DNA from: Pelotomaculum schinkii | GTDB lineage: Bacteria > Bacillota > Desulfotomaculia > Desulfotomaculales > Pelotomaculaceae | Length of the DNA stretch: 64,000 bases | Assembly (NCBI RefSeq): GCF_004369205.1 | Contig: NZ_QFGA01000001.1 | Location: 1,240,001 to 1,304,000, forward strand | Reading direction: 5' to 3' | Part shown: positions 1 through 64,000 of the stretch, one piece after another | Layout of the letters: the number at the start of each line of letters is the position of its first letter | How positions within the stretch are numbered: position 1 is the first letter of the stretch | Notes under the pieces: model-generated | The model's database searches: none | What the model was told of the DNA's origin: nothing | The model's input: only the letters and a program-made list of their open reading frames with translations | Position numbers and translations under genes: made by a program

Positions 1-684
1 AATTCCTTTTTTCTGATTTGAAGCCCCTGTAAAAGCTCCTTTTTCATAGCCAAAAAGTTCACTTTCCAGTAAATTTTCCGGTAAAGCTCCGCAGTTTACA
101 GCCAGAAACGGCTTGTCCGCGCGAGAGCTTATGGCGTGAATAAAATGAGCAAGGACATCCTTCCCGGTTCCTGTTTCGCCGCGAATTAGAATAGTAACGT
201 CCTTTTTGGCCAGTTTTTCCGCAACCAGGAGCAACCGCCGCATTTCTTCACTTGGTCCGGTTACCAGACCGACGGAAGCAAGTACCTGGTTTCCTTGTTC
301 AAATGTCTCATTTTTCACAGTCGACCGGTTTAGAGCCTGGCTGATAACTGATTCCAATTCGGAAAGATCGCTGAAAGGCTTTTCGATATAATCAAATGCT
401 CCAAGCTGGATAGCCTCAACAGCTGACTTTACAGTAGAGTAACCTGTCATTATGATCGATTCACAATCCGGCTGGAGTGATTTTAATTCCCGCAGCAAGG
501 TAATCCCGTCAGTATCAGGAAGTTTGAGGTCAATAATAGCCAGGTGGTAAGATTCCTTAAAAGCTTCTCTGGCCTGCGCCCCGTTTACGGCTACCGTTAC
601 CTTGTAGTGGTACGGTTCTAAGAGAAACGTAAAAAATTCTCCTATTTCAATTTCATCATCAACAACCAGAATGCGGAAAGTCAT
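1..684 (-). CDS. Sigma-54-dependent response regulator (NtrC/AtoC type), C-terminus cut by window edge
   Basis: Reading from the ATG at 682-684 gives an N-terminal receiver domain with the acidic pair D9/D10, phospho-acceptor D52 and K102, followed by a sigma-54 AAA+ domain. That domain has a Walker A motif GETGTGKD near residue 165 and the sigma-54 contact loop GAFTGA near residue 218. The frame runs off position 1, so the rest of the ATPase and the DNA-binding HTH lie outside. An AAGGAG site sits 6-7 nt before the ATG. The histidine kinase at 751-2937 lies directly upstream on the same strand (66-nt gap), so the two form an AtoS/AtoC-like pair. Such regulators remodel sigma-54 RNA polymerase at -24/-12 promoters when phosphorylated; the target genes are not visible here. 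Confidence 0.95.
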
Positions 685-750
685 AATTATCTCTCCTTGT
701 TATCTGATTTTTTAACAAGCTAACTACCTAAAAGAGAAAATTAATGCTTT

Positions 751-2937
751 TTAAGGCTCTTCTTCAACAGGTATCATCAAGGAAAACTTGCTTCCATGAC
801 CAATCTCAGTTTCTACGGCTATCTTCCCGCCATGGGCTTCAGCGATATTTTGACTGATTGAAAGGCCTAGTCCCGTCCCCATCACTTTGGTGGTATAAAA
901 TGGGCTGAATATCTTTTTTAAATGTTCTGATTCAATACCACAACCCGTATCACGTACTTCGATATAAACAAACCGATCTTCAATTCCGGTGGTCAGATAA
1001 ATATTACGGATACCTCTATCTTGAAGCGAGTCCCGGGCATTGATCAGCAGGTTAACCAAAACCTGTTCCAAATGCTGCCTGCTCCCTGTAACTTCAGGAA
1101 GTCCCCGCGCAAAATTTTTTATAATCCTGATATTATTCTTTTCAATTTCATAGGCAACCAGCGCCAGGGCGCCTTCCACAATATCATTCATATTGATTGG
1201 CTCAAACGAATATTTTTCCTGACGTACAAAGGCGCGGAGTTTAAGGATGATATTCTTGCAGCGTTCACCGCATTTTTTTATATTATCCAGAAGTTTTCCC
1301 TTCTCAGGCGGGTGGATTATAGCATCCCGCTCCAAAAGAAGGGTGTTGCCAATAATGGCAGTGAGAGGACTGTTTAATTCATGGGCAATGCCTGAAGCAA
1401 TTTCCCCGATAGCAGCGAGCTTTGCCGATTGAATTAACTGCGCCTCCATGTTTACCCGCTCCGTAACCTCCCTTATTGAAACAACAACTTCGTTTACAAT
1501 GCTATCTTTATTATATATCGGGTATGATGACAGATCCCATATAACACCGTTAGGAAGGTGAATACGCTTGTTGACCGGCTGTCCTTTTTCAAAAGCCTCT
1601 TTCAACAGGCTTTGCACATGATCATATTGTTCAGGGTCAAAATACTCATACCATAACTGTCCTACCTGGGGAATTATATTTCTTGCCCTTCCCAATTCCA
1701 AAACAGCCTTATTAAAGCGTACAATCTGACATCTCCGGTTGATCACGATCAGCATGTCCGTTACAGCCTTAAAGGTTTCTTCCCAGGCCCGTTTACTCAT
1801 ACTTTCTTCAGAGTAAAGCCTCACGTTTTCAATACATAAGGACAACTGGTCAGCAACCTGGCGCAAGAAGACGATCTCCTCTTCTTTATACGAAAAAGGT
1901 TCATGGCTTCCCAAAATTAAAGCCCCAATGGATTCGCCTTTAACAAACAAAGGCATGATAATCTGAGATTTAATATTGAGGTGAGCCAGCACAATATCTT
2001 CAGGAAAGGTGTAAGGATCCTCGAAGATATTGGGACGAACAATTATTCTTTTTTCGCTCATCACTCTAGCCGGCCCGGAATTAACCCGATCAAAGACAAA
2101 ACACATGGATATGCTTTGATCCTGGGTTTCACCTCCTTCTATCACCGTGTTATTAATTATCGAGTTTTCTTTTTCTAAAAAACACAGATTTAACATGTCA
2201 CAGGCGACAACTTTGTTTAATTCCACCAGGCTGCCTGCAATTTCTTCCAAGGATGTTTCAACGGTAATATTTTTTGCTATTTTATTAATAATTTCAAGCT
2301 GCAAGTTCCTTTTTTCCATTTCTTGCATCAGGACGGTCGCTATCTTATAGCTGTCTTCCCATTTCTTGCGAAGGGAAATCTCCTCCCGGTACAGCCTTGC
2401 ATCTTCAGCAAGCAGCGCCAACTGATCAGCGACCTGCTGAAGAAAATTAGCGTCATCTATGGTATACTCTCCTACATTTTTACTGCCCAAATTTAAGGTG
2501 CCAATAATCCCGGTCCTTGCTATTACCGGAACAATAACCATCGACTTCATACCTATAGTTTTAAGATCCCTGGTGTAAGCCTGACCATCATTTTGTATAT
2601 CCGTCCTTATGGAAAAATGTCTCTTCCTTATCACTTCCCATGCCCAGGAAATCTGCGGATCTAAGACAGTTCCTTCTTTTAAAACAGTCGTGCCCTTGGG
2701 TAGTTCCCTTTTAACCAATAGCTCTCCATGATCAAGCATACACAGATTCATAAGATCAAAAGATATGATCCTTTGCAGCTTTACTGCCACATCTTCAATC
2801 ATTTCATCAAATGTCATTTCAAGCGTAATACTTTTGGCAATCTGATTAATGATTTGAAGCTGCATATTTCTTTTTATTAGCTCTCTTAATTGAGAATTAA
2901 GCAACATATTTTTAGAATTACTATGGCCTTTTTCCAA
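751..2937 (-). CDS. Soluble sensor histidine kinase: GAF-GAF-PAS-HisKA-HATPase
   Basis: The 728-aa protein has two tandem GAF-like modules (about 30-190 and 220-370), each preceded by a similar helical segment, so the sensor half is internally duplicated. A PAS module (about 380-495) follows, then the HisKA box AHELNSPLTAIIGN with the phospho-accepting His near residue 519. The HATPase_c domain has the N-box NLLINARDSL and glycine boxes DTGCGI and GTGLGLS. No membrane segment is seen, so it should sense a cytoplasmic signal or bind a ligand through GAF/PAS. The start is TTG, chosen because AGAGGTG lies 5 nt upstream and no ATG fits. It is the probable partner of the sigma-54 regulator just downstream. 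Confidence 0.95.
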   Translation of the reverse strand: MEKGHSNSKNMLLNSQLRELIKRNMQLQIINQIAKSITLEMTFDEMIEDVAVKLQRIISFDLMNLCMLDHGELLVKRELPKGTTVLKEGTVLDPQISWAWEVIRKRHFSIRTDIQNDGQAYTRDLKTIGMKSMVIVPVIARTGIIGTLNLGSKNVGEYTIDDANFLQQVADQLALLAEDARLYREEISLRKKWEDSYKIATVLMQEMEKRNLQLEIINKIAKNITVETSLEEIAGSLVELNKVVACDMLNLCFLEKENSIINNTVIEGGETQDQSISMCFVFDRVNSGPARVMSEKRIIVRPNIFEDPYTFPEDIVLAHLNIKSQIIMPLFVKGESIGALILGSHEPFSYKEEEIVFLRQVADQLSLCIENVRLYSEESMSKRAWEETFKAVTDMLIVINRRCQIVRFNKAVLELGRARNIIPQVGQLWYEYFDPEQYDHVQSLLKEAFEKGQPVNKRIHLPNGVIWDLSSYPIYNKDSIVNEVVVSIREVTERVNMEAQLIQSAKLAAIGEIASGIAHELNSPLTAIIGNTLLLERDAIIHPPEKGKLLDNIKKCGERCKNIILKLRAFVRQEKYSFEPINMNDIVEGALALVAYEIEKNNIRIIKNFARGLPEVTGSRQHLEQVLVNLLINARDSLQDRGIRNIYLTTGIEDRFVYIEVRDTGCGIESEHLKKIFSPFYTTKVMGTGLGLSISQNIAEAHGGKIAVETEIGHGSKFSLMIPVEEEP

Positions 2938-3154
2938 TTTAGCACCTCTAACACTTCTTGGAAGTTTGGAGATTAATAATATTGGACTAATTTGATATTG
3001 TAAATAGCAATCGATAAAATCTTCTACAGAGAATCAGTACCTCCTCCTTTATTTTCACAATTGTTAAACAAAACAAAAAAGCATTATAGCAATGCTAAAT
3101 ATATAAATAATTGGTAATAACACCAAGTATTAATTATAGCCATAATAAAAAAAT

Positions 3155-3181
3155 AATGCCGTAATTAATCTTTACGGCATT
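3155..3181 (-). terminator. Rho-independent terminator after the DUF4912 gene
   Basis: A perfect 10-bp stem (3155-3164 with 3172-3181, arm AATGCCGTAA) encloses a 7-nt loop. On the minus strand it is followed by a T-rich run (A-run 3147-3153 on the plus strand). It sits 13 nt past the stop of the gene at 3194-3568. Confidence 0.8.
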
Positions 3182-3193
3182 TGATAACCAAAT

Positions 3194-3568
3194 TTATGGA
3201 CTGATAAGGTCTGCGGAACTGAAACCGGCCTCCCCTTCCGGTTTTTCCCGCGGCGACATAACGGTATTGGAGGAAATGAACGGGTAAAAATCACCGTTGC
3301 TATCAATCGCGCTCAGATCGCAGCTATACAGTGTACCCGGGTCAACCCCGTCAAAGTAATAATTGTTGGTATTTGGGTCAATATCACATACACGGCAGGT
3401 ACCGTTCCCCACTTTATTGAGTCTCAGCTTCAGGGTGCTTTTCTCAGCCAGAGCGACTTTTTGACCTGGAGAAAGCTCCCAGTAAGTATAAAGTACCCGG
3501 GGGCTTTGCGCCATTAAAATCAATCTGTTTTCAAAGTATCCGGAAGGCAGTCCAACAGGAGGAATCAA
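3194..3568 (-). CDS. DUF4912 domain protein
   Basis: The 124-aa protein matches the pattern of DUF4912: a GYFENRLILMAQSPRVLYTY segment followed by WEL, and a later SCDLSAI strand. This is a small, probably all-beta cytoplasmic domain of unknown function in Clostridia, often near carbohydrate-binding or surface-regulatory genes; that association is family knowledge, not something shown here. Translation starts at TTG (3566-3568) with AAGGGTG 6 nt upstream. A strong terminator follows at 3155-3181. The 105-aa coiled-coil gene lies 93 nt upstream on the same strand, so the two may be co-transcribed. Confidence 0.75.
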   Translation of the reverse strand: MIPPVGLPSGYFENRLILMAQSPRVLYTYWELSPGQKVALAEKSTLKLRLNKVGNGTCRVCDIDPNTNNYYFDGVDPGTLYSCDLSAIDSNGDFYPFISSNTVMSPREKPEGEAGFSSADLISP

Positions 3569-3661
3569 ATTATCACCCTTTTATCATTCTTAAGAGCCGG
3601 ATAAAATATTTATATTGCATTGCCCGTAAAAAATGACTGGATACTAGAATACAAAGCCGTA

Positions 3662-3979
3662 CTACCGGGTTTGCTTTACTCCGAATAACCTGCGCCACCA
3701 GGGCAATTGGACCTTTCCCTGACGTATTACCATTTTGGCCTGCATTTTACGGATAGCCCTCATAATTTCCTGGTCGCGTTCCTCTATGTTTTTTTCCAAA
3801 AGCGACACACGCCGGTCAACGGCCTCCTCAACCATCTTTTGGGTGAGAGTTAAGAGAACCTTTGCGCTGTAAATGTCAATTGTAGGTACGACGGCATTGG
3901 TTCTGGATACTTCAGATATCTCTGCCTCTGTGACCCGGTCTGAATCATCCGGCCTGTTGATACAAACCAGATCTCCCAT
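3662..3979 (-). CDS. Small hypothetical protein with C-terminal coiled coil and WWRRLFG tail
   Basis: The 105-aa protein is not assigned to a family. Residues 1-40 are mixed. Residues 45-85 (VLLTLTQKMVEEAVDRRV onward) are strongly heptad-like and charged. The end is basic and aromatic, PWWRRLFGVKQTR. This layout resembles the C-terminal parts of MerR-like or DUF3967-type DNA-associated proteins, in which a coiled coil precedes a tryptophan-rich tail, but the helix-turn-helix part is missing. ATG start with a GGGGG-type site about 10 nt upstream. It is plausibly in one transcript with the DUF4912 gene. Confidence 0.6.
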   Translation of the reverse strand: MGDLVCINRPDDSDRVTEAEISEVSRTNAVVPTIDIYSAKVLLTLTQKMVEEAVDRRVSLLEKNIEERDQEIMRAIRKMQAKMVIRQGKVQLPWWRRLFGVKQTR

Positions 3980-4146
3980 TTTTTGCTTACCCCCTTTGTT
4001 ATCTCTCGTTCTATAAGCAGTGATATATATTACTTCTCCATTAAAATGTTAATTCCTTCCATTTCTGGAGCTGCCGGCATACATTTGTGTAAATATCGAG
4101 GCAGGCTGTCCCTGACCGGGCGGATACAGCGGCGGCAGTTCCACCA

Positions 4147-4410
4147 TTGCCGGGGAAGTCCACCATGTACACTGTCCAGGATGGTGACAATTGGTGGGAA
4201 ATCAGCGAAAGAGCTTACGGCGTGGGACCCTACTATTTAAAACTGACTGCTTACAACAAGATGAGTAATCAACGCCTATACAGGGGGCTGGTCGTTGAGA
4301 TCCCCCCAAAGAGGTACTTGACGCCCTCCAGTAAATCATCGGAGCCTAACAAATATAGCTTGCAGGCTCCCGGAAACTGCTACTTTATTTCATTTATGAT
4401 AAAATTCTAA
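4147..4410 (+). pseudogene. LysM-domain remnant or small LysM protein
   Basis: Codons from the ATG at 4165 encode MYTVQDGDNWWEISERAYG followed by YYLKLTAYNKM and a GLVVEIP end, a complete LysM peptidoglycan-binding fold of about 45 residues with a C-terminal extension of doubtful origin. The same frame is open upstream from 4093 without a convincing start or ribosome binding site; a TTG at 4147 is the outermost start. There is no signal peptide and the gene faces the opposite way to its neighbours. I read it as the surviving domain of a larger spore-coat or cell-wall LysM protein; a functional short protein cannot be excluded. Confidence 0.5.
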
Positions 4411-4659
4411 GCGCGAGTCTGGTTTCAGGTCTGTAGCAATCCTTGCCCCGGCCCCTTTTTCGATATATATACAGCCGCCGGCTCAAACGTAATCAACCGC
4501 CGCCTTTCCTGTGACTTAAGCTGGTTTGCACAGGCAAGCGCGGCGGCATTTCAATACACTGAAAAAATACCGAAAAAAGTTATACGCTCTTTTAAAAATC
4601 ATGCTAACGCAAGGGTACATATTGCTAACTTCAGGAATAAAGGATACGTTATGCGTCTT

Positions 4660-6084
4660 TTAGGAGTTTGGGCCCAGCGGAAACAGATAGAAACGGACCG
4701 GGCCGTAGCTGTTGGGGGCAAGCATAAAGCGCAGCAGGTGTTCGTGCTTGCCGGCTGCCGGGAAAATTCCGATAACCTGCCCGTAGCCCGGCTCCCGCAG
4801 CGCTTCAAACTCCGTGTAATATTTATCGTAATTGGGATCCCTTATGGACACGGTCTTCACCGCGCCATCGAGCCAGACCGTATTGATCTGATTGCAGGTG
4901 TCCACGAAGCCTGTCTGCAGCGCTCCCTGAAAGACCAGGGCAACCGGTCCGGTTAGTTCAAGCTTGATCGCGTACTCCGCCCCATAGCTCCCCTTATTGA
5001 TCCCTGTGACACCCGGCGTATACGGGTCAAAACCGTTGAGCAGCAAGTCATTGGCAAAAACATCAGGCTCACTGGCATTCGCCGCAGCCAGGGCAAAACT
5101 TGCCGCCCCGTTCTCGAATGACGAGTAGTTGATGGTAAAGCGCTTGGACGCAGCCTCCCCTAAGGGATTGTTCGGATAACTGCCGGGAACAAATAGCCCC
5201 CTCATATGCAGGCCTTGGTTTTGCCCTGGTGATAATACCCGGCCCGAGCGCAATTGCTCTCCAAGAAAGAAATCCAGGTTGACCTCAAGCGGGGCGATAA
5301 ATGTTTCCAGCCCGATCTTCTCTGCTTCGCCGCAGTCGCCCCGGACCAGGTATTGTCCGGTAGCCGTGTCCACCAGGGCCAGGTCATACATACCTACCGC
5401 CCATCCCCTTGGACCGACGTCCTCACTCAGGATCAGGCGTTCTCCCGGCTGGACCCGGCCCAGGTTGACCGGCCCGCGTTCCTCAGACAGATAAAACTCA
5501 CGCACAACATAATTTCCAACCGCCGAGCCATAGTAAAGGGGCTCGCTGTCACCCGGTTTCACGGGAGCGGCATCCGCCAGAAAAAGCATGGAACCATCGG
5601 TTGCGCGGCTGCGGGCCATCGACCCGCGCACGGCATAGACGTCAAGCGTCCGGCCGGTCCGGTTTTCTACGGCAAAACCAACTGCAGCCGGCACATTTTG
5701 AGGTTCGCCGCCCGACCAATTAATCAGAAGGTTCATATGGCTGAAGAGTACCCTGACTGCGCCGGAAGCCGAAAGAACGTCGTCAGCCCGGCTCAGGATT
5801 CCCGCTTCTGAAGGGAACTCCGGAGTGTTGCTGAAAAACAGGTTATATGTATCGTCCAGCTGGAGACTTTGCCCGGCGCTCAGGGATACGGCGCCTGTCA
5901 GCAATTGGGGCGGCACCTCCCGCCCCTCCTGGAAACCGTAACTCCAAGCCTTGTCCAATGAACTGGGGATAGCCGGCTGGGGAAAACGAAGCGCCGCAAA
6001 AGTAATCAGCAACAGCCAAAATATTATGGTGGGAGCTAAGAATATCCTTTGTTTCAATGCAGGTTGCATTCTAAATCTCGGCAA
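4660..6084 (-). CDS. Membrane-anchored exported protein of unknown function
   Basis: The 474-aa protein has one N-terminal hydrophobic segment (about residues 14-34, IFLAPTIIFWLLLITFAAL) with a basic stretch before it, so it is exported or anchored with its bulk outside. The remainder is beta-rich, with repeated short modules such as VENRTGRTLDVYAVRG and GVTGINKGSYGAEYAIKL, and no catalytic motif I recognise. The start is uncertain: TTG 6082-6084 gives the longest frame, ATG 6067-6069 is an alternative, and neither has a good ribosome binding site. It is probably a cell-wall or envelope protein. No partner gene is obvious. Confidence 0.7.
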   Translation of the reverse strand: MPRFRMQPALKQRIFLAPTIIFWLLLITFAALRFPQPAIPSSLDKAWSYGFQEGREVPPQLLTGAVSLSAGQSLQLDDTYNLFFSNTPEFPSEAGILSRADDVLSASGAVRVLFSHMNLLINWSGGEPQNVPAAVGFAVENRTGRTLDVYAVRGSMARSRATDGSMLFLADAAPVKPGDSEPLYYGSAVGNYVVREFYLSEERGPVNLGRVQPGERLILSEDVGPRGWAVGMYDLALVDTATGQYLVRGDCGEAEKIGLETFIAPLEVNLDFFLGEQLRSGRVLSPGQNQGLHMRGLFVPGSYPNNPLGEAASKRFTINYSSFENGAASFALAAANASEPDVFANDLLLNGFDPYTPGVTGINKGSYGAEYAIKLELTGPVALVFQGALQTGFVDTCNQINTVWLDGAVKTVSIRDPNYDKYYTEFEALREPGYGQVIGIFPAAGKHEHLLRFMLAPNSYGPVRFYLFPLGPNS

Positions 6085-6265
6085 TATATCTGTTGCGCCT
6101 CCCGGAACCTACGGTACCCTCTGCATGTTCAGCCATACTTGACATTACCTGACAAGCTATACTCTATAATATCAAATTATGGCAAGAATACCAAGACCTT
6201 TTCTCACTCGCCCCTCCCCCCAACCGGTATAAAACACATCTCTCCCACTGCAAGGATTATATCCC

Positions 6266-6303
6266 ATATCTTTTCAATTTTGAACTTATCTATTGCACCT
6301 TGC
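6266..6303 (-). pseudogene. Short relic of an IS91-type transposase
   Basis: The 19 nt ending at 6301 (AACTTATCTATTGCACCTT) are identical to the interior of the IS91 transposase gene at 16443-16461, and similarity continues leftwards with a few changes and a one-base gap. On the minus strand it would encode GAIDKFK, the same residues as in the transposase. It lies just downstream of asnS. A chance 19-nt match inside one 64-kb window is unlikely. Confidence 0.4.
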
Positions 6304-6310
6304 TTTGTCA

Positions 6311-7702
6311 TTAAAACTCGGCATTCTTGGGAGTCCTGGGGAAGGAAATGACGTCGCGGATGTTGGTCATACCGGTCAGGTACATAATCAACCTCTCAAA
6401 GCCCAGGCCAAAGCCGGCATGACGAGCGCCGCCGTATTTCCTGAGATCCAGGTACCACCAGTAGTCTTCCTTGTTCAAACCCAGCTCGTCTATCCTTTTT
6501 TCCAAATGGTCGAGCCTTTCTTCACGCTGGCTGCCGCCGATGATCTCACCCACGCCGGGGACCAACAGGTCCATCGCCGCCACAGTCCTGTCGTCATCAT
6601 TCATCCTCATATAAAAGGCCTTGATCTCTTTGGGGTAATCGGTTACGAAAACAGGCCTGCCGAAGTGCTTTTCAGTTATATAGCGCTCGTGTTCGGTCTG
6701 CAGGTCCAGTCCCCATTCGGCCGGGTACTCAAAACGCTCACCGGAATTTTTCAGGATCTCAATAGCTTTACTGTAAGTGATGTGGCCGAATTCGGCGTTA
6801 ACGATGCTGCCCAAACGCTCGAGCAGTGCTTTGTCAACAAAACTATTGAAGAACTTCATTTCTTCGGGGCAGTGTTCCAGCACGTAATTTATCGTAAATT
6901 TGAGCATATCTTCGGCCAGTTTCATATTGTCGCTTAGATCTGCAAAGGCTATCTCCGGCTCGATCATCCAGAACTCGGCCGCGTGGCGCGGGGTGTTGGA
7001 GTTTTCGGCCCGGAAGGTGGGTCCAAAGGTATAAATCTTATTGAAGGCCATACAGTAGGATTCCCCTTCCAGCTGGCCGCTGACCGTCAGGTTGGTTTCC
7101 TTGCCGAAGAAGTCTTTCGTAAAGTCCACTTCTTTTTTCTCATTGCGCGGGGTTTTGTCAAAGTCCAAAGTGGTTACCCGAAACATTTCCCCGGCGCCTT
7201 CCGCGTCGCTGCCGGTGATAATGGGGGTCTGCACATAGATAAAGTCTCTTTCCTGAAAGAACTTGTGAATGGCGTATGCGGCAACCGACCTCACCCGGAA
7301 CACGGCGGAAAAGGTGTTGGTGCGGGGCCTCAAATGCGCAATGGTACGCAGGTATTCAAAAGTGTGCCTTTTTTTCTGCAAGGGATAGTCGGAAGCGGCA
7401 AGTCCCTCAATTTCAATAACGGCCGCTTTTAATTCAAAAGGTTGTTTTGCGCCCGGTGATTCCACAATTTGCCCCGACACACTGATCGATGACCCGGCGC
7501 CAAGCTTTGCTATTTCTTTGTAGTTGGACAGGCCTTCATCATACACCACCTGGAGGTTTGGGAAAAATGTCCCGTCGTTTAGCTCAATAAAGCCGAAGGT
7601 CTTGGAAGACCTGAGCGTCCTGACCCAGCCGTTGATTTGCACTTCTTTATTCAGGTAGTTTTCCTTATGCGCATAAAGCTCTCTTACCGTAGTTGTCGCC
7701 AT
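6311..7702 (-). CDS. asnS: Asparaginyl-tRNA synthetase
   Basis: The 463-aa class II aminoacyl-tRNA synthetase charges tRNA-Asn with asparagine. It has an N-terminal OB-fold anticodon-binding domain (about 17-110, [20 protein letters not shown]), motif 2 [16 protein letters not shown], and motif 3 [13 protein letters not shown] followed by the C-terminal SFPR. The length is normal. Asn rather than Asp specificity follows from overall similarity and the absence of the long AspS insertion. ATG start with GGGAGGGGG upstream. It is separated from the upstream asparaginase gene by a terminator (7813-7837) and has its own predicted promoter. The leader is about 100 nt, too short for a T-box. Confidence 0.97.
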
Positions 7703-7786
7703 TTTGTGTCCCCCTCCCGGTAATCACTTGTATGAATATATTTGTGTCCGTCTCATTTTTACCCTGATTTGAACAATTATTCCTTT

Positions 7787-7815
7787 ATTTTAGTATATTT
7801 TGAGTAGTATGTAAA
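7787..7815 (-). promoter_or_regulatory. Predicted sigma-A promoter of asnS
   Basis: On the minus strand, TTTACA (7815-7810) and TAAAAT (7792-7787) are separated by exactly 17 nt, about 85 nt before the asnS start. The -35 overlaps the T-tract side of the preceding terminator. Confidence 0.4.
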
Positions 7816-7837
7816 AGGGGCAACAAAAGAGTTGCCC
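7813..7837 (-). terminator. Rho-independent terminator after the asparaginase gene
   Basis: Stem GGGCAAC (7818-7824) pairs with GTTGCCC (7831-7837) around a 6-nt loop. On the minus strand it is followed by CTTTT. It lies 45 nt past the stop at 7882. Confidence 0.75.
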
Positions 7838-7881
7838 GTGGAAAGCCGGATCAGGCCTTTCCCTTTGACTAACGGATGACT

Positions 7882-8781
7882 TTAGTTACCTGTTATGCGC
7901 ACCGGGATAAAATCTCCGATCACCTTGCCGTTACGGACCAGAGCCACCGGAAAACTGTTTGCATTGTGGACGGCTGCGACATTTCCTTTTGGGTCAATTG
8001 CCAGGATGCCCCCGACGGCGCCTTCTGCCGCCAAGCGCATGATGGCCGCTTTGGCGGCAAGATTTACATGGACGCCCTGCGCGAGCAGGTTTAAAACCCA
8101 GGCGGCGGCTTGCAGTCTAATAAAAGCCTCGCCCAGCCCGGTGCAGACGGCGGCGCCCCAGGGTGAAGCGTAAATCCCGCCTCCGATGACAGGCGTATCG
8201 CCAACCCTGCCGGGCAACTTTAAAAAAGAACCGCCGGTGCTGGAAGCAGCTGCGGCGCAGCCGTTTTGCACGGCAACACAACCGGTCGTATCGCAGGATT
8301 TAGGCAATCCGGTAAAGGCGCTGAGCTCTAAAGTTTCACCACGCTCGCGGGCTTCCATGACTTTTTCCCAGGAGGCCCGCTGCTGGATGGTCACCGGGTT
8401 GAAAGGAAGAAAGCCCTTGTCCCGCGCAAATTGGGCGGCGCCCTTGCCGGCCAGGAGGACATGGTTCGTTTCCTCCATAACCTTGCGCGCCACGCAGACC
8501 GGGTTCTTTACTTCCTGAATGGCCGCAACGGCGCCGCACTTCCCGCTGGCGCCGTCCATAATGGAAGCGTCCATTTCCACTTCCCCGTCCAGGTTAAGAA
8601 CAGAGCCATAACCGGCGTTAAACAAAGGGTCATCTTCCAGGCTCATGATGGCCCTTTCCACCGCATCCACAAGGCCGGAGGCAAAAGCGCTATGGCCGGC
8701 CAGCGCAGACTGCCGGAGGGAGGCGAGATAGGGGGGAGCGCTGCTGGTTTCGACACTTCCATGTACTGCAATGACGTTCAT
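7882..8781 (-). CDS. Isoaspartyl peptidase / type-2 L-asparaginase (Ntn hydrolase)
   Basis: The 299-aa precursor of a two-subunit N-terminal-nucleophile hydrolase cleaves L-asparagine or beta-aspartyl (isoaspartyl) dipeptides. The N-terminal half carries AGYGSVLNLDGEVEMDASIM, the conserved substrate-side strand. Autocleavage is predicted before the catalytic Thr near residue 165 in SCDTTGCVAV, and the second-subunit signature AAASSTGG follows. The family usually has DTVGAVA here, so DTTGCVA is a mild variant. ATG start with AAAGG 9 nt upstream. It lies 29 nt after the creatininase gene, so the two are probably one operon; the pair suggests amide and peptide scavenging for ammonia. Confidence 0.9.
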   Translation of the reverse strand: MNVIAVHGSVETSSAPPYLASLRQSALAGHSAFASGLVDAVERAIMSLEDDPLFNAGYGSVLNLDGEVEMDASIMDGASGKCGAVAAIQEVKNPVCVARKVMEETNHVLLAGKGAAQFARDKGFLPFNPVTIQQRASWEKVMEARERGETLELSAFTGLPKSCDTTGCVAVQNGCAAAASSTGGSFLKLPGRVGDTPVIGGGIYASPWGAAVCTGLGEAFIRLQAAAWVLNLLAQGVHVNLAAKAAIMRLAAEGAVGGILAIDPKGNVAAVHNANSFPVALVRNGKVIGDFIPVRITGN

Positions 8782-8810
8782 ATTACAAAGCCTTTCAAGC
8801 TGTCAGTATT

Positions 8811-9572
8811 TTATAAAGCGGATTGTTGTGAATTATAACGCCAGTCACAAGCGTCCATCTCTTCAAAAAACTTGACCAGCCGGTTTACCAGCACATCCTC
8901 CATCATACGTCCTTTTTCAACAGTGCCTTTGGTCGGGTCGCCGGTGGCGCCGCAGTCGGTCAACTCGGCAAAATTCCATTTGATTTCAACCCCGTCCGGC
9001 AAATTTGGCACTACACCGCGGGCGTATTCCATTTCAATTAACTCGGGGAAGAGGGCAAGGCCCATCGATGTCTCCCCTTCACCGGCATGGCCCAGACCGT
9101 TCCAGACCTCGAAGGTATCGGGGGGCAAAAGGTTTCCGGCGGTTACCCACCAGGCGTCTAATGAGGCGATTCTAACCTCGGGAAACTCCATTTTGATGGA
9201 CCGGCTGGCAATTTCAATGGGTGCGATATTGCCGTCGTGGCCGTTCATAATGAAGATTTTTTTCATACCGTTTTTGATCACCGAGCGCATGATGTCTTTT
9301 AGTACGGCAATCAGGGTTTCCGGCTGCAAGGTGACGGTAAAGGGGAAATAGGCGTAATGCTCGCTTACGCCGACATTAACCGGCGGTAAAACCAGCAAGC
9401 CTTTTACCCGCTCAGCTACCTTTTCCGCCAGTATATTTGATACGAACGTATCGGTGCCGAATGGCAAATGATAGCCGTGGTTTTCGCAGGAGCCTACGGC
9501 AATAATTGCTTTGTCGTACTCGTGCTTGTTCTTGTGGTACTGGTTACCGGTCATTTTTTGTAAAATGCTCAC
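8811..9572 (-). CDS. Creatininase-family amidohydrolase
   Basis: The 253-aa metal-dependent amidohydrolase of the creatininase/MftE family has metal-binding and active-site motifs VGSCENHGYHLPFGTDTF, NGHDGN (family NGHGGN) and HAGEGETSMGL. Family members hydrolyse creatinine, N-formyl or other cyclic and linear amides, or trim peptides, so the substrate cannot be fixed from sequence. GTG start with GGAGG 8 nt upstream. It precedes the asparaginase gene by 29 nt and follows livK after a repeat-rich 258-nt gap, which suggests use of amide-containing amino acid derivatives, possibly imported by the neighbouring transporter. Confidence 0.85.
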   Translation of the reverse strand: MSILQKMTGNQYHKNKHEYDKAIIAVGSCENHGYHLPFGTDTFVSNILAEKVAERVKGLLVLPPVNVGVSEHYAYFPFTVTLQPETLIAVLKDIMRSVIKNGMKKIFIMNGHDGNIAPIEIASRSIKMEFPEVRIASLDAWWVTAGNLLPPDTFEVWNGLGHAGEGETSMGLALFPELIEMEYARGVVPNLPDGVEIKWNFAELTDCGATGDPTKGTVEKGRMMEDVLVNRLVKFFEEMDACDWRYNSQQSAL

Positions 9573-9672
9573 CAGGCTGACCTCCTCAGTAAGAGATTGG
9601 GTTTGCGATCAGGTTACATGGCGAAAAAGTTGTATCAATATGCAACAATGTTTGGCCGGATGTACTGATAAT

Positions 9673-9785
9673 GCAGGTGCGAATTCCCTCACGCAAATGC
9701 GATATGAACCGGGGCAAAGGTCCGGCCAGTATCGCATCATGTGAAAGAAAATCGCACCTTAAAATGCCGGTTCATCTTTGCCCCG
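9673..9785. repeat. Intergenic inverted-repeat cluster with a copy of the GGTGCGAATT repeat
   Basis: Three nested signals lie between livK and the creatininase gene. ATGCGATA (9697-9704) pairs with TATCGCAT (9730-9737). CGGGGCAAAG (9710-9719) pairs with CTTTGCCCCG (9776-9785). GCAGGTGCGAATTC begins at 9673 and resembles repeats at 17.3, 25.1-25.4 and 52.8 kb. No T-tract or ORF explains it. It could be a mobile palindromic unit or a structured leader or trailer. Confidence 0.5.
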
Positions 9786-9830
9786 CGAAGGCGGCAGGCT
9801 AAGCCATGAACCTGTTAGTTAGCCGGTTCC

Positions 9831-11015
9831 TTAGGGAGTAACTTCTTTAATAAACGTGAACTTGCCGTCAACCACTTTGAGGATGGAGACGGATTTTTGG
9901 GGCACACGCTTGCCGTCAGCATAAGTAATGGTACCGGTCACAGCCTTAAAGCCGCTTGTCTGGCCGAGGGTATCGCGAATAGCCTTGGGGTCTGTGGAGT
10001 TGGCCCGCTTAATCGCGTCTGCGATGAGGTACATCGTGTCGTAACCCAGTGCGGCAAAAGCGTTTTCAGCGTCGCGGCCGTACTCAGCTTTGTAGGCGCC
10101 GACAAATTTCTTGACGTTTTCCGCATCGCTGGTAAGGCAGGTGTGGGTGGCAAAGTAGGTATCAACATTGGCGCCTGCGCCGCCCAGTTCTACGAGCAGC
10201 GGGGTGTCAAAACCGTCACCGCTGATTACCGGGATGGTTACGCCGGCTTCACGCAACTGTCTTACGATAGGACCGCATTCCGACGGGCCGGAAGAGATAA
10301 AGAGCAGGTCCGGCTTGGTGGAGAGGGCTTTTAAGCGGGTAATCTGGGCGGAGAAGTCCTGGTCGTTGGTTTTGAAGGTGTCCTTTAAGACAATAGAGTC
10401 AGCGCCGTTCTTTGCCTTAAAGCGCTCTTCAAAGAAGGCCGACAGGTTTACTGTGAAGTCCATTGCCGTGTCGGTCAGGACGTAAGCGGTCTTGGCGTTC
10501 AGCGCTTCTGCGGCATAGTCGGCAGCAGCGTAGGCTTGCGCGTCGTCACCAAAAGCGGCCATGAAGAAGAAGTCGCCAACCTGATCGGGCAGGCTCGGCA
10601 GGGTAGCTCCCGAGGTCACGAAGGGAACGCCGGCTTTTTGGGCAATGGGCCCGGCGGCCAGAGCGTAGTTGGAATCACTGAAGCCTGCTATGGCCACAAC
10701 TTTGTCGACGTCCACCAGTTTGGAGGCGGCGTTGGTTGACGATGTCTGATCGGTCTTGCCGTCGATGCTCACCACTTCGATTTTTTTGCCGAGGACGCCG
10801 CCGGCCTCGTTAATCTCCTTGGCAGCAAGTTTGAAGCCGTTTAAAGACGGGCCGTCAAGGGAAGCCTGGGCGCCGGTCACATTGTAGATCGCGCCGACCT
10901 TGATCGTGTCTCCCCCGGCCTGGGATTGCGAGGCTTGTTGTTCTTTTTGGCCGCCGCAGCCGGCCAGGACTGCAACCATGATCAGAGAGAACACCAAAAC
11001 CAATAACTTTTTCAT
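9831..11015 (-). CDS. livK: Branched-chain amino acid ABC transporter, substrate-binding lipoprotein
   Basis: The 394-aa periplasmic-binding-fold type I protein of the LivK family has a lipoprotein signal peptide MKKLLVLVFSLIMVAVLAGC with the lipidated Cys at position 20, then a Gln/Ser-rich linker and the ligand-binding domain (KVGAIYNVTGAQASLDGPSL). The ATG at 11013-11015 is preferred over an upstream in-frame start because AGAGGTG lies 8 nt before it and it begins a proper signal peptide. It is the last gene of the liv cluster and delivers Leu/Ile/Val or a related amide to LivHM. Real specificity is unknown; LivK-like proteins also bind amides and urea-type ligands. Confidence 0.93.
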   Translation of the reverse strand: MKKLLVLVFSLIMVAVLAGCGGQKEQQASQSQAGGDTIKVGAIYNVTGAQASLDGPSLNGFKLAAKEINEAGGVLGKKIEVVSIDGKTDQTSSTNAASKLVDVDKVVAIAGFSDSNYALAAGPIAQKAGVPFVTSGATLPSLPDQVGDFFFMAAFGDDAQAYAAADYAAEALNAKTAYVLTDTAMDFTVNLSAFFEERFKAKNGADSIVLKDTFKTNDQDFSAQITRLKALSTKPDLLFISSGPSECGPIVRQLREAGVTIPVISGDGFDTPLLVELGGAGANVDTYFATHTCLTSDAENVKKFVGAYKAEYGRDAENAFAALGYDTMYLIADAIKRANSTDPKAIRDTLGQTSGFKAVTGTITYADGKRVPQKSVSILKVVDGKFTFIKEVTP

Positions 11016-11124
11016 CCTTAACACCTCTTTTGCATTTTTTGTCCTTCTTAAAACCGTCAAAACGCAAGGATTAACCAATCTTTAGCTCAACCGCATCACC
11101 TCCACGGGCAAGTGGCGTTATCGC

Positions 11125-12162
11125 TTAATCTTCAAGTGTTTGCTTTGAAGCCTTGCGATGCAATAAATCCCAGCTGAATTCCCGTGTGCCTACAATGCCC
11201 TTGGGTCTGGTAATAAAAATGATGATGATCACCACCGCCATAATGATCTGGCTGATGCCGTAGAGCGGCGGTATGGTAAAGCTGCCTATTGTTACCCCGA
11301 TTTCTAAGTTGCGCAGCATTTCCGGGATGACAGTCATCACGGCAGCGCCGGCGACGCCGCCGGTAATGCTGTTCATGCCGCCCACAATTGACATGACGAC
11401 GATAAAAAAGGTGCGGTCGTAAGAAAAAGAGAGTGGGTTGATCACCGTGATCAGATGTCCCCACAGAGAACCGCCGGTGCCGGCAAAGAAAGCGCCCACG
11501 CAAAACGCCAGCAGTTTATGTAAGGTGAGGTTTACGCCCATCGCCTCTGCGGCCAGGTCGTCCTCGCGGATGGCCAGCATGCCGCGGCCGTAGGCGGAGT
11601 TGATGATGCGCCAGACGATAAAGACGGTAAGGCAGGCAAAGACCCAGACCCACCATACGTTGGTATACTGGGTAAGGCCGTTGATACCTCTTGCCCCGCG
11701 GGTAAAATCCTGGAGTTGGGTAAACACGACCTGGACAATGACCAGAAAACCCAGGGTGGCCACAGCCAGGTAATGGCCCCGCAGGCGCAAGACCGGGTAG
11801 CCGATGATGAAAGCACACAGGGCTGCGGCAAGTCCGCCGATAATCAGAGAGGCTAAAAAGTTCATTTCAATTGAGCCCAGCCATGCCGGCAGGTTGGGCA
11901 GGACAACCGCTTTCTTGGCCAGCGGCAGGGATAGGATTGCGGAGACGTAGGCGCCCACCGCCATGAAACCGGCATGGCCCAGGGAAAATACGCCGCAGAA
12001 CCCGTTCGTGAGGTTGAGGCTTACCACCAGCGCGATGTTGATCCCGATTAAGTTTACAAGGCGCATGTGGTAAGAGGACAACACATTGTTCAATACGCCT
12101 AAAATGATAAACAGCGCAGCTAAGGCAATAACGGTATATATTTTCTTTCTGGCAGGGCTCAT
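11125..12162 (-). CDS. livM: Branched-chain amino acid ABC transporter permease LivM
   Basis: The 345-aa inner-membrane permease has about ten hydrophobic segments and the LivM signature GHAGFMAVGAYVSA followed by the cytoplasmic loop RINSAYGRGMLAIREDDLAA-like segment (here INSAYGRGMLAIREDD) that contacts the ATPases. It overlaps the upstream livH stop by one base (TAATG), a sign of translational coupling. It forms the channel with LivH, powered by LivG and LivF. Confidence 0.95.
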   Translation of the reverse strand: MSPARKKIYTVIALAALFIILGVLNNVLSSYHMRLVNLIGINIALVVSLNLTNGFCGVFSLGHAGFMAVGAYVSAILSLPLAKKAVVLPNLPAWLGSIEMNFLASLIIGGLAAALCAFIIGYPVLRLRGHYLAVATLGFLVIVQVVFTQLQDFTRGARGINGLTQYTNVWWVWVFACLTVFIVWRIINSAYGRGMLAIREDDLAAEAMGVNLTLHKLLAFCVGAFFAGTGGSLWGHLITVINPLSFSYDRTFFIVVMSIVGGMNSITGGVAGAAVMTVIPEMLRNLEIGVTIGSFTIPPLYGISQIIMAVVIIIIFITRPKGIVGTREFSWDLLHRKASKQTLED

Positions 12163-13058
12163 TATATCTTTCTCCCTTCAACAGAACCAAGGAGCCCGTT
12201 CGGCCGAAACAAAAGGACTACAATTAAAAGCAGAAACACGAAGGCATCCCGGTATCCCGAATAATCTACCGGCAGCAAACCTACCAGCAGAATTTCAAAA
12301 AGACCGAGGGCATATCCCCCCAGGACCGCTCCTGGGATGCTGCCGATACCGCCGATGACAGCCGCCACGAAAGCTTTCAGTCCGGGAATAAAGCCCATCA
12401 GCGGGTCGATCCGGCCGTACTGGCCGCCGAGCATGATCCCGGCCACTGCGGCTAAAGCCGACCCGATGGCAAAGGCGGCGGCTATCACAATATTGATGTC
12501 AATGCCCATCAGGCGGGCGACCTTAATATTCTCCGAACAGGCGCGCATGGCTTTGCCCAGCTTGGTGCGCTTGACAAAAAACGTCAAGGCCAGCATCAGA
12601 AAAATTGCCGAGCCGACTGTCAAAAGGGTCATATTGCTGAGACTAACTCCGCCGAGGTTGTAGGTGTGGGAGAAAACCTGCGGAAATTCAAACTTGCGCG
12701 GCTGTGCCGTTACGGTCATAATGCCTAAGTTTTCAATAAAGATAGAGACAGCCAGGGAAGTAATCAACATGGCCTCTTCACTGGCTGACCGTAAGGGTCG
12801 GAAAGCAATCCGTTCAACAAGCACTCCGATCAAGGCGGCGCAGAGCATGGCGCCCGCAATGGCTAAGAATAACGGCAGGTGCAGCGAGACAAGGAAGAAC
12901 AGGGCGCAGAAGCTGCCGATCATCAGGATGTCGCCATGCGCAAAGTTGATTAGCCTTAAAATGCTGTAGGTAATTGAGAAACCGATGGCCACCAGGGCAT
13001 AGATGCTGCCGAGACTGACGCCGTTGATCATTTGCTGCAAAAGATAGTTCCCGTCCAT
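12162..13058 (-). CDS. livH: Branched-chain amino acid ABC transporter permease LivH
   Basis: The 298-aa permease shows the LivH signatures GVSLGSIYALVAIGFSITY and LINFAHGDILMIGSF near the N-terminus and the ATPase-contact loop MRACSENIKVARLMGID. About eight to nine membrane spans. ATG start preceded by a G7 run; 3 nt separate it from the livF stop. Confidence 0.95.
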   Translation of the reverse strand: MDGNYLLQQMINGVSLGSIYALVAIGFSITYSILRLINFAHGDILMIGSFCALFFLVSLHLPLFLAIAGAMLCAALIGVLVERIAFRPLRSASEEAMLITSLAVSIFIENLGIMTVTAQPRKFEFPQVFSHTYNLGGVSLSNMTLLTVGSAIFLMLALTFFVKRTKLGKAMRACSENIKVARLMGIDINIVIAAAFAIGSALAAVAGIMLGGQYGRIDPLMGFIPGLKAFVAAVIGGIGSIPGAVLGGYALGLFEILLVGLLPVDYSGYRDAFVFLLLIVVLLFRPNGLLGSVEGRKI

Positions 13059-13061
13059 TTA

Positions 13062-13766
13062 CTACCCCCCCAAATATGCGCGCTTGACCTCTTCGTTTGC
13101 AAGAAGTTCCTGCGGTGTGCCGGATAATTTGACCATTCCCGTTTCAAGGACATAAGCCCGGTCGGATATATGTAAGGCCTGGTAAGCGTTTTGCTCGACC
13201 AGGAGCACGGTGCGTCCCTGGTCTTTGATTTCCTTGATGACTTTAAAAATCTGCTCCACGATCAATGGCGCCAGGCCAAGGGACGGTTCATCAAATAATA
13301 AGAGCCTGGGGCGTGACATCAGCGCCCGGGCGATAGCCAGCATTTGCTGTTCGCCGCCGGACAGCGTCCCTGCCGCCTGCGCATTTCGATCGGCCAGGAG
13401 CGGGAAAAGGGTATAAACCCATTCTTCATCCTGTTTAAGGGCGGCCTTGTCGCGCCGCCGGAAAGCGCCGAGCTCAAGGTTTTCTTTTACGCTGAGCCTG
13501 CCGAAAACCTGCCGCCCCTCCGGGCAGTGGGCTATCCCCAAATCTATAATGAGGTGGCCGGGCACCTGCGAGAGGTTTTGCCCTTCAAAGGTGATTGCTC
13601 CGCTTTTTATTGGATGCATGCCGGAAATTGCCCGCAAAGTGCTGGATTTACCGGCCCCGTTGGCGCCGATTAAGGCAACCAGCTCACCCTCACCCACAGT
13701 TAATGAAACATCTTTTAAGGCGTGAATTCTATTATAGAAAAGATTGACAAGGTTTAGTTCAAGCAT
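13062..13766 (-). CDS. livF: Branched-chain amino acid ABC transporter ATPase LivF
   Basis: The 234-aa ABC ATPase has Walker A GANGAGKSS, signature LSGGEQQM, Walker B LLLFDEPSLGLAP and H-loop LVEQN. The start MLELNLVNLFYN at 13766 is chosen over an in-frame upstream ATG because GGAGGG lies 10 nt before it, it overlaps livG by only 8 nt, and it gives the standard family length. It forms the nucleotide-binding heterodimer with LivG. Confidence 0.95.
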   Translation of the reverse strand: MLELNLVNLFYNRIHALKDVSLTVGEGELVALIGANGAGKSSTLRAISGMHPIKSGAITFEGQNLSQVPGHLIIDLGIAHCPEGRQVFGRLSVKENLELGAFRRRDKAALKQDEEWVYTLFPLLADRNAQAAGTLSGGEQQMLAIARALMSRPRLLLFDEPSLGLAPLIVEQIFKVIKEIKDQGRTVLLVEQNAYQALHISDRAYVLETGMVKLSGTPQELLANEEVKRAYLGG

Positions 13767-14535
13767 GCGAGGCAGCCCTCCCCAAATAAGCTTCAATTAC
13801 CTGTTCATCCGACTGGATCTCGGCGGGCTTGCCTTCCGCGATAATTTTGCCGTAGCTTAAAACCTGGATGCGCTCGCAAAGGTTCATCACGAAATGCATG
13901 TCGTGTTCAATTAAAAGAACGGTCAGTTCAAACCGCTCTCTAACCCTGGATATGGTGGTAATCAACTCCCGGCTTTCGCGCGGGTTCATGCCGGCAGCCG
14001 GTTCATCCAATAGAAGTATTTGCGGTTTGGTAGCGAGCGCCCGGGCGATTTCCAGCTTGCGCTGGTCGCCATAAGGCAGGTTGCCGGCATCCAGTCCGGC
14101 CTTGTCTGATAAATCCATAGTGTCCAGCAGTTCTAAAGCCCGTTCCTGCAGTATGCGCTCGCTTTGGCGAAAAGAAGGGAGGCTTCCCAGCACGGCCGTT
14201 ATTCCATACCCTTTATGAATCTGGGCGCCGATCAATACGTTGTCAAGAACGCTCAGGCTGTTAAACAGGCGCAGGTTTTGAAAGGTGCGGGCCATACCCA
14301 GACCGGCTATACGATCGGGACGAAATCCTGTAATGTCGCGCCCGTTTAAGAGAACCCTGCCGGTGGTGGGTTTTAAAATTCCGGTCAGCATATTGAACAC
14401 GGTTGTTTTGCCGGCGCCATTGGGCCCGATAAGGCCTACAATGCTTCCGGCCTCCAGCTGCAGCGAATAATCTGCTACCGCCTTAAGACCGCGAAACTGT
14501 TTGCTGATTCCTTCCGCTTTCAGGAGTGGGGACAT
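13759..14535 (-). CDS. livG: Branched-chain amino acid ABC transporter ATPase LivG
   Basis: The 258-aa ABC ATPase has Walker A GPNGAGKTT, the LivG-specific insertion GMARTFQNLRLFNSLSVLDN, a signature region LPYGDQRKLEIARAL, Walker B LLLDEPAAGMNP and LLIEHDM. It starts 3 nt after the stop of the GntR-family regulator, so regulator and transporter are one transcript. Confidence 0.95.
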   Translation of the reverse strand: MSPLLKAEGISKQFRGLKAVADYSLQLEAGSIVGLIGPNGAGKTTVFNMLTGILKPTTGRVLLNGRDITGFRPDRIAGLGMARTFQNLRLFNSLSVLDNVLIGAQIHKGYGITAVLGSLPSFRQSERILQERALELLDTMDLSDKAGLDAGNLPYGDQRKLEIARALATKPQILLLDEPAAGMNPRESRELITTISRVRERFELTVLLIEHDMHFVMNLCERIQVLSYGKIIAEGKPAEIQSDEQVIEAYLGRAASHA

Positions 14536-14538
14536 CTT

Positions 14539-15246
14539 TTACGGCTCTCCCTTCTCCAAATCTAATTCATCCATAATCAAGCGTACCTGCGCCAGGTGAG
14601 CCTTGATGAGACGGCGGGCGAGTTCCGCGTCGTGACTGGCTAGCGCCTCGTAAATAGCCCGGTGTTCTTGCAGGCACTCCTCCAGCCTGCCGGGCACCTC
14701 CAGCGTACGGGCCCGGGTCTTTTGCATCATGTGTCCTATGGAACGCGACAAACCGGTGAGGATCTGGTTTTTGGTGGCTGCTGCCAGGCACTGGTGAAAC
14801 AGGATGTCTGATTCGATGCCGTTGCGGTTCATGCTGATATCCTCTTGCATGACTTCCAGGGCACGCTCGATGCGATTGAGTTCCATCCGGTCGGCCCGTT
14901 TAGATGCCAGCTCCACGATTTGTATTTCCAGCATCTCGCGAGCTTCCACCAGATCGAAAAAAAGCTCCCGGTCCAGTTTGCGTGGAAATTCGACATCACT
15001 CAAAACCCGGTTCAGGCTAAAACGGCGTAAGATTGTGCCTCCGTTTTTGCGCCGTTCCACGAGTCCCTCCGATTCCAGGGCTGAAAGAGCCTCGCGCACC
15101 GAAGCGCGGCTGGCGCCAAACTTTTCGGCCAGCTCGGACTCTGTAGGCAGCCTTTCTCCGGGTTTTAGTTTGCCTTCGAGTAAAAGGTGTCTTATTTGTG
15201 TTGCAATCTGGTCACTGATCCGAATGGATTTAACGTTTTGAAACAC
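14539..15246 (-). CDS. GntR family (FadR/FCD subfamily) transcriptional regulator
   Basis: About 235 aa: an N-terminal winged HTH (about 10-75, GERLPTESELAEKFGASRAS followed by VREALSALESEGLVERR) and an all-helical FCD ligand-binding domain (about 90-230) typical of regulators that bind organic or amino acids. GTG at 15246 is preferred to GTG at 15255 because AAAGGG is then 8 nt away instead of touching the start. It is first in the liv operon (3 nt before livG), so it very likely controls its own transporter, with the transported compound as candidate effector. A candidate operator lies about 35-70 nt upstream. Confidence 0.9.
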   Translation of the reverse strand: MFQNVKSIRISDQIATQIRHLLLEGKLKPGERLPTESELAEKFGASRASVREALSALESEGLVERRKNGGTILRRFSLNRVLSDVEFPRKLDRELFFDLVEAREMLEIQIVELASKRADRMELNRIERALEVMQEDISMNRNGIESDILFHQCLAAATKNQILTGLSRSIGHMMQKTRARTLEVPGRLEECLQEHRAIYEALASHDAELARRLIKAHLAQVRLIMDELDLEKGEP

Positions 15247-15282
15247 AGGCCACACCCTTTTTCTGGTACAACAGGTTTTTGA

Positions 15283-15317
15283 TGTCAGGATGTCAGTTTG
15301 TCAGACATATAGACAAA
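15283..15317 (-). promoter_or_regulatory. Candidate GntR operator: three TGTCAG repeats on an 8-bp period plus inverted repeat
   Basis: TGTCAG occurs at 15283, 15291 and 15299, exactly 8 bp apart. The last copy overlaps TTTGTC (15297-15302), which pairs with GACAAA (15312-15317). The block lies just upstream of the GntR-liv operon and nowhere else in the window, which fits autoregulation. No clear -35/-10 pair could be fixed. Confidence 0.5.
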
Positions 15318-15538
15318 TAATTTCCATGCAACTTTGCGAATTTCCTTCCAACCTTTAGAGATACTCGCTGAATAATACAGTATACATGTATTTCACGCAG
15401 ATAATGAAGCCAGAAATGCCACCCGGGGACATACAGTCCCTGTTCTCCTTCGTGATAGCAAAGAACGCTGGCTATCGTTTAAATGACCAGAACAAATTCG
15501 CCCTATCGGGCGACTTAATTAAACCGGGGATAGATTAG

Positions 15539-15793
15539 CTATGGGCTATCTCTATCCTCGGTTTCACCCGTATAAAACATATCCCTCCCGCACTGTGGAC
15601 AATCAACGGTAGGCATTACTCCAGGCTTTTCATCCCAAGCAAATTCATCAATTATCCACGCAGGGATCCATTCGCTAAACCCACAACTCTGACAACGATA
15701 CCTGTGATGTTCCCTGTCCTCTGGGCCGTCCTGAAATGGAATTACATCTTCGTCCCATATTTCGTCTGTTTTGCCCGCCATCCTCCACAACAC
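15539..15793 (-). CDS. Small zinc-ribbon protein at the 3-prime end of the IS91 element
   Basis: Up to 84 aa, acidic N-terminus (TDEIWDEDVIPFQDGPED), then two CxxC knuckles, CQSCG and CPQCG, spaced by about 30 residues as in a rubredoxin-like zinc ribbon. It overlaps the end of the transposase gene by about 118 nt in another frame. The likelier start is the ATG at 15779-15781 (MAGKTDE), since the longest frame begins with GTG. The last 30 residues of the transposase frame look like read-through noise over this ORF, so this frame is probably the genuine one here. It may be a passenger or accessory gene. Confidence 0.5.
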   Translation of the reverse strand: MLWRMAGKTDEIWDEDVIPFQDGPEDREHHRYRCQSCGFSEWIPAWIIDEFAWDEKPGVMPTVDCPQCGRDMFYTGETEDRDSP

Positions 15794-16997
15794 ACTCCTT
15801 CTTCATATCAGCAATGGCATCATAAATGTAGCCATAACGGGGATGCCAAATCACCCAGAGTTCCATCTCACATTTGCAACTTGGACACTTAAGGGGATTC
15901 TTACCAAAACTTTGTATCAATCGTTCTTTCCACGTCTGTTTTTTTGCCGCGGCCGGCTTCAGCTTACTTTTTATTCTCGTTTTCAGGTATTTATAAAGCC
16001 CTACTATTTTTTGAGCCAATTTGTTAAGATCACGACGGTAAATGCCATATCGCCTGACCATCTTGAAATGCTTTTTAGGTATATGCATAATCAGTTTCCC
16101 AATAAATTCGAGAGCATGCAGCTCTTCCTCTTTCCTTTGTTCATCCCTATGATCAATATACCAAAACTTTACCTTCTCACCATCATAGCCAATTATTCTA
16201 GACTCTGCTATTGCTGGCCGGGCTAAATACCGGCCTATATATTCCGCCGCTCCCTTGGCATCTCTCATCCTATTTTTAGCATGTACGTAAAAACCTTTTG
16301 GATATCTACGGTATAATTCATTTATTAGCTTCTTTATCCCCGGCTCACGTCCAAATCTCTTTTGAATAATTCCCAGCATTACTTTCTGCCAGCTTTTCCT
16401 TAAGTAATTGTAAGGAATATACCCCACGTCTTTCCAATTCTTAAACTTATCTATTGCACCTTCCGTTACCAAGGCATGAACGTGAGGATTAAAACCTAAA
16501 TTACGTCCAAAGGTATGAATTGTTGTAATTATACCAACTTCATAACCCATTTTTTTGGACTTGTTCCTGTACCAGTATTGAATTACCTCTGCAACTCCGT
16601 CGCTCAGATCTTTTAGCAGTTCTCTATGCCAATAAAACTTACCCCTTAATTCTTGGGGAATAGAAAACACCGTGTGGCGATGCCCTACATCTATAATCCT
16701 TTCAACCTGTTTGTTTACCCAATTATCTATATAAATCTTACCGCATCGATTACAAAACCGGCTCTTACATGAAAATCCTACAACCCTTTGATGCTTGCCA
16801 CATTCCGGGCAAATATACTTAGCATAGCCGTACCGTGGGTCACCACACTTTAACATCTTTTCAACAGATTCTATGACACTCTCAACTAGATCTTTGGGAA
16901 TCTTTTGCAAATTAGTTTTTTTAAATTCTTCCCAGTGGTCAGCAAAGATCTGCTTGATTTTAATTGTCTCTATCTGCTCTCTACCATTTGCTTCCAT
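15675..16997 (-). CDS. IS91-family transposase (zinc-binding domain plus Y2 HUH nuclease)
   Basis: The 440-aa protein has an N-terminal zinc domain (KYICPECGKHQ and CKSRFCNRCGK, about 65-90), the HUH motif NPHVHALVTEG (about 185), and the two catalytic tyrosines in AAEYIGRYLARP (Y-x3-Y, about 268). A second CxxC pair, CPSCKCEMEL, lies near the C-terminus. These define rolling-circle transposases that nick single-stranded DNA through 5-prime phosphotyrosine. The C-terminal stretch after DMKKECVV looks unlike the family and overlaps the zinc-ribbon ORF, so a frameshift near 15,790 that removed the native stop is possible. ATG start with a weak ribosome binding site. Confidence 0.92.
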   Translation of the reverse strand: MEANGREQIETIKIKQIFADHWEEFKKTNLQKIPKDLVESVIESVEKMLKCGDPRYGYAKYICPECGKHQRVVGFSCKSRFCNRCGKIYIDNWVNKQVERIIDVGHRHTVFSIPQELRGKFYWHRELLKDLSDGVAEVIQYWYRNKSKKMGYEVGIITTIHTFGRNLGFNPHVHALVTEGAIDKFKNWKDVGYIPYNYLRKSWQKVMLGIIQKRFGREPGIKKLINELYRRYPKGFYVHAKNRMRDAKGAAEYIGRYLARPAIAESRIIGYDGEKVKFWYIDHRDEQRKEEELHALEFIGKLIMHIPKKHFKMVRRYGIYRRDLNKLAQKIVGLYKYLKTRIKSKLKPAAAKKQTWKERLIQSFGKNPLKCPSCKCEMELWVIWHPRYGYIYDAIADMKKECVVEDGGQNRRNMGRRCNSISGRPRGQGTSQVSLSELWV

Positions 16998-17051
16998 ACC
17001 ATAATTCTACACTTATCCACAAACTTCGAAAAGCATAATTTCCTATACAAT

Positions 17052-17076
17052 AAAAAAAGCGGGACTTAAGCCCCGC
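17052..17076 (-). terminator. Rho-independent terminator of the folate/nfn operon
   Basis: GCGGG (17059-17063) pairs with CCCGC (17072-17076). On the minus strand the stem is followed by TTTTTTT (A-run 17052-17058). It is the first good terminator after nfnB and lies at the outer edge of the IS91 element. Confidence 0.7.
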
Positions 17077-17175
17077 AGGATATTTAAACATTTACATCTT
17101 GGCCACACTTTCCGGGACAACGGAATTTATTTACAAGCTTTTTCTTGTCCGTCCCGTAATAAGACATCGGATGTC

Positions 17176-17217
17176 CCCCAGGGGGGGTATGCTCAGCTTG
17201 GCATACCCCCCCTGGGG
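17176..17217. repeat. Perfect 17-bp G/C-run palindrome with 8-nt loop
   Basis: CCCCAGGGGGGGTATGC (17176-17192) is the exact reverse complement of 17201-17217, with loop 17193-17200. It sits between the nfnB stop and the terminator at 17052-17076 and has no T-tract. No ORF crosses it. It may act as an mRNA 3-prime stabiliser or belong to a palindromic mobile unit. Confidence 0.75.
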
Positions 17218-17288
17218 TGTACCGTTTTCCGTCTTGTACTTGCGCCCTTCTTCCATATACCTCACTTTGAGTATCCGCCTGATGAGCC

Positions 17289-17310
17289 GCATCTGCGAAT
17301 TCATTCGCAT
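17289..17310. repeat. Dispersed palindromic repeat, copy at the nfnB 3-prime end
   Basis: GCATCTGCGAATTCATTCGC, containing the palindrome TGCGAA-TTCA-TTCGCA, lies immediately downstream of the nfnB stop. A near-identical copy is at 52769-52790. Confidence 0.55.
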
Positions 17311-17315
17311 AACAT

Positions 17316-18728
17316 CTAATCGATGCCCAACAGGTATTTATGGATGGATCTGGCCGCGGTGCGCCCCGCGCCCATGGCCAGGATGACCGTGGCGGCGCCG
17401 GTAACCACGTCGCCGCCGGCGTAAACCCCCGGCTTGGAGGTAGCGCAGGTTTCCGGGTCGGCGGTGATATTGCCTCTCCTGTTGACCGCCAGGTCGGGCG
17501 TGGTCTTGGGAATCAGCGGGTTGGGCCCCGTGCCGATAGCCACCACCATCGTGTCCACCTCCAGGATGAATTCGGAGCCCTTAACCGGCACCGGGCTGCG
17601 CCGGCCGGAAGCGTCCGGCTCGCCTAACTCATAGCGCAGGCATTCCATACCGGTTACCCAGTAGTCATCGTTATAGAGGATCCTGGTCGGGTTGGTGAGG
17701 AATTGAAACTTAACGCCTTCTTCCTCGGCGTGCTCAACCTCTTCAAACCGCGCCGGCAGCTCCACCCTGGAGCGCCGGTAGACGATCCAGGACTCCTGCG
17801 CGCCCAGGCGCAGGGCCGTGCGCGCGGCGTCCATGGCCACGTTGCCGCCGCCCAATACGGCCACCCTTTTGCCGACAAAGATGGGGGTGTCTGTTTCCGG
17901 GAAGCGGTAAGCCTGCATCAAGTTGGAGCGGGTCAGAAACTCGTTGGCCGAGTACACCCCGCAGGCGTTTTCGCCGGGTATCCGCATAAAGTTGGGCAGG
18001 CCGGCGCCGGTACCGAGAAAGACAGCGTCATAGCCATTTTCCATCAGTTCATCGATAGTGGAAAACTTGCCGACGATAGCGTTGACCTGAATATCGACCC
18101 CCAACTTCTTGAGGTTGTCGATTTCCGCCTGGACGACTGACTTGGGCAGGCGGAACTCGGGAATGCCGTACATCAGCACGCCGCCCGCGATATGCAGGGC
18201 TTCAAAGATGGTGACCTTGTGGCCGAGCTTGGCCAGGTCGGCGGCGCAGGTCAGCCCGGCCGGACCGGACCCCACGATTGCCACCTTCTTGCCGGTGGAA
18301 GATGCTGTTGCCGGAAGCTTTACCCCGGCGGCCAGTTCCCGGTCAGCCACATAACGTTCAATCCGGCCGATAGCCACCGGCTCGTATTTCTTGCCCAGGG
18401 TGCAGTACTTTTCACACTGGTTTTCCTGGGGACAAACCCGCCCGCAAACTGCCGGCAAGGCGTTCGTTTCCTTGAGTTTTTGGGCACTCCCGGCAAAGTC
18501 CCGTTCGGCAACCTTTTTGATAAAAGCTGGGATGTCAATATCTACTGGACAGCCCTGCCGGCAGGGAGCGTTTTTGCACTGGATGCAGCGCTCCGCCTCG
18601 GCGATAACGGCTTCTTCGCTGTAGCCCAGGGCAACTTCGTTAAAGTTCCCGGCTCGAATCACGGGGTCCTGAGCCGGCATGGGGTTCTTTTGGGGGATAA
18701 TAGCTTTTTTTGCGTTTTCCGCAGCCAT
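17316..18728 (-). CDS. nfnB: NADPH-binding subunit of NADH-dependent ferredoxin:NADP oxidoreductase (NfnB / SudA)
   Basis: The 470-aa flavoprotein of the GltD/NfnB family has an N-terminal Fe-S domain with CIQCKNAPCRQGCPVDIDIP (about 48-67) and CGRVCPQENQCEKYC (about 95-109), an FAD-binding motif GSGPAGLTCAADLAKLG (about 152), an NADP-binding motif GGGNVAMDAARTALRLGA (about 290) and a second FAD contact GVYAGGDVVTGAATV. With NfnA it bifurcates electrons between NADPH, NADH and ferredoxin. It shares a TAATG overlap with nfnA, and the pair ends the folate operon, so its job is probably to supply NADPH for FolD or recycle it. The homologous sulfide dehydrogenase SudAB is an older name for the same complex. 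Confidence 0.9.
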   Translation of the reverse strand: MAAENAKKAIIPQKNPMPAQDPVIRAGNFNEVALGYSEEAVIAEAERCIQCKNAPCRQGCPVDIDIPAFIKKVAERDFAGSAQKLKETNALPAVCGRVCPQENQCEKYCTLGKKYEPVAIGRIERYVADRELAAGVKLPATASSTGKKVAIVGSGPAGLTCAADLAKLGHKVTIFEALHIAGGVLMYGIPEFRLPKSVVQAEIDNLKKLGVDIQVNAIVGKFSTIDELMENGYDAVFLGTGAGLPNFMRIPGENACGVYSANEFLTRSNLMQAYRFPETDTPIFVGKRVAVLGGGNVAMDAARTALRLGAQESWIVYRRSRVELPARFEEVEHAEEEGVKFQFLTNPTRILYNDDYWVTGMECLRYELGEPDASGRRSPVPVKGSEFILEVDTMVVAIGTGPNPLIPKTTPDLAVNRRGNITADPETCATSKPGVYAGGDVVTGAATVILAMGAGRTAARSIHKYLLGID

Positions 18729-19591
18729 TACTCTTCACCCCCGCATCTGCACTGATGATCATGCCTGGGCCCTTTTTCTTCATACAGGTCCAGGGAAACT
18801 TTTTCCTGCGTTTTATATACTGCGGAGCGGCGGGCCAATTCTATAAAATCCACCTCGTGCCCGTCAAATTCAGGGCCGTCAACACAGGTGAACCTGGTCT
18901 CGCCGCCCACGGTCACCCGGCAGCAGCCACACATGCCTGTGCCGTCAACCATCAGGGTGTTGATGCTGACCACGGTCTTGACACCATATCTCCTGGTCAG
19001 GTCGGACACCGCCCGCATCATGGGCAGGGGCCCGATGGCGAGACACAGGTCAATTCCTTTGTCTTCAATGATTTCCTTGAGTAAGTCGGTCACGAAGCCC
19101 TTGCGCCCGTAGGAGCCGTCGTCGGTGGCCGCCAATAGTTCGTCCGATACGGCCCTCATGCGATCTTCCCAGAAAATGAGGTCTTTGGTCCTGGCCCCGA
19201 TGATGCTGATAATTTCATTTCCGGCTTCTTTAAGCGCCCTGGCAATGGGGTAAACGGGAGCGACTCCCACTCCGCCGCCGACGCAGGCCACCCGGCCGTA
19301 ATTCTGAATATGGGACGGGACGCCCAGCGGGCCGACAAAGTCCTTCAGGCAGTCTCCCGCCTCAAATGTGCCCAGCTCTTTGGTGGTCCTGCCCACTTCC
19401 TGGAAAACACAGGTAATGGTCCCTTCAGCCCGGTCAAAATCCGCTATGGTTACGGGTATCCGCTCACCTTCTTCATGGACACGCAGGATAACGAACTGAC
19501 CAGCCAACGCTTTTGCGGCTACCAACGGGGCCTGGATCTTAATTAGTTTGATGGAAGCTCCCAGCTCTTCTTTTTCAATAATTTCGTACAT
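18728..19591 (-). CDS. nfnA: NADH/ferredoxin-side subunit NfnA (SudB / dihydroorotate dehydrogenase electron-transfer-like)
   Basis: The 287-aa protein has an FAD-binding beta-barrel (about 10-100), an NAD-binding Rossmann domain with CVGGGVGVAPVYPIARAL (about 107) and a C-terminal [2Fe-2S] site MCGCCRVTVGGETRFTCVDGP-type with four Cys (MCGCC and later TCVDGP). The start MYEIIEKEEL at 19591 is preferred over GTG at 19600 because AGAAGAG then lies 8 nt upstream. It is 20 nt downstream of fchA and overlaps nfnB by one base. Confidence 0.9.
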   Translation of the reverse strand: MYEIIEKEELGASIKLIKIQAPLVAAKALAGQFVILRVHEEGERIPVTIADFDRAEGTITCVFQEVGRTTKELGTFEAGDCLKDFVGPLGVPSHIQNYGRVACVGGGVGVAPVYPIARALKEAGNEIISIIGARTKDLIFWEDRMRAVSDELLAATDDGSYGRKGFVTDLLKEIIEDKGIDLCLAIGPLPMMRAVSDLTRRYGVKTVVSINTLMVDGTGMCGCCRVTVGGETRFTCVDGPEFDGHEVDFIELARRSAVYKTQEKVSLDLYEEKGPRHDHQCRCGGEE

Positions 19592-19611
19592 CTTAATCAC
19601 TCTTCTTTATA

Positions 19612-20247
19612 TTATCCCTTCATTCTTTCTTTTACCACCGCTACAGCTTGTTCTTTCAACCGGCGGGCCTCTCCGGCGATTCTTTCCTTCTCTTCCAGGG
19701 CCTGTGACGCGAACCCCGCATCGCTGACCATAGGCAGGTTGATCTCGACATTTAAAAGAACTGCATGTACCGCGGCCTCGCACACATAGGCGGCAACTCC
19801 GGCGTCGCTGATGGCCATTTTATTGCCGATCCTGGATAACTGGGCAGTAATCGCCAGCGCTTCCAGTAATGTCACGGCAATCTCAAGCGGAGTCTCGGTT
19901 GCGCCTCGCAAGGCCTTCTGGAGAGCCTCTTCACGCTTGTCCTTTTCCTCGGTTGTACCCTTTGGCAGACGATAGGCGGCCATAAAACTGTCAAAGGCCG
20001 CTATATCATCTTCCATTAATTTTTCCAGTCTGGCCATAGTAAAGTAAGCCCTGCCGGTAATATCCTTAATCTCAGTTGCGACAGCCGCATACTGGGACTT
20101 GCCGTAGGTAAGGTTGCCTACCATGGCCGCCATGCTCACACCCAATGCGCCCACCAGGGCAGAAACACTGCCTCCCCCCGGGGTCGGGGCGTCAGAAGCC
20201 GCGGCGGCCAGTACTTTCCTGAATGAACAGTCAAACATGCCACTCAT
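19612..20247 (-). CDS. fchA: Methenyl-THF cyclohydrolase, FchA type
   Basis: The 211-aa protein of the formiminotransferase-cyclodeaminase fold has the signature DAPTPGGGSVSALVGALGVS (20-39) and TYGKSQY. FchA converts formyl-THF to methenyl-THF in acetogens. FolD, encoded immediately upstream, can often do this too, so the step is duplicated here. ATG start with AGGAGG 7 nt upstream; 64 nt after folD and 20 nt before nfnA. Confidence 0.9.
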   Translation of the reverse strand: MSGMFDCSFRKVLAAAASDAPTPGGGSVSALVGALGVSMAAMVGNLTYGKSQYAAVATEIKDITGRAYFTMARLEKLMEDDIAAFDSFMAAYRLPKGTTEEKDKREEALQKALRGATETPLEIAVTLLEALAITAQLSRIGNKMAISDAGVAAYVCEAAVHAVLLNVEINLPMVSDAGFASQALEEKERIAGEARRLKEQAVAVVKERMKG

Positions 20248-20311
20248 TGCTTTGCCTCCTATAATACTCCATACTAGCGTATAAAAACAAGACTTTTCAG
20301 AAAAATCTCAG

Positions 20312-21166
20312 TTAATGTCTTTTCTTGCTGAGCTTGATCGCCTTAAGCAGGTTTTTTATAATCAACGCCGTGGTAAGACTGCCTACGCCACCTGGGACAG
20401 GGGTAATGGCGCCGGCTACCGGCAGGACGTTGTCGAAATCGACATCTCCGCAGATGCCGCCGTCCTCCATTTCGTTGATGCCGACGTCTACCACAATGGC
20501 GCCGGGTTTAACCATATCAGCCGTGATCATCCTGGCAACACCTGCGGCGGCGATCAGTATATCAGCCTGCCGGGTGTGGTACGCCAGGTCGCGGGTCCTG
20601 GTATGACAGATGGTTACCGTAGCATTCTGATTCAGAAGCATATAAATGAGAGGTTTACCAACCGACTCTCCCCGCCCGACCAGGACAGCATGTTTACCTT
20701 CGATGGGGAGTCCGTTGCGCACCATTAATTCAATGCAGCTCTGTGGCGTGGAAGGAAATAGTCCCTCATTATTGCTGAGATTGTAAGCGCGGTTGAGGGG
20801 GTGTACGCCATCCACATCCTTTAAGGGTGAGACGGCCTCAAGAATTCTCTGCTTGTTCATCCTCTTCGGCAGCGGCAGCATGATCATAATCCCGTGGACA
20901 GAATTATCCATATTAAGCCTTTTGATGACCTCGACGACTTCGTCCTCATCCCCGGCGTCTTTAAAGGAGAACGCTTCAAAAAGAGCGCCGGCGTTGCTGC
21001 AGGCTTTTTCAATAGAACGGGTATATATTACCGAAGCAGGATCATCTCCGGCTAGAATGACCGCTAATTTGGGGTTAAGTCCCTCTTCCTTCAGGCTCGC
21101 TATCTCCGCCTTATTCTCCCCCCGGACTATAACTGCGACGGCTTTACCGTCGATAATCTTTGACAT
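20312..21166 (-). CDS. folD: Bifunctional methylene-THF dehydrogenase / methenyl-THF cyclohydrolase
   Basis: The 284-aa FolD interconverts methylene-, methenyl- and formyl-THF, normally with NADP(H). Motifs: SVIYTRSIEKAC with the catalytic-region Tyr and Lys (family YVxxKxKAC), HGIMIMLPLPKRMN, DVDGVHPLN, and the nucleotide-binding VLVGRGESVGKPLIYMLL, ending with PVPGGVGSLTTALI. The YTRSIEKAC box replaces the usual YVRNKxKAC, but the Tyr and Lys are kept. ATG start, AAGGAGG 12 nt upstream. It lies between metF and fchA in the folate operon. Confidence 0.95.
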   Translation of the reverse strand: MSKIIDGKAVAVIVRGENKAEIASLKEEGLNPKLAVILAGDDPASVIYTRSIEKACSNAGALFEAFSFKDAGDEDEVVEVIKRLNMDNSVHGIMIMLPLPKRMNKQRILEAVSPLKDVDGVHPLNRAYNLSNNEGLFPSTPQSCIELMVRNGLPIEGKHAVLVGRGESVGKPLIYMLLNQNATVTICHTRTRDLAYHTRQADILIAAAGVARMITADMVKPGAIVVDVGINEMEDGGICGDVDFDNVLPVAGAITPVPGGVGSLTTALIIKNLLKAIKLSKKRH

Positions 21167-21297
21167 TCGAAAACGGTTCCTCCTTGTCTTTTATTAGGCG
21201 CCCATATACACTGACGCGGCGCCGGCAGAGGATGAAATCAAGTGAATATTTACACTAACTGGATGACATATATATTATTGACAATTTATCCTCTGGA

Positions 21298-22230
21298 TTA
21301 ATCCAACACAACCTCCGGCCGCGGGTATAGGCCGGCCTGTTTTACAATCTCGGGAACAATATCTTCCCAGGCTATAGCCATGATATGGACACCATGCACG
21401 CCCTTGATATTTTCCCTGATGTATTTGATCTGCTCGATACAGACAGCCACTCCCTCGCTTGGGGGGTCAGCCGCATTTTTTAGCCTGTCCACCAGGGCGT
21501 CCGGCACAATCATCCCGGCTACCTGTGTTTGCATGAATTTAGCCGCCCGCCAACTTTTCAGAGGGATTACTCCGGCCAAAATATGAGCCCTTTGGTCCAG
21601 GCCTCTTGCCCGGACCAGCTCCATAAAGCGCTCAAAGCGCTCCATATCAAAGACACCCTGGGTTTGGATAAATTGGGCTCCCGCCTTAATCTTCTTCTCC
21701 AGCCGGTCAACCCTGTATTCAAAAGGGTCTGCAAAGGGATTGGCCACCGCGCCGATGAAAAACCTTGGCTCGTATTCTTTAATCTCTTCACCGCAAAAGA
21801 ACTTCTTTTCGTCCCGCATTCTGCTCATCAGGTTAACCAGCTGAATAGAATCCAGATCATAGACGTTCTTTGCCGTAGGGTGGTTGCCAAATTGCTGGTG
21901 GTCTCCGGATATACAGAGCAAGTTCCGTATGCCAAGGCTGTAAGCTCCCAGCAGGTCGGACTGGATGGCAATACGGTTCCTGTCACGACAGGTCATCTGC
22001 GCCACCGGCTCCAGAGCGTTGGCGAGGAGATGCACACCGGCGGCGATACTGGAGAGCCGGACAATTGCGGTCTGGTTGTCGGTGATATTGGCAGCGTCCA
22101 CGAAATCTTTCAAGATTTGCGCGGTATATTTTAGACCATGCGCGCCGGCATGCTTCGGTGGCCCGATTTCAGTGGTGACAGCAAAGTGTCCGCCTTCCAG
22201 TACGGCCTGCAGCTTGCTTAAATATTTCAC
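21298..22230 (-). CDS. metF: Methylenetetrahydrofolate reductase, MetF subunit
   Basis: The 310-aa FMN/FAD TIM-barrel enzyme reduces methylene-THF to methyl-THF. Visible features: VTTEIGPPKHA at the N-terminus with the catalytic-region Glu, CRDRNRIAIQSDLLGA, LCISGDHQQFG, and FIQTQGVFDMERFERFM. It lacks the long C-terminal domain of eukaryotic enzymes, as is usual in bacteria. It overlaps metV by 4 nt (ATGA), so the two subunits are translationally coupled and should form the MetVF complex. Confidence 0.95.
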   Translation of the reverse strand: MKYLSKLQAVLEGGHFAVTTEIGPPKHAGAHGLKYTAQILKDFVDAANITDNQTAIVRLSSIAAGVHLLANALEPVAQMTCRDRNRIAIQSDLLGAYSLGIRNLLCISGDHQQFGNHPTAKNVYDLDSIQLVNLMSRMRDEKKFFCGEEIKEYEPRFFIGAVANPFADPFEYRVDRLEKKIKAGAQFIQTQGVFDMERFERFMELVRARGLDQRAHILAGVIPLKSWRAAKFMQTQVAGMIVPDALVDRLKNAADPPSEGVAVCIEQIKYIRENIKGVHGVHIMAIAWEDIVPEIVKQAGLYPRPEVVLD

Positions 22231-22898
22231 CTTGCCATCAAATCCTCTCTCAAAGCCTTTCGTGGCCCCCCGTCCCTGGCTTTCGACCAGTCCTTCAGCG
22301 GCTGGACGGCGGTCAAGTCCTGCAGCCTGCCCAGCGCCTTCATGCGGTCATAAATCAGCTGCCAGGCACATGCCACGTCTTTATCTATTTCACACCTGCC
22401 ATGTTGCGAACCGCCGCAGGGGCCGTTCAGGATGCTTTTGGGGCAGCGGATAACGGGACAAATCCCGCCGGTCCGGTGCAGGATGCAGTCTCCGCATAGT
22501 CCGCATTTTTCATCCCACCTGCCGTGTTCTGTCGCTCCCCCGGCAAAAAGGGTATCCTGAGCGGGTACCACCCATTTATCCGGGTATTTCTCAGCCAGGT
22601 ACTGCACGCCAACCCCACAGGCAAGTGAAATAATAGCATCCGCCTCTCCCACCAGCCCGTCCAGTGGGGTTAGAAACTCGGGGTCGCATTGCCTGGTAGC
22701 TGTGTAAGTCGAGGTTGCCAGCGGCTTTCCGGCCAGTTTCCTCATAATCCGCAGGGCAGAAGCCAGTATTTCTGTCTCTTTCTCACCGCCGGACAGACAC
22801 ACGGTCACACATCCGGCACAGCCGACCAGCAGCACCTTTTCACAATCTTCAACCATAGCCGCGATGTCTTTTATATTCTTTTGCCGGGCTATTATCAC
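22227..22898 (-). CDS. metV: MetV, zinc/Fe-S partner subunit of methylene-THF reductase
   Basis: The 223-aa protein matches the MTHFR C-terminal/MetV family with a dense cysteine array: GCAGCVTVC (26-34), CGLCGDCILHRTGGICPVIRC (with CGLCGDC, then CPVIRC), NGPCGG and GRCEI. MetV binds Fe-S clusters and/or zinc and links MetF to its electron donor in acetogens such as Moorella. It starts 90 nt after the GltD/MvhD-like gene and overlaps metF. Confidence 0.92.
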   Translation of the reverse strand: MIIARQKNIKDIAAMVEDCEKVLLVGCAGCVTVCLSGGEKETEILASALRIMRKLAGKPLATSTYTATRQCDPEFLTPLDGLVGEADAIISLACGVGVQYLAEKYPDKWVVPAQDTLFAGGATEHGRWDEKCGLCGDCILHRTGGICPVIRCPKSILNGPCGGSQHGRCEIDKDVACAWQLIYDRMKALGRLQDLTAVQPLKDWSKARDGGPRKALREDLMAR

Positions 22899-22988
22899 TG
22901 CCGCTCAACTCCTTTAGTTGAACTAACTCCTATTTAAGCGGGATATTTTGTGACCACGGTTATCATAAGGGATCATCATGGGCAGCCT

Positions 22989-24983
22989 TTATTTATAAGC
23001 TTCATTTAACAGCTGGAGTTTCTGGTAGAACGTTTTCAGTAGAGTAACCATATCCTCATCTTCTTCCGGCAGGCAGTAATAAAGCCGCTCCGGAGCTAAA
23101 CCAATAGCCGCCATCAATCCTTTGGCCCGCGCCAGCAGTCCTTTTAAAATTCCATCCCCGCCATAGTGACGGCTGGAGTTTTCCCGGCAGCCCAGGACCG
23201 CAACCCCGGCAGCGCCGTTTTCAAACGCGCTGAGCACCCACTCCAGCTGCAAAGCGCTTACAGTGGGCACCCTGATCATAACCGCCTTTGGATCAATTGA
23301 TTTCAATACATCTATACTGTTTTCCTGCCCGGTAAATATCACCAACGGGTCTTTGCCCTGCAGGCCTGCAAGCGCTTCTTTTATCTTATGTTCATATAAA
23401 TTGTCTACAGTTATAGCGCAGGCGGGGCAGTACGCGGCGCATATCCCACAGGACTGACAGCCTTCCACAGGCATACGGGCCGATCCCTCCACCAGCGGCA
23501 CTTCGTAAGGACAAACTCTCAGGCAGGTCAGACAGGCAACACATTTATCGGCAAGCACCTGCGCCCCAAGACCACAGCTTAGACAGCGGCCGGCCTCAAT
23601 AATTGCCGTTTTCTCATCCAATCCCAGCTCATACGGCTCAAAATTCTTAACTCTTAACGCGGCCGGCAATACCGGCATTTCTCCGCGGTTACGGTGTGGC
23701 ACCCGGCCGGCCACTGCGCCGGGAAGTATGCCGATGGCATCCTGTTCGGTATCCGCGGTTACCCGCCTGGCGCCATGCAAGTATTGATTTACCGCCCTGG
23801 CCGCCCTGTGTCCGGAAGCAACCGCGGCTATCGCCAGGCCCGGGCCGCTAACCACCTCTCCACAGGTAAACACGCCCTCAACACTGGTATTTAGAAAAGT
23901 TCCGTCTGCAATCACAAAACCTTTAGGACTAACTTCCAATCCGCTGCCGTTTAAAAATTCCTGGTCCGGACCCTGCCCGACAGCCAGGATGACTGTGTCA
24001 CAGGGCAGGCTTAGGAAGGCATCAGGCTCATAAGCAGGATTAAACCTTCCCGAGGAATCGAACACGGATTTAACCTTCTGAGCCTTAAGGCCTGTGATCC
24101 GGCCTTCCTCAACGACAACTTCGACCGGCCCGTAACCGTTGACAATGCCGACCCCTTCTTCCAGCGCCTCTTCAACCTCCCAGGTATGCGCCGGCATCTC
24201 TTCTCGAAATTCCATACAAATTGCGGTTACCTGCCCGGCCCCCAGCCGGACCGCTGTGCGGGCCACGTCCATCGCTACGTCCCCCCCGCCGATGACCAGT
24301 ACGCGGCTGCCGACAGCCGGTTTCCCGCCCAGGTTTACCTGCCGCATAAACGGCAGCGCTTTTAATACGTCCGGATGGTCAGCTCCCGGCAGAGGGAGTC
24401 CTTTGCTTTCCTGCAGCCCCGCGGCGATAACTACAGCGTCGTATTCTTCTTTGAGCTCATTTAAGGTGATATCCCTGCCCACCTCAACCCCGGTATGGAC
24501 TGTTATCCCGGTGGCCAGTATAGCCTCCACGTCCTTCCGGAGGTTTTCTCTCGGAAGCCGGTAAACAGGCAGTGAGGTTAAAAAATGCCCGCCCGGAGCA
24601 TGGTTTCTTTCATACACCACGACCGTATGGCCAAGATTGGCGAGGTCGTAGGCCGCTGTCAGACCACTTGGCCCGGAACCAACGATCGCTATATTTTTGC
24701 CGGTGTTCCGGGCGCGAGGTATTGCCGCGCAATTTGTTCCAGCCTTCTCAACAGCAAACCTTTTCAGGTTGCGGATTGATAAAGAGGCGTCCACATCGCC
24801 CCGCCGGCAGTGGTCTTCGCAAGGATGGGGACACACCCAGGCGCATACGGACGGAAAGGGGTTGTTGGCACGGATCAAACGGTAGGCTTCACTGTAATCC
24901 TGCCTGGCGATGGCAGCCAGATAGCCGCGCACGTCAGTTTTAACCGGACAGGCATGGGTGCATGGCGGCAATAGCTCGTTCAT
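22989..24983 (-). CDS. GltD-like FAD oxidoreductase fused to two [4Fe-4S] clusters and an MvhD-like C-terminus
   Basis: About 664 aa. Order (residues counted from the start at 24983): N-terminal Fe-S domain CTHACPVKTDVRGYL and CAWVCPHPCEDHC (8-60); FAD site GSGPSGLTAAYDLANLG (about 101); NAD(P) site GGGDVAMDVARTAVRLGAG (about 232); 2x[4Fe-4S] ferredoxin with CVACLTCLRVCPYEVP and CQSCGICAAYCPACAI (about 480-520); and an MvhD/FlpD-like module (about 545-664) with VLGCRENSSRHYGG where MvhD has GCHPGDCHY. The MvhD cysteines for its [2Fe-2S] cluster are mostly absent. The start MNELLPPC at 24983 is chosen because GGAGGT lies about 10 nt upstream; the longer in-frame ATG at 25016 has none. It is next to metVF and probably carries electrons to or from methylene-THF reductase, in place of the HdrCBA-MvhD set known from Moorella. 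Confidence 0.88.
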   Translation of the reverse strand: MNELLPPCTHACPVKTDVRGYLAAIARQDYSEAYRLIRANNPFPSVCAWVCPHPCEDHCRRGDVDASLSIRNLKRFAVEKAGTNCAAIPRARNTGKNIAIVGSGPSGLTAAYDLANLGHTVVVYERNHAPGGHFLTSLPVYRLPRENLRKDVEAILATGITVHTGVEVGRDITLNELKEEYDAVVIAAGLQESKGLPLPGADHPDVLKALPFMRQVNLGGKPAVGSRVLVIGGGDVAMDVARTAVRLGAGQVTAICMEFREEMPAHTWEVEEALEEGVGIVNGYGPVEVVVEEGRITGLKAQKVKSVFDSSGRFNPAYEPDAFLSLPCDTVILAVGQGPDQEFLNGSGLEVSPKGFVIADGTFLNTSVEGVFTCGEVVSGPGLAIAAVASGHRAARAVNQYLHGARRVTADTEQDAIGILPGAVAGRVPHRNRGEMPVLPAALRVKNFEPYELGLDEKTAIIEAGRCLSCGLGAQVLADKCVACLTCLRVCPYEVPLVEGSARMPVEGCQSCGICAAYCPACAITVDNLYEHKIKEALAGLQGKDPLVIFTGQENSIDVLKSIDPKAVMIRVPTVSALQLEWVLSAFENGAAGVAVLGCRENSSRHYGGDGILKGLLARAKGLMAAIGLAPERLYYCLPEEDEDMVTLLKTFYQKLQLLNEAYK

Positions 24984-25032
24984 TCCAACATACCTCCAAG
25001 ACCTCTTTGTTTCCATTCAGTCATCTACTCAG

Positions 25033-25069
25033 AAAAGGAAGCAGGGGGACGGTTCTTTTGCTTCCTTTT
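25033..25069. repeat. REP-like hairpin with GGGGACGGTTCTTTTG core
   Basis: An 11-bp perfect stem (25033-25043 with 25059-25069, arm AAAAGGAAGCA) encloses a 15-nt loop containing GGGGACGGTTC. Such GGGGACGGTTCTTTTG palindromes are dispersed in many Clostridia, often with REP-associated transposases; only one copy is seen here. On the plus strand a T-run follows, so it might also terminate. Confidence 0.55.
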
Positions 25070-25126
25070 TTTGTTTCCCTGAAAACAACTGTACAGCAGT
25101 TCAACTCACAGAGCGAATCCAAAAAA

Positions 25127-25363
25127 CGCAGGTGCAAATTCATATGAAAATAGCATCGCAGCAGCTGGGCCTCAAATCCAGGTGCGTATTTATTCACACA
25201 GCTCCACAAGGAATGCGGTAGAAATCCCTTAAAGCTATGCAGTTTTTGTCCGATCGAAATCACACCTACAGCAAAATCAGCTTAAAGATGATCATGCGGG
25301 TGCATATTTTCACTGGTAGTTTGTGATTGAAAAATCATGATTGGTTCATTCGCACAAATGTTA
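25127..25363. repeat. Cluster of degenerate GGTGCGAATT/TTCGCAC repeats in the gap before fhs
   Basis: Four related copies: GCAGGTGCAAATTCATATG (about 25128), CCAGGTGCGTATTTATTCAC (25179), ATGCGGGTGCATATTTTCAC (25294) and TTCATTCGCACAAATGTTA (25345). The last, with about 45 nt of flank up to ACGCGCCG, resembles 52779-52835. Another perfect hairpin, CGCCGC-gata-GCGGCG, lies at 25437-25452. The 575-nt gap (24984-25558) holds no convincing gene. Confidence 0.5.
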
Positions 25364-25558
25364 CTCTAGCTACACAAGTCCGGCACTGACGCGCCGTACA
25401 GGATTATACCCCGCCTGGTGTTTTCATGATATGTGGCGCCGCGATAGCGGCGTGTGGAATTATCCTGTAAATAATAATAGCAGTATCGGCCAATCTCCTA
25501 CCGCGGTTTTTGAACCATCCGCCAGCGGTCTCTGAGTGTCCTGTTTCAGAAATAGGCG

Positions 25559-27319
25559 CTAGAAGAGACCCAGGACCTTGCCGGTATCCACATCGACGTC
25601 GATCCTCCGGTAGGCCGGGTCAGAGCCGGTACCCGGCATCAGGCTGATCGAACCGGTCATAGGACAAAGGAACTTGGCTCCGGCAAAGACCAGCACGTCG
25701 CGGACAGGCAGCAACCACCCCTTGGGCACGCCCTTTATATTGGGATCGTGGGAAAGACTCAGGTGGGTCTTGACCATCATGGTGGCAAAATCGGCATAAG
25801 CCGGGTCAGACTCAAAGCGCCTGGCTTTGGCTTCTGCTTCCGGGGTCCACGAAGCCCCATCGGCGCCGTATACCTCTCTGGCGATTCTATCAACCCTCTG
25901 CCTGAGCGGCATCTCCAGCGGGTAGAGGTGCTTGAAATCAACGCGGTCAGCACAGGCGTCGATAACCGCGTCGGCCAGTTCCAGCGCCCCTTCGCCGCCT
26001 TTAAGCCAGTGTTCGGATAAGGCGCAGCGGGCGCCGGCCTGTTCAGCGTAACGGCGGACCATGGCGATTTCCTCCCTGGTATCGGTATGGAAGGCGTTGA
26101 TGCAAACAACCGGGTTGATCCCCGCTTTTTTCACCGTGGCGATATGATGCAACAGGTTGGGGATACCCTTTTCCAGTAGTCCCAGGTTTTCTTTCCGGTA
26201 TTCCTCAGGCAGTGGACGGCCGGGCACAACCTTCGGCCCGCCTCCGTGCATCTTCAGGGCCCGGATGGTAGCCGTGATTACAGATACATTGGGGGTGAGC
26301 CCGCTAAAACGGCACTTGACGTTCCAGAATTTTTCAAAGCCGATATCGGCGGCAAAGCCGCTTTCGGTAACGTTGTAGTCGAACATCTTCAAAGCGATAC
26401 GGTCGGCAATGATGGACGATTGGCCAATGGCGATATTGGCAAAGGGGCCCGCGTGCACCAGGACAGGCTGGTACTCAACCGTGCTCATGAGGGTCGGGTT
26501 GATGGCGTTTCTCATAAAGGCCGTCATGGCCCCGGCCACTTCCAGGTCGGAGGTGGTCACCGGTTGGCCTTTTTTATCGTAAGCGACGATGATTTTACCG
26601 ATACGCTCCCGCAAGTCTTTTAAGTTAGTGGCGACAGCAAGAATGGCCATCAATTCGGAACTGACCGCTATGCCGAATTTCGACTCCATCATGAAGCCGT
26701 CCATCCTGCCGCCGATCCCCATGATAATCTTGCGCAGGCCCTGAGCGCAGAAATCGATAACCCAGCCCATTTCCACATTGGTGGGATCAATGTCAAGCCT
26801 TCTTAAGTTGCGTTTGGCCAGTTCGGCGTCATTGTAGTTGCGCTCGTGCTGCATCCGTGCGTTAAGCGCAACCATGCACAGGTTGTGGGCATTCATGATG
26901 TCGTTGATGTCACCTGTCAGTCCCAGGGAAAATTCGGTCATGGGAATAGCCAGGGCGTTGCCTCCGCCGGCTGCAGTCCCTTTAATGTTCATGGTGGGAC
27001 CGCCAGAGGGCTGGCGAATGGCTGCGCCAACGTTCATGCCGCGCTTGCCCAGTCCTTCCACCAAACCTATGGTGGTGGTTGTTTTGCCCTCACCCAAAGG
27101 CGTGGGGGTAATGGCGGTAACGTTGATGTATTTACCGTCCGGCCGCTCCTTTAAACGTTCCATGATTTTCATAAAATCCAGCTTGCAAATCCTGCCGTAA
27201 GGGATTATTTCATCCCTTTCCAAACCCAGTCGCTCTTGCCAAACGGCCGCTGTCGGCATATTTTTTTCGGCCAGCTCGGCAATTTGAAAATCTTTTAGTT
27301 GAGTCGCGTCAAACGGCAT
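25559..27319 (-). CDS. fhs: Formate--tetrahydrofolate ligase
   Basis: The 586-aa formyl-THF synthetase makes 10-formyl-THF from formate, THF and ATP (or runs in reverse to make ATP in syntrophs). P-loop-like [19 protein letters not shown] (about 71-89), conserved [20 protein letters not shown] (20 residues, about 98-117) and the C-terminal [20 protein letters not shown]. Length is standard (about 555-590). ATG start with AAGGGGG 9 nt upstream. It opens the C1 cluster, though a 575-nt repeat-rich gap separates it from the rest, so it may have its own transcript. Confidence 0.97.
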
Positions 27320-27467
27320 TCCAAAAGCCCCCTTAAATTAATCAGCCATTAAATTTATGTAAAAGGCGCTGCTCTTCCTGATTTTTGAACAGCAATAGAT
27401 TGTCCTTTAGTACAAAACATCCTGGTTACTAATTATAGAATGCTTCTAAATATTTTTTCAAATATTA

Positions 27468-27542
27468 TTATTCCTTCCATGAAGATTCTTTCACCTGCCT
27501 CAACATTATAAGTGTTCCCCCCAATAGTGATTCCGCCGCCAT
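27468..27542 (-). CDS. Possible 24-aa peptide ORF in the fhs upstream gap
   Basis: ATG at 27540-27542 is preceded by AAGGAG at ideal spacing (7-8 nt) and opens MAAESLLGGTLIMLRQVKES, 24 residues in total, ending in TAA at 27468. It lies about 150 nt upstream of fhs on the same strand in a 680-nt gap with no other gene. A second frame through the same DNA is also open. Could be a leader peptide; no attenuator was identified, so this is weak. Confidence 0.22.
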   Translation of the reverse strand: MAAESLLGGTLIMLRQVKESSWKE

Positions 27543-27881
27543 AAACGTACTCCTTGCGAGATTAATAAGCAATGGACTATTATATCATTTCAAGATGATT
27601 ATTAAAATAGTTACGAACTATCTATAACAGCCTGGATATGCCTCAAGGGCTGTTGGCCAAGCTCGAGGGATTTCATCCAGGACTGCGGTTATTAAAGGCA
27701 GTTACGTCGAAGAGAACAGAGCTGCCGTGATCATAGCCATATATAATCCCTATGTACATATTATTACCTGGCAGGGCAGTCCGGTTTTCGTTTGTTTTTT
27801 CTGCAATTATTCACTAAATGATATAGTTGACCCTAATATAGGCGCTTCAAAGAAAAGGAGGCTATAACGAAACACAGCCAC

Positions 27882-27927
27882 AAAAGGGAGCGCGACGAGA
27901 CTATAGTTTCGTTGCGCCCCCCTTTTT
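27882..27927. terminator. Bidirectional terminator downstream of phoA
   Basis: A long imperfect stem of about 19 bp (27882-27900 with 27906-27925: AAAGGGAGCGCGACGAGAC against the facing arm) has a 5-nt loop TATAG, flanked by A-runs on one side and a C-run plus T6 on the other. It lies about 75 nt beyond the phoA stop on the minus strand and could also stop plus-strand transcripts. Confidence 0.7.
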
Positions 27928-28001
27928 TCTTTGAAACAACGTATCAACAGTTACATTAGAAACCTGGACTTTCACTTGGCCTTCCGATAAATCTTTTTTG
28001 T

Positions 28002-29405
28002 TTATTCGATGATTTCGAATAGCAACTTAGCTACTTCAGTATTGTCGATATACTTGCCGCGCACCGGATCGTTTTGGTCCGCATAGCTCTTAAAGATGCG
28101 GGCCGCGTCACCTTTGGCAAATAATGGGATCAGGCTGTTGGTATGGTCGCCGCTGTTCCACTGCATGCCGGGGAGGTTCCCGGCGCCGTTATTAACCAGG
28201 TCGGTCCAAACAGGTTTGACGTCTACAATGCCGGAGCCAGAGCCGGTCAGGTAGCCAGTCTCATGGTCCCCGGTTACTATAAGAAGGGTCTCGCCCCAGT
28301 TGCTGTTCTGTTCCACCCACTCACACACTGCTTCCACGCTGCGATTGAAATCGATCTCTTCTTCAATGACCCTGCCGGACTGGTTGGCATGGCCGGCCCA
28401 GTCAATGGCGCCGCCCTCCACCATGAGGAAGAAGCCATCCTTGTCGTTATCCAGAACATTCAAGGCGCCTCTGGTCATTTCAGCCAGGGTGGGGACGTTC
28501 TGGTTTAAGTCCACAACATAAGGCGCAGCATACTGATCGCCGCTGCGGGCCTGCTGCAGGGTGGTAGCGACCTGGGGAACACCAACAACACGGTTAGGTG
28601 TGCTGCCGGTCATTAAGTCAACAAATTCATCACGTGTTTGGACAACTGTCCAGGGATCGGCGATGCCGTCACCGTCAGCATCAGCCACACCCAGGTCGCC
28701 GGCGATGAGTCCTTCCCAGGTGTTCTGGCCACCAACATAGTTAAAGTTGCCAGCACTGGGTACTCTGGGCGTGTTGTTATCAGTAAAGTAGGGGTGACCG
28801 GCGCCCATAATCACGTCTGTAGCTGAGTTCTTGAGCATTTCATTGGCAATGCCCTCATAGTCATTGCGGCTTGGATTGTGCGCCACAAACCCTGCGGGAG
28901 TGGCGTGGCTGAACTCAACGGTAGTAATAACACCGGTAGCTTTGCCCAGTTCTTCAGCCTTTTCGGCAATGTGCATCAAGCTATTTCTGTCATTATCCAC
29001 CCCGATGGCCGCGTCGTAAGTCTTGACGCCGGTGGACATAGCGGTAGCTGCCGCCGCTGAATCGGTAGGAGCATTTTTAACATTGTTGAAGCTGCTCCAG
29101 ATATAAGCAGGGTCGTACTCACCAGCAATCGAATAGGTGCTCATGCCAAACTGGAATGGAAAACTCTCGTAAACCTGCGTGCCGGTTTCGCCATACTGGT
29201 ACAGGCTGGCCGCATCCAGTTGGTTGTAACCACAACCGTCGCTGATCATCAGGATAATATTTTTGGCCAGCGGCTTATCCGGCGCTGCCAGACCTTTGGT
29301 ACCTTTGGCCATGGCTGCACCAGGGGTTAGGGTGCAAAACAACACACTACCGCTTAGCGCCAGGGAAACTGCCGCCCTTTTCAAACTACTCTTGCAAAAG
29401 CTCAT
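28002..29405 (-). CDS. phoA: Alkaline phosphatase
   Basis: The 467-aa exported alkaline phosphatase has a signal peptide at residues 1-33 (AVSLALSGSVLFCTLTPGAA ending AMA). Active-site Ser is near residue 116 in APTDSAAAATAMSTG; zinc/magnesium ligands are in LMISDGCGYN, VEGGAIDWAGHANQ, TGDHETGY and GDHTNSLIP. It releases phosphate from organic esters outside the cell. One oddity is an insert DADGDGIADPW, which looks like an EF-hand or type-3 calcium loop and is not part of the core fold. ATG start, GGAGG 7 nt upstream. Monocistronic, with a terminator after it. No Pho box was recognised. Confidence 0.95.
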   Translation of the reverse strand: MSFCKSSLKRAAVSLALSGSVLFCTLTPGAAMAKGTKGLAAPDKPLAKNIILMISDGCGYNQLDAASLYQYGETGTQVYESFPFQFGMSTYSIAGEYDPAYIWSSFNNVKNAPTDSAAAATAMSTGVKTYDAAIGVDNDRNSLMHIAEKAEELGKATGVITTVEFSHATPAGFVAHNPSRNDYEGIANEMLKNSATDVIMGAGHPYFTDNNTPRVPSAGNFNYVGGQNTWEGLIAGDLGVADADGDGIADPWTVVQTRDEFVDLMTGSTPNRVVGVPQVATTLQQARSGDQYAAPYVVDLNQNVPTLAEMTRGALNVLDNDKDGFFLMVEGGAIDWAGHANQSGRVIEEEIDFNRSVEAVCEWVEQNSNWGETLLIVTGDHETGYLTGSGSGIVDVKPVWTDLVNNGAGNLPGMQWNSGDHTNSLIPLFAKGDAARIFKSYADQNDPVRGKYIDNTEVAKLLFEIIE

Positions 29406-29584
29406 ATTTATCCTCCCTTGTATGATTTTGCAGGCAGAGCGATAATATGAAAAACCGCCTTGTCCTGCTACAATTCATCATACAGGTGGATTGTTAAAGT
29501 ATGGACAGGTTTATTTTAGAGGGAGGTAAAAAGTAGGTTATATTATTTTACAGGCACTATTTTTCAAGAATAGAGGCAGAGATA

Positions 29585-30466
29585 TTGAAGCTAAACTATC
29601 AGGTGAAGGCAGCGGAAGCAGGACTTACTGCCGAAAAAGTCCTGCGACAAAACCTGGGGTTTTCCCGAGGCATGGTTCGCAGGCTGAAGAGGACTGGCGG
29701 AGTGCTGGTGAACGGGCAGGCGTTTTATCTAAACCGGCGACTGCAAGAAGGAGACTTGCTCTGCGTAAATCTGCATTTTGATGAATTTACCGATGCGCCG
29801 CCCCAGCCCATACCCATCGACATAGTGTATGAAGACGAGCATATTCTGGTTGTAGACAAACCACCTGACATGCTGGTCCATCCTTTAAAACACGAACCAT
29901 TGAACACCCTGGCTAATGCCGTTTTATACCACTATATTGAGAATAACACGGAACCGGTGTTCCGTCCCGTATCACGCCTGGACCGGAATACTTCCGGGTT
30001 GGTGGTTGTGGCCAAACACGCGCATGCCGGGTTCCGGCTGACAAGTCAACTGGGTACGGGAGAATTGCGGCGGGAATACCTTGCTGTCGTACACGGCCTT
30101 GTAGCACAGAAGCAAGGGTCTATTGACCTGTCCATAGCCCGCTGCCGGGACAGCAAAATAAAGCAAATGGTTCATCCTGACGGCAGGCGGGCGCAAACAT
30201 TTTATAACGTGGAAGAATACCTAGCAGGCAATACGCTTTTAAAACTGCGCCTGACAACCGGGCGAACCCATCAGATCAGGGTGCATATGAGCCATCTCGG
30301 GCACCCGCTGGTTGGCGACACCCTTTATGGCGGGCGTGAGGAAGGAATCAACAGGCAGGCCTTACACTGCTGCCGGATCAGGCTGCTCCACCCAATAACC
30401 GGTGGACCGCTGGTTCTGGAAGCTCCACTGCCGGAAGATATACGACGCATATTTAATAAGATATAA
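29585..30466 (+). CDS. RluA-family RNA pseudouridine synthase
   Basis: The 293-aa enzyme converts specific uridines in rRNA or tRNA to pseudouridine. It has an N-terminal S4-like RNA-binding region (about 15-75), the catalytic motif SRLDRNTSGLVVVAKHAHAG (20 residues; Asp in RLDRxTSG), VVDKPPDMLVHP and the C-terminal GRTHQIRVHMSHLGHPLVGD. TTG start at 29585 with a GAGG site about 9 nt upstream. Isolated on the plus strand. The target uridine cannot be inferred. Confidence 0.93.
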   Translation: MKLNYQVKAAEAGLTAEKVLRQNLGFSRGMVRRLKRTGGVLVNGQAFYLNRRLQEGDLLCVNLHFDEFTDAPPQPIPIDIVYEDEHILVVDKPPDMLVHPLKHEPLNTLANAVLYHYIENNTEPVFRPVSRLDRNTSGLVVVAKHAHAGFRLTSQLGTGELRREYLAVVHGLVAQKQGSIDLSIARCRDSKIKQMVHPDGRRAQTFYNVEEYLAGNTLLKLRLTTGRTHQIRVHMSHLGHPLVGDTLYGGREEGINRQALHCCRIRLLHPITGGPLVLEAPLPEDIRRIFNKI

Positions 30467-30490
30467 AACCAGGGAAAATCCCTATGGTTT

Positions 30491-30509
30491 GAAAACCGCA
30501 GAGGTTTTC
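30491..30509. terminator. Weak hairpin between converging rluA-type and recQ genes
   Basis: GAAAACC (30491-30497) pairs with GGTTTTC (30503-30509) around 5 nt, with a second small stem CCAGGGA/TCCCTATGG just before it. No T-tract, so termination is uncertain. The rest of this 232-nt gap shows nothing else. Confidence 0.3.
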
Positions 30510-30698
30510 CCGGCAATTGTTGATTCCTTGTAACTAAGTAGAGCGGCTACTAGTAAGCCGGTAATAACTATCCCATGCAATACTACGAAATAGTTGAATG
30601 TGATATTGCTAAGCATATAAAGGGTATATAGACTGCTGTCCCAGAACCGGTGAAAGAAAAAGCAATTTCCTCAGAGAATGTTCTTAACCCGCAACCCG

Positions 30699-32822
30699 TT
30701 AGCCGGCCTGACCCATTTTACAAAGCACGGCTTTAATGGCAAAGTAATCCACCTCAACCGGCAGCGCTTCCTTGATGGGCCTTAATTTGTGGGCGCCGAT
30801 TTCTTCAATCTTCCGCCGGATCAGGGCTTCATATGCGGGCGGAATAAAGGCGTCCCAGTCAATGCTGTGTCCTTCCACGCCGCACCGGACGAGGTGATCC
30901 TGAATGGTCACCACGCTCAAACCCCTCTGTCCGGCAATCTCTTTCAGCGTGAGCCCTGACTGGTACAGTTCCAGGGTAATCAGGTGACTCGGCTTTTCAT
31001 CCTTGCGGGCTTTCTCCCCGTCCGGTTTCCCCGGCTGGAGCGCAATTCCGTTGGCGGCCGCGTATTTCCTGATTAATTCCAAAAACGCTCCGCCATACAG
31101 CTCAAATTTTCTTTGGCCCACTCCCTTGATCGCAAGCATGGCATGTTGCTCCTGCGGAAGATGGCTTGACATCTCCCGCAGGGTACTGTCGGCGAAAACA
31201 ATGTAAGGCGGTATCCCTTCCCTTTGCGCAATCTCCCTGCGCAGTCCGCGCAGCTGCTCAAAAAGGGCATTCTCCACGACAGCCGGCGTCTCTTTTTGCC
31301 GCGCCTTGAGATATACTTTTTCCTGTCCTTTCAGCACGCTGTAGGCGCGGGGTGTCAAGGCCGCTACGGGATACTGGCCTTCCGTTGGCTGGATGTAGCC
31401 TTCGGCGATTAGAATGTTGGCTAGATCACTGATTTGCTTGATGGTGCGGTCTTTCATCAGCCCGTAAGTGGACAGGTTGGCAAACCCGTACTGCAGCACT
31501 TTTTTATTTTGCGAACCCTTTAAAACCTCCGCCACCAGGGTGATGCCGAACTGTTCCCGCATGCGCAGGATGCAGGAAAAGATCATCTGGGCGTCCACCG
31601 TTTTATCTTCCAGCTCGTTATTGTCGTTGCAGTTGCCGCAGTTCCCGCATTCTTCCGGGACGCTCTCCTCCCCGAAATACTGCAAAATATATTTTCGCAA
31701 GCAATGGGGAGTATGGCAATAGTCAACCATCGCCCGCAACTTTTTGTACTCATTTGATTTTCTTTCCGGGGAAACCTGCGACTGCTCGATCAGGAATTTT
31801 TGGATCTGGGTGTCCTGCGCTCCAAAAAGCAGGATACATTCCCCCGGCTCGTCATCCCGCCCGGCACGGCCGGCTTCCTGATAGTAAGCTTCCATATTTT
31901 TTGGGAGATTGTAATGGATTACATAGCGGACGTTGGATTTATCAATACCCATGCCGAAGGCGTTCGTCGCCACCATAATCCTGATGTCATCGTAAAGAAA
32001 CTGGTCCTGACTGCCGGCTCTCTCCTCGTCACTGAGCCCGGCGTGGTATTTCCCCGCCGCATAGCCCTTCCTGCGCAGAAACTCATAGATATTGTCCACT
32101 TCTTTCCTGGTTGCCGCGTAGATGATCCCGGCCTGGTCCTTCCTTTTGGCCAGGTAAGCAAGTAAAAATTCCTTTTTATTTTCACCCCGGAGCACCGAAA
32201 AAGAAAGGTTCTCCCGGTCAAACCCCGTCACGACACTTTTGGGATTTCTTAAACCGAGCATCCTAACGATATCCTGGCGCACCTCGGCCGTGGCCGTCGC
32301 TGTAAAGGCCGCCACCACCGGCCGGCGCGGCAATTCCTTGATAAACGGCTCAATGGCGCGGTAACTGGGCCGGAAGTCATGGCCCCACTGGGAAACACAG
32401 TGCGCTTCGTCCACTGCCAGCAAAGAAACCGGCAGGGTTCGGATACTGTTCAGAAACCTGGCTGATTCAAGCCGCTCCGGCGCCACGTAGAGCAGTTTGA
32501 ATTGCCCCCGGGCAGCCTGGTTGATCCGCTCCTCCACCTGATCAAAGCTCAAGCTGCTGTTAATGAAGGCGCCTGGTATTCCCAGGCTGTCCAGGGCGTC
32601 CACCTGGTCCTTCATCAGGGAGATCAGGGGAGAGAACACCAGGGTCAGTCCGGGAAACAGCAGCGCCGGGAGCTGGTAACAGACGGACTTGCCGCCGCCG
32701 GTGGGCATGATCCCCAAAGTGTCCCTGCCCTGCAATATGCTGTCGATAATCTGCTCCTGCCCTTTTTTAAAGGAAGAGTAACCGAAATGTTCTTTTAAAA
32801 TAGCCCGGGCCCTTTGCAACAT
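30699..32822 (-). CDS. recQ: ATP-dependent DNA helicase RecQ
   Basis: The 707-aa RecQ unwinds recombination and fork intermediates 3-prime to 5-prime. Walker [17 protein letters not shown] (about 41), DEAH box [17 protein letters not shown] (about 139), motif [15 protein letters not shown], zinc-binding [12 protein letters not shown] with CGNCGNCND, an RQC winged helix, an HRDC domain (about 525-600, [18 protein letters not shown]) and an extra C-terminal HTH ([20 protein letters not shown]) typical of Firmicute RecQ. ATG start, AGGAG about 10 nt upstream. Confidence 0.97.
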
Positions 32823-32996
32823 CTCTTTGTTCTCCTAAAAAGATAACTGCATTTATACCTATTTTATATTCAACTACAGAATCTCTCTTCCTTCCCCAAT
32901 ACATGAATTTCCCGGTGACAGTTTAAATAACCGCGTCGTCACTAATTGGGAGTAACGAAAAGTTATTTAAACTTCCAAAAAGTGAAAACTGACATA

Positions 32997-33020
32997 GAAA
33001 AGCCGCAGGTGTCTGCGGCT
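32997..33020 (-). terminator. Rho-independent terminator after the toxin remnant
   Basis: AGCCGCAG (33001-33008) pairs with CTGCGGCT (33013-33020) around a 4-nt loop; on the minus strand TTTT follows. It touches the stop of the truncated toxin frame (33021). Confidence 0.75.
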
Positions 33021-33086
33021 TCATCCTACGGTGTTATTCTTCACCTCGTAATAGGCGGCTTCAGATAGTACGATTCTCTTACGCAT
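33021..33086 (-). pseudogene. Truncated ParE/RelE-type toxin
   Basis: ATG at 33084-33086 overlaps the antitoxin stop by 8 nt, the classic coupled TA arrangement. It encodes MRKRIVLSEAAYYEVKNNTV-G and stops after 21 residues. ParE-family toxins begin with this kind of strand-helix (xKxxxSExAYxEl...) but are about 95-110 aa, so only the N-terminus survives, directly followed by a terminator. It should be non-toxic. Confidence 0.6.
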
Positions 33087-33369
33087 TGTCTAACCTTTTT
33101 TGTATTTCTGCAAACGCTTCATCAAGATCCCGCATGGGCTTACCTGCGGCGATTTCGCGGTCGACCTCAGCCAACATTTGCCCCAGCCGTTGGCGCGCCA
33201 TCATCTTCTGGTAGGCTTCGAAGCTCATGACCACCAAATCGGCTTCGCCGTTCTTCGTCACAACAACAGGAGCCTGTGTCTCGTGGCACAGCTTGGAAAA
33301 TGAATTATAGTCATGCCGAATTGCAGTAGAAGGCTTAATATTTGCAATGATATGATCCTGCCGGCTCAT
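33079..33369 (-). CDS. Phd/YefM-family antitoxin
   Basis: The 96-aa Phd/YefM-type antitoxin has the N-terminal dimerisation and DNA-binding fold ANIKPSTAIRHDYNSFSKLC and ends in an extended acidic helix (LAEVDREIAAGKPMRDLDEA) that would thread the toxin. ATG at 33367-33369 chosen because GGAGGTG lies 6 nt upstream. It may still repress its own promoter although the toxin gene behind it is truncated. It could neutralise a homologous toxin elsewhere in the genome. Confidence 0.85.
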   Translation of the reverse strand: MSRQDHIIANIKPSTAIRHDYNSFSKLCHETQAPVVVTKNGEADLVVMSFEAYQKMMARQRLGQMLAEVDREIAAGKPMRDLDEAFAEIQKRLDNA

Positions 33370-33564
33370 ATTTTCCACCTCCATAGCCATTATTCTGTCA
33401 ATATTATAGCATATCAATTATGTAATTCAAACATCTCGATGAAGTCTCTTATATGAAAACATTCCTGTTTTTGCACACAGGTCTAAAAGACGAGTCGCAA
33501 CTTAAGCTTATGGCAACCGCTAACAGAAAAAAAGTATCAAAAAGCTGATTTGGAGGTTGCCAAT

Positions 33565-34566
33565 CTAGAGGGTAAGACGGTCTTTCAAATAAGACTCCAC
33601 GATACCGTCGTGGTCGCTTGACACCTTACCCGTCAGGCAGTCCACGAGTATTGGGAACCGGTAAGATTTTTTGCTGCTGCGCGACAGAGTGAACTCCCAT
33701 ACCGGCCGGTAAACAACCGGGTCAGCCGAAAACACATTGCTGTATACCACCTGCGCCGAAACGAGGAAGTCGTCCGCACTATGTTCGCTGCATTTGTGCG
33801 GATCGATAAAGCTGCGTATATAGTTGAGTGAAAACAGCGCTTCGTCAAAGGTCAGTGGCTGGTATTGCGGCTCGGTGTCCAGCGGCGCAAAAGTGCTCCA
33901 ACTCAGCCGGAGTTGCGGTATGCCCTCTGGGATGACACGAAGGTACAGCCCTTCCCTGTGCACGGGGATGGAATCAATCCGGTGCTCCCAGTTGAATTCA
34001 TAAAAATGATTGATCTGTGTGCCGTCCTCGTCAACCGGCGCCACAAACGGCAGAGGATACTCTGTATATCGCTCGTCCACGAGGAACGCGCGCGCGTATG
34101 CGCCGGCCTGCTTAAATGCTTGTTCGGGCGATTTATCCATCGCTCTTTGTTTGGGATAGTTCTCGTTGATTTCCCATCGATATGAAAAACCGTTGCCGTA
34201 TGTTTCCAATTCCTCACGGAATCTTCCATACTTGCTCTGATAGAGAGGAAGACGGTAATACATCCCATACTCGCCATGGTCGTAAGACTCGTATTCTTTG
34301 CCTTCCCATATGCGCGCCAGCAGCTCCTCTACATCCACCGGAGGCTCGGGCTGCACCATGTACTCCCATGCAGTGAACTCGGGCAATTGTGGTTTATCGC
34401 CCGGCCAGACGAGGGCAGGCAGGGCGGAATCAGGGTTGAGCGTGGCCTGCGGCATGGTTCTATTAGGAGCCATCACTCCGGTACAACCCATAAGTGCGAT
34501 GCTCCCAGCAAATAAGACAGCAAGAACGGGACCAAACACCATTGTCCCTTTGCATTTCAAAATCAT
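33565..34566 (-). CDS. Lipoprotein of unknown function
   Basis: About 333 aa. Lipobox IALMGC (Cys about 28) after a hydrophobic segment, so it is exported and lipid-anchored. The middle is Tyr/Glu rich; the end VWEFTLSRSSKKSYRFPILV-DCLTGKV looks like a PepSY-like strand pair, as in the YcdB-type gene at 56011. ATG at 34566 is preferred to GTG at 34572 because GGAGAG is 5 nt upstream. No partner is obvious; lhr lies upstream on the same strand. Confidence 0.7.
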   Translation of the reverse strand: MILKCKGTMVFGPVLAVLFAGSIALMGCTGVMAPNRTMPQATLNPDSALPALVWPGDKPQLPEFTAWEYMVQPEPPVDVEELLARIWEGKEYESYDHGEYGMYYRLPLYQSKYGRFREELETYGNGFSYRWEINENYPKQRAMDKSPEQAFKQAGAYARAFLVDERYTEYPLPFVAPVDEDGTQINHFYEFNWEHRIDSIPVHREGLYLRVIPEGIPQLRLSWSTFAPLDTEPQYQPLTFDEALFSLNYIRSFIDPHKCSEHSADDFLVSAQVVYSNVFSADPVVYRPVWEFTLSRSSKKSYRFPILVDCLTGKVSSDHDGIVESYLKDRLTL

Positions 34567-34669
34567 TGTCACTCTCCGTTTTTTTCCTGCCCGTATTTTT
34601 CTCCAGAGATTTCATTTCGGGAGGGACTAATTCCGAGGTAAGTTTAACTTCTCGCAGACACACCCCGGC

Positions 34670-37600
34670 CTAATATTGCCGTCTCAATACCAGACTTTTA
34701 TACTCGCCGGTAAAGCCAATCCCTTGTAAAGCCTTTTTATAGGGGCTTTCCAGGGCCGGCAGGCCGTTGATGGATTCCACTACCACGCTTTTTAATGGAT
34801 TAAACTCACGGGTTAAGAGAGTTTTACAAAAGGCGAAATACGCGGGTATTGCCGGATCATCGGGCCCGGTTTTGATCAAAAGCTCTTTGCCGTTGCGTTT
34901 GGCCGACACTTTCAACCGGGCGCCGTGAAACACGACAAAATTGGTCGGCAGACTGGCGGGAAGGTCTTCGTCCAAACCGGGAAGCTTGAGCCCGCAGGGC
35001 GATGCCGGATCGGCGGCGTTCAGCCAATAAATACTCTCCTCGTTCAATCCTTTGCGCAAAAAACGGTTTGCTTCCGGGGAAGCAAATTGCAAACCGGTGC
35101 TTTGTTCAAAAAAATGCCCGGCATAAATCTCCCCGGAAAACTCCATGAGGCGCAGCGTGCGAAAAATCCGCCGCCACTGCATCTCGGGCAATTCCTGCTG
35201 GACCAGTTCGCGGAAAAGCACGCCGTAGCGGGAAAAAAGCTGGCGGATCCTATCTTTGACCAGTTCCTCCCGCTCGACGGGATCCCGCTCTTCGTTTTTC
35301 GGCAAGGCATACCAGTTGCCCTGTAAAGGACGTGAAGCAGACCAGCGGCTGTATCCCGCCCGGCGGCCGAAACCACGGTTGCCTTCCACCTGGAGGGGTG
35401 TGAATTTAGTCAGGATGCCCCTGCGCAACACGGCAAAACTGTCGTTGGTGATGCTGCCCCGCCAAACATGCCGCCACAGCCTTTGGGCCAGATCATCACT
35501 GGGCAAACCCGTATGCCGGCTGAGTGCGAAGAAATCGTATTTGCCCCACGGGTCCGGAAAAAGAGCCCGGGCCTGCGCTTCATCTTCTTCTTCCTGACGC
35601 TCTTCGCCGGGAGGGAACAACTCCAAATCTTCGCGCAAACAAAAGCCTACCCGCTTGTTGCCGCAACCAAACCAGATCAGATCACTGTTTTGCATGAGGC
35701 TGTCCGTCCAGGCGGTATAATAGGGCTCCATGCGGGCGGGCAGGATGGCTTCCTCCCAAAGATGGACCTGGCCGACATAACCAAACAATTGTTCCAGGCG
35801 TCCTTGTAAATCCTCCATGGTCGTCCCTTTTTCCACAACCCCCTGGTAGGTTGCCATAAACAAGGGCAACGCGGTCACCGGCAAAGACTTGAATTCCGGC
35901 CGGCGGGCGCGCCTGGCCATCGTAAACAGGCGCTCCAAATTTTCCCGGTCGCATATTTCTTTTTCGCCGGCTCCCTGAGTAAGCACATCCGCCACGATAC
36001 ATTCCTCTTCCAGCAGAGTGGCCAGCACGGCCGCGCAAACTTTAGCCGGCAGACCAAGGCGCCGGCCCACAAAATCCCGGGGCACGGGGCCGTAATAGGA
36101 CAACCACTGGTTCACAAAGAGGGCGGTATCGCTTCTGAACTCCCCGGACTCCGCGGTCGTCTCCTGTTTAAATAGGGCGGCAGCCTTGCTCAAGCCCGCC
36201 GACAGCTGTTCGGCTGCATGAGGGAGCAAAGGGCGCAGGGTAAGATCGGAAAAACCGACACCCAGGCCGGCGGCGATCCTGGGCAGGATTTCTAGGGCAC
36301 ACAAGCCCGGCTGTTCCGCTCCCGGCAGGTGAAGCCAGGCCACCTTGCCCCCCAGGGTGCGCTTAACCTTATCCATGGTTAAACTGTGATCGGTTGACTG
36401 GTGATCCTGTTCCATGGCGGCGAAGAGGGAGGCCGCTTCATCAGCGGGAATGAAAAGGCGTTCCTTGATCCAGAGCAATAGTTCCTCCCCATCAGCGGGC
36501 GCGTACCCCGGGGCGGTCCGCTTGAGTTTGCCGTCCAGTTCCCGGACCAGGGTCTCCGGGATTTCGGGCCGCAAATGAGGTGAATACACCAGCTCTTTCA
36601 AGAGCTCCCGGCTCAAACCCGACTGCTGATCGAAAAAAGGGGTGTCGTCTTCATACATGTATTTGTTGGTCTGGCACCAGATCACATCAGACGCGAAGGG
36701 AGACGGTTGGTGGGTAACCGTTTCGCTTATCCTGATCCGGCCGTCGCTTATTTCGTCCAGCAGTTGTTTGACCATTTCCAAATCGAATTCGTCCTTGAGG
36801 CAGGTGCGCCAGGTCTCAAGCATGATCGGAAAATCGGCATAGGAGATGACCGCCGCCATCAATTTTTTGGCCCTGAGGCGGTTGAGCCACAGGGGCATGC
36901 GCTTTTTAAAATTGGCCCTGGGTAAAAGCAAGGCGCGTCCCGCGTTCTCCCGGAATTTCGCTCCGAAAAAGCCTGAGCTTTCCAATTTGCTCCGCAAAAG
37001 ATTCTCCAGGTTTTGTGGCGGGACCAGGGAGAAAAGATCCTGCGGCGCAAAACTGTGGGGCAGCATTAACATGATGCTGTTGTTGCCGACATAAATCTCC
37101 AGGGGGTAGCCGAACTTTCGCTCCCAGGCGGCGGCCAGAGCCATGGCAAAAGGCCGGTTGACTTTACCGCCCCAAAGAGTATGCATAATAACCTGTTTGC
37201 TGTCCGCCGTGTTCAGGGGGTCGGCAAAGTGTTCAATTAAAATATGATGGCGGTGGGGCAAGGGTTGGCCCGTCGCTTCTTTTTGCAGTTTGAGAAATTC
37301 AATAAGCCGCTCCACCGCGTACGCAGACCAGGTGTTTTTGGCCGCCAGCCGGTGCGCGAAGGATTCCGTTTCCAGGTTTTGATCCGCCTCTTCCAAAAAG
37401 AGGCCTATTTTTTCGGAATAAAAGAAATCCCGGTTTTGCTCTTCCGCCCGCCAGAAGGGGATGATGTTGATTGTCTGATCACCGGGAACCACTTCCACAT
37501 CATTGTGCGTAACGCGTATAATCCGCCAGACCTGGTTGCCCAGCATGAAGGTTTCGCCCACGCTCCGCTCCCAGACAAACTCCTCATCCAGCTCACCGAT

Positions 37601-39169
37601 CTTGGCCTTGGTGTCCGTCAGGCGGAGATCATAGTAACCCCGGTCGGGGATGGTGCCGCCTCCCAGGTAAACCAGGCGGGCCACCCCGTCACGGGCCTTG
37701 ACTGTATGGTCAAGCTTATCCCAGATAATCCGCGGTTTGAGTTCGCGCAGGCGGGTGTCCGCGTAGCGGCCCGCCAGCATTTCCAGCAGCAGGTCATAAC
37801 TCTTCCGGGGCAGGTTGCGATAGGGATAACTGGTCTTGAGGAAGGCGTAAAGTTCATCCACGTCCCAGGTCTGGGCGGCGGTCATGGACAAAAGCACCTG
37901 CGCCAGCACGTCCAGGGGCGCTTCAACAGGTGTGACGGGCTCGATCTCGGCCCCGGGCAGGCTGCATGAAGCCACCGCGGCTTCCACAAAATCGCGTCCG
38001 CTAATGGGAAACAAAATCCCCCGGCTCACCTGGCCCACCCCGTGGCCGGCCCGTCCGATCCTCTGGACGGCGGCAGTCAGCGAGGGCGGGGTTTGCACCA
38101 AAACCACCGCGTCCAGTTCGCCGATATCGATTCCCAATTCGAGGGAATTGGTGGCCACAATCCCCTTCAGTTCACCGTTTTTGAGCTTGTGTTCCACCGC
38201 CAGGCGGAGTTCCCTGGCCAGTGAGCCATGGTGGGAATAGACCAGGGGCTCGCCTGCGGCATCATTGATATAGCGGGTCAGTTTTTCGACCGTACGGCGG
38301 TTGTTGCAAAAAACCAGGGTGTCGGTGTTTTCTTTAACCACCTTCGTCAAGGTGGCAGCCAGGGCCTGCCAGAGGGCGTCCTGCTCTGCCTCCTCCACCC
38401 CGCCATTGTTCTGTTCAATAGCCTCAACGGTTAAGTGATAGTGTTTTTTGGCAGCCGACCTCAAAATAACCACCGGCCGCTTCTCATAATGGTAATCTTC
38501 ACCGGCTTGACGTGCTTTAAAGCCACCCATAAAATCGGCCACCGGTTCCAGGGGCCGGACCGTGGCAGATAAGGCGATCCTTTGGAATTCTCCCGCCAGA
38601 GGGACAAGCCGGTCCACCGCCGTGATCAGGTGGGTGCCCCGCTTGCTGTCCAGGACGGCGTGGATTTCATCCAGAATAACCGTTTCCACCCCGTTTAAAA
38701 TCTGGCGGTTGTTTTTGGAACTAAGCAGCAGGTTGAGACTCTCGGGTGTGGTGATCAGGATCTCGGGCGGCCTGCGCAGCATCTGCTGGCGCTCGTTTTG
38801 CGGGGTGTCGCCACTCCGGGTGAGTACCCGGACAGGGGGAAACAGCTCACCCGCCCCTGCAAAATACGCCCGCAACTCCTGGAGAGGCTTCAACAGGTTG
38901 CGCCGCACGTCGTTGTTGAGGGCCTTCAGGGGCGAAACATACAGGACCCGTACCCGGCCACCCGGCCAATCCCCGGTAATTAGCTTTTGCAGCGCCCAGA
39001 GAAAGGCCGTCAAGGTTTTGCCGCTGCCCGTGGGAGCTGTGATCAGGACATGCTCGCCTTTGGCGACACGGGGCCAGGCCTGGATCTGAATATCGGTAGG
39101 CATGCCGACCTTTTCGGCAAACCATTTGCGGATAAGCGGATGAAACAGATCGAGAACCGGGTGTTCCAT
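34670..39169 (-). CDS. lhr: Large Lhr-type DEAD/DEAH-box helicase
   Basis: The 1499-aa superfamily 2 helicase of the Lhr family has Walker A ITAPTGSGKTLTAFLWAL (about 44), a DEIH box TVILDEIHAVLDSKRGTHL (about 165), motif III SATVRPL, motif VI QRIGRAGHGVGQVSRG, the Lhr core winged helix and beta-barrel, then a long C-terminal half (about 850-1499) as in full-length Lhr, containing several winged-helix-like segments. Lhr translocates 3-prime to 5-prime on single-stranded DNA and is linked to DNA repair. ATG start with AAGGAAG upstream; 12 nt after the histidine kinase... of the next locus, so it may be co-transcribed with it. Confidence 0.93.
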   Translation of the reverse strand: MEHPVLDLFHPLIRKWFAEKVGMPTDIQIQAWPRVAKGEHVLITAPTGSGKTLTAFLWALQKLITGDWPGGRVRVLYVSPLKALNNDVRRNLLKPLQELRAYFAGAGELFPPVRVLTRSGDTPQNERQQMLRRPPEILITTPESLNLLLSSKNNRQILNGVETVILDEIHAVLDSKRGTHLITAVDRLVPLAGEFQRIALSATVRPLEPVADFMGGFKARQAGEDYHYEKRPVVILRSAAKKHYHLTVEAIEQNNGGVEEAEQDALWQALAATLTKVVKENTDTLVFCNNRRTVEKLTRYINDAAGEPLVYSHHGSLARELRLAVEHKLKNGELKGIVATNSLELGIDIGELDAVVLVQTPPSLTAAVQRIGRAGHGVGQVSRGILFPISGRDFVEAAVASCSLPGAEIEPVTPVEAPLDVLAQVLLSMTAAQTWDVDELYAFLKTSYPYRNLPRKSYDLLLEMLAGRYADTRLRELKPRIIWDKLDHTVKARDGVARLVYLGGGTIPDRGYYDLRLTDTKAKIGELDEEFVWERSVGETFMLGNQVWRIIRVTHNDVEVVPGDQTINIIPFWRAEEQNRDFFYSEKIGLFLEEADQNLETESFAHRLAAKNTWSAYAVERLIEFLKLQKEATGQPLPHRHHILIEHFADPLNTADSKQVIMHTLWGGKVNRPFAMALAAAWERKFGYPLEIYVGNNSIMLMLPHSFAPQDLFSLVPPQNLENLLRSKLESSGFFGAKFRENAGRALLLPRANFKKRMPLWLNRLRAKKLMAAVISYADFPIMLETWRTCLKDEFDLEMVKQLLDEISDGRIRISETVTHQPSPFASDVIWCQTNKYMYEDDTPFFDQQSGLSRELLKELVYSPHLRPEIPETLVRELDGKLKRTAPGYAPADGEELLLWIKERLFIPADEAASLFAAMEQDHQSTDHSLTMDKVKRTLGGKVAWLHLPGAEQPGLCALEILPRIAAGLGVGFSDLTLRPLLPHAAEQLSAGLSKAAALFKQETTAESGEFRSDTALFVNQWLSYYGPVPRDFVGRRLGLPAKVCAAVLATLLEEECIVADVLTQGAGEKEICDRENLERLFTMARRARRPEFKSLPVTALPLFMATYQGVVEKGTTMEDLQGRLEQLFGYVGQVHLWEEAILPARMEPYYTAWTDSLMQNSDLIWFGCGNKRVGFCLREDLELFPPGEERQEEEDEAQARALFPDPWGKYDFFALSRHTGLPSDDLAQRLWRHVWRGSITNDSFAVLRRGILTKFTPLQVEGNRGFGRRAGYSRWSASRPLQGNWYALPKNEERDPVEREELVKDRIRQLFSRYGVLFRELVQQELPEMQWRRIFRTLRLMEFSGEIYAGHFFEQSTGLQFASPEANRFLRKGLNEESIYWLNAADPASPCGLKLPGLDEDLPASLPTNFVVFHGARLKVSAKRNGKELLIKTGPDDPAIPAYFAFCKTLLTREFNPLKSVVVESINGLPALESPYKKALQGIGFTGEYKSLVLRRQY

Positions 39170-39181
39170 TGGAACTTCCTT

Positions 39182-41227
39182 TCAGGTTATATCTAATTGT
39201 TTAAAACATAGTTCGACTTTAAATAAGTCGCCATCAATTTTAATGTTGAAACGGCCGCCACAGATCTGGGTGAAGCTTTGGGCGATGGGTAGCCCCAGCC
39301 CGGAACCTTCGCTGGTTCTGGAAGCGTCTCCTCTCGCAAAGCGCTGCAGTATTTCGTCTGCGCTAAAGCTCATTTCATAATTGGCGGTGTTTTTGATGGC
39401 GGCCCAGGCGCTTTCTCCATCTGCGGTCAGGTCGATATATACCCTTGTACCGGACAGAGAATATTTCAGAGCATTTGTAATCAGGTTTTCCCAAACCCGA
39501 TACAGCTTTTTGCCGTCACTTACTATATACACAGGCCCATCAGGGATGTTGAGCCGAAAAGTGAGGCCGGAGCCGTTTATAGACTCCTCCATATCTGCCA
39601 GGGTTTGTTTAATCAACCGGGCTAAATCAAGTTGCTCCATATCCAGGGTAATATTCTCACTGTTCGCTTTGGAAAGGTCGAATAAATCCTGGATGATATT
39701 CTTCAGGCGTTCCGATTTCTGCGATAGAATTTTTACATAATCACTGGCCTGTTCGGGCAGGCCTTCTTCCCGGTTTAAAAGTTCCACGTAGCTGATGATA
39801 GAAGTCAGCGGAGTTTTTAAATCATGCGATACATTAGTTATGAGGTCTATTTTCATGCGTTCAGATTTTATCTTTTCGGCGACGGCAATACCTATACCCT
39901 CCTGGATAGAGTTAAGGTTCTGCGCGGCAGGGTAAACATTGGAATCCGCCGGAACCTCCAGCCTGGTTTTCATATCACCATTCTTAACAAGTTCAACGTG
40001 GTCCATCAGCTTGCCCAGATCGCTCAATGTCTCGTCATAGCGTTTCAGATACCGGTAAATAAGGTATATACCCGCGCCTGCTATTAATAAAGCCGCCAGT
40101 AACGCCAACTCGCCTGAACCGTTTATGGCCGCCAGTAAAAACATGACCGACATTAACGCCATAACCGCCTCGACGGCCACCAGCAAATACGCCCGGTTTA
40201 GCATCGACTTTTGCCAGGAATACCTGCTTTCATATTTACGGTACCAGGTTAAAAGGGAATTGATTGAGTTGTGGGTAAAAAAGCTCTTGCCGTTGAAGAT
40301 TAGATCAACAAGCATCAGGTAAAACCACCAGAGACCAATCAGCGTAAAACCACTGACCAAGACAATACCGCACACCCACTCAAATGCAAAACTATACCCC
40401 CCGGAATAATTAGGGGAAAATCCCACAGCCACAGCCAGGCCTAAAACCAGTAGGGAAAGCACTATCTTAACTTCCAACCAAATTTTTCCTGACCAGGAGG
40501 CCAATTTTCGGTCAAATTCCCGCTTCTCCCGGCGCTTGATTATCGCATAAATTAACAATGAAATTCCCAATACCAGAAGAGCTATATAAGTCCAACCAAG
40601 GACCCTCATGAATTGCTGTTCCATAAAATATTGGGAATGTCCGTACGGGTTTTTCACCAGGGTATCTTTGACGGCCATGAAGACTTCACTATTGACCAAC
40701 TCAGCAGTTTTATCGGTGTATTCCCCTGGAATAATGTTCCGGTAGCCGCTATCCAGCCGCTCGACATCGACCGGTTGCCCGTCTTCAATCACCCATACCT
40801 TTTTCCCGTCAAAATGCCAATAATATTTATAGCCGGCCGGCAAGTCCGGCATCATTTCTGCGCCTGAAATTTGCGGCAAGTCGCCTTCGATATTTTTTAC
40901 CAATAGACCGCTATCTTTGTTAACCGCATAATATATCAGATTTTCCCCTTCATTATCTAAATACTTTATAGTCCCTTCCTTGCGATGAGGATCTGTAGAA
41001 GGATAAGCCACCAGATAGAAGAGTTCGCGAAAATAGTTACCGGTTCGCTCTTTGAAGGCGATACTTCTTTTATAGTCTGTAAATGGAGCTTTTAAAGCAT
41101 CTACACTTCCATTAAATTGCGCTAAGGCAGACAAACCAGTTATAAAAAGGCCAGTAATAATACTTACGGCCAGAAAACAGCACAGCCAGGCTGTAAAAGG
41201 TTTAGATTTTCTCAATTTTGTATCCAA
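39182..41227 (-). CDS. Membrane sensor histidine kinase
   Basis: The 681-aa kinase has one N-terminal membrane span (about 13-35), an extracellular sensor of about 170 residues, then about six more spans (about 210-400, e.g. TYIALLVLGISLLIYAII), a HAMP-like linker, the HisKA box TNVSHDLKTPLTSIISYVEL and an HATPase domain (NLITNALKYS, SGLGLPIAQS). This many spans is more than usual. TTG start at 41225-41227 overlaps the response-regulator gene by 26 nt; AAGGTGG lies about 9 nt upstream. The sequence resembles VanS/CroS-like sensors of envelope stress, but the ligand is unknown. Confidence 0.93.
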   Translation of the reverse strand: MDTKLRKSKPFTAWLCCFLAVSIITGLFITGLSALAQFNGSVDALKAPFTDYKRSIAFKERTGNYFRELFYLVAYPSTDPHRKEGTIKYLDNEGENLIYYAVNKDSGLLVKNIEGDLPQISGAEMMPDLPAGYKYYWHFDGKKVWVIEDGQPVDVERLDSGYRNIIPGEYTDKTAELVNSEVFMAVKDTLVKNPYGHSQYFMEQQFMRVLGWTYIALLVLGISLLIYAIIKRREKREFDRKLASWSGKIWLEVKIVLSLLVLGLAVAVGFSPNYSGGYSFAFEWVCGIVLVSGFTLIGLWWFYLMLVDLIFNGKSFFTHNSINSLLTWYRKYESRYSWQKSMLNRAYLLVAVEAVMALMSVMFLLAAINGSGELALLAALLIAGAGIYLIYRYLKRYDETLSDLGKLMDHVELVKNGDMKTRLEVPADSNVYPAAQNLNSIQEGIGIAVAEKIKSERMKIDLITNVSHDLKTPLTSIISYVELLNREEGLPEQASDYVKILSQKSERLKNIIQDLFDLSKANSENITLDMEQLDLARLIKQTLADMEESINGSGLTFRLNIPDGPVYIVSDGKKLYRVWENLITNALKYSLSGTRVYIDLTADGESAWAAIKNTANYEMSFSADEILQRFARGDASRTSEGSGLGLPIAQSFTQICGGRFNIKIDGDLFKVELCFKQLDIT

Positions 41228-41903
41228 TGCCCCATACCACCTTTAAGTATTTAGGCTCTTTCGGGTTTATCTCAATTTTTTCCCGGATCCGGCGAATATG
41301 TACCATGACCGTGTTTTCCACTCCATAAGCTGTTTCTCCCCAGACCCGCTCATAAATCTCCTCGGCGGGAAAGATCCGCCCCGGTGAACGCATTAATAAC
41401 TCCATGATCTTGGTTTCCTTGGCGGTCAGCTTTACCAAATCGCCATCAAGCATTAACGTGTGGTTTTCCAGATCGAAACATAGCCCGCCCGATTGCAGGA
41501 GGTTCGGCCTGGCCTGCACGTTGACATCCCCCAGGCTTAGATAACGCCTTAGCTGAGACTTTACCCTGGCCATAAGCTCCAGTCTATTAAACGGCTTGGT
41601 GACATAATCATCAGCACCCATAGACAGACCCAGCACTTTATCCGTATCCTCAGATTTGGCTGACAAAATAATGATGGGGATGTTTTTTTCCGCGCGGATC
41701 TTGAGCATAGTCGACAGCCCATCCAGTTTTGGCATCATCACATCTAGAATAATCAAATGCACGCTCTGAGTGCTAATCATATCGAGCGCCTGCAGTCCGT
41801 CATAGGCCTTCAGTACCGCGTAACCCTCATTTAGCAGGTTGATAGCGATCGCATTCACTATCTCCCGGTCATCATCTACCACCAGGACGCGTTGTTTTTC
41901 CAA
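41202..41903 (-). CDS. OmpR/VanR-family response regulator
   Basis: About 233 aa: receiver domain (VLVVDDDREIVNAIA, phospho-Asp in LIILDVMMPKLDG, Lys in DDYVTKPFN) and a C-terminal winged helix (LTAKETKIMELLMRSPGRIF, then VMVHIRRIREKI). TTG at 41903 (MEKQRVLVVDDD) is the likelier start because AAAGGTGG then lies 8 nt upstream; GTG at 41915 would leave no spacing. Paired with the histidine kinase, which overlaps its end. A tandem box upstream suggests autoregulation. Confidence 0.93.
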   Translation of the reverse strand: MEKQRVLVVDDDREIVNAIAINLLNEGYAVLKAYDGLQALDMISTQSVHLIILDVMMPKLDGLSTMLKIRAEKNIPIIILSAKSEDTDKVLGLSMGADDYVTKPFNRLELMARVKSQLRRYLSLGDVNVQARPNLLQSGGLCFDLENHTLMLDGDLVKLTAKETKIMELLMRSPGRIFPAEEIYERVWGETAYGVENTVMVHIRRIREKIEINPKEPKYLKVVWGIGYKIEKI

Positions 41904-41955
41904 GTATATCACCACCTTTCACCCAGAAACTCGTAAACCCGTGAACCTTAGTCAT

Positions 41956-42010
41956 ACTATAAATGGCCTGGCTAACAAAAAAACGGATAGATTTCTTAAA
42001 AGTTTCTTAA
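41956..42010 (-). promoter_or_regulatory. Candidate response-regulator box and -10 upstream of the two-component operon
   Basis: Two direct copies of TTTCTTAA (41992-41999 and 42003-42010; TTAAGAAA on the minus strand) start exactly 11 bp apart, one helical turn, as OmpR-family dimers bind. TATAGT (41961-41956, minus) lies about 31 nt further on as a -10 with no good -35, which fits an activator-dependent promoter. Confidence 0.5.
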
Positions 42011-42049
42011 TTTCTCCCGTAAAGCTATTGTTTATAGTGGAAATACCTT

Positions 42050-42540
42050 TTACATCTCGTTATACCGTGAGAAATAACATCGATTTTATTTCTCCGCTGA
42101 GATGGTAGGCGCCGGACCGCAGATAGGGTACCATGGACCTGTTTCTGAGTTCCTCATAGGTATCGGTTAACGCCACCTGTTCCACCGGCTCCCGGGTGTC
42201 CATGTAGTACCGCTCAACTCTTGCTTCAGTGCCTGCTCATCCAGGTTTCTCAAACGGTAATAATGCTCGATGTAGGTGGATATTGCACCCCTAGCGGCAG
42301 CAATGATTTTCCCCTTCTCTTCTTCGTAGAGAGGGCGGTCTTGCTGCTGAGCGACAGATAACTCCGGCAGGCTTAATCTTTCCGTCCGGCAGCCGCAGAT
42401 ATCCACGAACCTGCCGTCCGGCCACACGTGAAAGTGCGGGCCGGAAACCTTGAGGTAATCGTAGAAGAGCGCCAGGGTAAAATCGTGGGAGAAGAGCCGC
42501 AGCTTATGGAGACGTCTCTGCGATAATGTGAACCACTGTC
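42050..42540 (-). pseudogene. Frameshifted fragment of an unidentified gene
   Basis: One minus-strand frame (about 42540-42210) reads SHDFTLALFYDYLKVSGPHF, HVWPDGRFVDICGCRTERLS, then IAAARGAISTYIEHYYRLRN. The continuation is in another frame (about 42210-42065): YYMDTREPVEQVALTDTYEE, RSGAYHLSGEIKS. The two join near 42,210, so a frameshift broke one gene. The 5-prime end has no start and an in-frame stop at about 42543. I do not recognise the family. It abuts the start of the SLH gene. Confidence 0.5.
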
Positions 42541-42589
42541 ATGCTTTCTATCGTCCAACATGTAAACTCATGTAAAAGAGGCGAACAGA

Positions 42590-44497
42590 ATGAAAAGAGC
42601 TTTGTTTATGTTTTTGTTGGCAGCAACTCTTCTAATTGCCCCGGAGGCAGGTCTGGCCCGGACGCCCTTTGACGACATTGCGTCGCACCAGGCTTTGGCT
42701 GATATTGAAGCCGTTTACGAAAAAGGCATTATGATTGGCACGGCAGATAACAAATTCAGCCCGGACGAAATTGTTGACCGGGGACAACTGGCTGTTTGTT
42801 TGGTTAAAACCTTTGATTTGAATTTTGACGATTTAGATTTCATAAAAGCGCCTGTCCCTTCTGACTTATATGACGATGTGGATAATGATTCATGGTACAG
42901 TCAGGCTTCAATGATCATTGGCTATGAACAAATCTTTAATATCGCTGATAGAAAATTCAAACCCCATGAAGCTGTTACCAGAGCTGATGTAGCCAGTGCA
43001 ATAACCGGCTCTTTTGCAGCAAAAAAGCTATCGGTTATTACCACCATGATGTGGCCGAATTATCTCGATATAACGAATTTGACCCAAAAACAACAATCCG
43101 ACATCAGTTTTGTCTTTAACACCGGTATAATGAGGTACACCGGCAACGAATTCGAACCTGAACGGGAAATAACCCGTGCGGAGCTGGCGGCCGTTCTAAA
43201 CCGCACTTTACAGACTCTGGCTGTCGCCTCCCCTATCCAGGAGGCGGAACAGGGAAGTCCGCCTGCCTCCGGCGATTCAGTGCCAAATCCACCGGATGTG
43301 AATACGGCAGCCTTCAAGGATCAAGGCGACCTGGCCTTCATCCGGCAGGGTTTGCTTTACACGCTTGATAGCGAAACGGGAGAGGTCAAGCAACTGACCG
43401 TGTCCGGCAAAGCGCTGCAACCCGCCTGGTCGTATGACGGCCAGTGGCTGGCGTTTATCCGCGTCACCGACCCGGGTTCCGGTAGCGGCCAGCTCTGGCT
43501 GGTACGCCGGGACGGTTCATCGCTCCACCAGGTTCAAGACCTGCCCGGGTTGGCCAGCCGCGATAGTTTTTATTGGTCGCCCGCCTCTGACATGCTGGCG
43601 GTAGCCATGCGGGACGGCGTCTGGCTGGTACCTGCGGAAGGTGAACCAAGCCGGCTGGTCCAGTCTGAGGAAACGTATAATTTTGCCTGGTCGCCTGACG
43701 GCAAAATTCTGGCATACAATATTACGCTGCCGTCGGAGGAGCCTCAAAACCGCAGCGATGCGCTCTATACAATTGAGGTGGACAGCGGCCAGCCTGTTGA
43801 ACGGCTGGTGGCCCCTCAAGCCGGGATACGGGTTACCTCCTGGTGGCCCGACGGTCAAGGGGTGCTGTACTGGCTGGATCCACTCCACTCAGCTTCCCTG
43901 GCGGCTGACGGGATGGGCCTGTTGAGCCTTCGTTTAGATGAGACCGAACCTAAGCTTCTCACCAGCGGGCTTGCCCACCGCGGTTGGCAGTCCCTGTCGC
44001 CGCAGGGGAACCTGGTAATGGTATCGGGAGGAGGGCGTATAGTCTGGGCCGGAAAGAGCCTGTCGACTATAGACCTGGCAACGGGGAGCGTCCGGGAACT
44101 CAGCAATCCCGAAGGCAGCGTCTCAATCGATCCCTCTTTTTCTCCGGACGGCCGCCGGATCGCTTTCGTTGCTGCCAAGGACCTGGGCTACGACGTGTGG
44201 GGCTTTAGCAAACCGGAGGAACTGGCTGACTGGGTGGCAACGCGCACACTCTGGCTCCGGAATGCGGACGGCTCCGGCGCTCATCTTCTGACGGCCGCCG
44301 GAACGGGCGTGTACCAGCCAACCTGGTCCAAAGATGGAGACCGCATCCTGTACGTACGGGACAACGCCCTCTGGATCATCGGAACAGACGGCGGGGAGCC
44401 GGAAAAGGTATTGGACCTGTTTTCCGAAGGAGAGGATCTCTTCGGTTTTTACGGTTATGTCTCCTGCCGTGATTTTATGGCATGGCGTCAGCCTTAA
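42590..44497 (+). CDS. S-layer-anchored protein: signal peptide, three SLH domains, TolB/WD40-like propeller
   Basis: The 635-aa protein has a signal peptide at 1-23 (cleavage near GLA-R) and three SLH domains at about 25-80, 88-145 and 160-215 (GTADNKFSPDEIVDRGQLA; FKPHEAVTRADVASAI; FEPEREITRAELAAVLNRTL) that bind pyruvylated cell-wall polymer. A Ser/Pro linker follows, then a PD40-type beta-propeller (about 240-625) with repeats such as WSYDGQWLAFIR, WSPDGKILAYN and FSPDGRRIAFVAA. The propeller should be displayed outside the cell and bind a protein or sugar. ATG start with AGAGGCG 9 nt upstream. No operon partner on its strand. Confidence 0.92.
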   Translation: MKRALFMFLLAATLLIAPEAGLARTPFDDIASHQALADIEAVYEKGIMIGTADNKFSPDEIVDRGQLAVCLVKTFDLNFDDLDFIKAPVPSDLYDDVDNDSWYSQASMIIGYEQIFNIADRKFKPHEAVTRADVASAITGSFAAKKLSVITTMMWPNYLDITNLTQKQQSDISFVFNTGIMRYTGNEFEPEREITRAELAAVLNRTLQTLAVASPIQEAEQGSPPASGDSVPNPPDVNTAAFKDQGDLAFIRQGLLYTLDSETGEVKQLTVSGKALQPAWSYDGQWLAFIRVTDPGSGSGQLWLVRRDGSSLHQVQDLPGLASRDSFYWSPASDMLAVAMRDGVWLVPAEGEPSRLVQSEETYNFAWSPDGKILAYNITLPSEEPQNRSDALYTIEVDSGQPVERLVAPQAGIRVTSWWPDGQGVLYWLDPLHSASLAADGMGLLSLRLDETEPKLLTSGLAHRGWQSLSPQGNLVMVSGGGRIVWAGKSLSTIDLATGSVRELSNPEGSVSIDPSFSPDGRRIAFVAAKDLGYDVWGFSKPEELADWVATRTLWLRNADGSGAHLLTAAGTGVYQPTWSKDGDRILYVRDNALWIIGTDGGEPEKVLDLFSEGEDLFGFYGYVSCRDFMAWRQP

Positions 44498-44551
44498 AGG
44501 CTCAGAAAAAAGATAGCCGGCGTTTACACCTGTTTGTATATACAATATATC

Positions 44552-45310
44552 TCAGTTTGCTTTAGGATAACGAAAGTGATATTTCAAAGTGGAAGGCCAG
44601 GAGAGAAGTCCGTTATCCTCCCTGGTTGAGGGTCCGGCATTATGGATCAGGAAAGGCACTCCGTCCGCCTGCCTCTTGTCCGAAACCACTCCTACATGGT
44701 CGTTAGGCGGGCCAAACACCACGATGTCGCCGCCCTGCCACTGCTTTAAATTTTCCGCATCCCACGGTTTAATCTCAGTGGTCAACTGTTCGGCGTATTT
44801 TTTGAAAAAGGCCTCCTGGTTCGGCACCCTGCGGAAATCGATATTGGGTTCGGGCGTGCCTGCCACACGGGGGTAATCGTCCGGATGAGCTTGTATATCC
44901 CGGTCCATCATGCGCTTTAAGTCGTAGCCCGCGTTTTGCAGCGCCCGCCAGATCACATCGGTGCAAACGCCCTCGTTTTCAGGCGGGTACCCTCCCGCAT
45001 AATAGGCGTCCTTATATAAGGGCCTCGCCTCCAGGTCCTTGCGCGCCCCCTGGACAATATCGTCCAGGTCGTAGATGCCGTCACCGTCCTTGTCGCTGTC
45101 CAGAACAACCTTCTCGACAACACAGCGCTGTTCAACCAGCCCCTGTGGATCCAAGCGGGGCAGGTTGAAATAATGGTACCGCCACTCAAATAAACCAAAC
45201 AACAATGCTGCGGCAACAATTAATAGTAGGCTTTTAACTACCCATAACCATGTCTTTCCTTCCTTGGCTATCCTCGTTTCGTAGGTTTTTAGAAGCTTTA
45301 TTTTATTCAT
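44552..45310 (-). CDS. DUF1287 (NlpC/P60-like fold) membrane-anchored protein
   Basis: The 252-aa protein has one membrane anchor (about 22-42), a calcium-loop-like DSDKDGDGIYDLDDI (about 74-88) and a DUF1287 domain: GVCTDVIWRALQNAGYDL (candidate catalytic Cys), NIDFRRVPNQ, GGDIVVFG and the His motif NDHVGVVSDKR. DUF1287 proteins resemble cysteine peptidases or amidases of the NlpC/P60 superfamily; activity here is inferred. It overlaps the end of the PdaC-like gene by 8 nt, so the two are co-translated and probably act together at the cell wall. Confidence 0.85.
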   Translation of the reverse strand: MNKIKLLKTYETRIAKEGKTWLWVVKSLLLIVAAALLFGLFEWRYHYFNLPRLDPQGLVEQRCVVEKVVLDSDKDGDGIYDLDDIVQGARKDLEARPLYKDAYYAGGYPPENEGVCTDVIWRALQNAGYDLKRMMDRDIQAHPDDYPRVAGTPEPNIDFRRVPNQEAFFKKYAEQLTTEIKPWDAENLKQWQGGDIVVFGPPNDHVGVVSDKRQADGVPFLIHNAGPSTREDNGLLSWPSTLKYHFRYPKAN

Positions 45311-46394
45311 TGTTCAAAAAACCGAATTCGGGCCTCAGCAGATCTTTCAATGCTGAAAATTCGACCGGGAACTCCTGTATGCCGGCGGCATATGGGAAAT
45401 ATTCATACTGCTGGAAATAGACCACGACCGCATTATTGGACAGGTAAAAGTCCTGGTCTTCTCTGATAGCCTCAAAGGGCGCAATTGCATAATCAGGCAG
45501 GACGCCTTCCTTTACCCGCGCATCGATCTCATTCTTCACGGCATTGCTGATGAAAGAAACATAGTCCGCATCACTTTTTACCAGATCCTTAAGCTTGTAT
45601 TCTTCACCCGTTTTCAGGTTGAAGGTATGGGAGCTTTGCGCCGTCAGTCCATGTGCCCCTCCGGTATACTGGTAATCGAGAAAAACAACGCTCAACAGTT
45701 CGTTTTGATTGTATTTCAGCCTGTAGTCAAAATAGGTTTCACACTTGTTTGGACTGCCGGCATACCCGGACGCTATGGCCTTTTCCATTTCATCGGCATT
45801 TTTCAGTCCTTCATTTTTGGCATCCCCGGCTAATTTGCTGAAGACTGCGTTTATCCTGTCCTGCACGGTTTTGTCAGCCAAACCGTCAACCTGCGGATAC
45901 TGCAAAGTTATTTTGATTGTATCGGTATCAGAAGCTTCTTTTACTGTTGTTATGGAAATTGCATTCTCTTTTACATTTTCAAGTTGAACGATGCCATTTT
46001 GCCTGTCCCAGCGTACTGTTAGCCCAAAGTTTTCAGAGAAGAAATCCGGCCCCATGTACGTACTGTCTCCGATGATGGTGTAATCCCCGCTCATATAATA
46101 AGCATGGTCATTTGCAGTTATTTTATAGTTATTCAAATCAATTATTATATCTTTCTCAGGTCTGGAAACGGAAATCGTATTATCCTTTCCCGACCACTGT
46201 ATTTCATATCCGAGCGCTTCACCAACCGCCCGCAGCGGCAAATAAACACTTCCTCCGTCAACAGAGGCGACAGCCTCAATTGCCGTACCGTTCAGCATGA
46301 TTGCAGGCTGACTTTCGGCTGCAGCAAAACCATATGCATGCATAGACAGCATCAACGAAATAACGAACCCTGCCAAAAAAACCTTTTTCCCCAT
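45303..46394 (-). CDS. Exported stalk-PdaC-RsiV protein
   Basis: About 363 aa. Signal peptide 1-25; a copper-amine-oxidase-N-like stalk domain (about 30-135, VYLPLRAVGEALGYEIQWSG); a DUF4163/PdaC-like domain (about 140-240, ITLQYPQVDGLADKTVQDRI); and a DUF3298/RsiV-like domain (about 245-360, AAGIQEFPVEFSALKDLL). In RsiV and PdaC relatives these bind lysozyme or peptidoglycan. Start ATG at 46394 chosen for the AAGGAG site about 10 nt upstream and the clean signal peptide. It is a close paralogue of the N-terminal half of the serpin fusion at 60443 and of the fragment at 51209. Confidence 0.88.
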   Translation of the reverse strand: MGKKVFLAGFVISLMLSMHAYGFAAAESQPAIMLNGTAIEAVASVDGGSVYLPLRAVGEALGYEIQWSGKDNTISVSRPEKDIIIDLNNYKITANDHAYYMSGDYTIIGDSTYMGPDFFSENFGLTVRWDRQNGIVQLENVKENAISITTVKEASDTDTIKITLQYPQVDGLADKTVQDRINAVFSKLAGDAKNEGLKNADEMEKAIASGYAGSPNKCETYFDYRLKYNQNELLSVVFLDYQYTGGAHGLTAQSSHTFNLKTGEEYKLKDLVKSDADYVSFISNAVKNEIDARVKEGVLPDYAIAPFEAIREDQDFYLSNNAVVVYFQQYEYFPYAAGIQEFPVEFSALKDLLRPEFGFLNNE

Positions 46395-46560
46395 GAGATC
46401 ATTGCTCCTTCGAAGTATAAAGTCTGTACCCTGTTGTTTGCTCACCAAATACCCGCCACCGCAGCTTTACCATCGCCATATCAATCCATCAGGATCTCCG
46501 GCAGTATAAAAATATCCTTGAATATATGACGGTTAGCGTAAAAGACAGGTTCAAATACCA

Positions 46561-46632
46561 ATCCGATAAACGGATGCCGGTATCATTAATTTTAAAATAT
46601 GGGCGCCTATTCTAACTTCCCGCTATAAATTC
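46561..46632. repeat. Duplicated block A, upstream of the PdaC-RsiV gene
   Basis: 46561-46620 matches 57791-57850 at 54 of 60 positions, with weaker similarity for 12 more bases. Read on the minus strand it includes the last codons of a PrcB-type gene (GAATTTATAGCG...TAG, EFIAGS-stop), then GATACCGGCATCC. In copy B it sits between the TPR-PrcB gene and the YcdB gene; here nothing remains of the PrcB gene but its tail. Confidence 0.7.
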
Positions 46633-46695
46633 TTAACCTTGGCCATTTCAGGAACACTTTTCCTGACTTCTTGGTTTGTACGTAGTACCTTAGGG

Positions 46696-47352
46696 CTATA
46701 TCCTTTTCCATCTTGCATTTCTTCCAGGCACGATGCAGTCTACTTTACCTTCATCTTTTAAAATCGCAAGGACCCTGTAAATAGTTGGTCGGCTGACGTT
46801 TGGACAAGCCTGCTCTATGTCTTGGATGAAAAAGTCCCCACTAAGGTGCAGGATTGTTTCTTTGATCATGGCTGTTTTTGAACCTCTCTGATTTTCAGCA
46901 AGATTAACCCATTCCTCAAACTCTTTATAGGCAGCTATAAGGACACCAAGAGAATATTCAATCCATGGAATAGGATTGTGTTGGTTCTCATGCCACCATT
47001 TTTCAAGTACATCATAATAGGTTACCTTGCTTTCTTCAATAATTCGTTCAAGAGAGATGAATCTCCCAACTTCAAAACCAGCCTGGTATAAAAGCAATAA
47101 GGTTAATAGACGGGATATACGGCCATTACCATCTCGAAAAGGATGGATACAAAGGAAATCAAGAATAAATGCGAAACTTAAGATAAGATCGTCAAAGCTT
47201 TCTTTTTCACGATATGTATTAAAACCGTGACAAAGTTCATCCATGGCACTGGGTACTAAAAATGCTTTGACCGGCACAAACCTTACCCCCATTGAAATAT
47301 GATCAATTAATATAATCATATTACTGTAAATATTATCATAAGTGAAGGTCAT
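46696..47352 (-). CDS. Fic-family protein, N-terminally shortened
   Basis: The 218-aa protein has an intact Fic motif HPFRDGNGRISR, which catalyses transfer of AMP or a related group from a nucleotide to a hydroxyl side chain. A C-terminal winged helix (ACPNVSRPTIYRVLAILKDE) suggests DNA binding, as in other Fic regulators. Family members of this type are about 330-380 aa with a Fic_N region ahead of the FVPVKAFLVPSAMDEL segment. Here the segment begins only 27 residues in, so about 120 residues with any inhibitory helix are missing. The start has no good ribosome binding site, so it may be a pseudogene. Confidence 0.75.
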   Translation of the reverse strand: MTFTYDNIYSNMIILIDHISMGVRFVPVKAFLVPSAMDELCHGFNTYREKESFDDLILSFAFILDFLCIHPFRDGNGRISRLLTLLLLYQAGFEVGRFISLERIIEESKVTYYDVLEKWWHENQHNPIPWIEYSLGVLIAAYKEFEEWVNLAENQRGSKTAMIKETILHLSGDFFIQDIEQACPNVSRPTIYRVLAILKDEGKVDCIVPGRNARWKRI

Positions 47353-47508
47353 GATAATATTTTTCCATTTAATGGGAGGTAAATAAACGGTTTAATTAAT
47401 AGATATTGAAATCACAAAGCTCGAAAGACCATCTAGGAAAACCCTAACCCAAATCTGGCTGTTGTCCACCTGCTCGCGCTATTGTGCCAAGTAGTGTTCA
47501 ATCTCAAT

Positions 47509-47680
47509 CTTTCAGTCCCCTTGTTTTCGGGATCGGCACTGCAACAAACGTAGGCTTTATGGTGGAACCTCATGTATTTATACTCTCAGTCCCCTGATAT
47601 AGAAGGGTATCCTGTTTGCAGTTCCTTTAACCTTTTCTCCTTTCAGTCCCCTGATATGTTATCGGGTTAAGCAGTGCAAC
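47509..47680 (-). CRISPR. Degenerate CRISPR remnant, three repeat-like units
   Basis: R1 47509-47545 (CTTTCAGTCCCCT ... GCACTGCAAC, 37 nt); R2 from 47583 (CTCTCAGTCCCCTGATAT ... GTTTGCAGTTC); R3 47640-47680 (CTTTCAGTCCCCTGATATG ... GCAGTGCAAC). R1 and R3 share 12-13 nt at one end and nearly 10 at the other, with a 4-nt indel between. R1 to R2 leaves a 37-nt spacer-like gap; R2 to R3 leaves only about 17. On the minus strand the units read GTTGCA...GGGGACTGAAAG, the usual form of CRISPR repeats ending in GAAAG. R3 overlaps the last codons of the jetA frame. Not a working array. Confidence 0.5.
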
Positions 47681-48702
47681 GGTGGCAGTCATGACACCTG
47701 AACAGAGAAAAGTGGCCTCCAGGCCGGCCAGGTATTTGAGTATTTCCAACAGCTGCCCTTCCAGGTCCTTGCTGGAATTAAGAATATACTTCAGCTGCAG
47801 GAAGGAGGCGTTGGCGTACTGCACGTTGCGCCTGTCGATCTCCTCCAATATTTCATCCATGCCCGTGTAGGTCTGGCGGATGTAATCCAGCCGGTGGTAT
47901 ATTTCCTTTTCCGCCTCGGCCTGACTGGCCTGGCGGCCCCTCTCGACTTCCTGGGCGGCAGTCGCCGTCACCCAGGCCGGGTCGTGGTACCACTTGTTAA
48001 TCCGTTTGATGATCTTGGGCCGGTAGCGAAAGACGTTGTCGGACGTCTTCAGGCGGTGGTAGCTCCTGTCCAAAATCTCCTGCTTGTAGTCTTCAAAGTG
48101 TATTTTTAAGATATCCTTGGGTTGTTTTTCGGCCAGCACCCGCTCTATATAGCGTTTAATATTGTGGTTTAAAGACTTTAAGCCGTTTAAGAGTTGCTCG
48201 GTCTGTTCAAAGGCCTTTTCCAGGGCCAGGCTGGCCTGCCGTTCCACATCCTCAGCGTAAAGAAGGGTGTAGGTGGCATAGACAAAGCCCTGGTACTCAG
48301 CCTGGCGGTTCTTGCGGACTTTGTCCAATGTATCAAGAATTGTAATCGCGTAATCGTTAATATTGACATACTGCTTGTAATTGTTATAGGTTTCGGTTGA
48401 AAGCCAGCCGCAGGACTCCAGTTTGCGCAGCACGAAAGCCGCCCGGTCGCGGAAACCGGCGGGGTTGTCCAGTGATTCATCCCAGATTTCGTCGTCAAGC
48501 GCCCCGGCGAACTGCCCTTCTTCTTCCCAATTTTCTTCTATGTAGTCTACAATTACGTCTATCACCACATCCCGCTCCATACCCAGGCTGGTCAGCAGGT
48601 ACTGGTCATAAATTTTAAACAGGATCCCGCGGCGTAGTGCTCTTTTAAAGGGCTGGCCAGGACGCTGAAAAACCGGTCCGGTATAATGGAAAAGAGGTTC
48701 AT
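47627..48702 (-). pseudogene. jetA: Wadjet JetA-like gene broken by a 2-nt insertion
   Basis: ATG at 48700-48702 starts MNLFSIIPDRFFSVLASPLK-EHYA, the typical JetA N-terminus. The frame then shifts near 48628-48633, and the rest continues in the neighbouring frame from ILFKIYDQYLLTSLGMERDV to the stop at 47627: about 350 residues, largely helical, with long coiled-coil parts. JetA is the kleisin-like subunit of the Wadjet anti-plasmid condensin. jetB, jetC and jetD are absent. A second fragment at 54140-54197 lacks two bases at the break and is in frame, so this copy carries an insertion. Its C-terminus runs into a CRISPR-like repeat and may be replaced. Confidence 0.75.
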
Positions 48703-48970
48703 AGTAGTACCGCCTGAATATAGAATTGATAGGCCGGTGTGATAGCTGCATAAAGCAAAGACCTGCGTTATATTTCTCGCAGGTATCAACAAATTCCTCT
48801 ATCTTTCTACTAAGTCCAAGTTCGTAGTTATCCGGTATTTTAGATGATGTCCAGACCAAGGCATTTTTATCCAGTGTCTTTACAAAGCTCCATACCTGCA
48901 GCAAGTGCTGTCTTTCCCCTTGCCGTTTGGACAGCCCAGAAATGCGTATACTAAACTGACAGGATGTAAT
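48703..48970 (-). pseudogene. Relic of a P-loop ATPase upstream of jetA
   Basis: Two frames carry protein-like pieces. One has VSLVYAFLGCPNGKGK, a Walker-A-like loop (about 48955-48915). The other has LDKNALVWTSSKIPDNYELG and EFVDTCEKYNAGLCFMQLSH (48904-48720). This pattern recalls Zot/FtsK-like packaging ATPases, but identification is weak. The second piece is fused in frame with the downstream two thirds of jetA, which makes a misleading 425-codon open frame. Confidence 0.35.
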
Positions 48971-49031
48971 AGTTGCAAAAGAATTAAGTTTATTTTGACT
49001 TACTGTTCATGCTGCCGGCCAATTCTGACCA

Positions 49032-49040
49032 TGTTATAAT
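49032..49040 (+). promoter_or_regulatory. Extended -10 promoter of the HEPN/MNT operon
   Basis: TG-T-TATAAT at 49032-49040, an extended -10, lies 32 nt before the MNT start. No good -35 is seen. Confidence 0.45.
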
Positions 49041-49072
49041 TAATTAAGTATGAAATACAGGAAGTGCCAACT

Positions 49073-49522
49073 ATGAAACCCACTGCAAAAACAATTGAAA
49101 TTGAAAAGCTGTTACCCCGGTTAAAAGAAATTTCCCGGCAATTTCCTGCGGTTGCGGCGGCATACCTCTTTGGGTCTTACGCCGGCGGACGCCCCACACC
49201 ACTCAGTGATATAGATATAGGTATCATAATGGCCCGGGAATTACCGGATATGGAGTCCTTCCGCATTGAAATGAGCTTGGCGGGAGAACTGGAAAAGATA
49301 TTCGAAACCGATAATATCGACCTGGTGGTTCTGAACAAAGCGCCTCTCCCCATTCAATACAACGCCACCTGCGGCAAGCTGCTTTTCAGCAACGATGAAG
49401 AAAAAAGATCCGATTTCGTAGAATATGCGAGAAAATACTACATCGACTGCCTGCCTATCTACCGTGAATACCGTGAGGAGTTTTTTAAAAGACTGCAGGA
49501 GGGGAGAAAGACGGATGGTTAA
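49073..49522 (+). CDS. MNT-type nucleotidyltransferase antitoxin
   Basis: The 149-aa minimal nucleotidyltransferase of the MNT/MntA family has GSYAGGRPTPLSDIDIGI (GSx10DxD) with a third Asp in NIDLVVL. In HEPN-MNT (type VII) systems this protein transfers AMP to the HEPN toxin and silences it. ATG at 49073 is chosen because AGGAAG is then 9 nt upstream; GTG at 49064 would be too close. The stop overlaps the HEPN start by 8 nt. Confidence 0.88.
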   Translation: MKPTAKTIEIEKLLPRLKEISRQFPAVAAAYLFGSYAGGRPTPLSDIDIGIIMARELPDMESFRIEMSLAGELEKIFETDNIDLVVLNKAPLPIQYNATCGKLLFSNDEEKRSDFVEYARKYYIDCLPIYREYREEFFKRLQEGRKTDG

Positions 49523-49931
49523 TTTTCAAAAGGTAGATAAGCAGTTAAAAATGCTTGACAATTACCTGTCTATTTTAAGCCAACTCAGCAATATAAATCA
49601 TAATGAATTTATTAATGACCCACGTAATTACGGCAGCGCAGAAAGGTTCCTGCAGTTAGCGATAGAAACCACCTTGAATATCGGCAACCACATCATTTCC
49701 ATCTATAATTTTGAAGCTCCCAAAGATTACTCGGATATATTTATTATACTTGGAAATCATGGTGTTCTACCAAAAGATTTCGCCAAAGAATTAACCAACA
49801 TGGCTCGTTTTCGCAACCGCCTGGTACATATATATTGGGAAATTGATACCAGTAGGGTTTATACTATAATACAAACAAAACTGAAGGACTTTGAGGATTT
49901 CAAGAAATATATTCTAGCTTTTCTTGCCTAG
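49515..49931 (+). CDS. HEPN-family RNase toxin (HepT)
   Basis: The 138-aa all-helical HEPN protein has the RNase motif R-x4-H in FRNRLVHIYWEID. The start ATG at 49515 has GGAGGGG upstream inside the MNT gene and gives MVNFQKVDKQLKML. HEPN toxins cut RNA when not modified by their MNT partner. The motif and lengths look intact, so this pair may be active, unlike much of the surrounding defence debris. Confidence 0.88.
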   Translation: MVNFQKVDKQLKMLDNYLSILSQLSNINHNEFINDPRNYGSAERFLQLAIETTLNIGNHIISIYNFEAPKDYSDIFIILGNHGVLPKDFAKELTNMARFRNRLVHIYWEIDTSRVYTIIQTKLKDFEDFKKYILAFLA

Positions 49932-49989
49932 CGTTTGTCAACGGCATTTATATTCTAATATAATGTTGTGTAAAGGTTGTATTTAACTG

Positions 49990-50069
49990 ATAGCATGGCC
50001 AGCCTGCAGCATGTGGGCAGAGGTGCGGGGTAAGTCCTACGTGCACCCGTGACACAAAGGTCATGCTAT
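49990..50069 (+). ncRNA. Candidate structured RNA: three-helix junction
   Basis: A closing helix of 11 bp, 49990-50000 with 50059-50069 (one G-U), encloses two hairpins: GCCTGC/GTGGGC (50002-50007 with 50013-50018, loop AGCAT) and GGTGC/GCACC (50022-50026 with 50043-50047), the second with an inner GGG/CCT stem and TAAGT loop. Total 80 nt. It lies 58 nt past the HEPN gene and touches the end of cas6, which converges. No T-tract follows on either strand, so it is more than a simple terminator. Strand and function are unknown; the second hairpin slightly resembles a group II intron substructure. Confidence 0.4.
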
Positions 50070-51049
50070 ATTTCTTTATACCCAAGCTTCAAGTGCTCAT
50101 ACTTCCCCATCCCAAACACCGCCCCCTTGCCCACATGCACCAGTTCCCCCAGCCGCAAGAGGGGCAGAAACTCGTCCAATTCACCTTCATACTCCACCCG
50201 GCCCACCAGGCCGCCCATGTTCACCTTGTTGTCCTGGCGGGAAGAATAGCGCTCCCAGTTCACCCAACGGGTACCGTCACTAACCAGCCGGACTTCCGCC
50301 GCCCGTTCAATCAGCCCGGTAAAGTCAAGCTCCAGTTCCCAGCCATGGTGAAAATAGGCCAGTGACGAGAGCCTGCGTAAAAGGCTCCGTATGAGCATGT
50401 GAAACTCAATATGGTGGACGAAATTTTCTTCAAACTTAATCCTGGTGATGGTCAAAAAGTCCAAACCAAGGCGAGTTAAGGCTATAACTTTATCCTTCTG
50501 ACGTAAAAGGTCAGCTGAGTCAAACTGGATGGCCAGATTGGTATTTCTCACAAGCTGGTCTTCCGCCTGGTACACCAATTGGCTTTCCTCGTTGTTCAAA
50601 CCAATTGCCCGAATTTCGGCCAGCCGGTATTTCCTCCTCATTTTCCCGATCCCCAATTCGCCCAGTTCACGAAAGGCAACAATAAAATAAGGAAGGTAAT
50701 TGATCGCCCTGCCGATCAGGATTAGATTGAAGTCCAGCTTCTCGCCGGGCCTATATTCGGTTTTGGTTTCCAGCGGGGGTTCGAGGATAAAGGGCCGGGG
50801 GATACTTTCGTAATTGCGGAGGGCTTCAGAACCGGGGGGAGGCGCGGTTTCAAAGATATAAGCATAGGGACAGCTTGTCCTTAAGAGGCAGTTGTTGCAA
50901 TTGGCCTCCCTGAGTGAACAAGAGATCCTCCGAAAGGCGTTGCCGAAACCGCCTCTTAAGGTGGAACCCTTGTAAGGGGGCAGAAGCAAACCTTTCTCCC
51001 CAGCCTCTATGGTGAGTCGGTATTTAGCTATTGTAAAATATTTGGACAT
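50066..51049 (-). CDS. cas6: CRISPR-associated endoribonuclease Cas6 (RAMP family)
   Basis: The 327-aa Cas6-like RAMP processes pre-crRNA. It has a PYKGSTLRGGFGNAFRR N-terminal segment, a four-cysteine patch CSLREANCNNCLLRTSC (about 44-60) of the COG5551 type, and a C-terminal glycine-rich loop HVGKGAVFGMGKYEHL (about 306-321) that binds the repeat RNA. ATG start with GGAG 8 nt upstream. No other cas gene is in the window, and the only array is the remnant about 2.5 kb away, so it is an orphan that may serve an array elsewhere. Confidence 0.88.
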   Translation of the reverse strand: MSKYFTIAKYRLTIEAGEKGLLLPPYKGSTLRGGFGNAFRRISCSLREANCNNCLLRTSCPYAYIFETAPPPGSEALRNYESIPRPFILEPPLETKTEYRPGEKLDFNLILIGRAINYLPYFIVAFRELGELGIGKMRRKYRLAEIRAIGLNNEESQLVYQAEDQLVRNTNLAIQFDSADLLRQKDKVIALTRLGLDFLTITRIKFEENFVHHIEFHMLIRSLLRRLSSLAYFHHGWELELDFTGLIERAAEVRLVSDGTRWVNWERYSSRQDNKVNMGGLVGRVEYEGELDEFLPLLRLGELVHVGKGAVFGMGKYEHLKLGYKEI

Positions 51050-51208
51050 CGCTTTTTCTCCATTAACGGTTTCTCATACCGCAAGCGGCATCAGAATATG
51101 AAATCCATATCAAGCAATAAAAAAATAACCATACAGATATAATTTCTCCATAATGGTTATTATTTCTACATGTAGCGAGAATTCCCTATTGATTATATGC
51201 TTATTTTT

Positions 51209-51545
51209 TCATCCGTTTTGTTTGTATTTCAGCCTGTAGTCGAAATAGGTTTCACACTTGTTTGGACTGCCTGGATACACGGACGCCATGGCCTTTTCCA
51301 TTTCATCCGCATTTTTCAGTCCTTCATTCCTGGCGCCTACGGCTGATTTCTCGAAAATGGAGTTTCTCCCATCCTGCACGGTTTTATCGTCCAACCCGTC
51401 AATCTGGGGATACTGTAGGGTTATTTGATTTTATCGGTCTCAGAAGCTTCTTTCACTGTTGTTATGGAAATTGCATTCTCTTTTCCGCTTTCAAGTTGAA
51501 TTATTCCGCTTTGCCTGTCCCACCGTACTTTGAGTCCAAAGAGGA
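51209..51545 (-). pseudogene. Fragment of a stalk-PdaC-RsiV gene
   Basis: Minus-strand frames read LKVRWDRQSGIIQLESGKEN, AISITTVKEASETDKIK, then after a shift TVQDGRNSIFEKSAVGARNE, MEKAMASVYPGSPNKCETYF and stop at KYKQNG. These match residues about 110-245 of the proteins at 45303 and 60443. Homology ends sharply near 51213 and 51541. Both ends of the gene are missing and one frameshift lies near 51,430. Confidence 0.85.
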
Positions 51546-51577
51546 CAGACAAGGTTTATTCTAAGGATAATTTCGTC

Positions 51578-51635
51578 TTGACATGATATTTCATATGTAA
51601 TATATTTATTACAGGTGAAATATTTTAGTATTTCA
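51578..51635 (+). promoter_or_regulatory. Sigma-A promoter overlapped by palindromic ArsR operator
   Basis: TTGACA (51578-51583), 17 nt, TATATT (51601-51606). Over it lies a perfect two-part palindrome: ATATTTCA-ta-TGTAAT (51586-51601) against ATTACA-gg-TGAAATAT (51608-51623), with a 6-nt centre. A second overlapping pair, TGAAATA (51616-51622) with TATTTCA (51629-51635), could be a further site. The palindrome covers the -10, so binding should repress. Confidence 0.75.
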
Positions 51636-51672
51636 CACCTTTCCAGAGAGGCCTATCCCGGCAGGCAACTAT

Positions 51673-52107
51673 TTGTTAGCAAGCCTGCTACGTCCCTGGG
51701 ATGTCGTTACAAAAAGGGGGAATCAGGAAATAAATGAAAATCATTTTAAACCAGCACCACCTTCCGGAGACGCTCTGATCAAAATGCTGGAGGCCCTGGC
51801 CAACCCGCACCGTCTACAGATTATTGCTTTGCTGACAGGCAGGCGCGTTCATGTCAGTCAACTCGCCCGTGAGGCCATGATAAGCCGGCCACTGCTGTAT
51901 ATGCATTTGAAGCGACTGGAGAATGCTGGAATGGTGACTAGTAAAATGGAATTGTCGGAGGATGGAAAAGCAATGAATTATTACGAAATAACACCGTTTG
52001 CACTCCACTTAAGTCCGGAGAGCATCGCTGAAGCGGTCAAAACGCTCACGATTAAAAAAACTGCCGGCGCCGCATCAGACGTTAACAATGAGGGGGATAA
52101 CAAATGA
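51673..52107 (+). CDS. ArsR/winged-helix transcriptional regulator
   Basis: 144 aa as drawn. Winged HTH at about 45-110: LANPHRLQIIALLTGRRVHV, SQLAREAMISRPLLYMHLKR, LENAGMVTS. No metal-binding cysteine is seen in the recognition helix (ArsR ELCVCDL is absent), so it does not look like a metal sensor. The start is doubtful: TTG at 51673 (with AGG nearby) is the only reasonable start in frame, while the best ribosome binding site (AAGGGGG, 51714) precedes a different frame. The operator upstream and the 4-nt overlap with the next gene suggest an autoregulated operon. Confidence 0.8.
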   Translation: MLASLLRPWDVVTKRGNQEINENHFKPAPPSGDALIKMLEALANPHRLQIIALLTGRRVHVSQLAREAMISRPLLYMHLKRLENAGMVTSKMELSEDGKAMNYYEITPFALHLSPESIAEAVKTLTIKKTAGAASDVNNEGDNK

Positions 52108-52394
52108 ATGAAGAAGTTATTTTCGGAATAGGCGGAATGGGATTTGTGCTTTTTATTCTATCGCTGATTACCATAGTGGCTGTAGTTGTGATATCGCAAG
52201 TACTAAAAACCTCACGGGCTAAGGCCGCGAGCATGGCTGAAATTGCCAGGGACGAGGCTTATCGCAAGCTGGCGGAAGAAGCAGTCAAAGTACAGCAGAA
52301 GATAGCTGAGGAGCAACAGAAGATAGTCAAGGATCTATCCGAGATGAAGGAGCGAATAAATGCGATGGAAAAGATGCTTCGTGAGGTCGGTTGA
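52104..52394 (+). CDS. Small membrane protein with cytoplasmic coiled coil
   Basis: The 96-aa protein has one span at about 12-34 (FVLFILSLITIVAVVVISQV) followed by a highly charged coiled coil (AKAASMAEIARDEAYRKLAE to MEKMLREV). It overlaps the ArsR gene by 4 nt (ATGA). Function unknown; similar ArsR plus short coiled-coil membrane protein pairs occur in Clostridia (recollection). It may sequester or signal to the regulator. Confidence 0.75.
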   Translation: MNEEVIFGIGGMGFVLFILSLITIVAVVVISQVLKTSRAKAASMAEIARDEAYRKLAEEAVKVQQKIAEEQQKIVKDLSEMKERINAMEKMLREVG

Positions 52395-52485
52395 AGTTTA
52401 CCAGGCGACAAAGCGGCTGCATAAACACCATATAGAGCAGTCCTCTATAAATCAGAGGCTGAATTAAAAAAGAAGGAGATAGAAA

Positions 52486-52680
52486 ATGAATGCGGCAGCC
52501 ATTCATCCCCTGCAGAATCCAGCTTATTTTCACAGCCTTAAGATATTGTCCATTGGAATCATAATCAGTTTGGCTATTTTTGTATTCTTAGTAGTTATCT
52601 CAATTTTAAAGCCATGGGGGAAAAGAAAGCTCGCACAGGGGAACGGTTCTCCAAGGGATCAATCGGAAGCTTTGGCGTGA
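52486..52680 (+). CDS. Single-span small membrane protein
   Basis: The 64-aa protein has one span (about 22-43, LSIGIIISLAIFVFLVVISI) and a basic tail KPWGKRKLAQG. AAGGAG lies about 8 nt before the ATG. Third in the ArsR-led group, 91 nt after the second gene. No family recognised. Confidence 0.65.
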   Translation: MNAAAIHPLQNPAYFHSLKILSIGIIISLAIFVFLVVISILKPWGKRKLAQGNGSPRDQSEALA

Positions 52681-52768
52681 AACAGGCTCAATCGGCGGGT
52701 GTTCCATATAACCACATAACCATAACCACAGCTTCGCACCCACTATATGAACACGACCTTGCCTGGTC

Positions 52769-52835
52769 GCATCTGCAAATTCATTCGCACAAATGTATCA
52801 TTGGCTTATAGAAGCTCTGCGCCAACGCGCCGCGT
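52769..52835. repeat. Dispersed palindromic repeat, copy near 52.8 kb
   Basis: GCATCTGCAAATTCATTCGC begins at 52769 and is followed by ACAAATGT; it resembles 17289-17310 and 25345-25363, and similarity to the latter continues to ACGCGCCG (about 52828). It lies in the 222-nt gap between the small membrane gene and the EamA gene, which otherwise holds a GTTTTAGCGCAT direct repeat next to the EamA stop. Confidence 0.5.
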
Positions 52836-52902
52836 TCGATTGGAATCGAACCCACATTGCTGATTCTCATCCTCTACTGGTTTTGTTTTAGCGCATGGGT
52901 GT

Positions 52903-53874
52903 TCAAACGGTTTTAGCGCATTCTGGATTCCCACCTGCACTTTTCAAGGTTGATTTTTGTTTTTCCAGGTTGATAGCAATTATGACTACAATGATCATCA
53001 GTCCACCCAAAAGCTGAACAGGCAGAACAGTCTCTCTCAATACCAGGTAACCGCTGACAACGCCTACAACAGGGGTGAGGTTTAAGTAAAGCGTAGTAAT
53101 GGCGACATCCAACCTTTTTAAAGCAAATATATAAAGGAAATAACAGATTGCAGAGCAGCATACAGCGAGGAATAAAATATTAGAAAATGCAGTAAAAGAG
53201 AACAAATGCCATTGTCTATACTCTATAAAAGAAGCAGGTACTAAAAGTATTGTGCCAAACAAGGTCTGGCAGGTGGTTAAAAATAAACCCGAATATTTAT
53301 CTTGCAAGGCTTTGTTCAGCAGAGTATATAAAGACCATGTCAACATAGCAAAAACCATAAATAAGTTCCCCTTAAAAGTAGCTGAATTGAAAGAAAGCTG
53401 CCCATTTGCCGTAACCGCCAAATAAGCTCCTGCAACAGCGCAACCCATTCCCACAAATTTCAGGACCGAGGGTTTAGTCTTAAAAATTATCATGTCCAAA
53501 GCTATCGCGATAATTGGAGTGATTGAAGTAATCAGGGAGGCATTTGACGCCGTTGTCATTTTTACACCGCTGTTTTCAAAATAAAAATATAGCGTTATAC
53601 CCAGGAAACCAGCCGTCAGCATCTTTATTCTGTCTTCTTTTTTAAGTTTCGAAGCCGGTTCCAATTTCCTTATGATAACCAGAAGTATAGCGCTTGCTAT
53701 AATAAATCTTATCAAGGCCATTGTAATTGGTGGAACTTCGCTTACCGCTATTTTTATACTGATAAATGAAATACCCCAAAATAAAACAGTAATGAGCATG
53801 GCGAGATTAGCCAATAATTGCTGTTTACTCTGATCCCCCATAAATATCTTGATTTTCGTTAGTAAAGCCTGCAT
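52903..53874 (-). CDS. EamA/DMT-family transporter
   Basis: The 323-aa protein has ten hydrophobic segments in two EamA repeats (about 18-150 and 160-300). Features include VLFWGISFISIKIAVSEVPP and FIIASAILLVIIRKLEP in repeat 1 and TPVVGVVSGYLVLRETV near the end of repeat 2. Such drug/metabolite transporters export amino acids, bases or drugs; the substrate is unknown. ATG at 53874 chosen for GGAGG 7 nt upstream. It lies among degraded genes but looks intact. Confidence 0.9.
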   Translation of the reverse strand: MQALLTKIKIFMGDQSKQQLLANLAMLITVLFWGISFISIKIAVSEVPPITMALIRFIIASAILLVIIRKLEPASKLKKEDRIKMLTAGFLGITLYFYFENSGVKMTTASNASLITSITPIIAIALDMIIFKTKPSVLKFVGMGCAVAGAYLAVTANGQLSFNSATFKGNLFMVFAMLTWSLYTLLNKALQDKYSGLFLTTCQTLFGTILLVPASFIEYRQWHLFSFTAFSNILFLAVCCSAICYFLYIFALKRLDVAITTLYLNLTPVVGVVSGYLVLRETVLPVQLLGGLMIIVVIIAINLEKQKSTLKSAGGNPECAKTV

Positions 53875-53896
53875 TGGCTTACCTCCTGTGTTCAAA

Positions 53897-54139
53897 CTAG
53901 AAGACACCCGTACCGCTGAAGCGACACCAGTCCAGATAACGATCCACGCTTTCCCCCCGGTCAAGCCGCGAAGTTACCCATGCAAAAAAAGAAGCCGCCC
54001 AGTCAGGCGCGCCTGTCGAATAGCTGCGGGCCAAAGCATATACGTCATTTGCCGCTTCCGCTCTCGGTTTCCGCCCGAGGCAGCGGTATGCCTCTGTTAA
54101 CGCTGCAGTATTTAAGGATACCTTTTCGATCAGGTTGCC
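53897..54139 (-). pseudogene. C-terminal fragment of an unidentified gene
   Basis: One minus-strand frame reads NLIEKVSLNTAALTEAYRCL, RKPRAEAANDVYALARSYST, PDWAASFFAWVTSRLDRGES, VDRYLDWCRFSGTGVF and ends at TAG 53897-53899. There is no start; the upstream side joins the jetA fragment at 54140. The coherent amphipathic sequence suggests a real former gene end. Family not recognised. Confidence 0.45.
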
Positions 54140-54197
54140 TTTTAAACAGGATCCCGGCGTAGTGCTCTTTTAAAGGGCTAGCCAGGACGCTGAAAAA
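54140..54197 (-). pseudogene. Second jetA fragment with the ancestral reading frame
   Basis: 58 nt match the jetA region 48613-48672 with one substitution and one 2-nt gap. In this copy FSVLASPLKEHYAGILFK reads straight through, whereas the 48-kb copy has two extra bases (CCGCGG for CCGG) exactly where its frame breaks. It is fused to unrelated sequence on both sides. Confidence 0.8.
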
Positions 54198-54203
54198 ATT
54201 TTT

Positions 54204-54617
54204 TCATTTTTTCAACCCCTTTTTCTTTTTAGTTAACCAGTGAATGTTTACCTTATCAGAAACACGTTCAAACTCTGCATCTCCAGTTAGAAGCGGCGCA
54301 TCTTTCTCAATAGATAAAGCGGCGGCAAAACAGTCTGCATAAGAAATACCGCCTCTTGCCTTAAGTTGCCCGGCTGCTTTCGCTCGTTCCCAAGTAGCTT
54401 CAACCACGCGAATATTTTGCGCCATGCTTAATTCCGATTCAACCAGCCTCGCAACTTCCATACCCCGTTCCCTTAAAACCGTATAATAAACCTCGCCAAG
54501 ATTAACGGCGCTGATAAAAAATCTATTCCCTGGAGCTTCGAGAAGGTCTTTTACTGCAACTCCACCCTCTTCAGCCTCCAGGAATGCCAATAAGGCATAG
54601 GCGTCAAATACGTACAC
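54204..54617 (-). CDS. vapC: PIN-domain ribonuclease toxin VapC
   Basis: The 137-aa PIN nuclease has acidic residues in VFDAYALLAFLE, AVNLGEVYY (Glu), YADCFAAAL (Asp) and LLTGDAEFE (Asp), the four-acid metal site. GTG at 54617 is the likely start, one base after the vapB stop (TGA-C-GTG) with AGGAAAG upstream; longer starts would run far into vapB. VapC toxins cut tRNA or rRNA. The catalytic set is complete, so the pair may be active. Confidence 0.9.
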   Translation of the reverse strand: MYVFDAYALLAFLEAEEGGVAVKDLLEAPGNRFFISAVNLGEVYYTVLRERGMEVARLVESELSMAQNIRVVEATWERAKAAGQLKARGGISYADCFAAALSIEKDAPLLTGDAEFERVSDKVNIHWLTKKKKGLKK

Positions 54618-54618
54618 G

Positions 54619-54858
54619 TCATTTTCTTTCCTTCTCGATCTCCTTGGCATGTTCTTCTTGCAGCGACCGGGTTAAGCTTTTTTTGTCCTTTAATGCGCCA
54701 TAAAGCCCCACAAATGGTTTGCCCTGTGCACGGACCAGGATCAACTTGCCGTCTACTTCCTGCAACTCAAGTCTGTCACCCTGTTTGATGTTGTACTTTT
54801 TCCTAATTTCCGAAGGTATAATAATTTGTCCCCTTGTCGATACAGTAATGACCGGCAC
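54619..54858 (-). CDS. vapB: AbrB/SpoVT-type antitoxin VapB
   Basis: The 79-aa protein has a swapped-hairpin AbrB DNA-binding domain at 1-47 (VSTRGQIIIPSEIRKKYNIK, LELQEVDGKLILV) and a charged C-terminal helix that binds VapC. Directly upstream of vapC and just downstream of a palindrome-covered promoter, which it should repress. Confidence 0.9.
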   Translation of the reverse strand: MPVITVSTRGQIIIPSEIRKKYNIKQGDRLELQEVDGKLILVRAQGKPFVGLYGALKDKKSLTRSLQEEHAKEIEKERK

Positions 54859-54874
54859 TGCCTTACACCCCCCC

Positions 54875-54912
54875 TTAACTTACATTATACATGTAAGTTA
54901 ATTAGAAATCAA
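54875..54912 (-). promoter_or_regulatory. vapBC promoter covered by an 11-bp palindrome
   Basis: On the minus strand TTGATT (54912-54907), 17 nt, TATAAT (54889-54884). TTAACTTACAT (54875-54885) and ATGTAAGTTAA (54891-54901) form a perfect inverted repeat with a 5-nt centre that overlaps the -10 and spacer, the natural VapB operator. Confidence 0.7.
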
Positions 54913-55054
54913 TACCATATTTACCATCTCTATTATGCCACAGAACACATGTTTTGGGAATGTATGCTGAAGATTAGCCAGTCCTTTCATATATCCGCTT
55001 TTGTATAGACGAGGTATACACATAAGCAATTCCGTATCAGTCTTACTTGTCCCC

Positions 55055-55963
55055 TTATGATTTGTTTGGATGACGGAAGCCGGCGGGATAGGTTGCGATA
55101 TCGGGCAGCAGGGCCGCGAAATAGACGCCGCTGCCGTTGTCCGTCTGAAGGACGGATACGGATGTACCGTTGTATTTCAGGCTGACATAGCGGTTCATGC
55201 CCTGATCCGTCTGATAATTGATGTTGATGATATGGTTGTCGCGGTATAAAATATCTTTGACTGCCCCGCCTTCCGCTTCGATCTGCTTTAAGATATTGTC
55301 CGCGCCGGCAAATTCGAGTAGCTGCGCCTGCGTGATTTCGATTGCACCGTACTCATGAAAAACGTTGTCATAGTAAAGCGAGTACGGTTTCAATGTACGG
55401 CCTGTGCCGTCGGACATCATGTCAAGCGTATTTTGCTGCACAGTGAAGGTGCCGTCCGGCATCTGCCTAAGGTCCTGCGCGTCGCCCGATATGATTGATT
55501 TTGGCTTTCCGTTTTCCACATCCAGCAAAAACAGGGGCCTGCCGGTTGCATACTCTTCTTCATATTTGATAAACTTCTGATCCCCTATTTGGATCATTTC
55601 CGGAAGGGAATACAAGTACATGTTATTGAGTTTGATAACCTCGTCTTCCGAGACAAACCAGAAATCGCCGCCCTCACTGAGATTTCCTTTCCCGGTCATT
55701 ACAAATGCTTCCCGTTTCCCGTCGTCGTCAAAATCATCACATTGGACGCTGATGATCTTTTCATCGGTCGCAGATTCGAGCTTTTGCAGGAACTGCCCGG
55801 GCAAAGTTTGACTTGCTGCCGCAACGTCGGCCTCGATCTGAATACCTGTGATGGGCGCGGCAATGATGCCGTCGCTGTCCGCCACCAGCGCCGGGGTATT
55901 TAAAAGCGAGAATGCCAATACCGCAGCCAATATCAGGCCAAGTAGTTTTTTTGCATTTTTCAT
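55055..55963 (-). CDS. Exported protein of unknown function
   Basis: The 302-aa protein has a signal peptide at 1-28 (KKLLGLILAAVLAFSLLNTP, cleavage near ALVA-D). An FG-GAP/VCBS-like calcium strand VQCDDFDDDGKREAFVMTG lies near 75-93; the rest is beta-rich with no catalytic motif. AAGGAG lies 9 nt before the ATG. 47 nt downstream of the YcdB-type gene on the same strand, so it probably ends the secretome transcript. Confidence 0.8.
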   Translation of the reverse strand: MKNAKKLLGLILAAVLAFSLLNTPALVADSDGIIAAPITGIQIEADVAAASQTLPGQFLQKLESATDEKIISVQCDDFDDDGKREAFVMTGKGNLSEGGDFWFVSEDEVIKLNNMYLYSLPEMIQIGDQKFIKYEEEYATGRPLFLLDVENGKPKSIISGDAQDLRQMPDGTFTVQQNTLDMMSDGTGRTLKPYSLYYDNVFHEYGAIEITQAQLLEFAGADNILKQIEAEGGAVKDILYRDNHIININYQTDQGMNRYVSLKYNGTSVSVLQTDNGSGVYFAALLPDIATYPAGFRHPNKS

Positions 55964-56010
55964 TTCCGTCGCTCCTTAGGCCGGACCACAGGTGAACATT
56001 GTTTATAAGA

Positions 56011-57759
56011 TTAATCATTCTCCACCATCACCGTTTTTCCGGTTAAGGCGTCAATGTAACCCCTGCTTAAACCATAGTCCGGCATATAGACCAGGAGTGG
56101 CTCAGGGGCTTTCTGACCGCAATATTCAGGCCAGATGTAGACCAGGCGCAACGGGTGGCTTTTCAAGAATTCGGCCTTGGCCGCTTCAGCCGTCACAGCA
56201 CCCTTGCTGTCCGGGAGAGTAACAGATGAACTGCTGTTCTCGTCGTGAAAACCTGTAACCCTGCCAGTCAACCCGTCTACAGTAACAGAGTACGAACAAT
56301 CCGAAACCGGGATGCCCTGGTGCGTTTGCGTGAATGTAAAATAAAATTCCGGTTGTGGCTTACCGTCCAATTTACTTCTGTCCACCCAGTCAGGAATGCT
56401 TTCTTCATACGCAGGATAGGCGCACATTTCCAGCTCGGCAGCGCCTTGCTCCAGATACCTCTGCACATATTGAACGGCTGTTTCCAGTGCGGTTTCCCAG
56501 GCTACTATTCCCTTTTTTCCTTGCCCGCCTTCATCCTGGATATTGAAACCAACAACCTGTCCTGTATCCGCCAACGCGCTGATATAAAGATAACGCATCG
56601 CGCTGTAATCCGGCTGGCCGTCCTGCCCCGTTGGGGGGTCGGACCTCCAGATGTATTCTTTCACTTTAATCTCCGGCTCAAAGTGCTTTCCTCGCTCTTC
56701 CTCCTGGGCAATCTTCATACCGGAAATATCCACGCCGGTCTCAGCGGCAATTAGAGAGGCTGCTTCTTCGGGGGTTCTGGCGATCAATTTCTTGCCCTCT
56801 CCAGTCAGATTGATCAGGCTGGTCTGCGGCTGCCACTGAAAATCAGCCAGCGGCTTCCCCGTTACAGCGTCAATAGGCATAATGTTCAAAGGAGTATACA
56901 GCAAGACCGGCCGGGTTGCAACCTTCTGGTTGCCAAACAACGGGTACTTCAAGGGCTGACGCCCGACATAGTTCAGCTTCATTTCCAGCGAACCGGACAA
57001 AACCTTTTCCGCCGCCTCCCGCGTCATGGCCAGGGAAGGGGCTGGGAATGCAGCCGGATCCACCCTGCTCTCTTTAATGCCTTCCTGCATTGGATAATAA
57101 TCCTCTGTGTAGTATTCGGTGACATGGCCCGCGGCGTCCACGCCCACCCGAATACCGCTATTCAAAAAGGGGATACCGTTAATCAGGCGCTCAAACTGTA
57201 TACTGGCCGAGGCCCAGGTTATCTCATGCCCCTTATCGTCAAATGTACTTCCACCACCATAGCTTATTGCGTCACTCATCTGGTAGTCCTTGATCTTATC
57301 TCCCAGCACCCGGCCGGCAAATTGGGCAGCTTTTTCTTTCGCCAGCCCGGGAGTTGGAAGCTCTACAGAAGCCCAATCCGGATTCTGGATATCGAACCTG
57401 ATCAGTTCCCCCGTGTCATAAAAAACAAGGCTGGCGTTAACATACATAATACCGGGCGCCGCGTCACCGCTACGGTTGCTTAAAAATACTCCCCAAGTAG
57501 TCTCTCCCTCGTCATGCACATTTTCTACGGATAATTCCTTTAGTTCAGGTATGATTTGATAAATCTTTTCCATAGCCTGCTGCTGTGATTCATTTAACCC
57601 CACCTTGTCAACCAGCTTTCCGGCAGCCCCCTGGACAATCTCCGTACCTCCTTTTACTTCCTGCATATTTGACGCCTCTTTTTCCGCCGCCCAAGCGGTT
57701 GTGGACATCAGCAAGCCTGCAGCCAGCACAGCGGCTACTGCTCCCTTAATCCGTCTCAA
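56011..57759 (-). CDS. YcdB/YcdC-type exported protein with PepSY-like repeats
   Basis: 582 aa from a TTG start at 57757-57759, chosen because AAGGAGGAG lies 8 nt upstream and a signal peptide follows directly (LRRIKGAVAAVLAAGLLMST, cleavage near AWA-A). Repeated blocks such as ITWASASIQFERLINGIPFL, YTEDYYPMQEGIKESRVDPA and FYFTFTQTHQGIPVSDCSYS look like YcdB/YcdC and PepSY (peptidase-inhibitory propeptide) folds, each ending VTGxxTGf-type turns (VDGLTGRVTGFHDEN). Members are exported and may block proteases, which fits the serpin and PrcB neighbours. Copy B of the duplicated block lies in its leader. Confidence 0.85.
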   Translation of the reverse strand: MRRIKGAVAAVLAAGLLMSTTAWAAEKEASNMQEVKGGTEIVQGAAGKLVDKVGLNESQQQAMEKIYQIIPELKELSVENVHDEGETTWGVFLSNRSGDAAPGIMYVNASLVFYDTGELIRFDIQNPDWASVELPTPGLAKEKAAQFAGRVLGDKIKDYQMSDAISYGGGSTFDDKGHEITWASASIQFERLINGIPFLNSGIRVGVDAAGHVTEYYTEDYYPMQEGIKESRVDPAAFPAPSLAMTREAAEKVLSGSLEMKLNYVGRQPLKYPLFGNQKVATRPVLLYTPLNIMPIDAVTGKPLADFQWQPQTSLINLTGEGKKLIARTPEEAASLIAAETGVDISGMKIAQEEERGKHFEPEIKVKEYIWRSDPPTGQDGQPDYSAMRYLYISALADTGQVVGFNIQDEGGQGKKGIVAWETALETAVQYVQRYLEQGAAELEMCAYPAYEESIPDWVDRSKLDGKPQPEFYFTFTQTHQGIPVSDCSYSVTVDGLTGRVTGFHDENSSSSVTLPDSKGAVTAEAAKAEFLKSHPLRLVYIWPEYCGQKAPEPLLVYMPDYGLSRGYIDALTGKTVMVEND

Positions 57760-57790
57760 ATAACTCTCCTCCTTTATGTGTTTTGTTATA

Positions 57791-57862
57791 AACCGATAAA
57801 CGGATACCGGTATCATTAATTTGAAAATATGGGTACCTATTCTAACTTACCTCAATAAATTC
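57791..57862. repeat. Duplicated block B, between TPR-PrcB and YcdB genes
   Basis: 90 percent identical over 60 bp to 46561-46620. It holds the last codons and stop of the TPR-PrcB gene and the 5-prime leader of the YcdB gene, including the palindrome GATACCGGTATC (57803-57814). Confidence 0.75.
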
Positions 57863-60403
57863 CACCGCAGCCTCATTTGCCGGAATACGGATTAAAATAT
57901 ACGGATGTGTGAGCGCCTGCGCCGCCAACAGCCCGGGTTGCGGGCCGTCAACCTGATAATAAACCGTTATCTTGTCCGCTCTGCCGGAGATGCCGGTAAT
58001 TCCCACACAGTAGCCGGCTGTTGGTTTTTCTCCCGCGGCAACAAGCAAATAACTCCATTCTCCCATAGTCTTCGAGCCGGTAAAAGGCTGCAAAACGTTG
58101 GCGTCCACCCAATCCCTTATTTCTTGCGGCAGGTTTTGGTCCTCCCGGGACATGATTTTAAAAGGCGCCGACCATCCATAGCGGCTGCCTGGCCTATAAT
58201 AAGGTGACTCCATATCCTTTAGCAGATTTTTTGCTTTTTCCAATACGTCACTATCAGGGTAATCCTCAAATATTTTTTGCACATAAGCAGCGTCGCCGGT
58301 GTATGCGCCAAGCGCCAGCAGGGCGTCATCGGCCATGGAGCTTTCCGGGTATTCCCGGACAAACTGCTGGTAGGTGGAAGTGATTCTCTTTACAAGCTCC
58401 GGCAAATTAAAGGCGAATAAAGCGTCATCACCCCACTCGTCCAGGCCGATATAGCATAGACCGGTGGAATAGAGAGCCCTGGCCTTCAACTCCGGCGCAG
58501 AGGACGGCTCCCGGTAAACCTGCTGGAAATACGGCAGGCTGTGGTTGTAGTTGATCATCTCCCGGGCAAAGGCAGCCATTTCCGCGGGCGCATGCCCCTG
58601 GCCCGTAGCGTTAATGTTTCCTAACCAGTTGTAATACTGCCGGTTCCCGGCCCATAGGTGGCTATAGTAAAGCATCTCGTTATGAAAGATGGATGCCGCC
58701 AGACTGTATAAATCAGCCGGATCTTTAGATTCTTCCCACTGTGCCTGCAAACCGGCAAGCTCCTTTACCGCGGCCAGCTGCTTTTCTACTGCGCCGCGAA
58801 AATCGTATTGATGATCGACGTTCAGCCGGGAAAAAGGCAAAATATACGGGCCGCTTGCCGGATCTTCCGGCTGTTTTAATAATTCCTCCAGTATCAGGGC
58901 GGCGCTAGCATAATGATCACGCCGTATTTCCCCGACAGCCAGGGCATAGTTGACCAAAGTGTCCAGCGGCGGCGCCAGGGTTTCCGAAGATAGCGCCTTT
59001 AACTGATCATAATTCATCCTCACATCCAGAATATAAACCAACCTGCCGTCCGCCGCATAGCGCATGTCTCCATCCGGTAAAAAACGCGCCTTTTGCATCA
59101 TGCTGACGGCATCGGCAAAACGGCCCCTAATCTCGTAACAACGGGCCAGCCGGTAAGCGGCATCGTCCGCGGCCGGGTGGCGGGAGTAATCGGCCAGGAA
59201 TTTTTCCCAGCCCGGAATCTCCCGGTCAGGCTCGTATTCCTCATCCCCGTAAGGAGGGGTCCAGGCGGCGGTAAACTGTTCCTCCGGACGGTCAATTTCA
59301 AAATAAGGTTTTCCCCGCACTTCTTCATAGGCCTTGATTCCCCGGCCAAGATAGCTTTGCGGATATTTTTGGGAAATATCCTTCAACAGCTGCCAGTCCG
59401 AATTAATTTGAAAAACTTGACCCTCTTGATTCAGGGCAGCCAACCCGTTTTGGTCGGTATCATGGACAAACTGTTGCAAAGCTTTTTCCTGGCCCAAATC
59501 CAGGTATAAGGCGGCAAGGGCTGTCTGACGGCAATAGGGCGACACATCCGTTCCGGCTACTTTCCACAGCCAGTCAATCAATTTGTCCTGATCAAGTTCT
59601 TCTTGCCGCCAGCGCATGATGTCGGCCATGCTACGGATCAAGCCGGCTCTGTTCTGGTCGGAAGCAATGCCGGGATAGAAGCCGTCGATCGCGTCCAGCG
59701 CTCTGGTTTCCCCCAGCCGGTAAAGGGTAACAAGCTGGTTGTAACGGTAAACGTAATCCGCTTCTTTTTCCTGCGTTCGCCACAGCCAGTCTATGATTGC
59801 CGAGCGGTTCACTCCGCTGTTTTGCTTCTGGGCAACAACACCAACCGCATTAACAAAGCTCTCCCGGGCCGCCGGGTTGTTTAGTTTGACGTACGTTTCA
59901 TCCAACCACCGCGCCGCATCGGCCGGATCGGTAATAATTCTCGGCCATATCTGTTCCATAAATTGCAGGTATCCTCCGGAAAAATAACCGTCTTGCAGGG
60001 AGACCAGGGCGCTGGTCAAATCAGCCGGACTGTTGATCCGGGCAAGCAGGACAGAAACCAAATACCGGCTGATATTATCCTGATCGTAAGTATTAATATC
60101 TTTCGCCAGCTGAGATACCTGCTCGTCTGTCATCAGTTTCACCAGGGCATCCACAACGTTCCAGGCGTCAATTCTATTCTCTTCTTTCAAACCGTCCAGT
60201 AAAATCTCCGCTGCGCCGGCGTCCGGTCCGGGCAGGGAGTTAAAATCGTCAACCACCTCCCTGAACTCCTGCTCGGTGGTGACCTCCTCTATCTTCACTT
60301 TTAAATCAGCCGGCGGCTCACCGGTTGCCGAAGCTCCGGCTCCAGTTGCCAAAACAAACAGCAATATAACTGTGAGCACAGCAATCGTGACCAATTTATT
60401 CAT
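57842..60403 (-). CDS. Long exported helical-repeat protein with PrcB-like C-terminal domain
   Basis: About 853 aa. Signal peptide 1-25 (MNKLVTIAVLTVILLFVLAT, then GAGASA). Residues about 30-760 are helical HEAT/TPR-like repeats, with tandem DWLWRTQEKEADYVYRYNQL and DWLWKVAGTDVSPYCRQTAL units and TPR-like AAYRLARCYEIRGRFADAVS. Residues about 775-850 (GEWSYLLVAAGEKPTAGYCV, ITVYYQVDGPQPGLLAAQAL, THPYILIRIP) match PrcB, a subunit of an extracellular protease complex. ATG at 60403 chosen for GAGGTG 7 nt upstream. It lies 40 nt downstream of the serpin fusion and is probably in the same transcript. Confidence 0.82.
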   Translation of the reverse strand: MNKLVTIAVLTVILLFVLATGAGASATGEPPADLKVKIEEVTTEQEFREVVDDFNSLPGPDAGAAEILLDGLKEENRIDAWNVVDALVKLMTDEQVSQLAKDINTYDQDNISRYLVSVLLARINSPADLTSALVSLQDGYFSGGYLQFMEQIWPRIITDPADAARWLDETYVKLNNPAARESFVNAVGVVAQKQNSGVNRSAIIDWLWRTQEKEADYVYRYNQLVTLYRLGETRALDAIDGFYPGIASDQNRAGLIRSMADIMRWRQEELDQDKLIDWLWKVAGTDVSPYCRQTALAALYLDLGQEKALQQFVHDTDQNGLAALNQEGQVFQINSDWQLLKDISQKYPQSYLGRGIKAYEEVRGKPYFEIDRPEEQFTAAWTPPYGDEEYEPDREIPGWEKFLADYSRHPAADDAAYRLARCYEIRGRFADAVSMMQKARFLPDGDMRYAADGRLVYILDVRMNYDQLKALSSETLAPPLDTLVNYALAVGEIRRDHYASAALILEELLKQPEDPASGPYILPFSRLNVDHQYDFRGAVEKQLAAVKELAGLQAQWEESKDPADLYSLAASIFHNEMLYYSHLWAGNRQYYNWLGNINATGQGHAPAEMAAFAREMINYNHSLPYFQQVYREPSSAPELKARALYSTGLCYIGLDEWGDDALFAFNLPELVKRITSTYQQFVREYPESSMADDALLALGAYTGDAAYVQKIFEDYPDSDVLEKAKNLLKDMESPYYRPGSRYGWSAPFKIMSREDQNLPQEIRDWVDANVLQPFTGSKTMGEWSYLLVAAGEKPTAGYCVGITGISGRADKITVYYQVDGPQPGLLAAQALTHPYILIRIPANEAAVEFIEVS

Positions 60404-60442
60404 GCCAATCACCTCATGTGGTATCAATTTTTGTATCTGGTA

Positions 60443-62749
60443 TTATGGTCTTCCATGATCCAACGGGTTTTTCACCTTCCCGATAAACAGGATCAAGCCG
60501 GTCCGGTCGTCTCTGATGACAAATATAAAAGGTTTATTCAAATAAAACTCCGGAGGGGTGTTTTCCCTGGGCATGGAAGATCCGGCTAAAACTACCGAAG
60601 TCAGAGCGGCGGCTTCAGTGCCCTCCTCATCCACACTGATAGTACATTTCTGGGATATATCGCTGATGTACAGGTTAAAGCCTGCCGACCTGTCCGCAAT
60701 CCCGGTAAAATCCGCGCTCCCGCTGTCAAAGGCGGAATCCAGCCCCATGCTTTTCAAATGACTAACCAGATCGTTTTTTTGCGCGAAGTTAAATTTGGGG
60801 AATTTTATTTTTACTTTCATATTCTCTAAGTTGCTGAGCGCTTTGTTAACTTCCGCATAGCCCACGCCGGGGAGATATGCGCCGGTACTGCTCTTGGGAA
60901 GAATGACCAGCATACTGCAGCCGTAATAATTGAAACTGCCTGCTTGAATTTGATCATCTTCATAATAACCGATCCGTCTTTCAGCGTTCATCATATCCAC
61001 CTTGACCGTACTGCCGTCGCTTAGCTGAAAATCTTCCTTTTGTGTTTTGGATTTATCAAATGGGCTCTGCCACTTTCCATTGAAGTAAAGGGAACTAAAC
61101 GCCACCATGGCTGTCTGGGGACTCACTTCAGATAAATAATTTTGGATCTTGTTGTGGGTTTTATCTTCAATCCACCGGTTCATGGCGGATACAGCGCTGT
61201 CATCAGCGAAGTTTACATTGTACGCATCAGCCTCGTAATAGGTTTTGGCGTCTTTTAAAAAACCGTCTTTTACTCGAAGGTTTTCCTGTATCCATAAAGA
61301 ATTGGCAAGCTCCACAAGGGTGGTTTTCTTTCCGTTTTCCTCGTAGCCCGAACGTATGAGGTTGTTTATGGTGTCGCGGTATTTTTCATTCATTTCCTTC
61401 GCGGGAAGCTGTTCCGGATTGATTATTGCGCTGATTTCCGCACGGGTCTTGCCGGCCGCTCCATTTGCCAGGACTGCCAGCATGGTAGAGACACTGACGG
61501 GGGATAAGATGGTATTTTGCCCCTCTTCCTCCACGGATATCTTTTGCAGGAGCTGAATACCCGCCTTATTTATTGCCATAAACAGCTTGCCTTCACCGGA
61601 CATACCGTTTTCAATATCTTCAGGCCTAGTTTGCTCTTTTACATTGTCGTTCAAGAAGCCGAAATCGTGTTTCAGCATCTCTTTCAACGCTGAAAACTCA
61701 ACCGGGAATTCCTGTATGCCGGCGGCATAGGGCCAATATTCGTACTGCTGGAAGTAAACCACAACCGCGTTATTGGAAAGGTAAAAATCCTGTTCGTCCT
61801 TGATGGTCTTGAAGGGTGCATTTTCAGACAGCATTCCTTCCTTAACCCTATTATTTATCTCATTCCTGACGGTATTGTTAATAAGAGAAACATAGTCCGC
61901 GTCACTCTTTACCAGATCCTTAAGCCTGTATTCTTCCCCTGTTTTCAGATCAAAAGTATGGGAGCTTTGCACCATCAGTCCATGCGCCCCCCCTGCGTAT
62001 TGGTAATCCATAAATACAACGCTCAACAGTCCGTTTTGATTGTATTTCAACCGGTAGTCAAAATAGGTTTCACACTTGTTTAGAGTGCCTGTATAACCCG
62101 ACGCCACGACCTTTTCCATTTCTTCAGCATTTTTCAGGCCTTCATTCCTGGCATCCGTTGCTGATTTCTCGAAAATGGAGTTGATACTGTCCTGCACGGT
62201 TTTGTCAGCCAAACCGTCAACCTGCGGATACTGTAAAGTTACTTTGATTTTATCGGTTTCAGAAGCTTCTTTCACTGTTTTAATGGAAATTGCGTTCTCT
62301 ATTACGCTTTCAAGTTGAATTATCCCATTTAGCCCGTCCCATTGAACTTTAAGCCCAAAGTTGTCGGAGAAAAAGTCCGTCCTCATGTACACTCTGTCCC
62401 CTATTGTGGTACCGCCGTTGAACCCCTTGCCTGAATAATCTCCACTCATATAACAAACATGATCATCTACGGTTATTTTATCGTTGTTCATATCAATCAT
62501 TATGTTTTTTCCGGTCTTGGAGACGGAAACCGTCTTATCCTTCTCCGACCACTGTATTTCATAGCCGAGCGCTTCACCAACCGCCCGCAACGGCAGGTAA
62601 ATGTCTCCTCCAAAAATATAGGCGCAAGCCTCAATTTTCGCATTATCCAGCACTATTGCGGCTTGCATTTTTTTTGCCGTAAAACCATACGCAGGCATAG
62701 CCAGAATCAAAGAAATAATGACTCCCATCATAATAGCCTTTTTGGTCAT
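60443..62749 (-). CDS. Exported stalk-PdaC-RsiV-serpin fusion protein
   Basis: 768 aa. Signal peptide 1-22; stalk domain about 28-140 (YLPLRAVGEALGYEIQWSEK); PdaC/DUF4163 about 150-250; DUF3298/RsiV about 255-370; then a full serpin domain about 385-766. Serpin marks: SVSTMLAVLANGAAGKTRAE, the shutter SLYFNGKWQSPFDKS, hinge EEGTEAAALTSVVL (about 705), PPEFYLNKPFIFVIRDDRTG and ILFIGKVKNP. Counting from the hinge places P1-P1-prime at Ser-Ser in VVLAGSSM. The small-residue hinge is typical of inhibitory serpins, so it should trap serine (or cysteine) proteases outside the cell. ATG at 62749 chosen for AAGGGG 9 nt upstream. Confidence 0.93.
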   Translation of the reverse strand: MTKKAIMMGVIISLILAMPAYGFTAKKMQAAIVLDNAKIEACAYIFGGDIYLPLRAVGEALGYEIQWSEKDKTVSVSKTGKNIMIDMNNDKITVDDHVCYMSGDYSGKGFNGGTTIGDRVYMRTDFFSDNFGLKVQWDGLNGIIQLESVIENAISIKTVKEASETDKIKVTLQYPQVDGLADKTVQDSINSIFEKSATDARNEGLKNAEEMEKVVASGYTGTLNKCETYFDYRLKYNQNGLLSVVFMDYQYAGGAHGLMVQSSHTFDLKTGEEYRLKDLVKSDADYVSLINNTVRNEINNRVKEGMLSENAPFKTIKDEQDFYLSNNAVVVYFQQYEYWPYAAGIQEFPVEFSALKEMLKHDFGFLNDNVKEQTRPEDIENGMSGEGKLFMAINKAGIQLLQKISVEEEGQNTILSPVSVSTMLAVLANGAAGKTRAEISAIINPEQLPAKEMNEKYRDTINNLIRSGYEENGKKTTLVELANSLWIQENLRVKDGFLKDAKTYYEADAYNVNFADDSAVSAMNRWIEDKTHNKIQNYLSEVSPQTAMVAFSSLYFNGKWQSPFDKSKTQKEDFQLSDGSTVKVDMMNAERRIGYYEDDQIQAGSFNYYGCSMLVILPKSSTGAYLPGVGYAEVNKALSNLENMKVKIKFPKFNFAQKNDLVSHLKSMGLDSAFDSGSADFTGIADRSAGFNLYISDISQKCTISVDEEGTEAAALTSVVLAGSSMPRENTPPEFYLNKPFIFVIRDDRTGLILFIGKVKNPLDHGRP

Positions 62750-63011
62750 AAATCGACACCCCTTCGCCAGCACAGCCGGAAACAACCGGTTTAAAATGTG
62801 AACTCAATTTATATGACGGCGAATATAAAGAGCAGGTTCACTATATAGTCCATTTTTTGTTAACTTGCCATATATTTAAGAAAACCTAAGATTTTCATGA
62901 AGCGGTTTGCAATATTTGCCTGCCGGAGCTGAAAGTGAGAAAGGCGGTTGACTATTTTCAAGCGGCGAATGACCGGGGAAATTCCAGCCGGAAAATTGAC
63001 GGCGATTTATT

Positions 63012-63047
63012 CAGCTGCCCCAAAACTACACCATTTTGGAGCAGCTG
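63012..63047 (-). terminator. Hairpin after the DUF4179 gene
   Basis: CAGCTGC-c-CCAAAA (63012-63025) pairs with TTTTGG-a-GCAGCTG (63034-63047): 13 bp with one mismatch, loop 8 nt. No T-tract follows, so it could be a weak terminator or an mRNA end. The rest of the 312-nt gap (62750-63061) holds the serpin leader, with an AAACCGG/CCGG short stem near 62780, and no ORF. Confidence 0.4.
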
Positions 63048-63061
63048 ATCTCATCCCCAAT

Positions 63062-64000
63062 CTATTTTACTTCAAAATCCGCCCGAATCTTTCGGCCTTC
63101 CTGTGATATAAGTTCAAAAGCCATATTCCCGGCAGGTTCTTTCATAGATGGAAAGTCGACCCGGCAGTTATCCACCCACTTTTCTCCCTCAGGCCTGCCT
63201 TGCCGCAGGGAGGAACCCGGCTCCAGTGCAACACCGCTGCTGTCAATCAGCTTGAAGGTGCAGTTTCCAACGGAATATCCACGGTATCTTTTTCTATCGC
63301 TGCCGGGTTGGATGAATTCATACTCCACCTCAGTTGCAGCAGGGGTAAAAAGCACCTTTTTCACCAGCAGAGTCCCCTCGCCGGTATCGATAGCTTTCAT
63401 CACCAGCGCTTCTTTTGTTTTTTCATCAACACCGGTGCGAGATACCGGTATTTTGAAACGGTAAGGGCTTCTTTTCAATTCCTCCAGGTCATCGGTTATG
63501 ACCACTTCCAGATCAAAACTATCGGGGAGGGTGAGTCCGGCGCCAGGCTGGAATTGCTCCAAACCAATATACATATTATCGATCTTGTCATGCCAGCCAC
63601 CGCCCCCGCCGGAGATGGCACGCCCATTATAGTAAAAATACGCATGGAAGTTCCTTTCGTCCGACAACTCTGCGCCGCTTACCACATAACCGACAGCAAA
63701 GCCGGTCTGGTCGTAATAGGCTTCCCTGATCGCCACAGTTATGCCTTGATCGGTGATCTGCAGATCATCAAATTTAGCTACATCCTCATCAGCTAAATTT
63801 CCCAGGCCGCTCGTGGCGAATTTTTCCCTTTCAAATACCGATCCGACAAACGGTATGTTTACCAGAACTTTGGCCATTGAAGGAGCCACAAAGCCGCTGC
63901 CAAAAATACAGGCGCAGAGCAAGAGCACCGAGGCGCCCATGATCATCCGTCTTTTCGCTTTAAGGTGCTTTTGGCCTTTGCTGACAGCCTTTTGTATGAC
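63062..64000 (-). CDS. DUF4179 membrane protein, anti-sigma-factor-like; N-terminus cut by window edge
   Basis: At least 312 codons; the frame is open to 64000. The visible start VIQKAVSKGQKHLKAKRRM is a basic cytoplasmic tail of the kind preceding the membrane span IMGASVLLLCACIFGSGFVA; the outside part (about 290 aa) is a DUF4179 beta domain with ITVAIREAYYDQTGFAVGYV. DUF4179 proteins are usually encoded right behind an ECF sigma factor and act as its anti-sigma or sensor; that gene would lie beyond the right edge. It is directly upstream of the serpin cluster on the same strand and may control it. Confidence 0.85.
   Translation of the reverse strand, partial: VIQKAVSKGQKHLKAKRRMIMGASVLLLCACIFGSGFVAPSMAKVLVNIPFVGSVFEREKFATSGLGNLADEDVAKFDDLQITDQGITVAIREAYYDQTGFAVGYVVSGAELSDERNFHAYFYYNGRAISGGGGGWHDKIDNMYIGLEQFQPGAGLTLPDSFDLEVVITDDLEELKRSPYRFKIPVSRTGVDEKTKEALVMKAIDTGEGTLLVKKVLFTPAATEVEYEFIQPGSDRKRYRGYSVGNCTFKLIDSSGVALEPGSSLRQGRPEGEKWVDNCRVDFPSMKEPAGNMAFELISQEGRKIRADFEVK

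Follow-up and report, generated by a model that had tools for sequence, protein, structure and literature searches.

The physiological electron donor of the MetVF-type methylene-tetrahydrofolate (methylene-THF) reductases is an open question, on whose answer the ATP balance of acetogenesis depends (PMC8760232). Two described systems resemble the locus analysed here. In the RnfC2-MetVF system of Acetobacterium woodii (type III), the gene of an NADH-oxidising Fe-S flavoprotein lies directly before metV-metF, beside fchA and folD (PMC6925170, PMC8760232). The other, HdrCBA-MvhD-MetVF (type IV), is found in Sporomusa ovata and Moorella thermoacetica. The HdrA protein of M. thermoacetica includes a GltD domain and is reported to oxidise NADH using benzyl viologen, and MvhD of S. 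ovata binds MetF in pull-downs (PMC9430772). Given the latter result, the FlpD fold can serve as an interface to MetF or MetVF.

We analysed a window of 64,000 nucleotides of the Pelotomaculum schinkii genome (contig NZ_QFGA01000001.1, positions 1,240,001 to 1,304,000), in which a gene coding for a GltD-ferredoxin-FlpD fusion protein adjoins metV. As in A. woodii, the gene of a putatively NADH-oxidising Fe-S flavoprotein directly precedes metV-metF in the neighbourhood of fchA and folD. Nevertheless, the A. woodii input protein is RnfC-like, whereas that of the window combines a GltD-type module with a ferredoxin and an FlpD tail. RnfC_N matches in the genome sit elsewhere, away from metV, whose neighbour is the fusion gene. 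The resemblance to the type IV system is of another kind: the GltD module falls into a group with that of a Moorella HdrA, and the fold of the tail is that of MvhD. However, no HdrA core, HdrB or HdrC is encoded beside metVF, the NADH module and the MvhD fold are in one polypeptide, and the MvhD cysteines are lost. Searches of the window's genome returned no full match to HdrA, the best matches being short ferredoxin stretches, and no FlpD protein other than the fusion. The proposal of the first-pass annotation, that this architecture is distinct from HdrCBA-MvhD-MetVF, is thus borne out. We found no description of a GltD-ferredoxin-FlpD-MetVF unit in the open full-text literature, a search that subscription papers were mostly outside; one paper names a gltD in a figure legend on a Wood-Ljungdahl gene neighbourhood (PMC7325909).

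Genetic context of the fusion gene

The open reading frame of the fusion spans positions 22989-25016 of the minus strand (675 aa). Its likely start is the ATG at 24983, with a GGAGGT sequence eight bases upstream, and this is also the end coordinate given in the first-pass annotation. The resulting gene (22992..24983, minus strand) codes for a protein of 664 aa, composed of a GltD-type flavoprotein, a dicluster ferredoxin and a degenerate FlpD/MvhD tail according to Pfam and reading of the ORF.

All genes of the operon are on the minus strand, in the order fhs, fusion, metV, metF, folD, fchA, nfnA and nfnB, with successive intergenic gaps of 575, 93, -4, 131, 64, 11 and -1 bases. The first gene upstream of the fusion is an fhs-like ORF (formyl-THF synthetase, 25559..27319). 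Domain searches identified metV (DUF5981/MTHFR_C, 22227..22898) and metF (21298..22230). They are followed by a folD-like ORF (methylene-THF dehydrogenase, 20312..21166), an fchA-like ORF of the FTCD_C/cyclohydrolase family (19612..20247, Pfam 2.3e-61) and, also found by domain searches, a pair of genes resembling those of the NADH-dependent ferredoxin:NADP transhydrogenase, nfnA and nfnB (17316..19600). The fhs-like and folD-like ORFs, named from reading of their sequences, are conserved neighbours. A terminator-like hairpin follows nfnB at 17076-17059.

The operon harbours both metV and metF, in common with the type IV system, and MetV has every cysteine that is invariant among 50 MetV sequences. 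The MetVF-only enzymes (type II) have no dedicated donor subunit; here, the gene of a candidate for such a subunit, the fusion, adjoins metV. The operon thus encodes the methyl branch of the Wood-Ljungdahl pathway together with two candidates for the supply of electrons, of which Nfn would provide NADPH and the fusion would serve MetVF. Just downstream of its nfnAB end, on the minus strand, the window contains a gene for an IS91-type transposase (Y2_Tnp, Zn_Tnp_IS91; 15675-16997).

The GltD and ferredoxin modules

Three domains of the fusion passed the Pfam cut-offs, namely Pyr_redox_2 (8.5e-34), Fer4_20 (4.1e-19) and FlpD (9.4e-15); a Fer4_10 match (1.5e-4) was below its cut-off. The Pyr_redox_2 FAD/NAD(P)H module (23811..24695) matched the structures of NfnB, Stn, DPD and GltD proteins. 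The N-terminal Fer4_20 region (24741..24968), which contains C8, C12, C47, C51, C55 and C59, is truncated, as it covers profile positions 30-108 of 113. A second Fer4_20 stretch was found by Pfam behind the FAD domain (23574..23645); it corresponds to the segment NFEPYELGLDEKTAIIEAGRCLSC, which holds C467 and C470. In an alignment with the N-terminus of the NfnB protein from this operon, the segment scored 77, the maximum in 2000 shuffles being 52. Part of the GltD cluster domain, its N-terminal CxxC stretch, has therefore moved behind the FAD domain. By this alignment, C467 and C470 are the missing pair, and the set of eight GltD-type cluster cysteines is complete, albeit partly permuted. The dicluster ferredoxin (23418..23552) contributes C481, C484, C487 and C491 for one cluster motif, and C509, C512, C515 and C519 for the other. 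All sixteen cysteines are invariant in 17 orthologues.

With eight GltD-type and eight ferredoxin cysteines, up to four [4Fe-4S] clusters may form in the fusion protein, twice the number assumed in the first-pass annotation, which had counted two. The full-length model of the protein is only moderate (pLDDT 70), and its ferredoxin region is largely below 50.

With its Fer4_20 and Pyr_redox_2 domains and eight cluster cysteines, the fusion resembles the GltD/NfnB-type flavoproteins, including the NfnB, StnC-type and PRK12771 proteins, with which it has the FAD/NAD(P)H module in common. It scored 496 bits with PRK12771, below the cut-off of 516, and differs from these proteins by its FlpD tail and by its nucleotide site. 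Where the second Rossmann strand ends, the fusion carries a CxE-type motif, C256-M257-E258 (24210..24218), in place of the YRR of NfnB and other GltD proteins of the NADPH type. An acidic residue at this position is the usual mark of NADH specificity. E258 is invariant in the 17 orthologues, and a motif of the xxE type, mostly CLE, is present in all 57 rows of the clade of the fusion. The CxE rows, which include the 1490-aa HdrA of Moorella stamsii, form one group with a support of 96. A separate Dehalococcoidia lineage harbours YRR in the same ferredoxin-FlpD-metV-metF setting. The nucleotide used by the fusion is thus most likely NADH rather than NADPH, as indicated by one motif and by kinship with the Moorella HdrA. 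The first-pass annotation had left the nucleotide at NAD(P)H.

The FlpD-like tail

The tail (22992..23363) matched the FlpD family (PF02662) with 55.2 bits, well above the Pfam cut-off of 22.3, and shares fold and sequence family with MvhD, ElpC and FlpD. It differs from them in being fused to the GltD-ferredoxin part, rather than being a free subunit associated with HdrA, and in its cysteines. An AlphaFold2 model of the tail domain has a pLDDT of 87, and its top structural matches are MvhD/ElpC chains, with Z scores of 13.9-14.5, the next rows being below 10. MvhD/ElpC chains were also retrieved when a profile of the tails was compared with solved structures (E values of 1e-46 to 1e-36). The alignment behind both the domain model and this profile included canonical MvhDs. 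A phmmer search with the window tail alone also returned MvhD first (1.4e-4), and a full-length model built from orthologues alone has the same order of elements in the tail. The MvhD fold pattern proposed earlier for the C-terminal module is therefore supported by Pfam, AlphaFold2 and the fold search together. The Pfam, solved-structure profile and fold searches ruled out that the C-terminus belongs to another family.

As a canonical reference, we used 24 MvhD sequences from other genomes, which have five conserved Cys in the motifs CxxC, V[MP]C, GC and CHY. The residues of the window tail at these five columns are G, N, T, C and S. Hence, the loss of the MvhD cluster cysteines noticed in the first-pass annotation is confirmed by alignment, and the only canonical residue left is C599 (23187..23189), the cysteine of the GC motif in GCHPGDCHY. 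Judging by this alignment, the [2Fe-2S] ligand set is absent from the window tail, in which a single Cys would not suffice whichever four of the five bind. A non-canonical cysteine, C637 (23073..23075), is located where the fourth strand ends, and many members of the window's family share it. We considered that the ligands might be conserved at shifted positions, but the aligned tails offer no replacement set in the window beyond C599 and C637.

Selenocysteine was likewise rejected for the fusion, since the gene of the window contains no in-frame TGA and the TGA of canonical MvhDs replaces the GC cysteine. Canonical MvhD genes often have an in-frame TGA at that cysteine (GUHPGDCHY) and look like selenoprotein genes (loci L202-L204, L207, L210, L212-L214, L220, L221, L223, L225 and L230). 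The position of this TGA is that of C599, the sole canonical Cys kept in the window tail.

Proposed role of the fusion protein

We consider it reasonably probable that the fusion oxidises NADH as the input subunit of a methylene-THF reductase of the MetVF type, equivalent to RnfC2, with an FlpD tail that here only docks. In such an enzyme, NADH would reduce the FAD of the GltD module, and electrons would pass singly, first along the GltD-type [4Fe-4S] clusters, then along the pair in the ferredoxin, and enter MetV at its own [4Fe-4S] clusters. From there they would reach the flavin of MetF, and the reaction would run in the direction of methylene-THF reduction. The FlpD tail would be the contact surface to MetVF and, in the majority of family members, probably the carrier of an electron-relay cluster as well. 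As the tail ligands are gone in the clade of the window, the tail would be limited to docking there, and the ferredoxin clusters would have to deliver electrons directly.

A broader proposal, to which we give slightly less than even chances, is that these loci represent a fifth, unnamed type of MetVF enzyme. It would be defined by a GltD-ferredoxin-FlpD input subunit made of one polypeptide, with NADH-type and NADPH-type versions according to lineage. In the clade of the window, the FlpD domain would have turned from a relay into a cluster-free dock, with electrons going from the ferredoxin-type clusters to MetV directly. The conserved neighbourhood in two phyla of metV-metF and a flavoprotein of the NADH type, or of the NADPH type in another lineage, provides a testable answer to the question of the donor for such organisms. 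In addition, the natural series of FlpD domains with four, three, one or no cysteines in one family offers ready-made variants with which to find out whether electron transfer needs the MvhD fold or assembly alone does.

Cysteine loss and selection in the tail

The second Cys of the CxxC motif is absent from all fusions. The other four tail cysteines are retained in nearly all fusions of Dehalococcoidia and of Firmicutes outside the window's class, whereas in the latter class the third one is mostly gone too. Most relatives outside the window's clade have kept three or four of the five, and a tail cluster is thus possible in those relatives. The tails of the window's genus have retained the GC cysteine alone.

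In the tree of the GltD part, the three copies of the window's genus group with two copies of genome G011 and one of genome G020 in a single clade (SH-aLRT 98), which sits beside twelve copies that do not adjoin metVF. All five canonical tail cysteines are missing from one of the G011 copies (L068) and from that of G020 (L067), and the other G011 copy (L066) has two. The strongest loss is thus found in a clade that adjoins metVF rather than in disused copies. Cysteine-poor tails are also found in three unlinked copies of the same family (L009, L018 and L079).

Such losses might mean that the FlpD tail no longer has a function in the window's clade and is decaying, MetVF being served by the GltD-ferredoxin part by itself. 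All canonical cysteines but one are lost in the window tail, and when domains are compared within the window's genus, FlpD has the highest dN/dS ratio (0.32-0.33, vs 0.19-0.23 for the GltD part). In the G011b/G020 pair, with 0/5 cysteines, this ratio reaches 0.52, and the C-termini are shorter. However, a ratio of around 0.32 is well below 1, the tail reading frame is intact in three species of the window's genus, and the predicted fold is complete. The tail therefore appears to be constrained in this genus and more relaxed in the G011b/G020 pair. We regard decay as unlikely, although it is the best placed of the alternatives. Purifying selection on a tail without cluster ligands fits the docking role that we propose for the window's genus.

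Relation to electron-bifurcating flavoproteins

Another possibility is that the fusion is an electron-bifurcating subunit, whose GltD FAD, like that of NfnB, splits the electrons of NADH between MetVF and ferredoxin. The GltD module is homologous to the bifurcating NfnB and Stn-type proteins, MvhD normally partners the bifurcating flavin in HdrA (PMC12350162), and there is spare energy in the transfer of electrons from NADH to methylene-THF (PMC6895022). Nevertheless, in the linked loci no additional NAD(P)H/FAD subunit resembling NfnA or HydB is fused to, or encoded directly beside, the fusion and metV, even though nfnAB closes the operon of the window. Furthermore, T. phaeum, whose MetVF is HdrA-linked, showed no ferredoxin-stimulated NADH activity (PMC6895022). 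Bifurcation thus appears improbable, to a slightly greater degree than decay of the tail.

Distribution and synteny

Within the window's family, 18 of 25 genomes have an orthologue of the fusion; for its class, the count is about 35 of 113. Similar fusions are present in other Firmicutes and in Dehalococcoidia. A single scan of genome contigs yielded mostly other GltD proteins. A metV or metF gene lies on the same strand within 1.5 kb in 35 of 68 scored fusion loci, or 36 of 69 with the window, and many linked fusion genes overlap metV by 1 bp. By lineage, the linkage amounts to 20/52 for the CxE type and 15/16 for the YRR type among the 68 scored loci, the 15/16 YRR loci representing one Dehalococcoidia subfamily. 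In five Firmicutes loci, a methyltransferase-like gene is followed by the fusion, metV and metF, and three of these loci lie behind further acs-type genes, as named from reading of their sequences. Thus, the fusion beside metVF is a widespread family in two phyla, not a peculiarity of the window genome. The link to metVF drawn in the first-pass annotation is apparent both in the operon of the window and in this recurrent adjacency.

Two Dehalococcoidia loci are closely related to each other. One (L102, 3400-6900) harbours a broken metV-metF-fusion row, in which the start of metV runs into metF and a frame break precedes the FlpD tail; the row of the other (L287) is intact. Around fusion-metV-metF in the YRR-type loci of Dehalococcoidia (L296-L305, L320-L325), the same genes resembling response regulators and sensors (clusters c3 and c6) regularly recur. 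On the single contig of genome G010 (L019, L083; G010:C1:425126-427103), the fusion is encoded as two overlapping ORFs in different frames, which represents a frameshift or a sequencing error.

A single origin of all GltD-ferredoxin-FlpD fusions was rejected for the GltD part (p-AU 0.002). For the tails, the support was 77 and a grouping of MvhD with the YRR tails was not rejected, so that they may or may not share one origin. As a single GltD clade is rejected, either the combination arose twice or its input part was exchanged, in both cases beside metVF.

Most orthologues in the window's own class do not adjoin metVF, and some genomes of the class with an unlinked fusion also carry a canonical MvhD gene beside metV. 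With so many unlinked orthologues, the family may have other partners or a second role. Several of the unlinked genes (L079, L081, L082, L084 and L010) are divergent from a gene of the nitronate-monooxygenase family, identified by the Pfam NMO domain in L084 and L010 and by clustering in the others.

It might be argued on these grounds that the fusion is a general NADH:acceptor oxidoreductase, reducing for instance ferredoxin, that is found in the methyl-branch operon by chance and does not bind MetVF. Its gene is indeed far from metVF in many genomes of the class and in some other Firmicutes, including those with the divergent nitronate-monooxygenase-family gene. The recurrent, tight linkage with metV or metF in two phyla and in two GltD lineages makes chance a poor explanation. 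Moreover, among the genomes of the class that are at least 90% complete, none has the fusion but no metV: all 22 genomes with the fusion have metV, vs 43 of 58 without it (Fisher p 0.008, kinship ignored). We thus hold this explanation to be improbable, a little weaker still than bifurcation. The window tail might also bind a cluster through ligands that are non-canonical or shared, for which C599 and C637 from two protomers, or His/Ser, would come into question. In favour of this, the position of C637 at the C-terminal end of strand 4 resembles that of the canonical Cys that end strands 1-3, and C637 is retained together with C1, C4 and C5 in most unlinked copies of the window's family. Such a cluster is nevertheless very improbable, as only two cysteines in all are left in the window tail and the sister copies L068 and L067 lack C637 as well as the canonical five.

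Other genes of the window

Two genes of the minus strand lying near each other code for a Cas6-family protein (50066-51049) and a JetA (Wadjet) protein (47627-48904). No CRISPR-like repeat array was found at 48900-53000, near the Cas6-family gene. Also on the minus strand, the gene at 60443-62785 codes for a protein of 780 aa composed of a copper amine oxidase N-terminal domain, a PdaC/DUF3298 region and a full serpin domain.

Follow-up and report, generated by a model that had tools for sequence, protein, structure and literature searches.

The 80-nt element at positions 49990–50069 of the window, the 64,000-nucleotide stretch of DNA analyzed here, belongs to a family of structured RNAs that recurs beside DUF3800 genes and is also carried by phages. 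The reading we favor, at a probability of about 0.45, is that the element is a dedicated small RNA gene and the RNA half of a DUF3800 module, in which the RNA would restrain a nuclease and the phage copies would act as antidotes. A broader proposal, that RNA and DUF3800 together form a new RNA–protein anti-phage or toxin–antitoxin module which phage copies disarm and of which the window keeps an orphan "immunity" RNA, is offered more tentatively, with the odds leaning against it.

Fold and family of the RNA element

The coordinates that the initial annotation gave to the element stood, on the plus strand, and folding bore out its 11-bp closing helix and its second hairpin with the loop AGCAT. 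The plus strand of 49990–50069 forms the closing helix and two inner helices at a minimum free energy of −34.6 kcal/mol (z −2.3), with 3 of 200 shuffles folding as well, and the minus strand does not stand out (z −0.2). The covariance model R1 recognizes a three-way junction here at 98.8 bits, the window copy being one of the sequences on which the model was trained. The closing helix, P1, pairs a 5′ arm at 49990–50000 with a 3′ arm at 50059–50069, the latter overlapping the cas6 stop codon (50066–50068), and 95.0% of its cells are paired; compensatory changes in this helix, which the annotation had named as the support to look for, were found on both sides in 7 of the 11 pairs. P2 (50002–50018) is the hairpin GCCUGC-AGCAU-GUGGGC, with arms at 50002–50007 and 50013–50018, two-sided changes in 2 of 6 pairs and 98.7% of cells paired. 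It is followed by a joining sequence, AGAGGUGC (50019–50026), identical in 14 of 14 aligned rows, phage rows included, whose last letters enter P3 (50024–50051; UGCGGG at 50024–50029 with CCCGUG at 50046–50051), where every cell is paired (100%) and 1 of 6 pairs shows two-sided changes. The segment GUGACACAA at 50049–50057, whose first letters lie in P3, is identical in 13 of 14 rows, the exception being L008 with GUAACACAA. The third helix of the annotation is thus present but was drawn differently by comparison of 13 sequences, with TAAGT inside P3 and not in a simple hairpin loop; in the window P3 encloses a weak inner hairpin that varies across the family. The AGCAT loop, thought to be conserved, is replaced by GGGA, AGUAU, UGGAA or UGCAA in other copies, and the conserved letters are instead CAGAGGUGC, identical in 14 of 14 rows, and GUGACACAA.

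Homologs were found in related genomes and show covariation, the outcome on which the annotation had staked the element. A blastn search with 90 bases of the element matched 7 of 150 genomes, its own included, and a plasmid of Carboxydocella thermautotrophica (E 2e-6). R1, built from seven sequences (alignment A1), had matches in 7 of the order's 113 genomes and in 5 of 398 sampled from the phylum, again counting the window's own genome in each. A pattern search added four IMG/VR records, with three distinct phage sequences among them. The family now comprises 13 distinct sequences (14 rows) from Bacillota-type bacteria, one plasmid and phages, scoring 64–99 bits with R1, seven of them being R1 training sequences; the named records are Desulfotomaculum, Desulfotomaculaceae, Pelotomaculum, Desulfovirgula, Carboxydocella and "Bacillota bacterium". 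The copy L003 (genome G017), identical to L004, was omitted from alignments A1 and A2 but still counted as a genome, and L048, identical to L047, was counted once.

In alignment A2, the 23 pairs of P1, P2 and P3 (11, 6 and 6 bp) are standard pairs in 97.3% of 297 cells. Two-sided changes occur in 10 of the 23 pairs, against a shuffle mean of 3.7 and with 0 of 500 shuffles reaching 10, although related sequences can exceed shuffles and diverged rows weigh more in this count because changes are scored against the commonest pair. Pair types that recur in distant rows are stronger evidence of covariation; the P3 pair at columns 40/127 is A-U, G-C or U-A. Sliding the partners lowers pairing to 25–41%, a control that leans towards the proposed structure since structure and alignment derive from the same sequences. 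With 57 G-U cells, the plus strand pairs in 289 of 297 cells and the reverse strand in 235 of 297, and the folding z is better on the plus strand for 12 of 13 sequences, the exception being L035 (reverse −3.5 vs −2.0). Folded singly, P1 is supported in 13 of 13 sequences (mean pair probability at least 0.73) and P2 in 11 of 13, being low in L008 and L047, while the mean pair probability of P3 exceeds 0.5 in only 2 of 13, so that P3 rests on comparison. P3 is plain in L035 (CUGGG-UUCGC-CCCAG); in the other copies it encloses GGUAAG-like letters and the variable inner hairpin, which in L036 (1501–1635) is extended to ~60 nt, unlike in other aligned copies.

No Rfam family matches the element above chance. 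The Infernal/Rfam scan proposed in the annotation gave chance-level hits only: with Rfam 15 at gathering thresholds the window had no matches, DUF3800-I and DUF3800-IX included; at E ≤ 10 in 501 bases the two hits were ceN113 (16.7 bits vs a gathering threshold of 40, minus strand, partly over the element) and WT1-AS_2 (16.4 bits vs 45); and at E ≤ 5 in eight loci there were none. An intron relic or known ribozyme, both raised earlier, thus finds no backing in Rfam. A mobile palindromic unit (MITE- or REP-like) or a transposon end would suit the inverted-repeat ends and sporadic distribution of the element, but each matching genome holds one match, the window's own genome (G000) included, the junction letters are conserved, and covariation comes with strand-specific G-U pairs; we regard a mobile unit or intron relic as scarcely credible.

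Further searches for distant copies added no members. The viral pattern GTGCGGGGTAAGTCC occurred at 17 loci, none matched by R1 at E ≤ 1; GCAGAGGTGCNGGGTRA gave 23 loci, four already known, and just one of the 19 new ones, L077, had a score (14.5 bits, E 0.37), which was not accepted. GCCAGC..GCAGAGGTGC occurred at 120 loci or more, and four matches of 15.0–15.7 bits among the 119 new ones searched with R2 were rejected, as were two (14.6 and 13.1 bits) among the seven loci of CCNGTGACACAACGGYC not already known, out of nine. GGCAGAGGTGC with a longer gap and one pattern search of genome contigs returned nothing. A match in Haliea alexandrii (L038) lies in a coding frame, was missed by both R1 and R2 and was attributed to chance; R2 found nothing in 398 genomes of the Haliea phylum, a search without positive control whose empty result carries no weight. 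Run on the order of genome G196 and the class of genome G162, R2 hit 1 of 4 genomes each time, namely G196 and G162 themselves. By blastn, the L002 copy had no match among phages and the L036 copy matched only Carboxydocella among plasmids.

Transcription, gene neighbors and the DUF3800 partner

A promoter-like sequence, TTGTCA - 18 nt - TATAAT, is predicted on the plus strand at 49935–49964 (−35 at 49935–49940, −10 at 49959–49964) with 11 of 12 consensus letters, a score that 0 of 200 shuffles equaled. It begins 4 nt past the HEPN stop codon and lies 25 nt before P1, and would place the start of the RNA near 49971. Of the 10 non-phage copies, the window's among them, 6 have TATAAT at most 80 nt upstream, and none of the 3 phage copies does; the best promoter match has at least 10 of 12 letters in 8 of 10 non-phage copies, although outside the window and L035 between 12 and 28 of 200 shuffles score as high. 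In the three phage copies the best match has only 7 letters and no promoter is recognizable; the RNAs of L045 and L047 share the orientation of the neighboring phage genes. Covariation, strand asymmetry and the promoter-like sequence together support the small RNA that the annotation had listed among its possibilities.

The element lies between two converging genes, as first described. On its left are, both on the plus strand, an MNT nucleotidyltransferase gene (49064–49522; Pfam PF18765, E 3.4e-20) and a HepT-like HEPN gene (49515–49931; PF01934, E 6e-33), and on its right cas6 on the minus strand (50066–51049; PF10040, E 2.2e-21), whose 3′ end abuts the RNA directly; we take all three to be neighbors outside the RNA module. 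The 134 nt that separate the HEPN and cas6 stops hold little beyond the promoter-like sequence and the RNA. The MNT/HEPN pair is free of stops in the window, and in genome G013 (L085) the tblastn alignment shows the HEPN gene interrupted by a stop and an internal gap. Tandem Repeats Finder detected no tandem array in the window, and the window cas6 is an orphan, with no cas3, cas5, cas7 or cas8 relative in 64 kb. At 54204–54858, neighboring ORFs resemble by eye a PIN-domain toxin and an AbrB-type antitoxin, a VapBC-like pair.

A terminator or cis-regulatory element of cas6 or HEPN, whether riboswitch-like or a bidirectional terminator, was weighed against this arrangement. Convergent gene ends flank the element, and P1 with the T-rich tails that follow it in several relatives could end transcription in some copies. 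The window copy lacks such a tail, being followed by ATATTTCTTTATA with no clean T-tract, as the annotation had remarked; neighbors vary among the copies, the junction letters are conserved beyond the needs of a terminator, and the strand of the cas6 message pairs worse. A riboswitch was abandoned, since the loci read show no recurring gene downstream on the same strand, and we consider this class of explanation very unlikely as a whole.

In the family relatives a DUF3800 gene stands between the RNA and cas6, and in the window none does. The order in G013 is MNT, broken HEPN, cas3-cas5-cas7-cas8, RNA, DUF3800 and cas6, the names from cas3 to cas8 being assigned from gene order and likeness and the cas8-like protein having no Pfam hit. 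In G016 this order recurs from the cas genes through RNA and DUF3800 to cas6, and there is no MNT match. The window and G013 share cas6 at 69% and MNT at 71% identity, and tblastn with the G013 proteins found no relatives of cas3, cas5, cas7, cas8 or DUF3800 within the 64-kb window. The window RNA and those of L004 and L005 are close in alignment; farther upstream the homology weakens, and the TATAAT boxes stand in different columns. The gene order of the relatives suggests that the window lost DUF3800 and cas3-5-7-8 and retained the RNA. Two losses that spared the RNA are the simplest account, the alternative being insertion in the relatives.

The annotation had suggested a possible link of the element to the HEPN/MNT pair or Cas6. 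Both were rejected as partners: among the loci examined, Cas6 adjoins the RNA in the window and the family relatives only, and MNT is confined to the window and G013; the RNA recurs beside DUF3800 in differing contexts, and alone in phages. The gene convergent to the RNA is DUF3800 in L004 (G013), L005 (G016), L002 (plasmid), L036 (G196) and L007 (G104), with the DUF3800 stop codon inside P1 or within ~55 nt of it in all five. The PF12686 profile (cut-off 21 bits) scores L002 at 36.9, L005 at 25.8 and L004 at 21.8, barely over; the 125-aa piece of L007 alone has no Pfam hit, and the L036 protein owes its assignment to DUF3800 to tblastn and to its alignment with L002 (54% identity), not to Pfam. 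In PADLOC, L002 had only a weak match to DUF3800_VII (E 5e-4), and L036 a single hit at chance level. A profile of the RNA-adjacent DUF3800 genes, A3, found 4 genomes among 113 in the order at E ≤ 1e-5 and 3 among 299 in the phylum at E ≤ 1e-10, in overlapping sets. In 7 of 7 genomes found with this subfamily the RNA lies beside the DUF3800 gene, though three of the seven (G013, G016, G017) are close relatives, and the impression that DUF3800 is never seen alone is partly ascertainment, A3 having been built from genes already adjoining the RNA. Treating genomes as independent, which is not the case, puts the chance of the 4 of 4 linkage in the order at 5.4e-6. The linked contexts vary from a plasmid to an island beside an Abi_2 gene and a cas operon. 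The family is one of conserved structured RNAs that recurrently adjoin DUF3800 genes. The DUF3800 gene is split in two frames in G104 and reduced to a fragment in G387, and the RNA pairs are kept in both (23 of 23 and 22 of 23). The G196 module is flanked by AlbA_2 (Schlafen) and Abi_2 genes (L083, 4343–5134 and 7945–8838), surroundings that look like an integrative element or defense island. The subfamily was not found in viral contigs, scanned by peptide pattern, or in the phage collection, and among plasmids turned up only in Carboxydocella.

The DUF3800 partner is predicted to have an RNase HII fold. An AlphaFold2 model of the L036 protein (6 rows) reached a mean pLDDT of 87.7 and a pTM of 0.87, and its only two Foldseek matches at E ≤ 0.001 were both to the RNase HII 1eke (E 7.9e-5, TM 0.53). 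In a structure search the best RNase HII chain was 3p83_D (Z 12.9, 144 residues, 2.6 Å, 16% identity); the top 20 rows were RNase HII, H2 or H3 chains (Z 9.2–12.9), followed by a retroviral integrase core (Z 7.8). A PDB sequence search with DUF3800 gave nothing significant. A YIDESG motif is conserved near the N-terminus and resembles the DEAGRG motif of RNase HII; L004 has YVEESG, with Glu replacing the first Asp of the DES motif.

RNA-only copies and the proposed role of the RNA

The RNA occurs without an adjacent DUF3800 gene of the A3 subfamily at 7 of 14 loci, namely the window (G000), G071, G096, G193 and three phage loci. PF12686 was sought in these four genomes and in four phage records, some of which may be fragments, and was found only in G071, in two genes more than 1 megabase from the RNA. 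The RNA of G071 lies downstream of an Amidase_2 gene in a stretch resembling a prophage, that of G096 adjoins a PD-Lambda-2-like gene (PADLOC E 2.6e-32) and a MazE-like gene, and that of G193 is surrounded by housekeeping-like genes. At L081, the gene at 6406–7449 (Beta_protein PF14350; PADLOC PD-Lambda-2_C) adjoins the orphan RNA and the MazE-like gene beside a DUF927/DUF3854 gene. Among the phages, the L045 RNA is flanked by an integrase and a member of a phage family of unknown function (PHROGs), the L046 RNA near an integrase (PHROGs), and the L047/L048 RNA between an SSB (PHROGs) and a gene that by eye is DNA polymerase-like. A phage with the RNA (L087, 5674–8077) has genes that by eye resemble those for 7-deazaguanine synthesis (QueD, QueE, FolE, QueC), possibly for anti-restriction DNA modification. 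The phage rows hold 13 of 25 two-sided pair changes (seven in L046, five in L047, one in L045) with identical junction letters, indicating that the RNA fold is kept in phages without DUF3800.

A protein not seen without the RNA, an RNA often seen without the protein, and RNA copies in phages are what an antidote RNA predicts. In the mechanism we propose, a small RNA of ~80–100 nt would be transcribed rightward from the promoter-like sequence, would bind the predicted RNase HII-fold DUF3800 nuclease and would restrain it as an RNA antitoxin or inhibitor. Such an RNA could persist after loss of the protein, as in the window, and phages would gain by carrying it as an antidote. Counted against this are the poor support for P3 in single sequences, the reverse-strand fold of L035, the Glu of L004, the phage copies without recognizable promoters, the G193 orphan among housekeeping-like genes, and a single convergent unit unlike type III antitoxins. 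The phage RNAs could also serve an unrelated function instead.

The main rival makes DUF3800 a ribonucleoprotein effector activated by the RNA, which would be its required cofactor, guide or substrate, with phage copies being decoys or captured for phage use. The same linkage in 7 of 7 genomes would fit it, as would the DUF3800 proteins of Cas12a2 loci. Passages of PMC10910872 and PMC12669027 describe a DUF3800 protein that accompanies a Cas12a2 sub-branch, with an RNase H fold and a catalytic rearrangement, and suggest a role in interference or in crRNA biogenesis or degradation. Against a cofactor or guide stand the orphan RNAs in genomes and phages without the protein and the lack of a variable guide-like segment save the inner hairpin of unconserved sequence, and we think it somewhat unlikely. 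Less likely still is a regulatory sRNA acting on a host or phage target of its own, which DUF3800 would only process or accompany: the seven loci without adjacent DUF3800 and the promoter-like sequence of the window are in keeping with it, but against it stands the adjacency to DUF3800 in each of the seven genomes found with the subfamily, in several contexts.

Comparison with known systems

A small structured RNA adjoining a DUF3800-like gene recalls the DUF3800 RNA motifs reportedly described by Weinberg et al. in 2017, which include Rfam DUF3800-I (RF02969) and DUF3800-IX (RF02968). Both RNAs are named in passages of PMC11701678. We found a single DUF3800-I locus (L059, in 1 of 149 genomes), between ORFs that by eye resemble phage terminase and portal genes; at that locus the RNA precedes the DUF3800 gene in the same orientation, and its end forms a terminator-like hairpin with a T-tract. 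Compared with this one locus, the element family differs in sequence and structure and lies downstream, convergent in the linked loci read. In the portions of the DUF3800 literature covered, no role was found stated for DUF3800 proteins and their attached RNAs, and no description of the element family was found there, although Weinberg et al. may describe one outside Rfam. DUF3800-linked RNAs are a known kind, and the family, its convergent arrangement and its phage copies appear to be new. A survey of RNA candidates in CRISPR operons mentions a palindrome covering the end of cas6, found mainly in Bacteroidetes (PMC9067536), which is set beside the element here by description only.

The family offers a compact, well-defined RNA and a partner with a confident RNase HII-like model, and the RNA-only phages and genomes are a natural experiment, so that antidote, guide and substrate are directly testable against one another. 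In type III systems the RNA antitoxin consists of tandem repeats that precede the toxin gene in the same orientation, the toxin having the ToxN/TenpN/CptN fold. The logic proposed here would, by analogy, be that of ToxIN, in which an RNA restrains a nuclease and phages can carry an RNA mimic. The element does not have the type III arrangement of tandem repeats upstream of a toxin of that fold: its proposed partner has a predicted RNase HII-like fold, and a single RNA unit lies downstream in convergent order. Phage PhiTE carries an RNA mimic of the ToxIN kind, pseudo-ToxI (PMC3475682). RNA anti-CRISPRs (Racr) are described in PMC10651486 as solitary phage-encoded small RNAs that mimic a host immune RNA. 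The phage copies may be likened to Racr, by description, as solitary phage-encoded small RNAs; unlike Racr, the family is tied to DUF3800, with cas genes nearby or not, and it may add to the few phage-encoded RNAs known to act against bacterial immunity.
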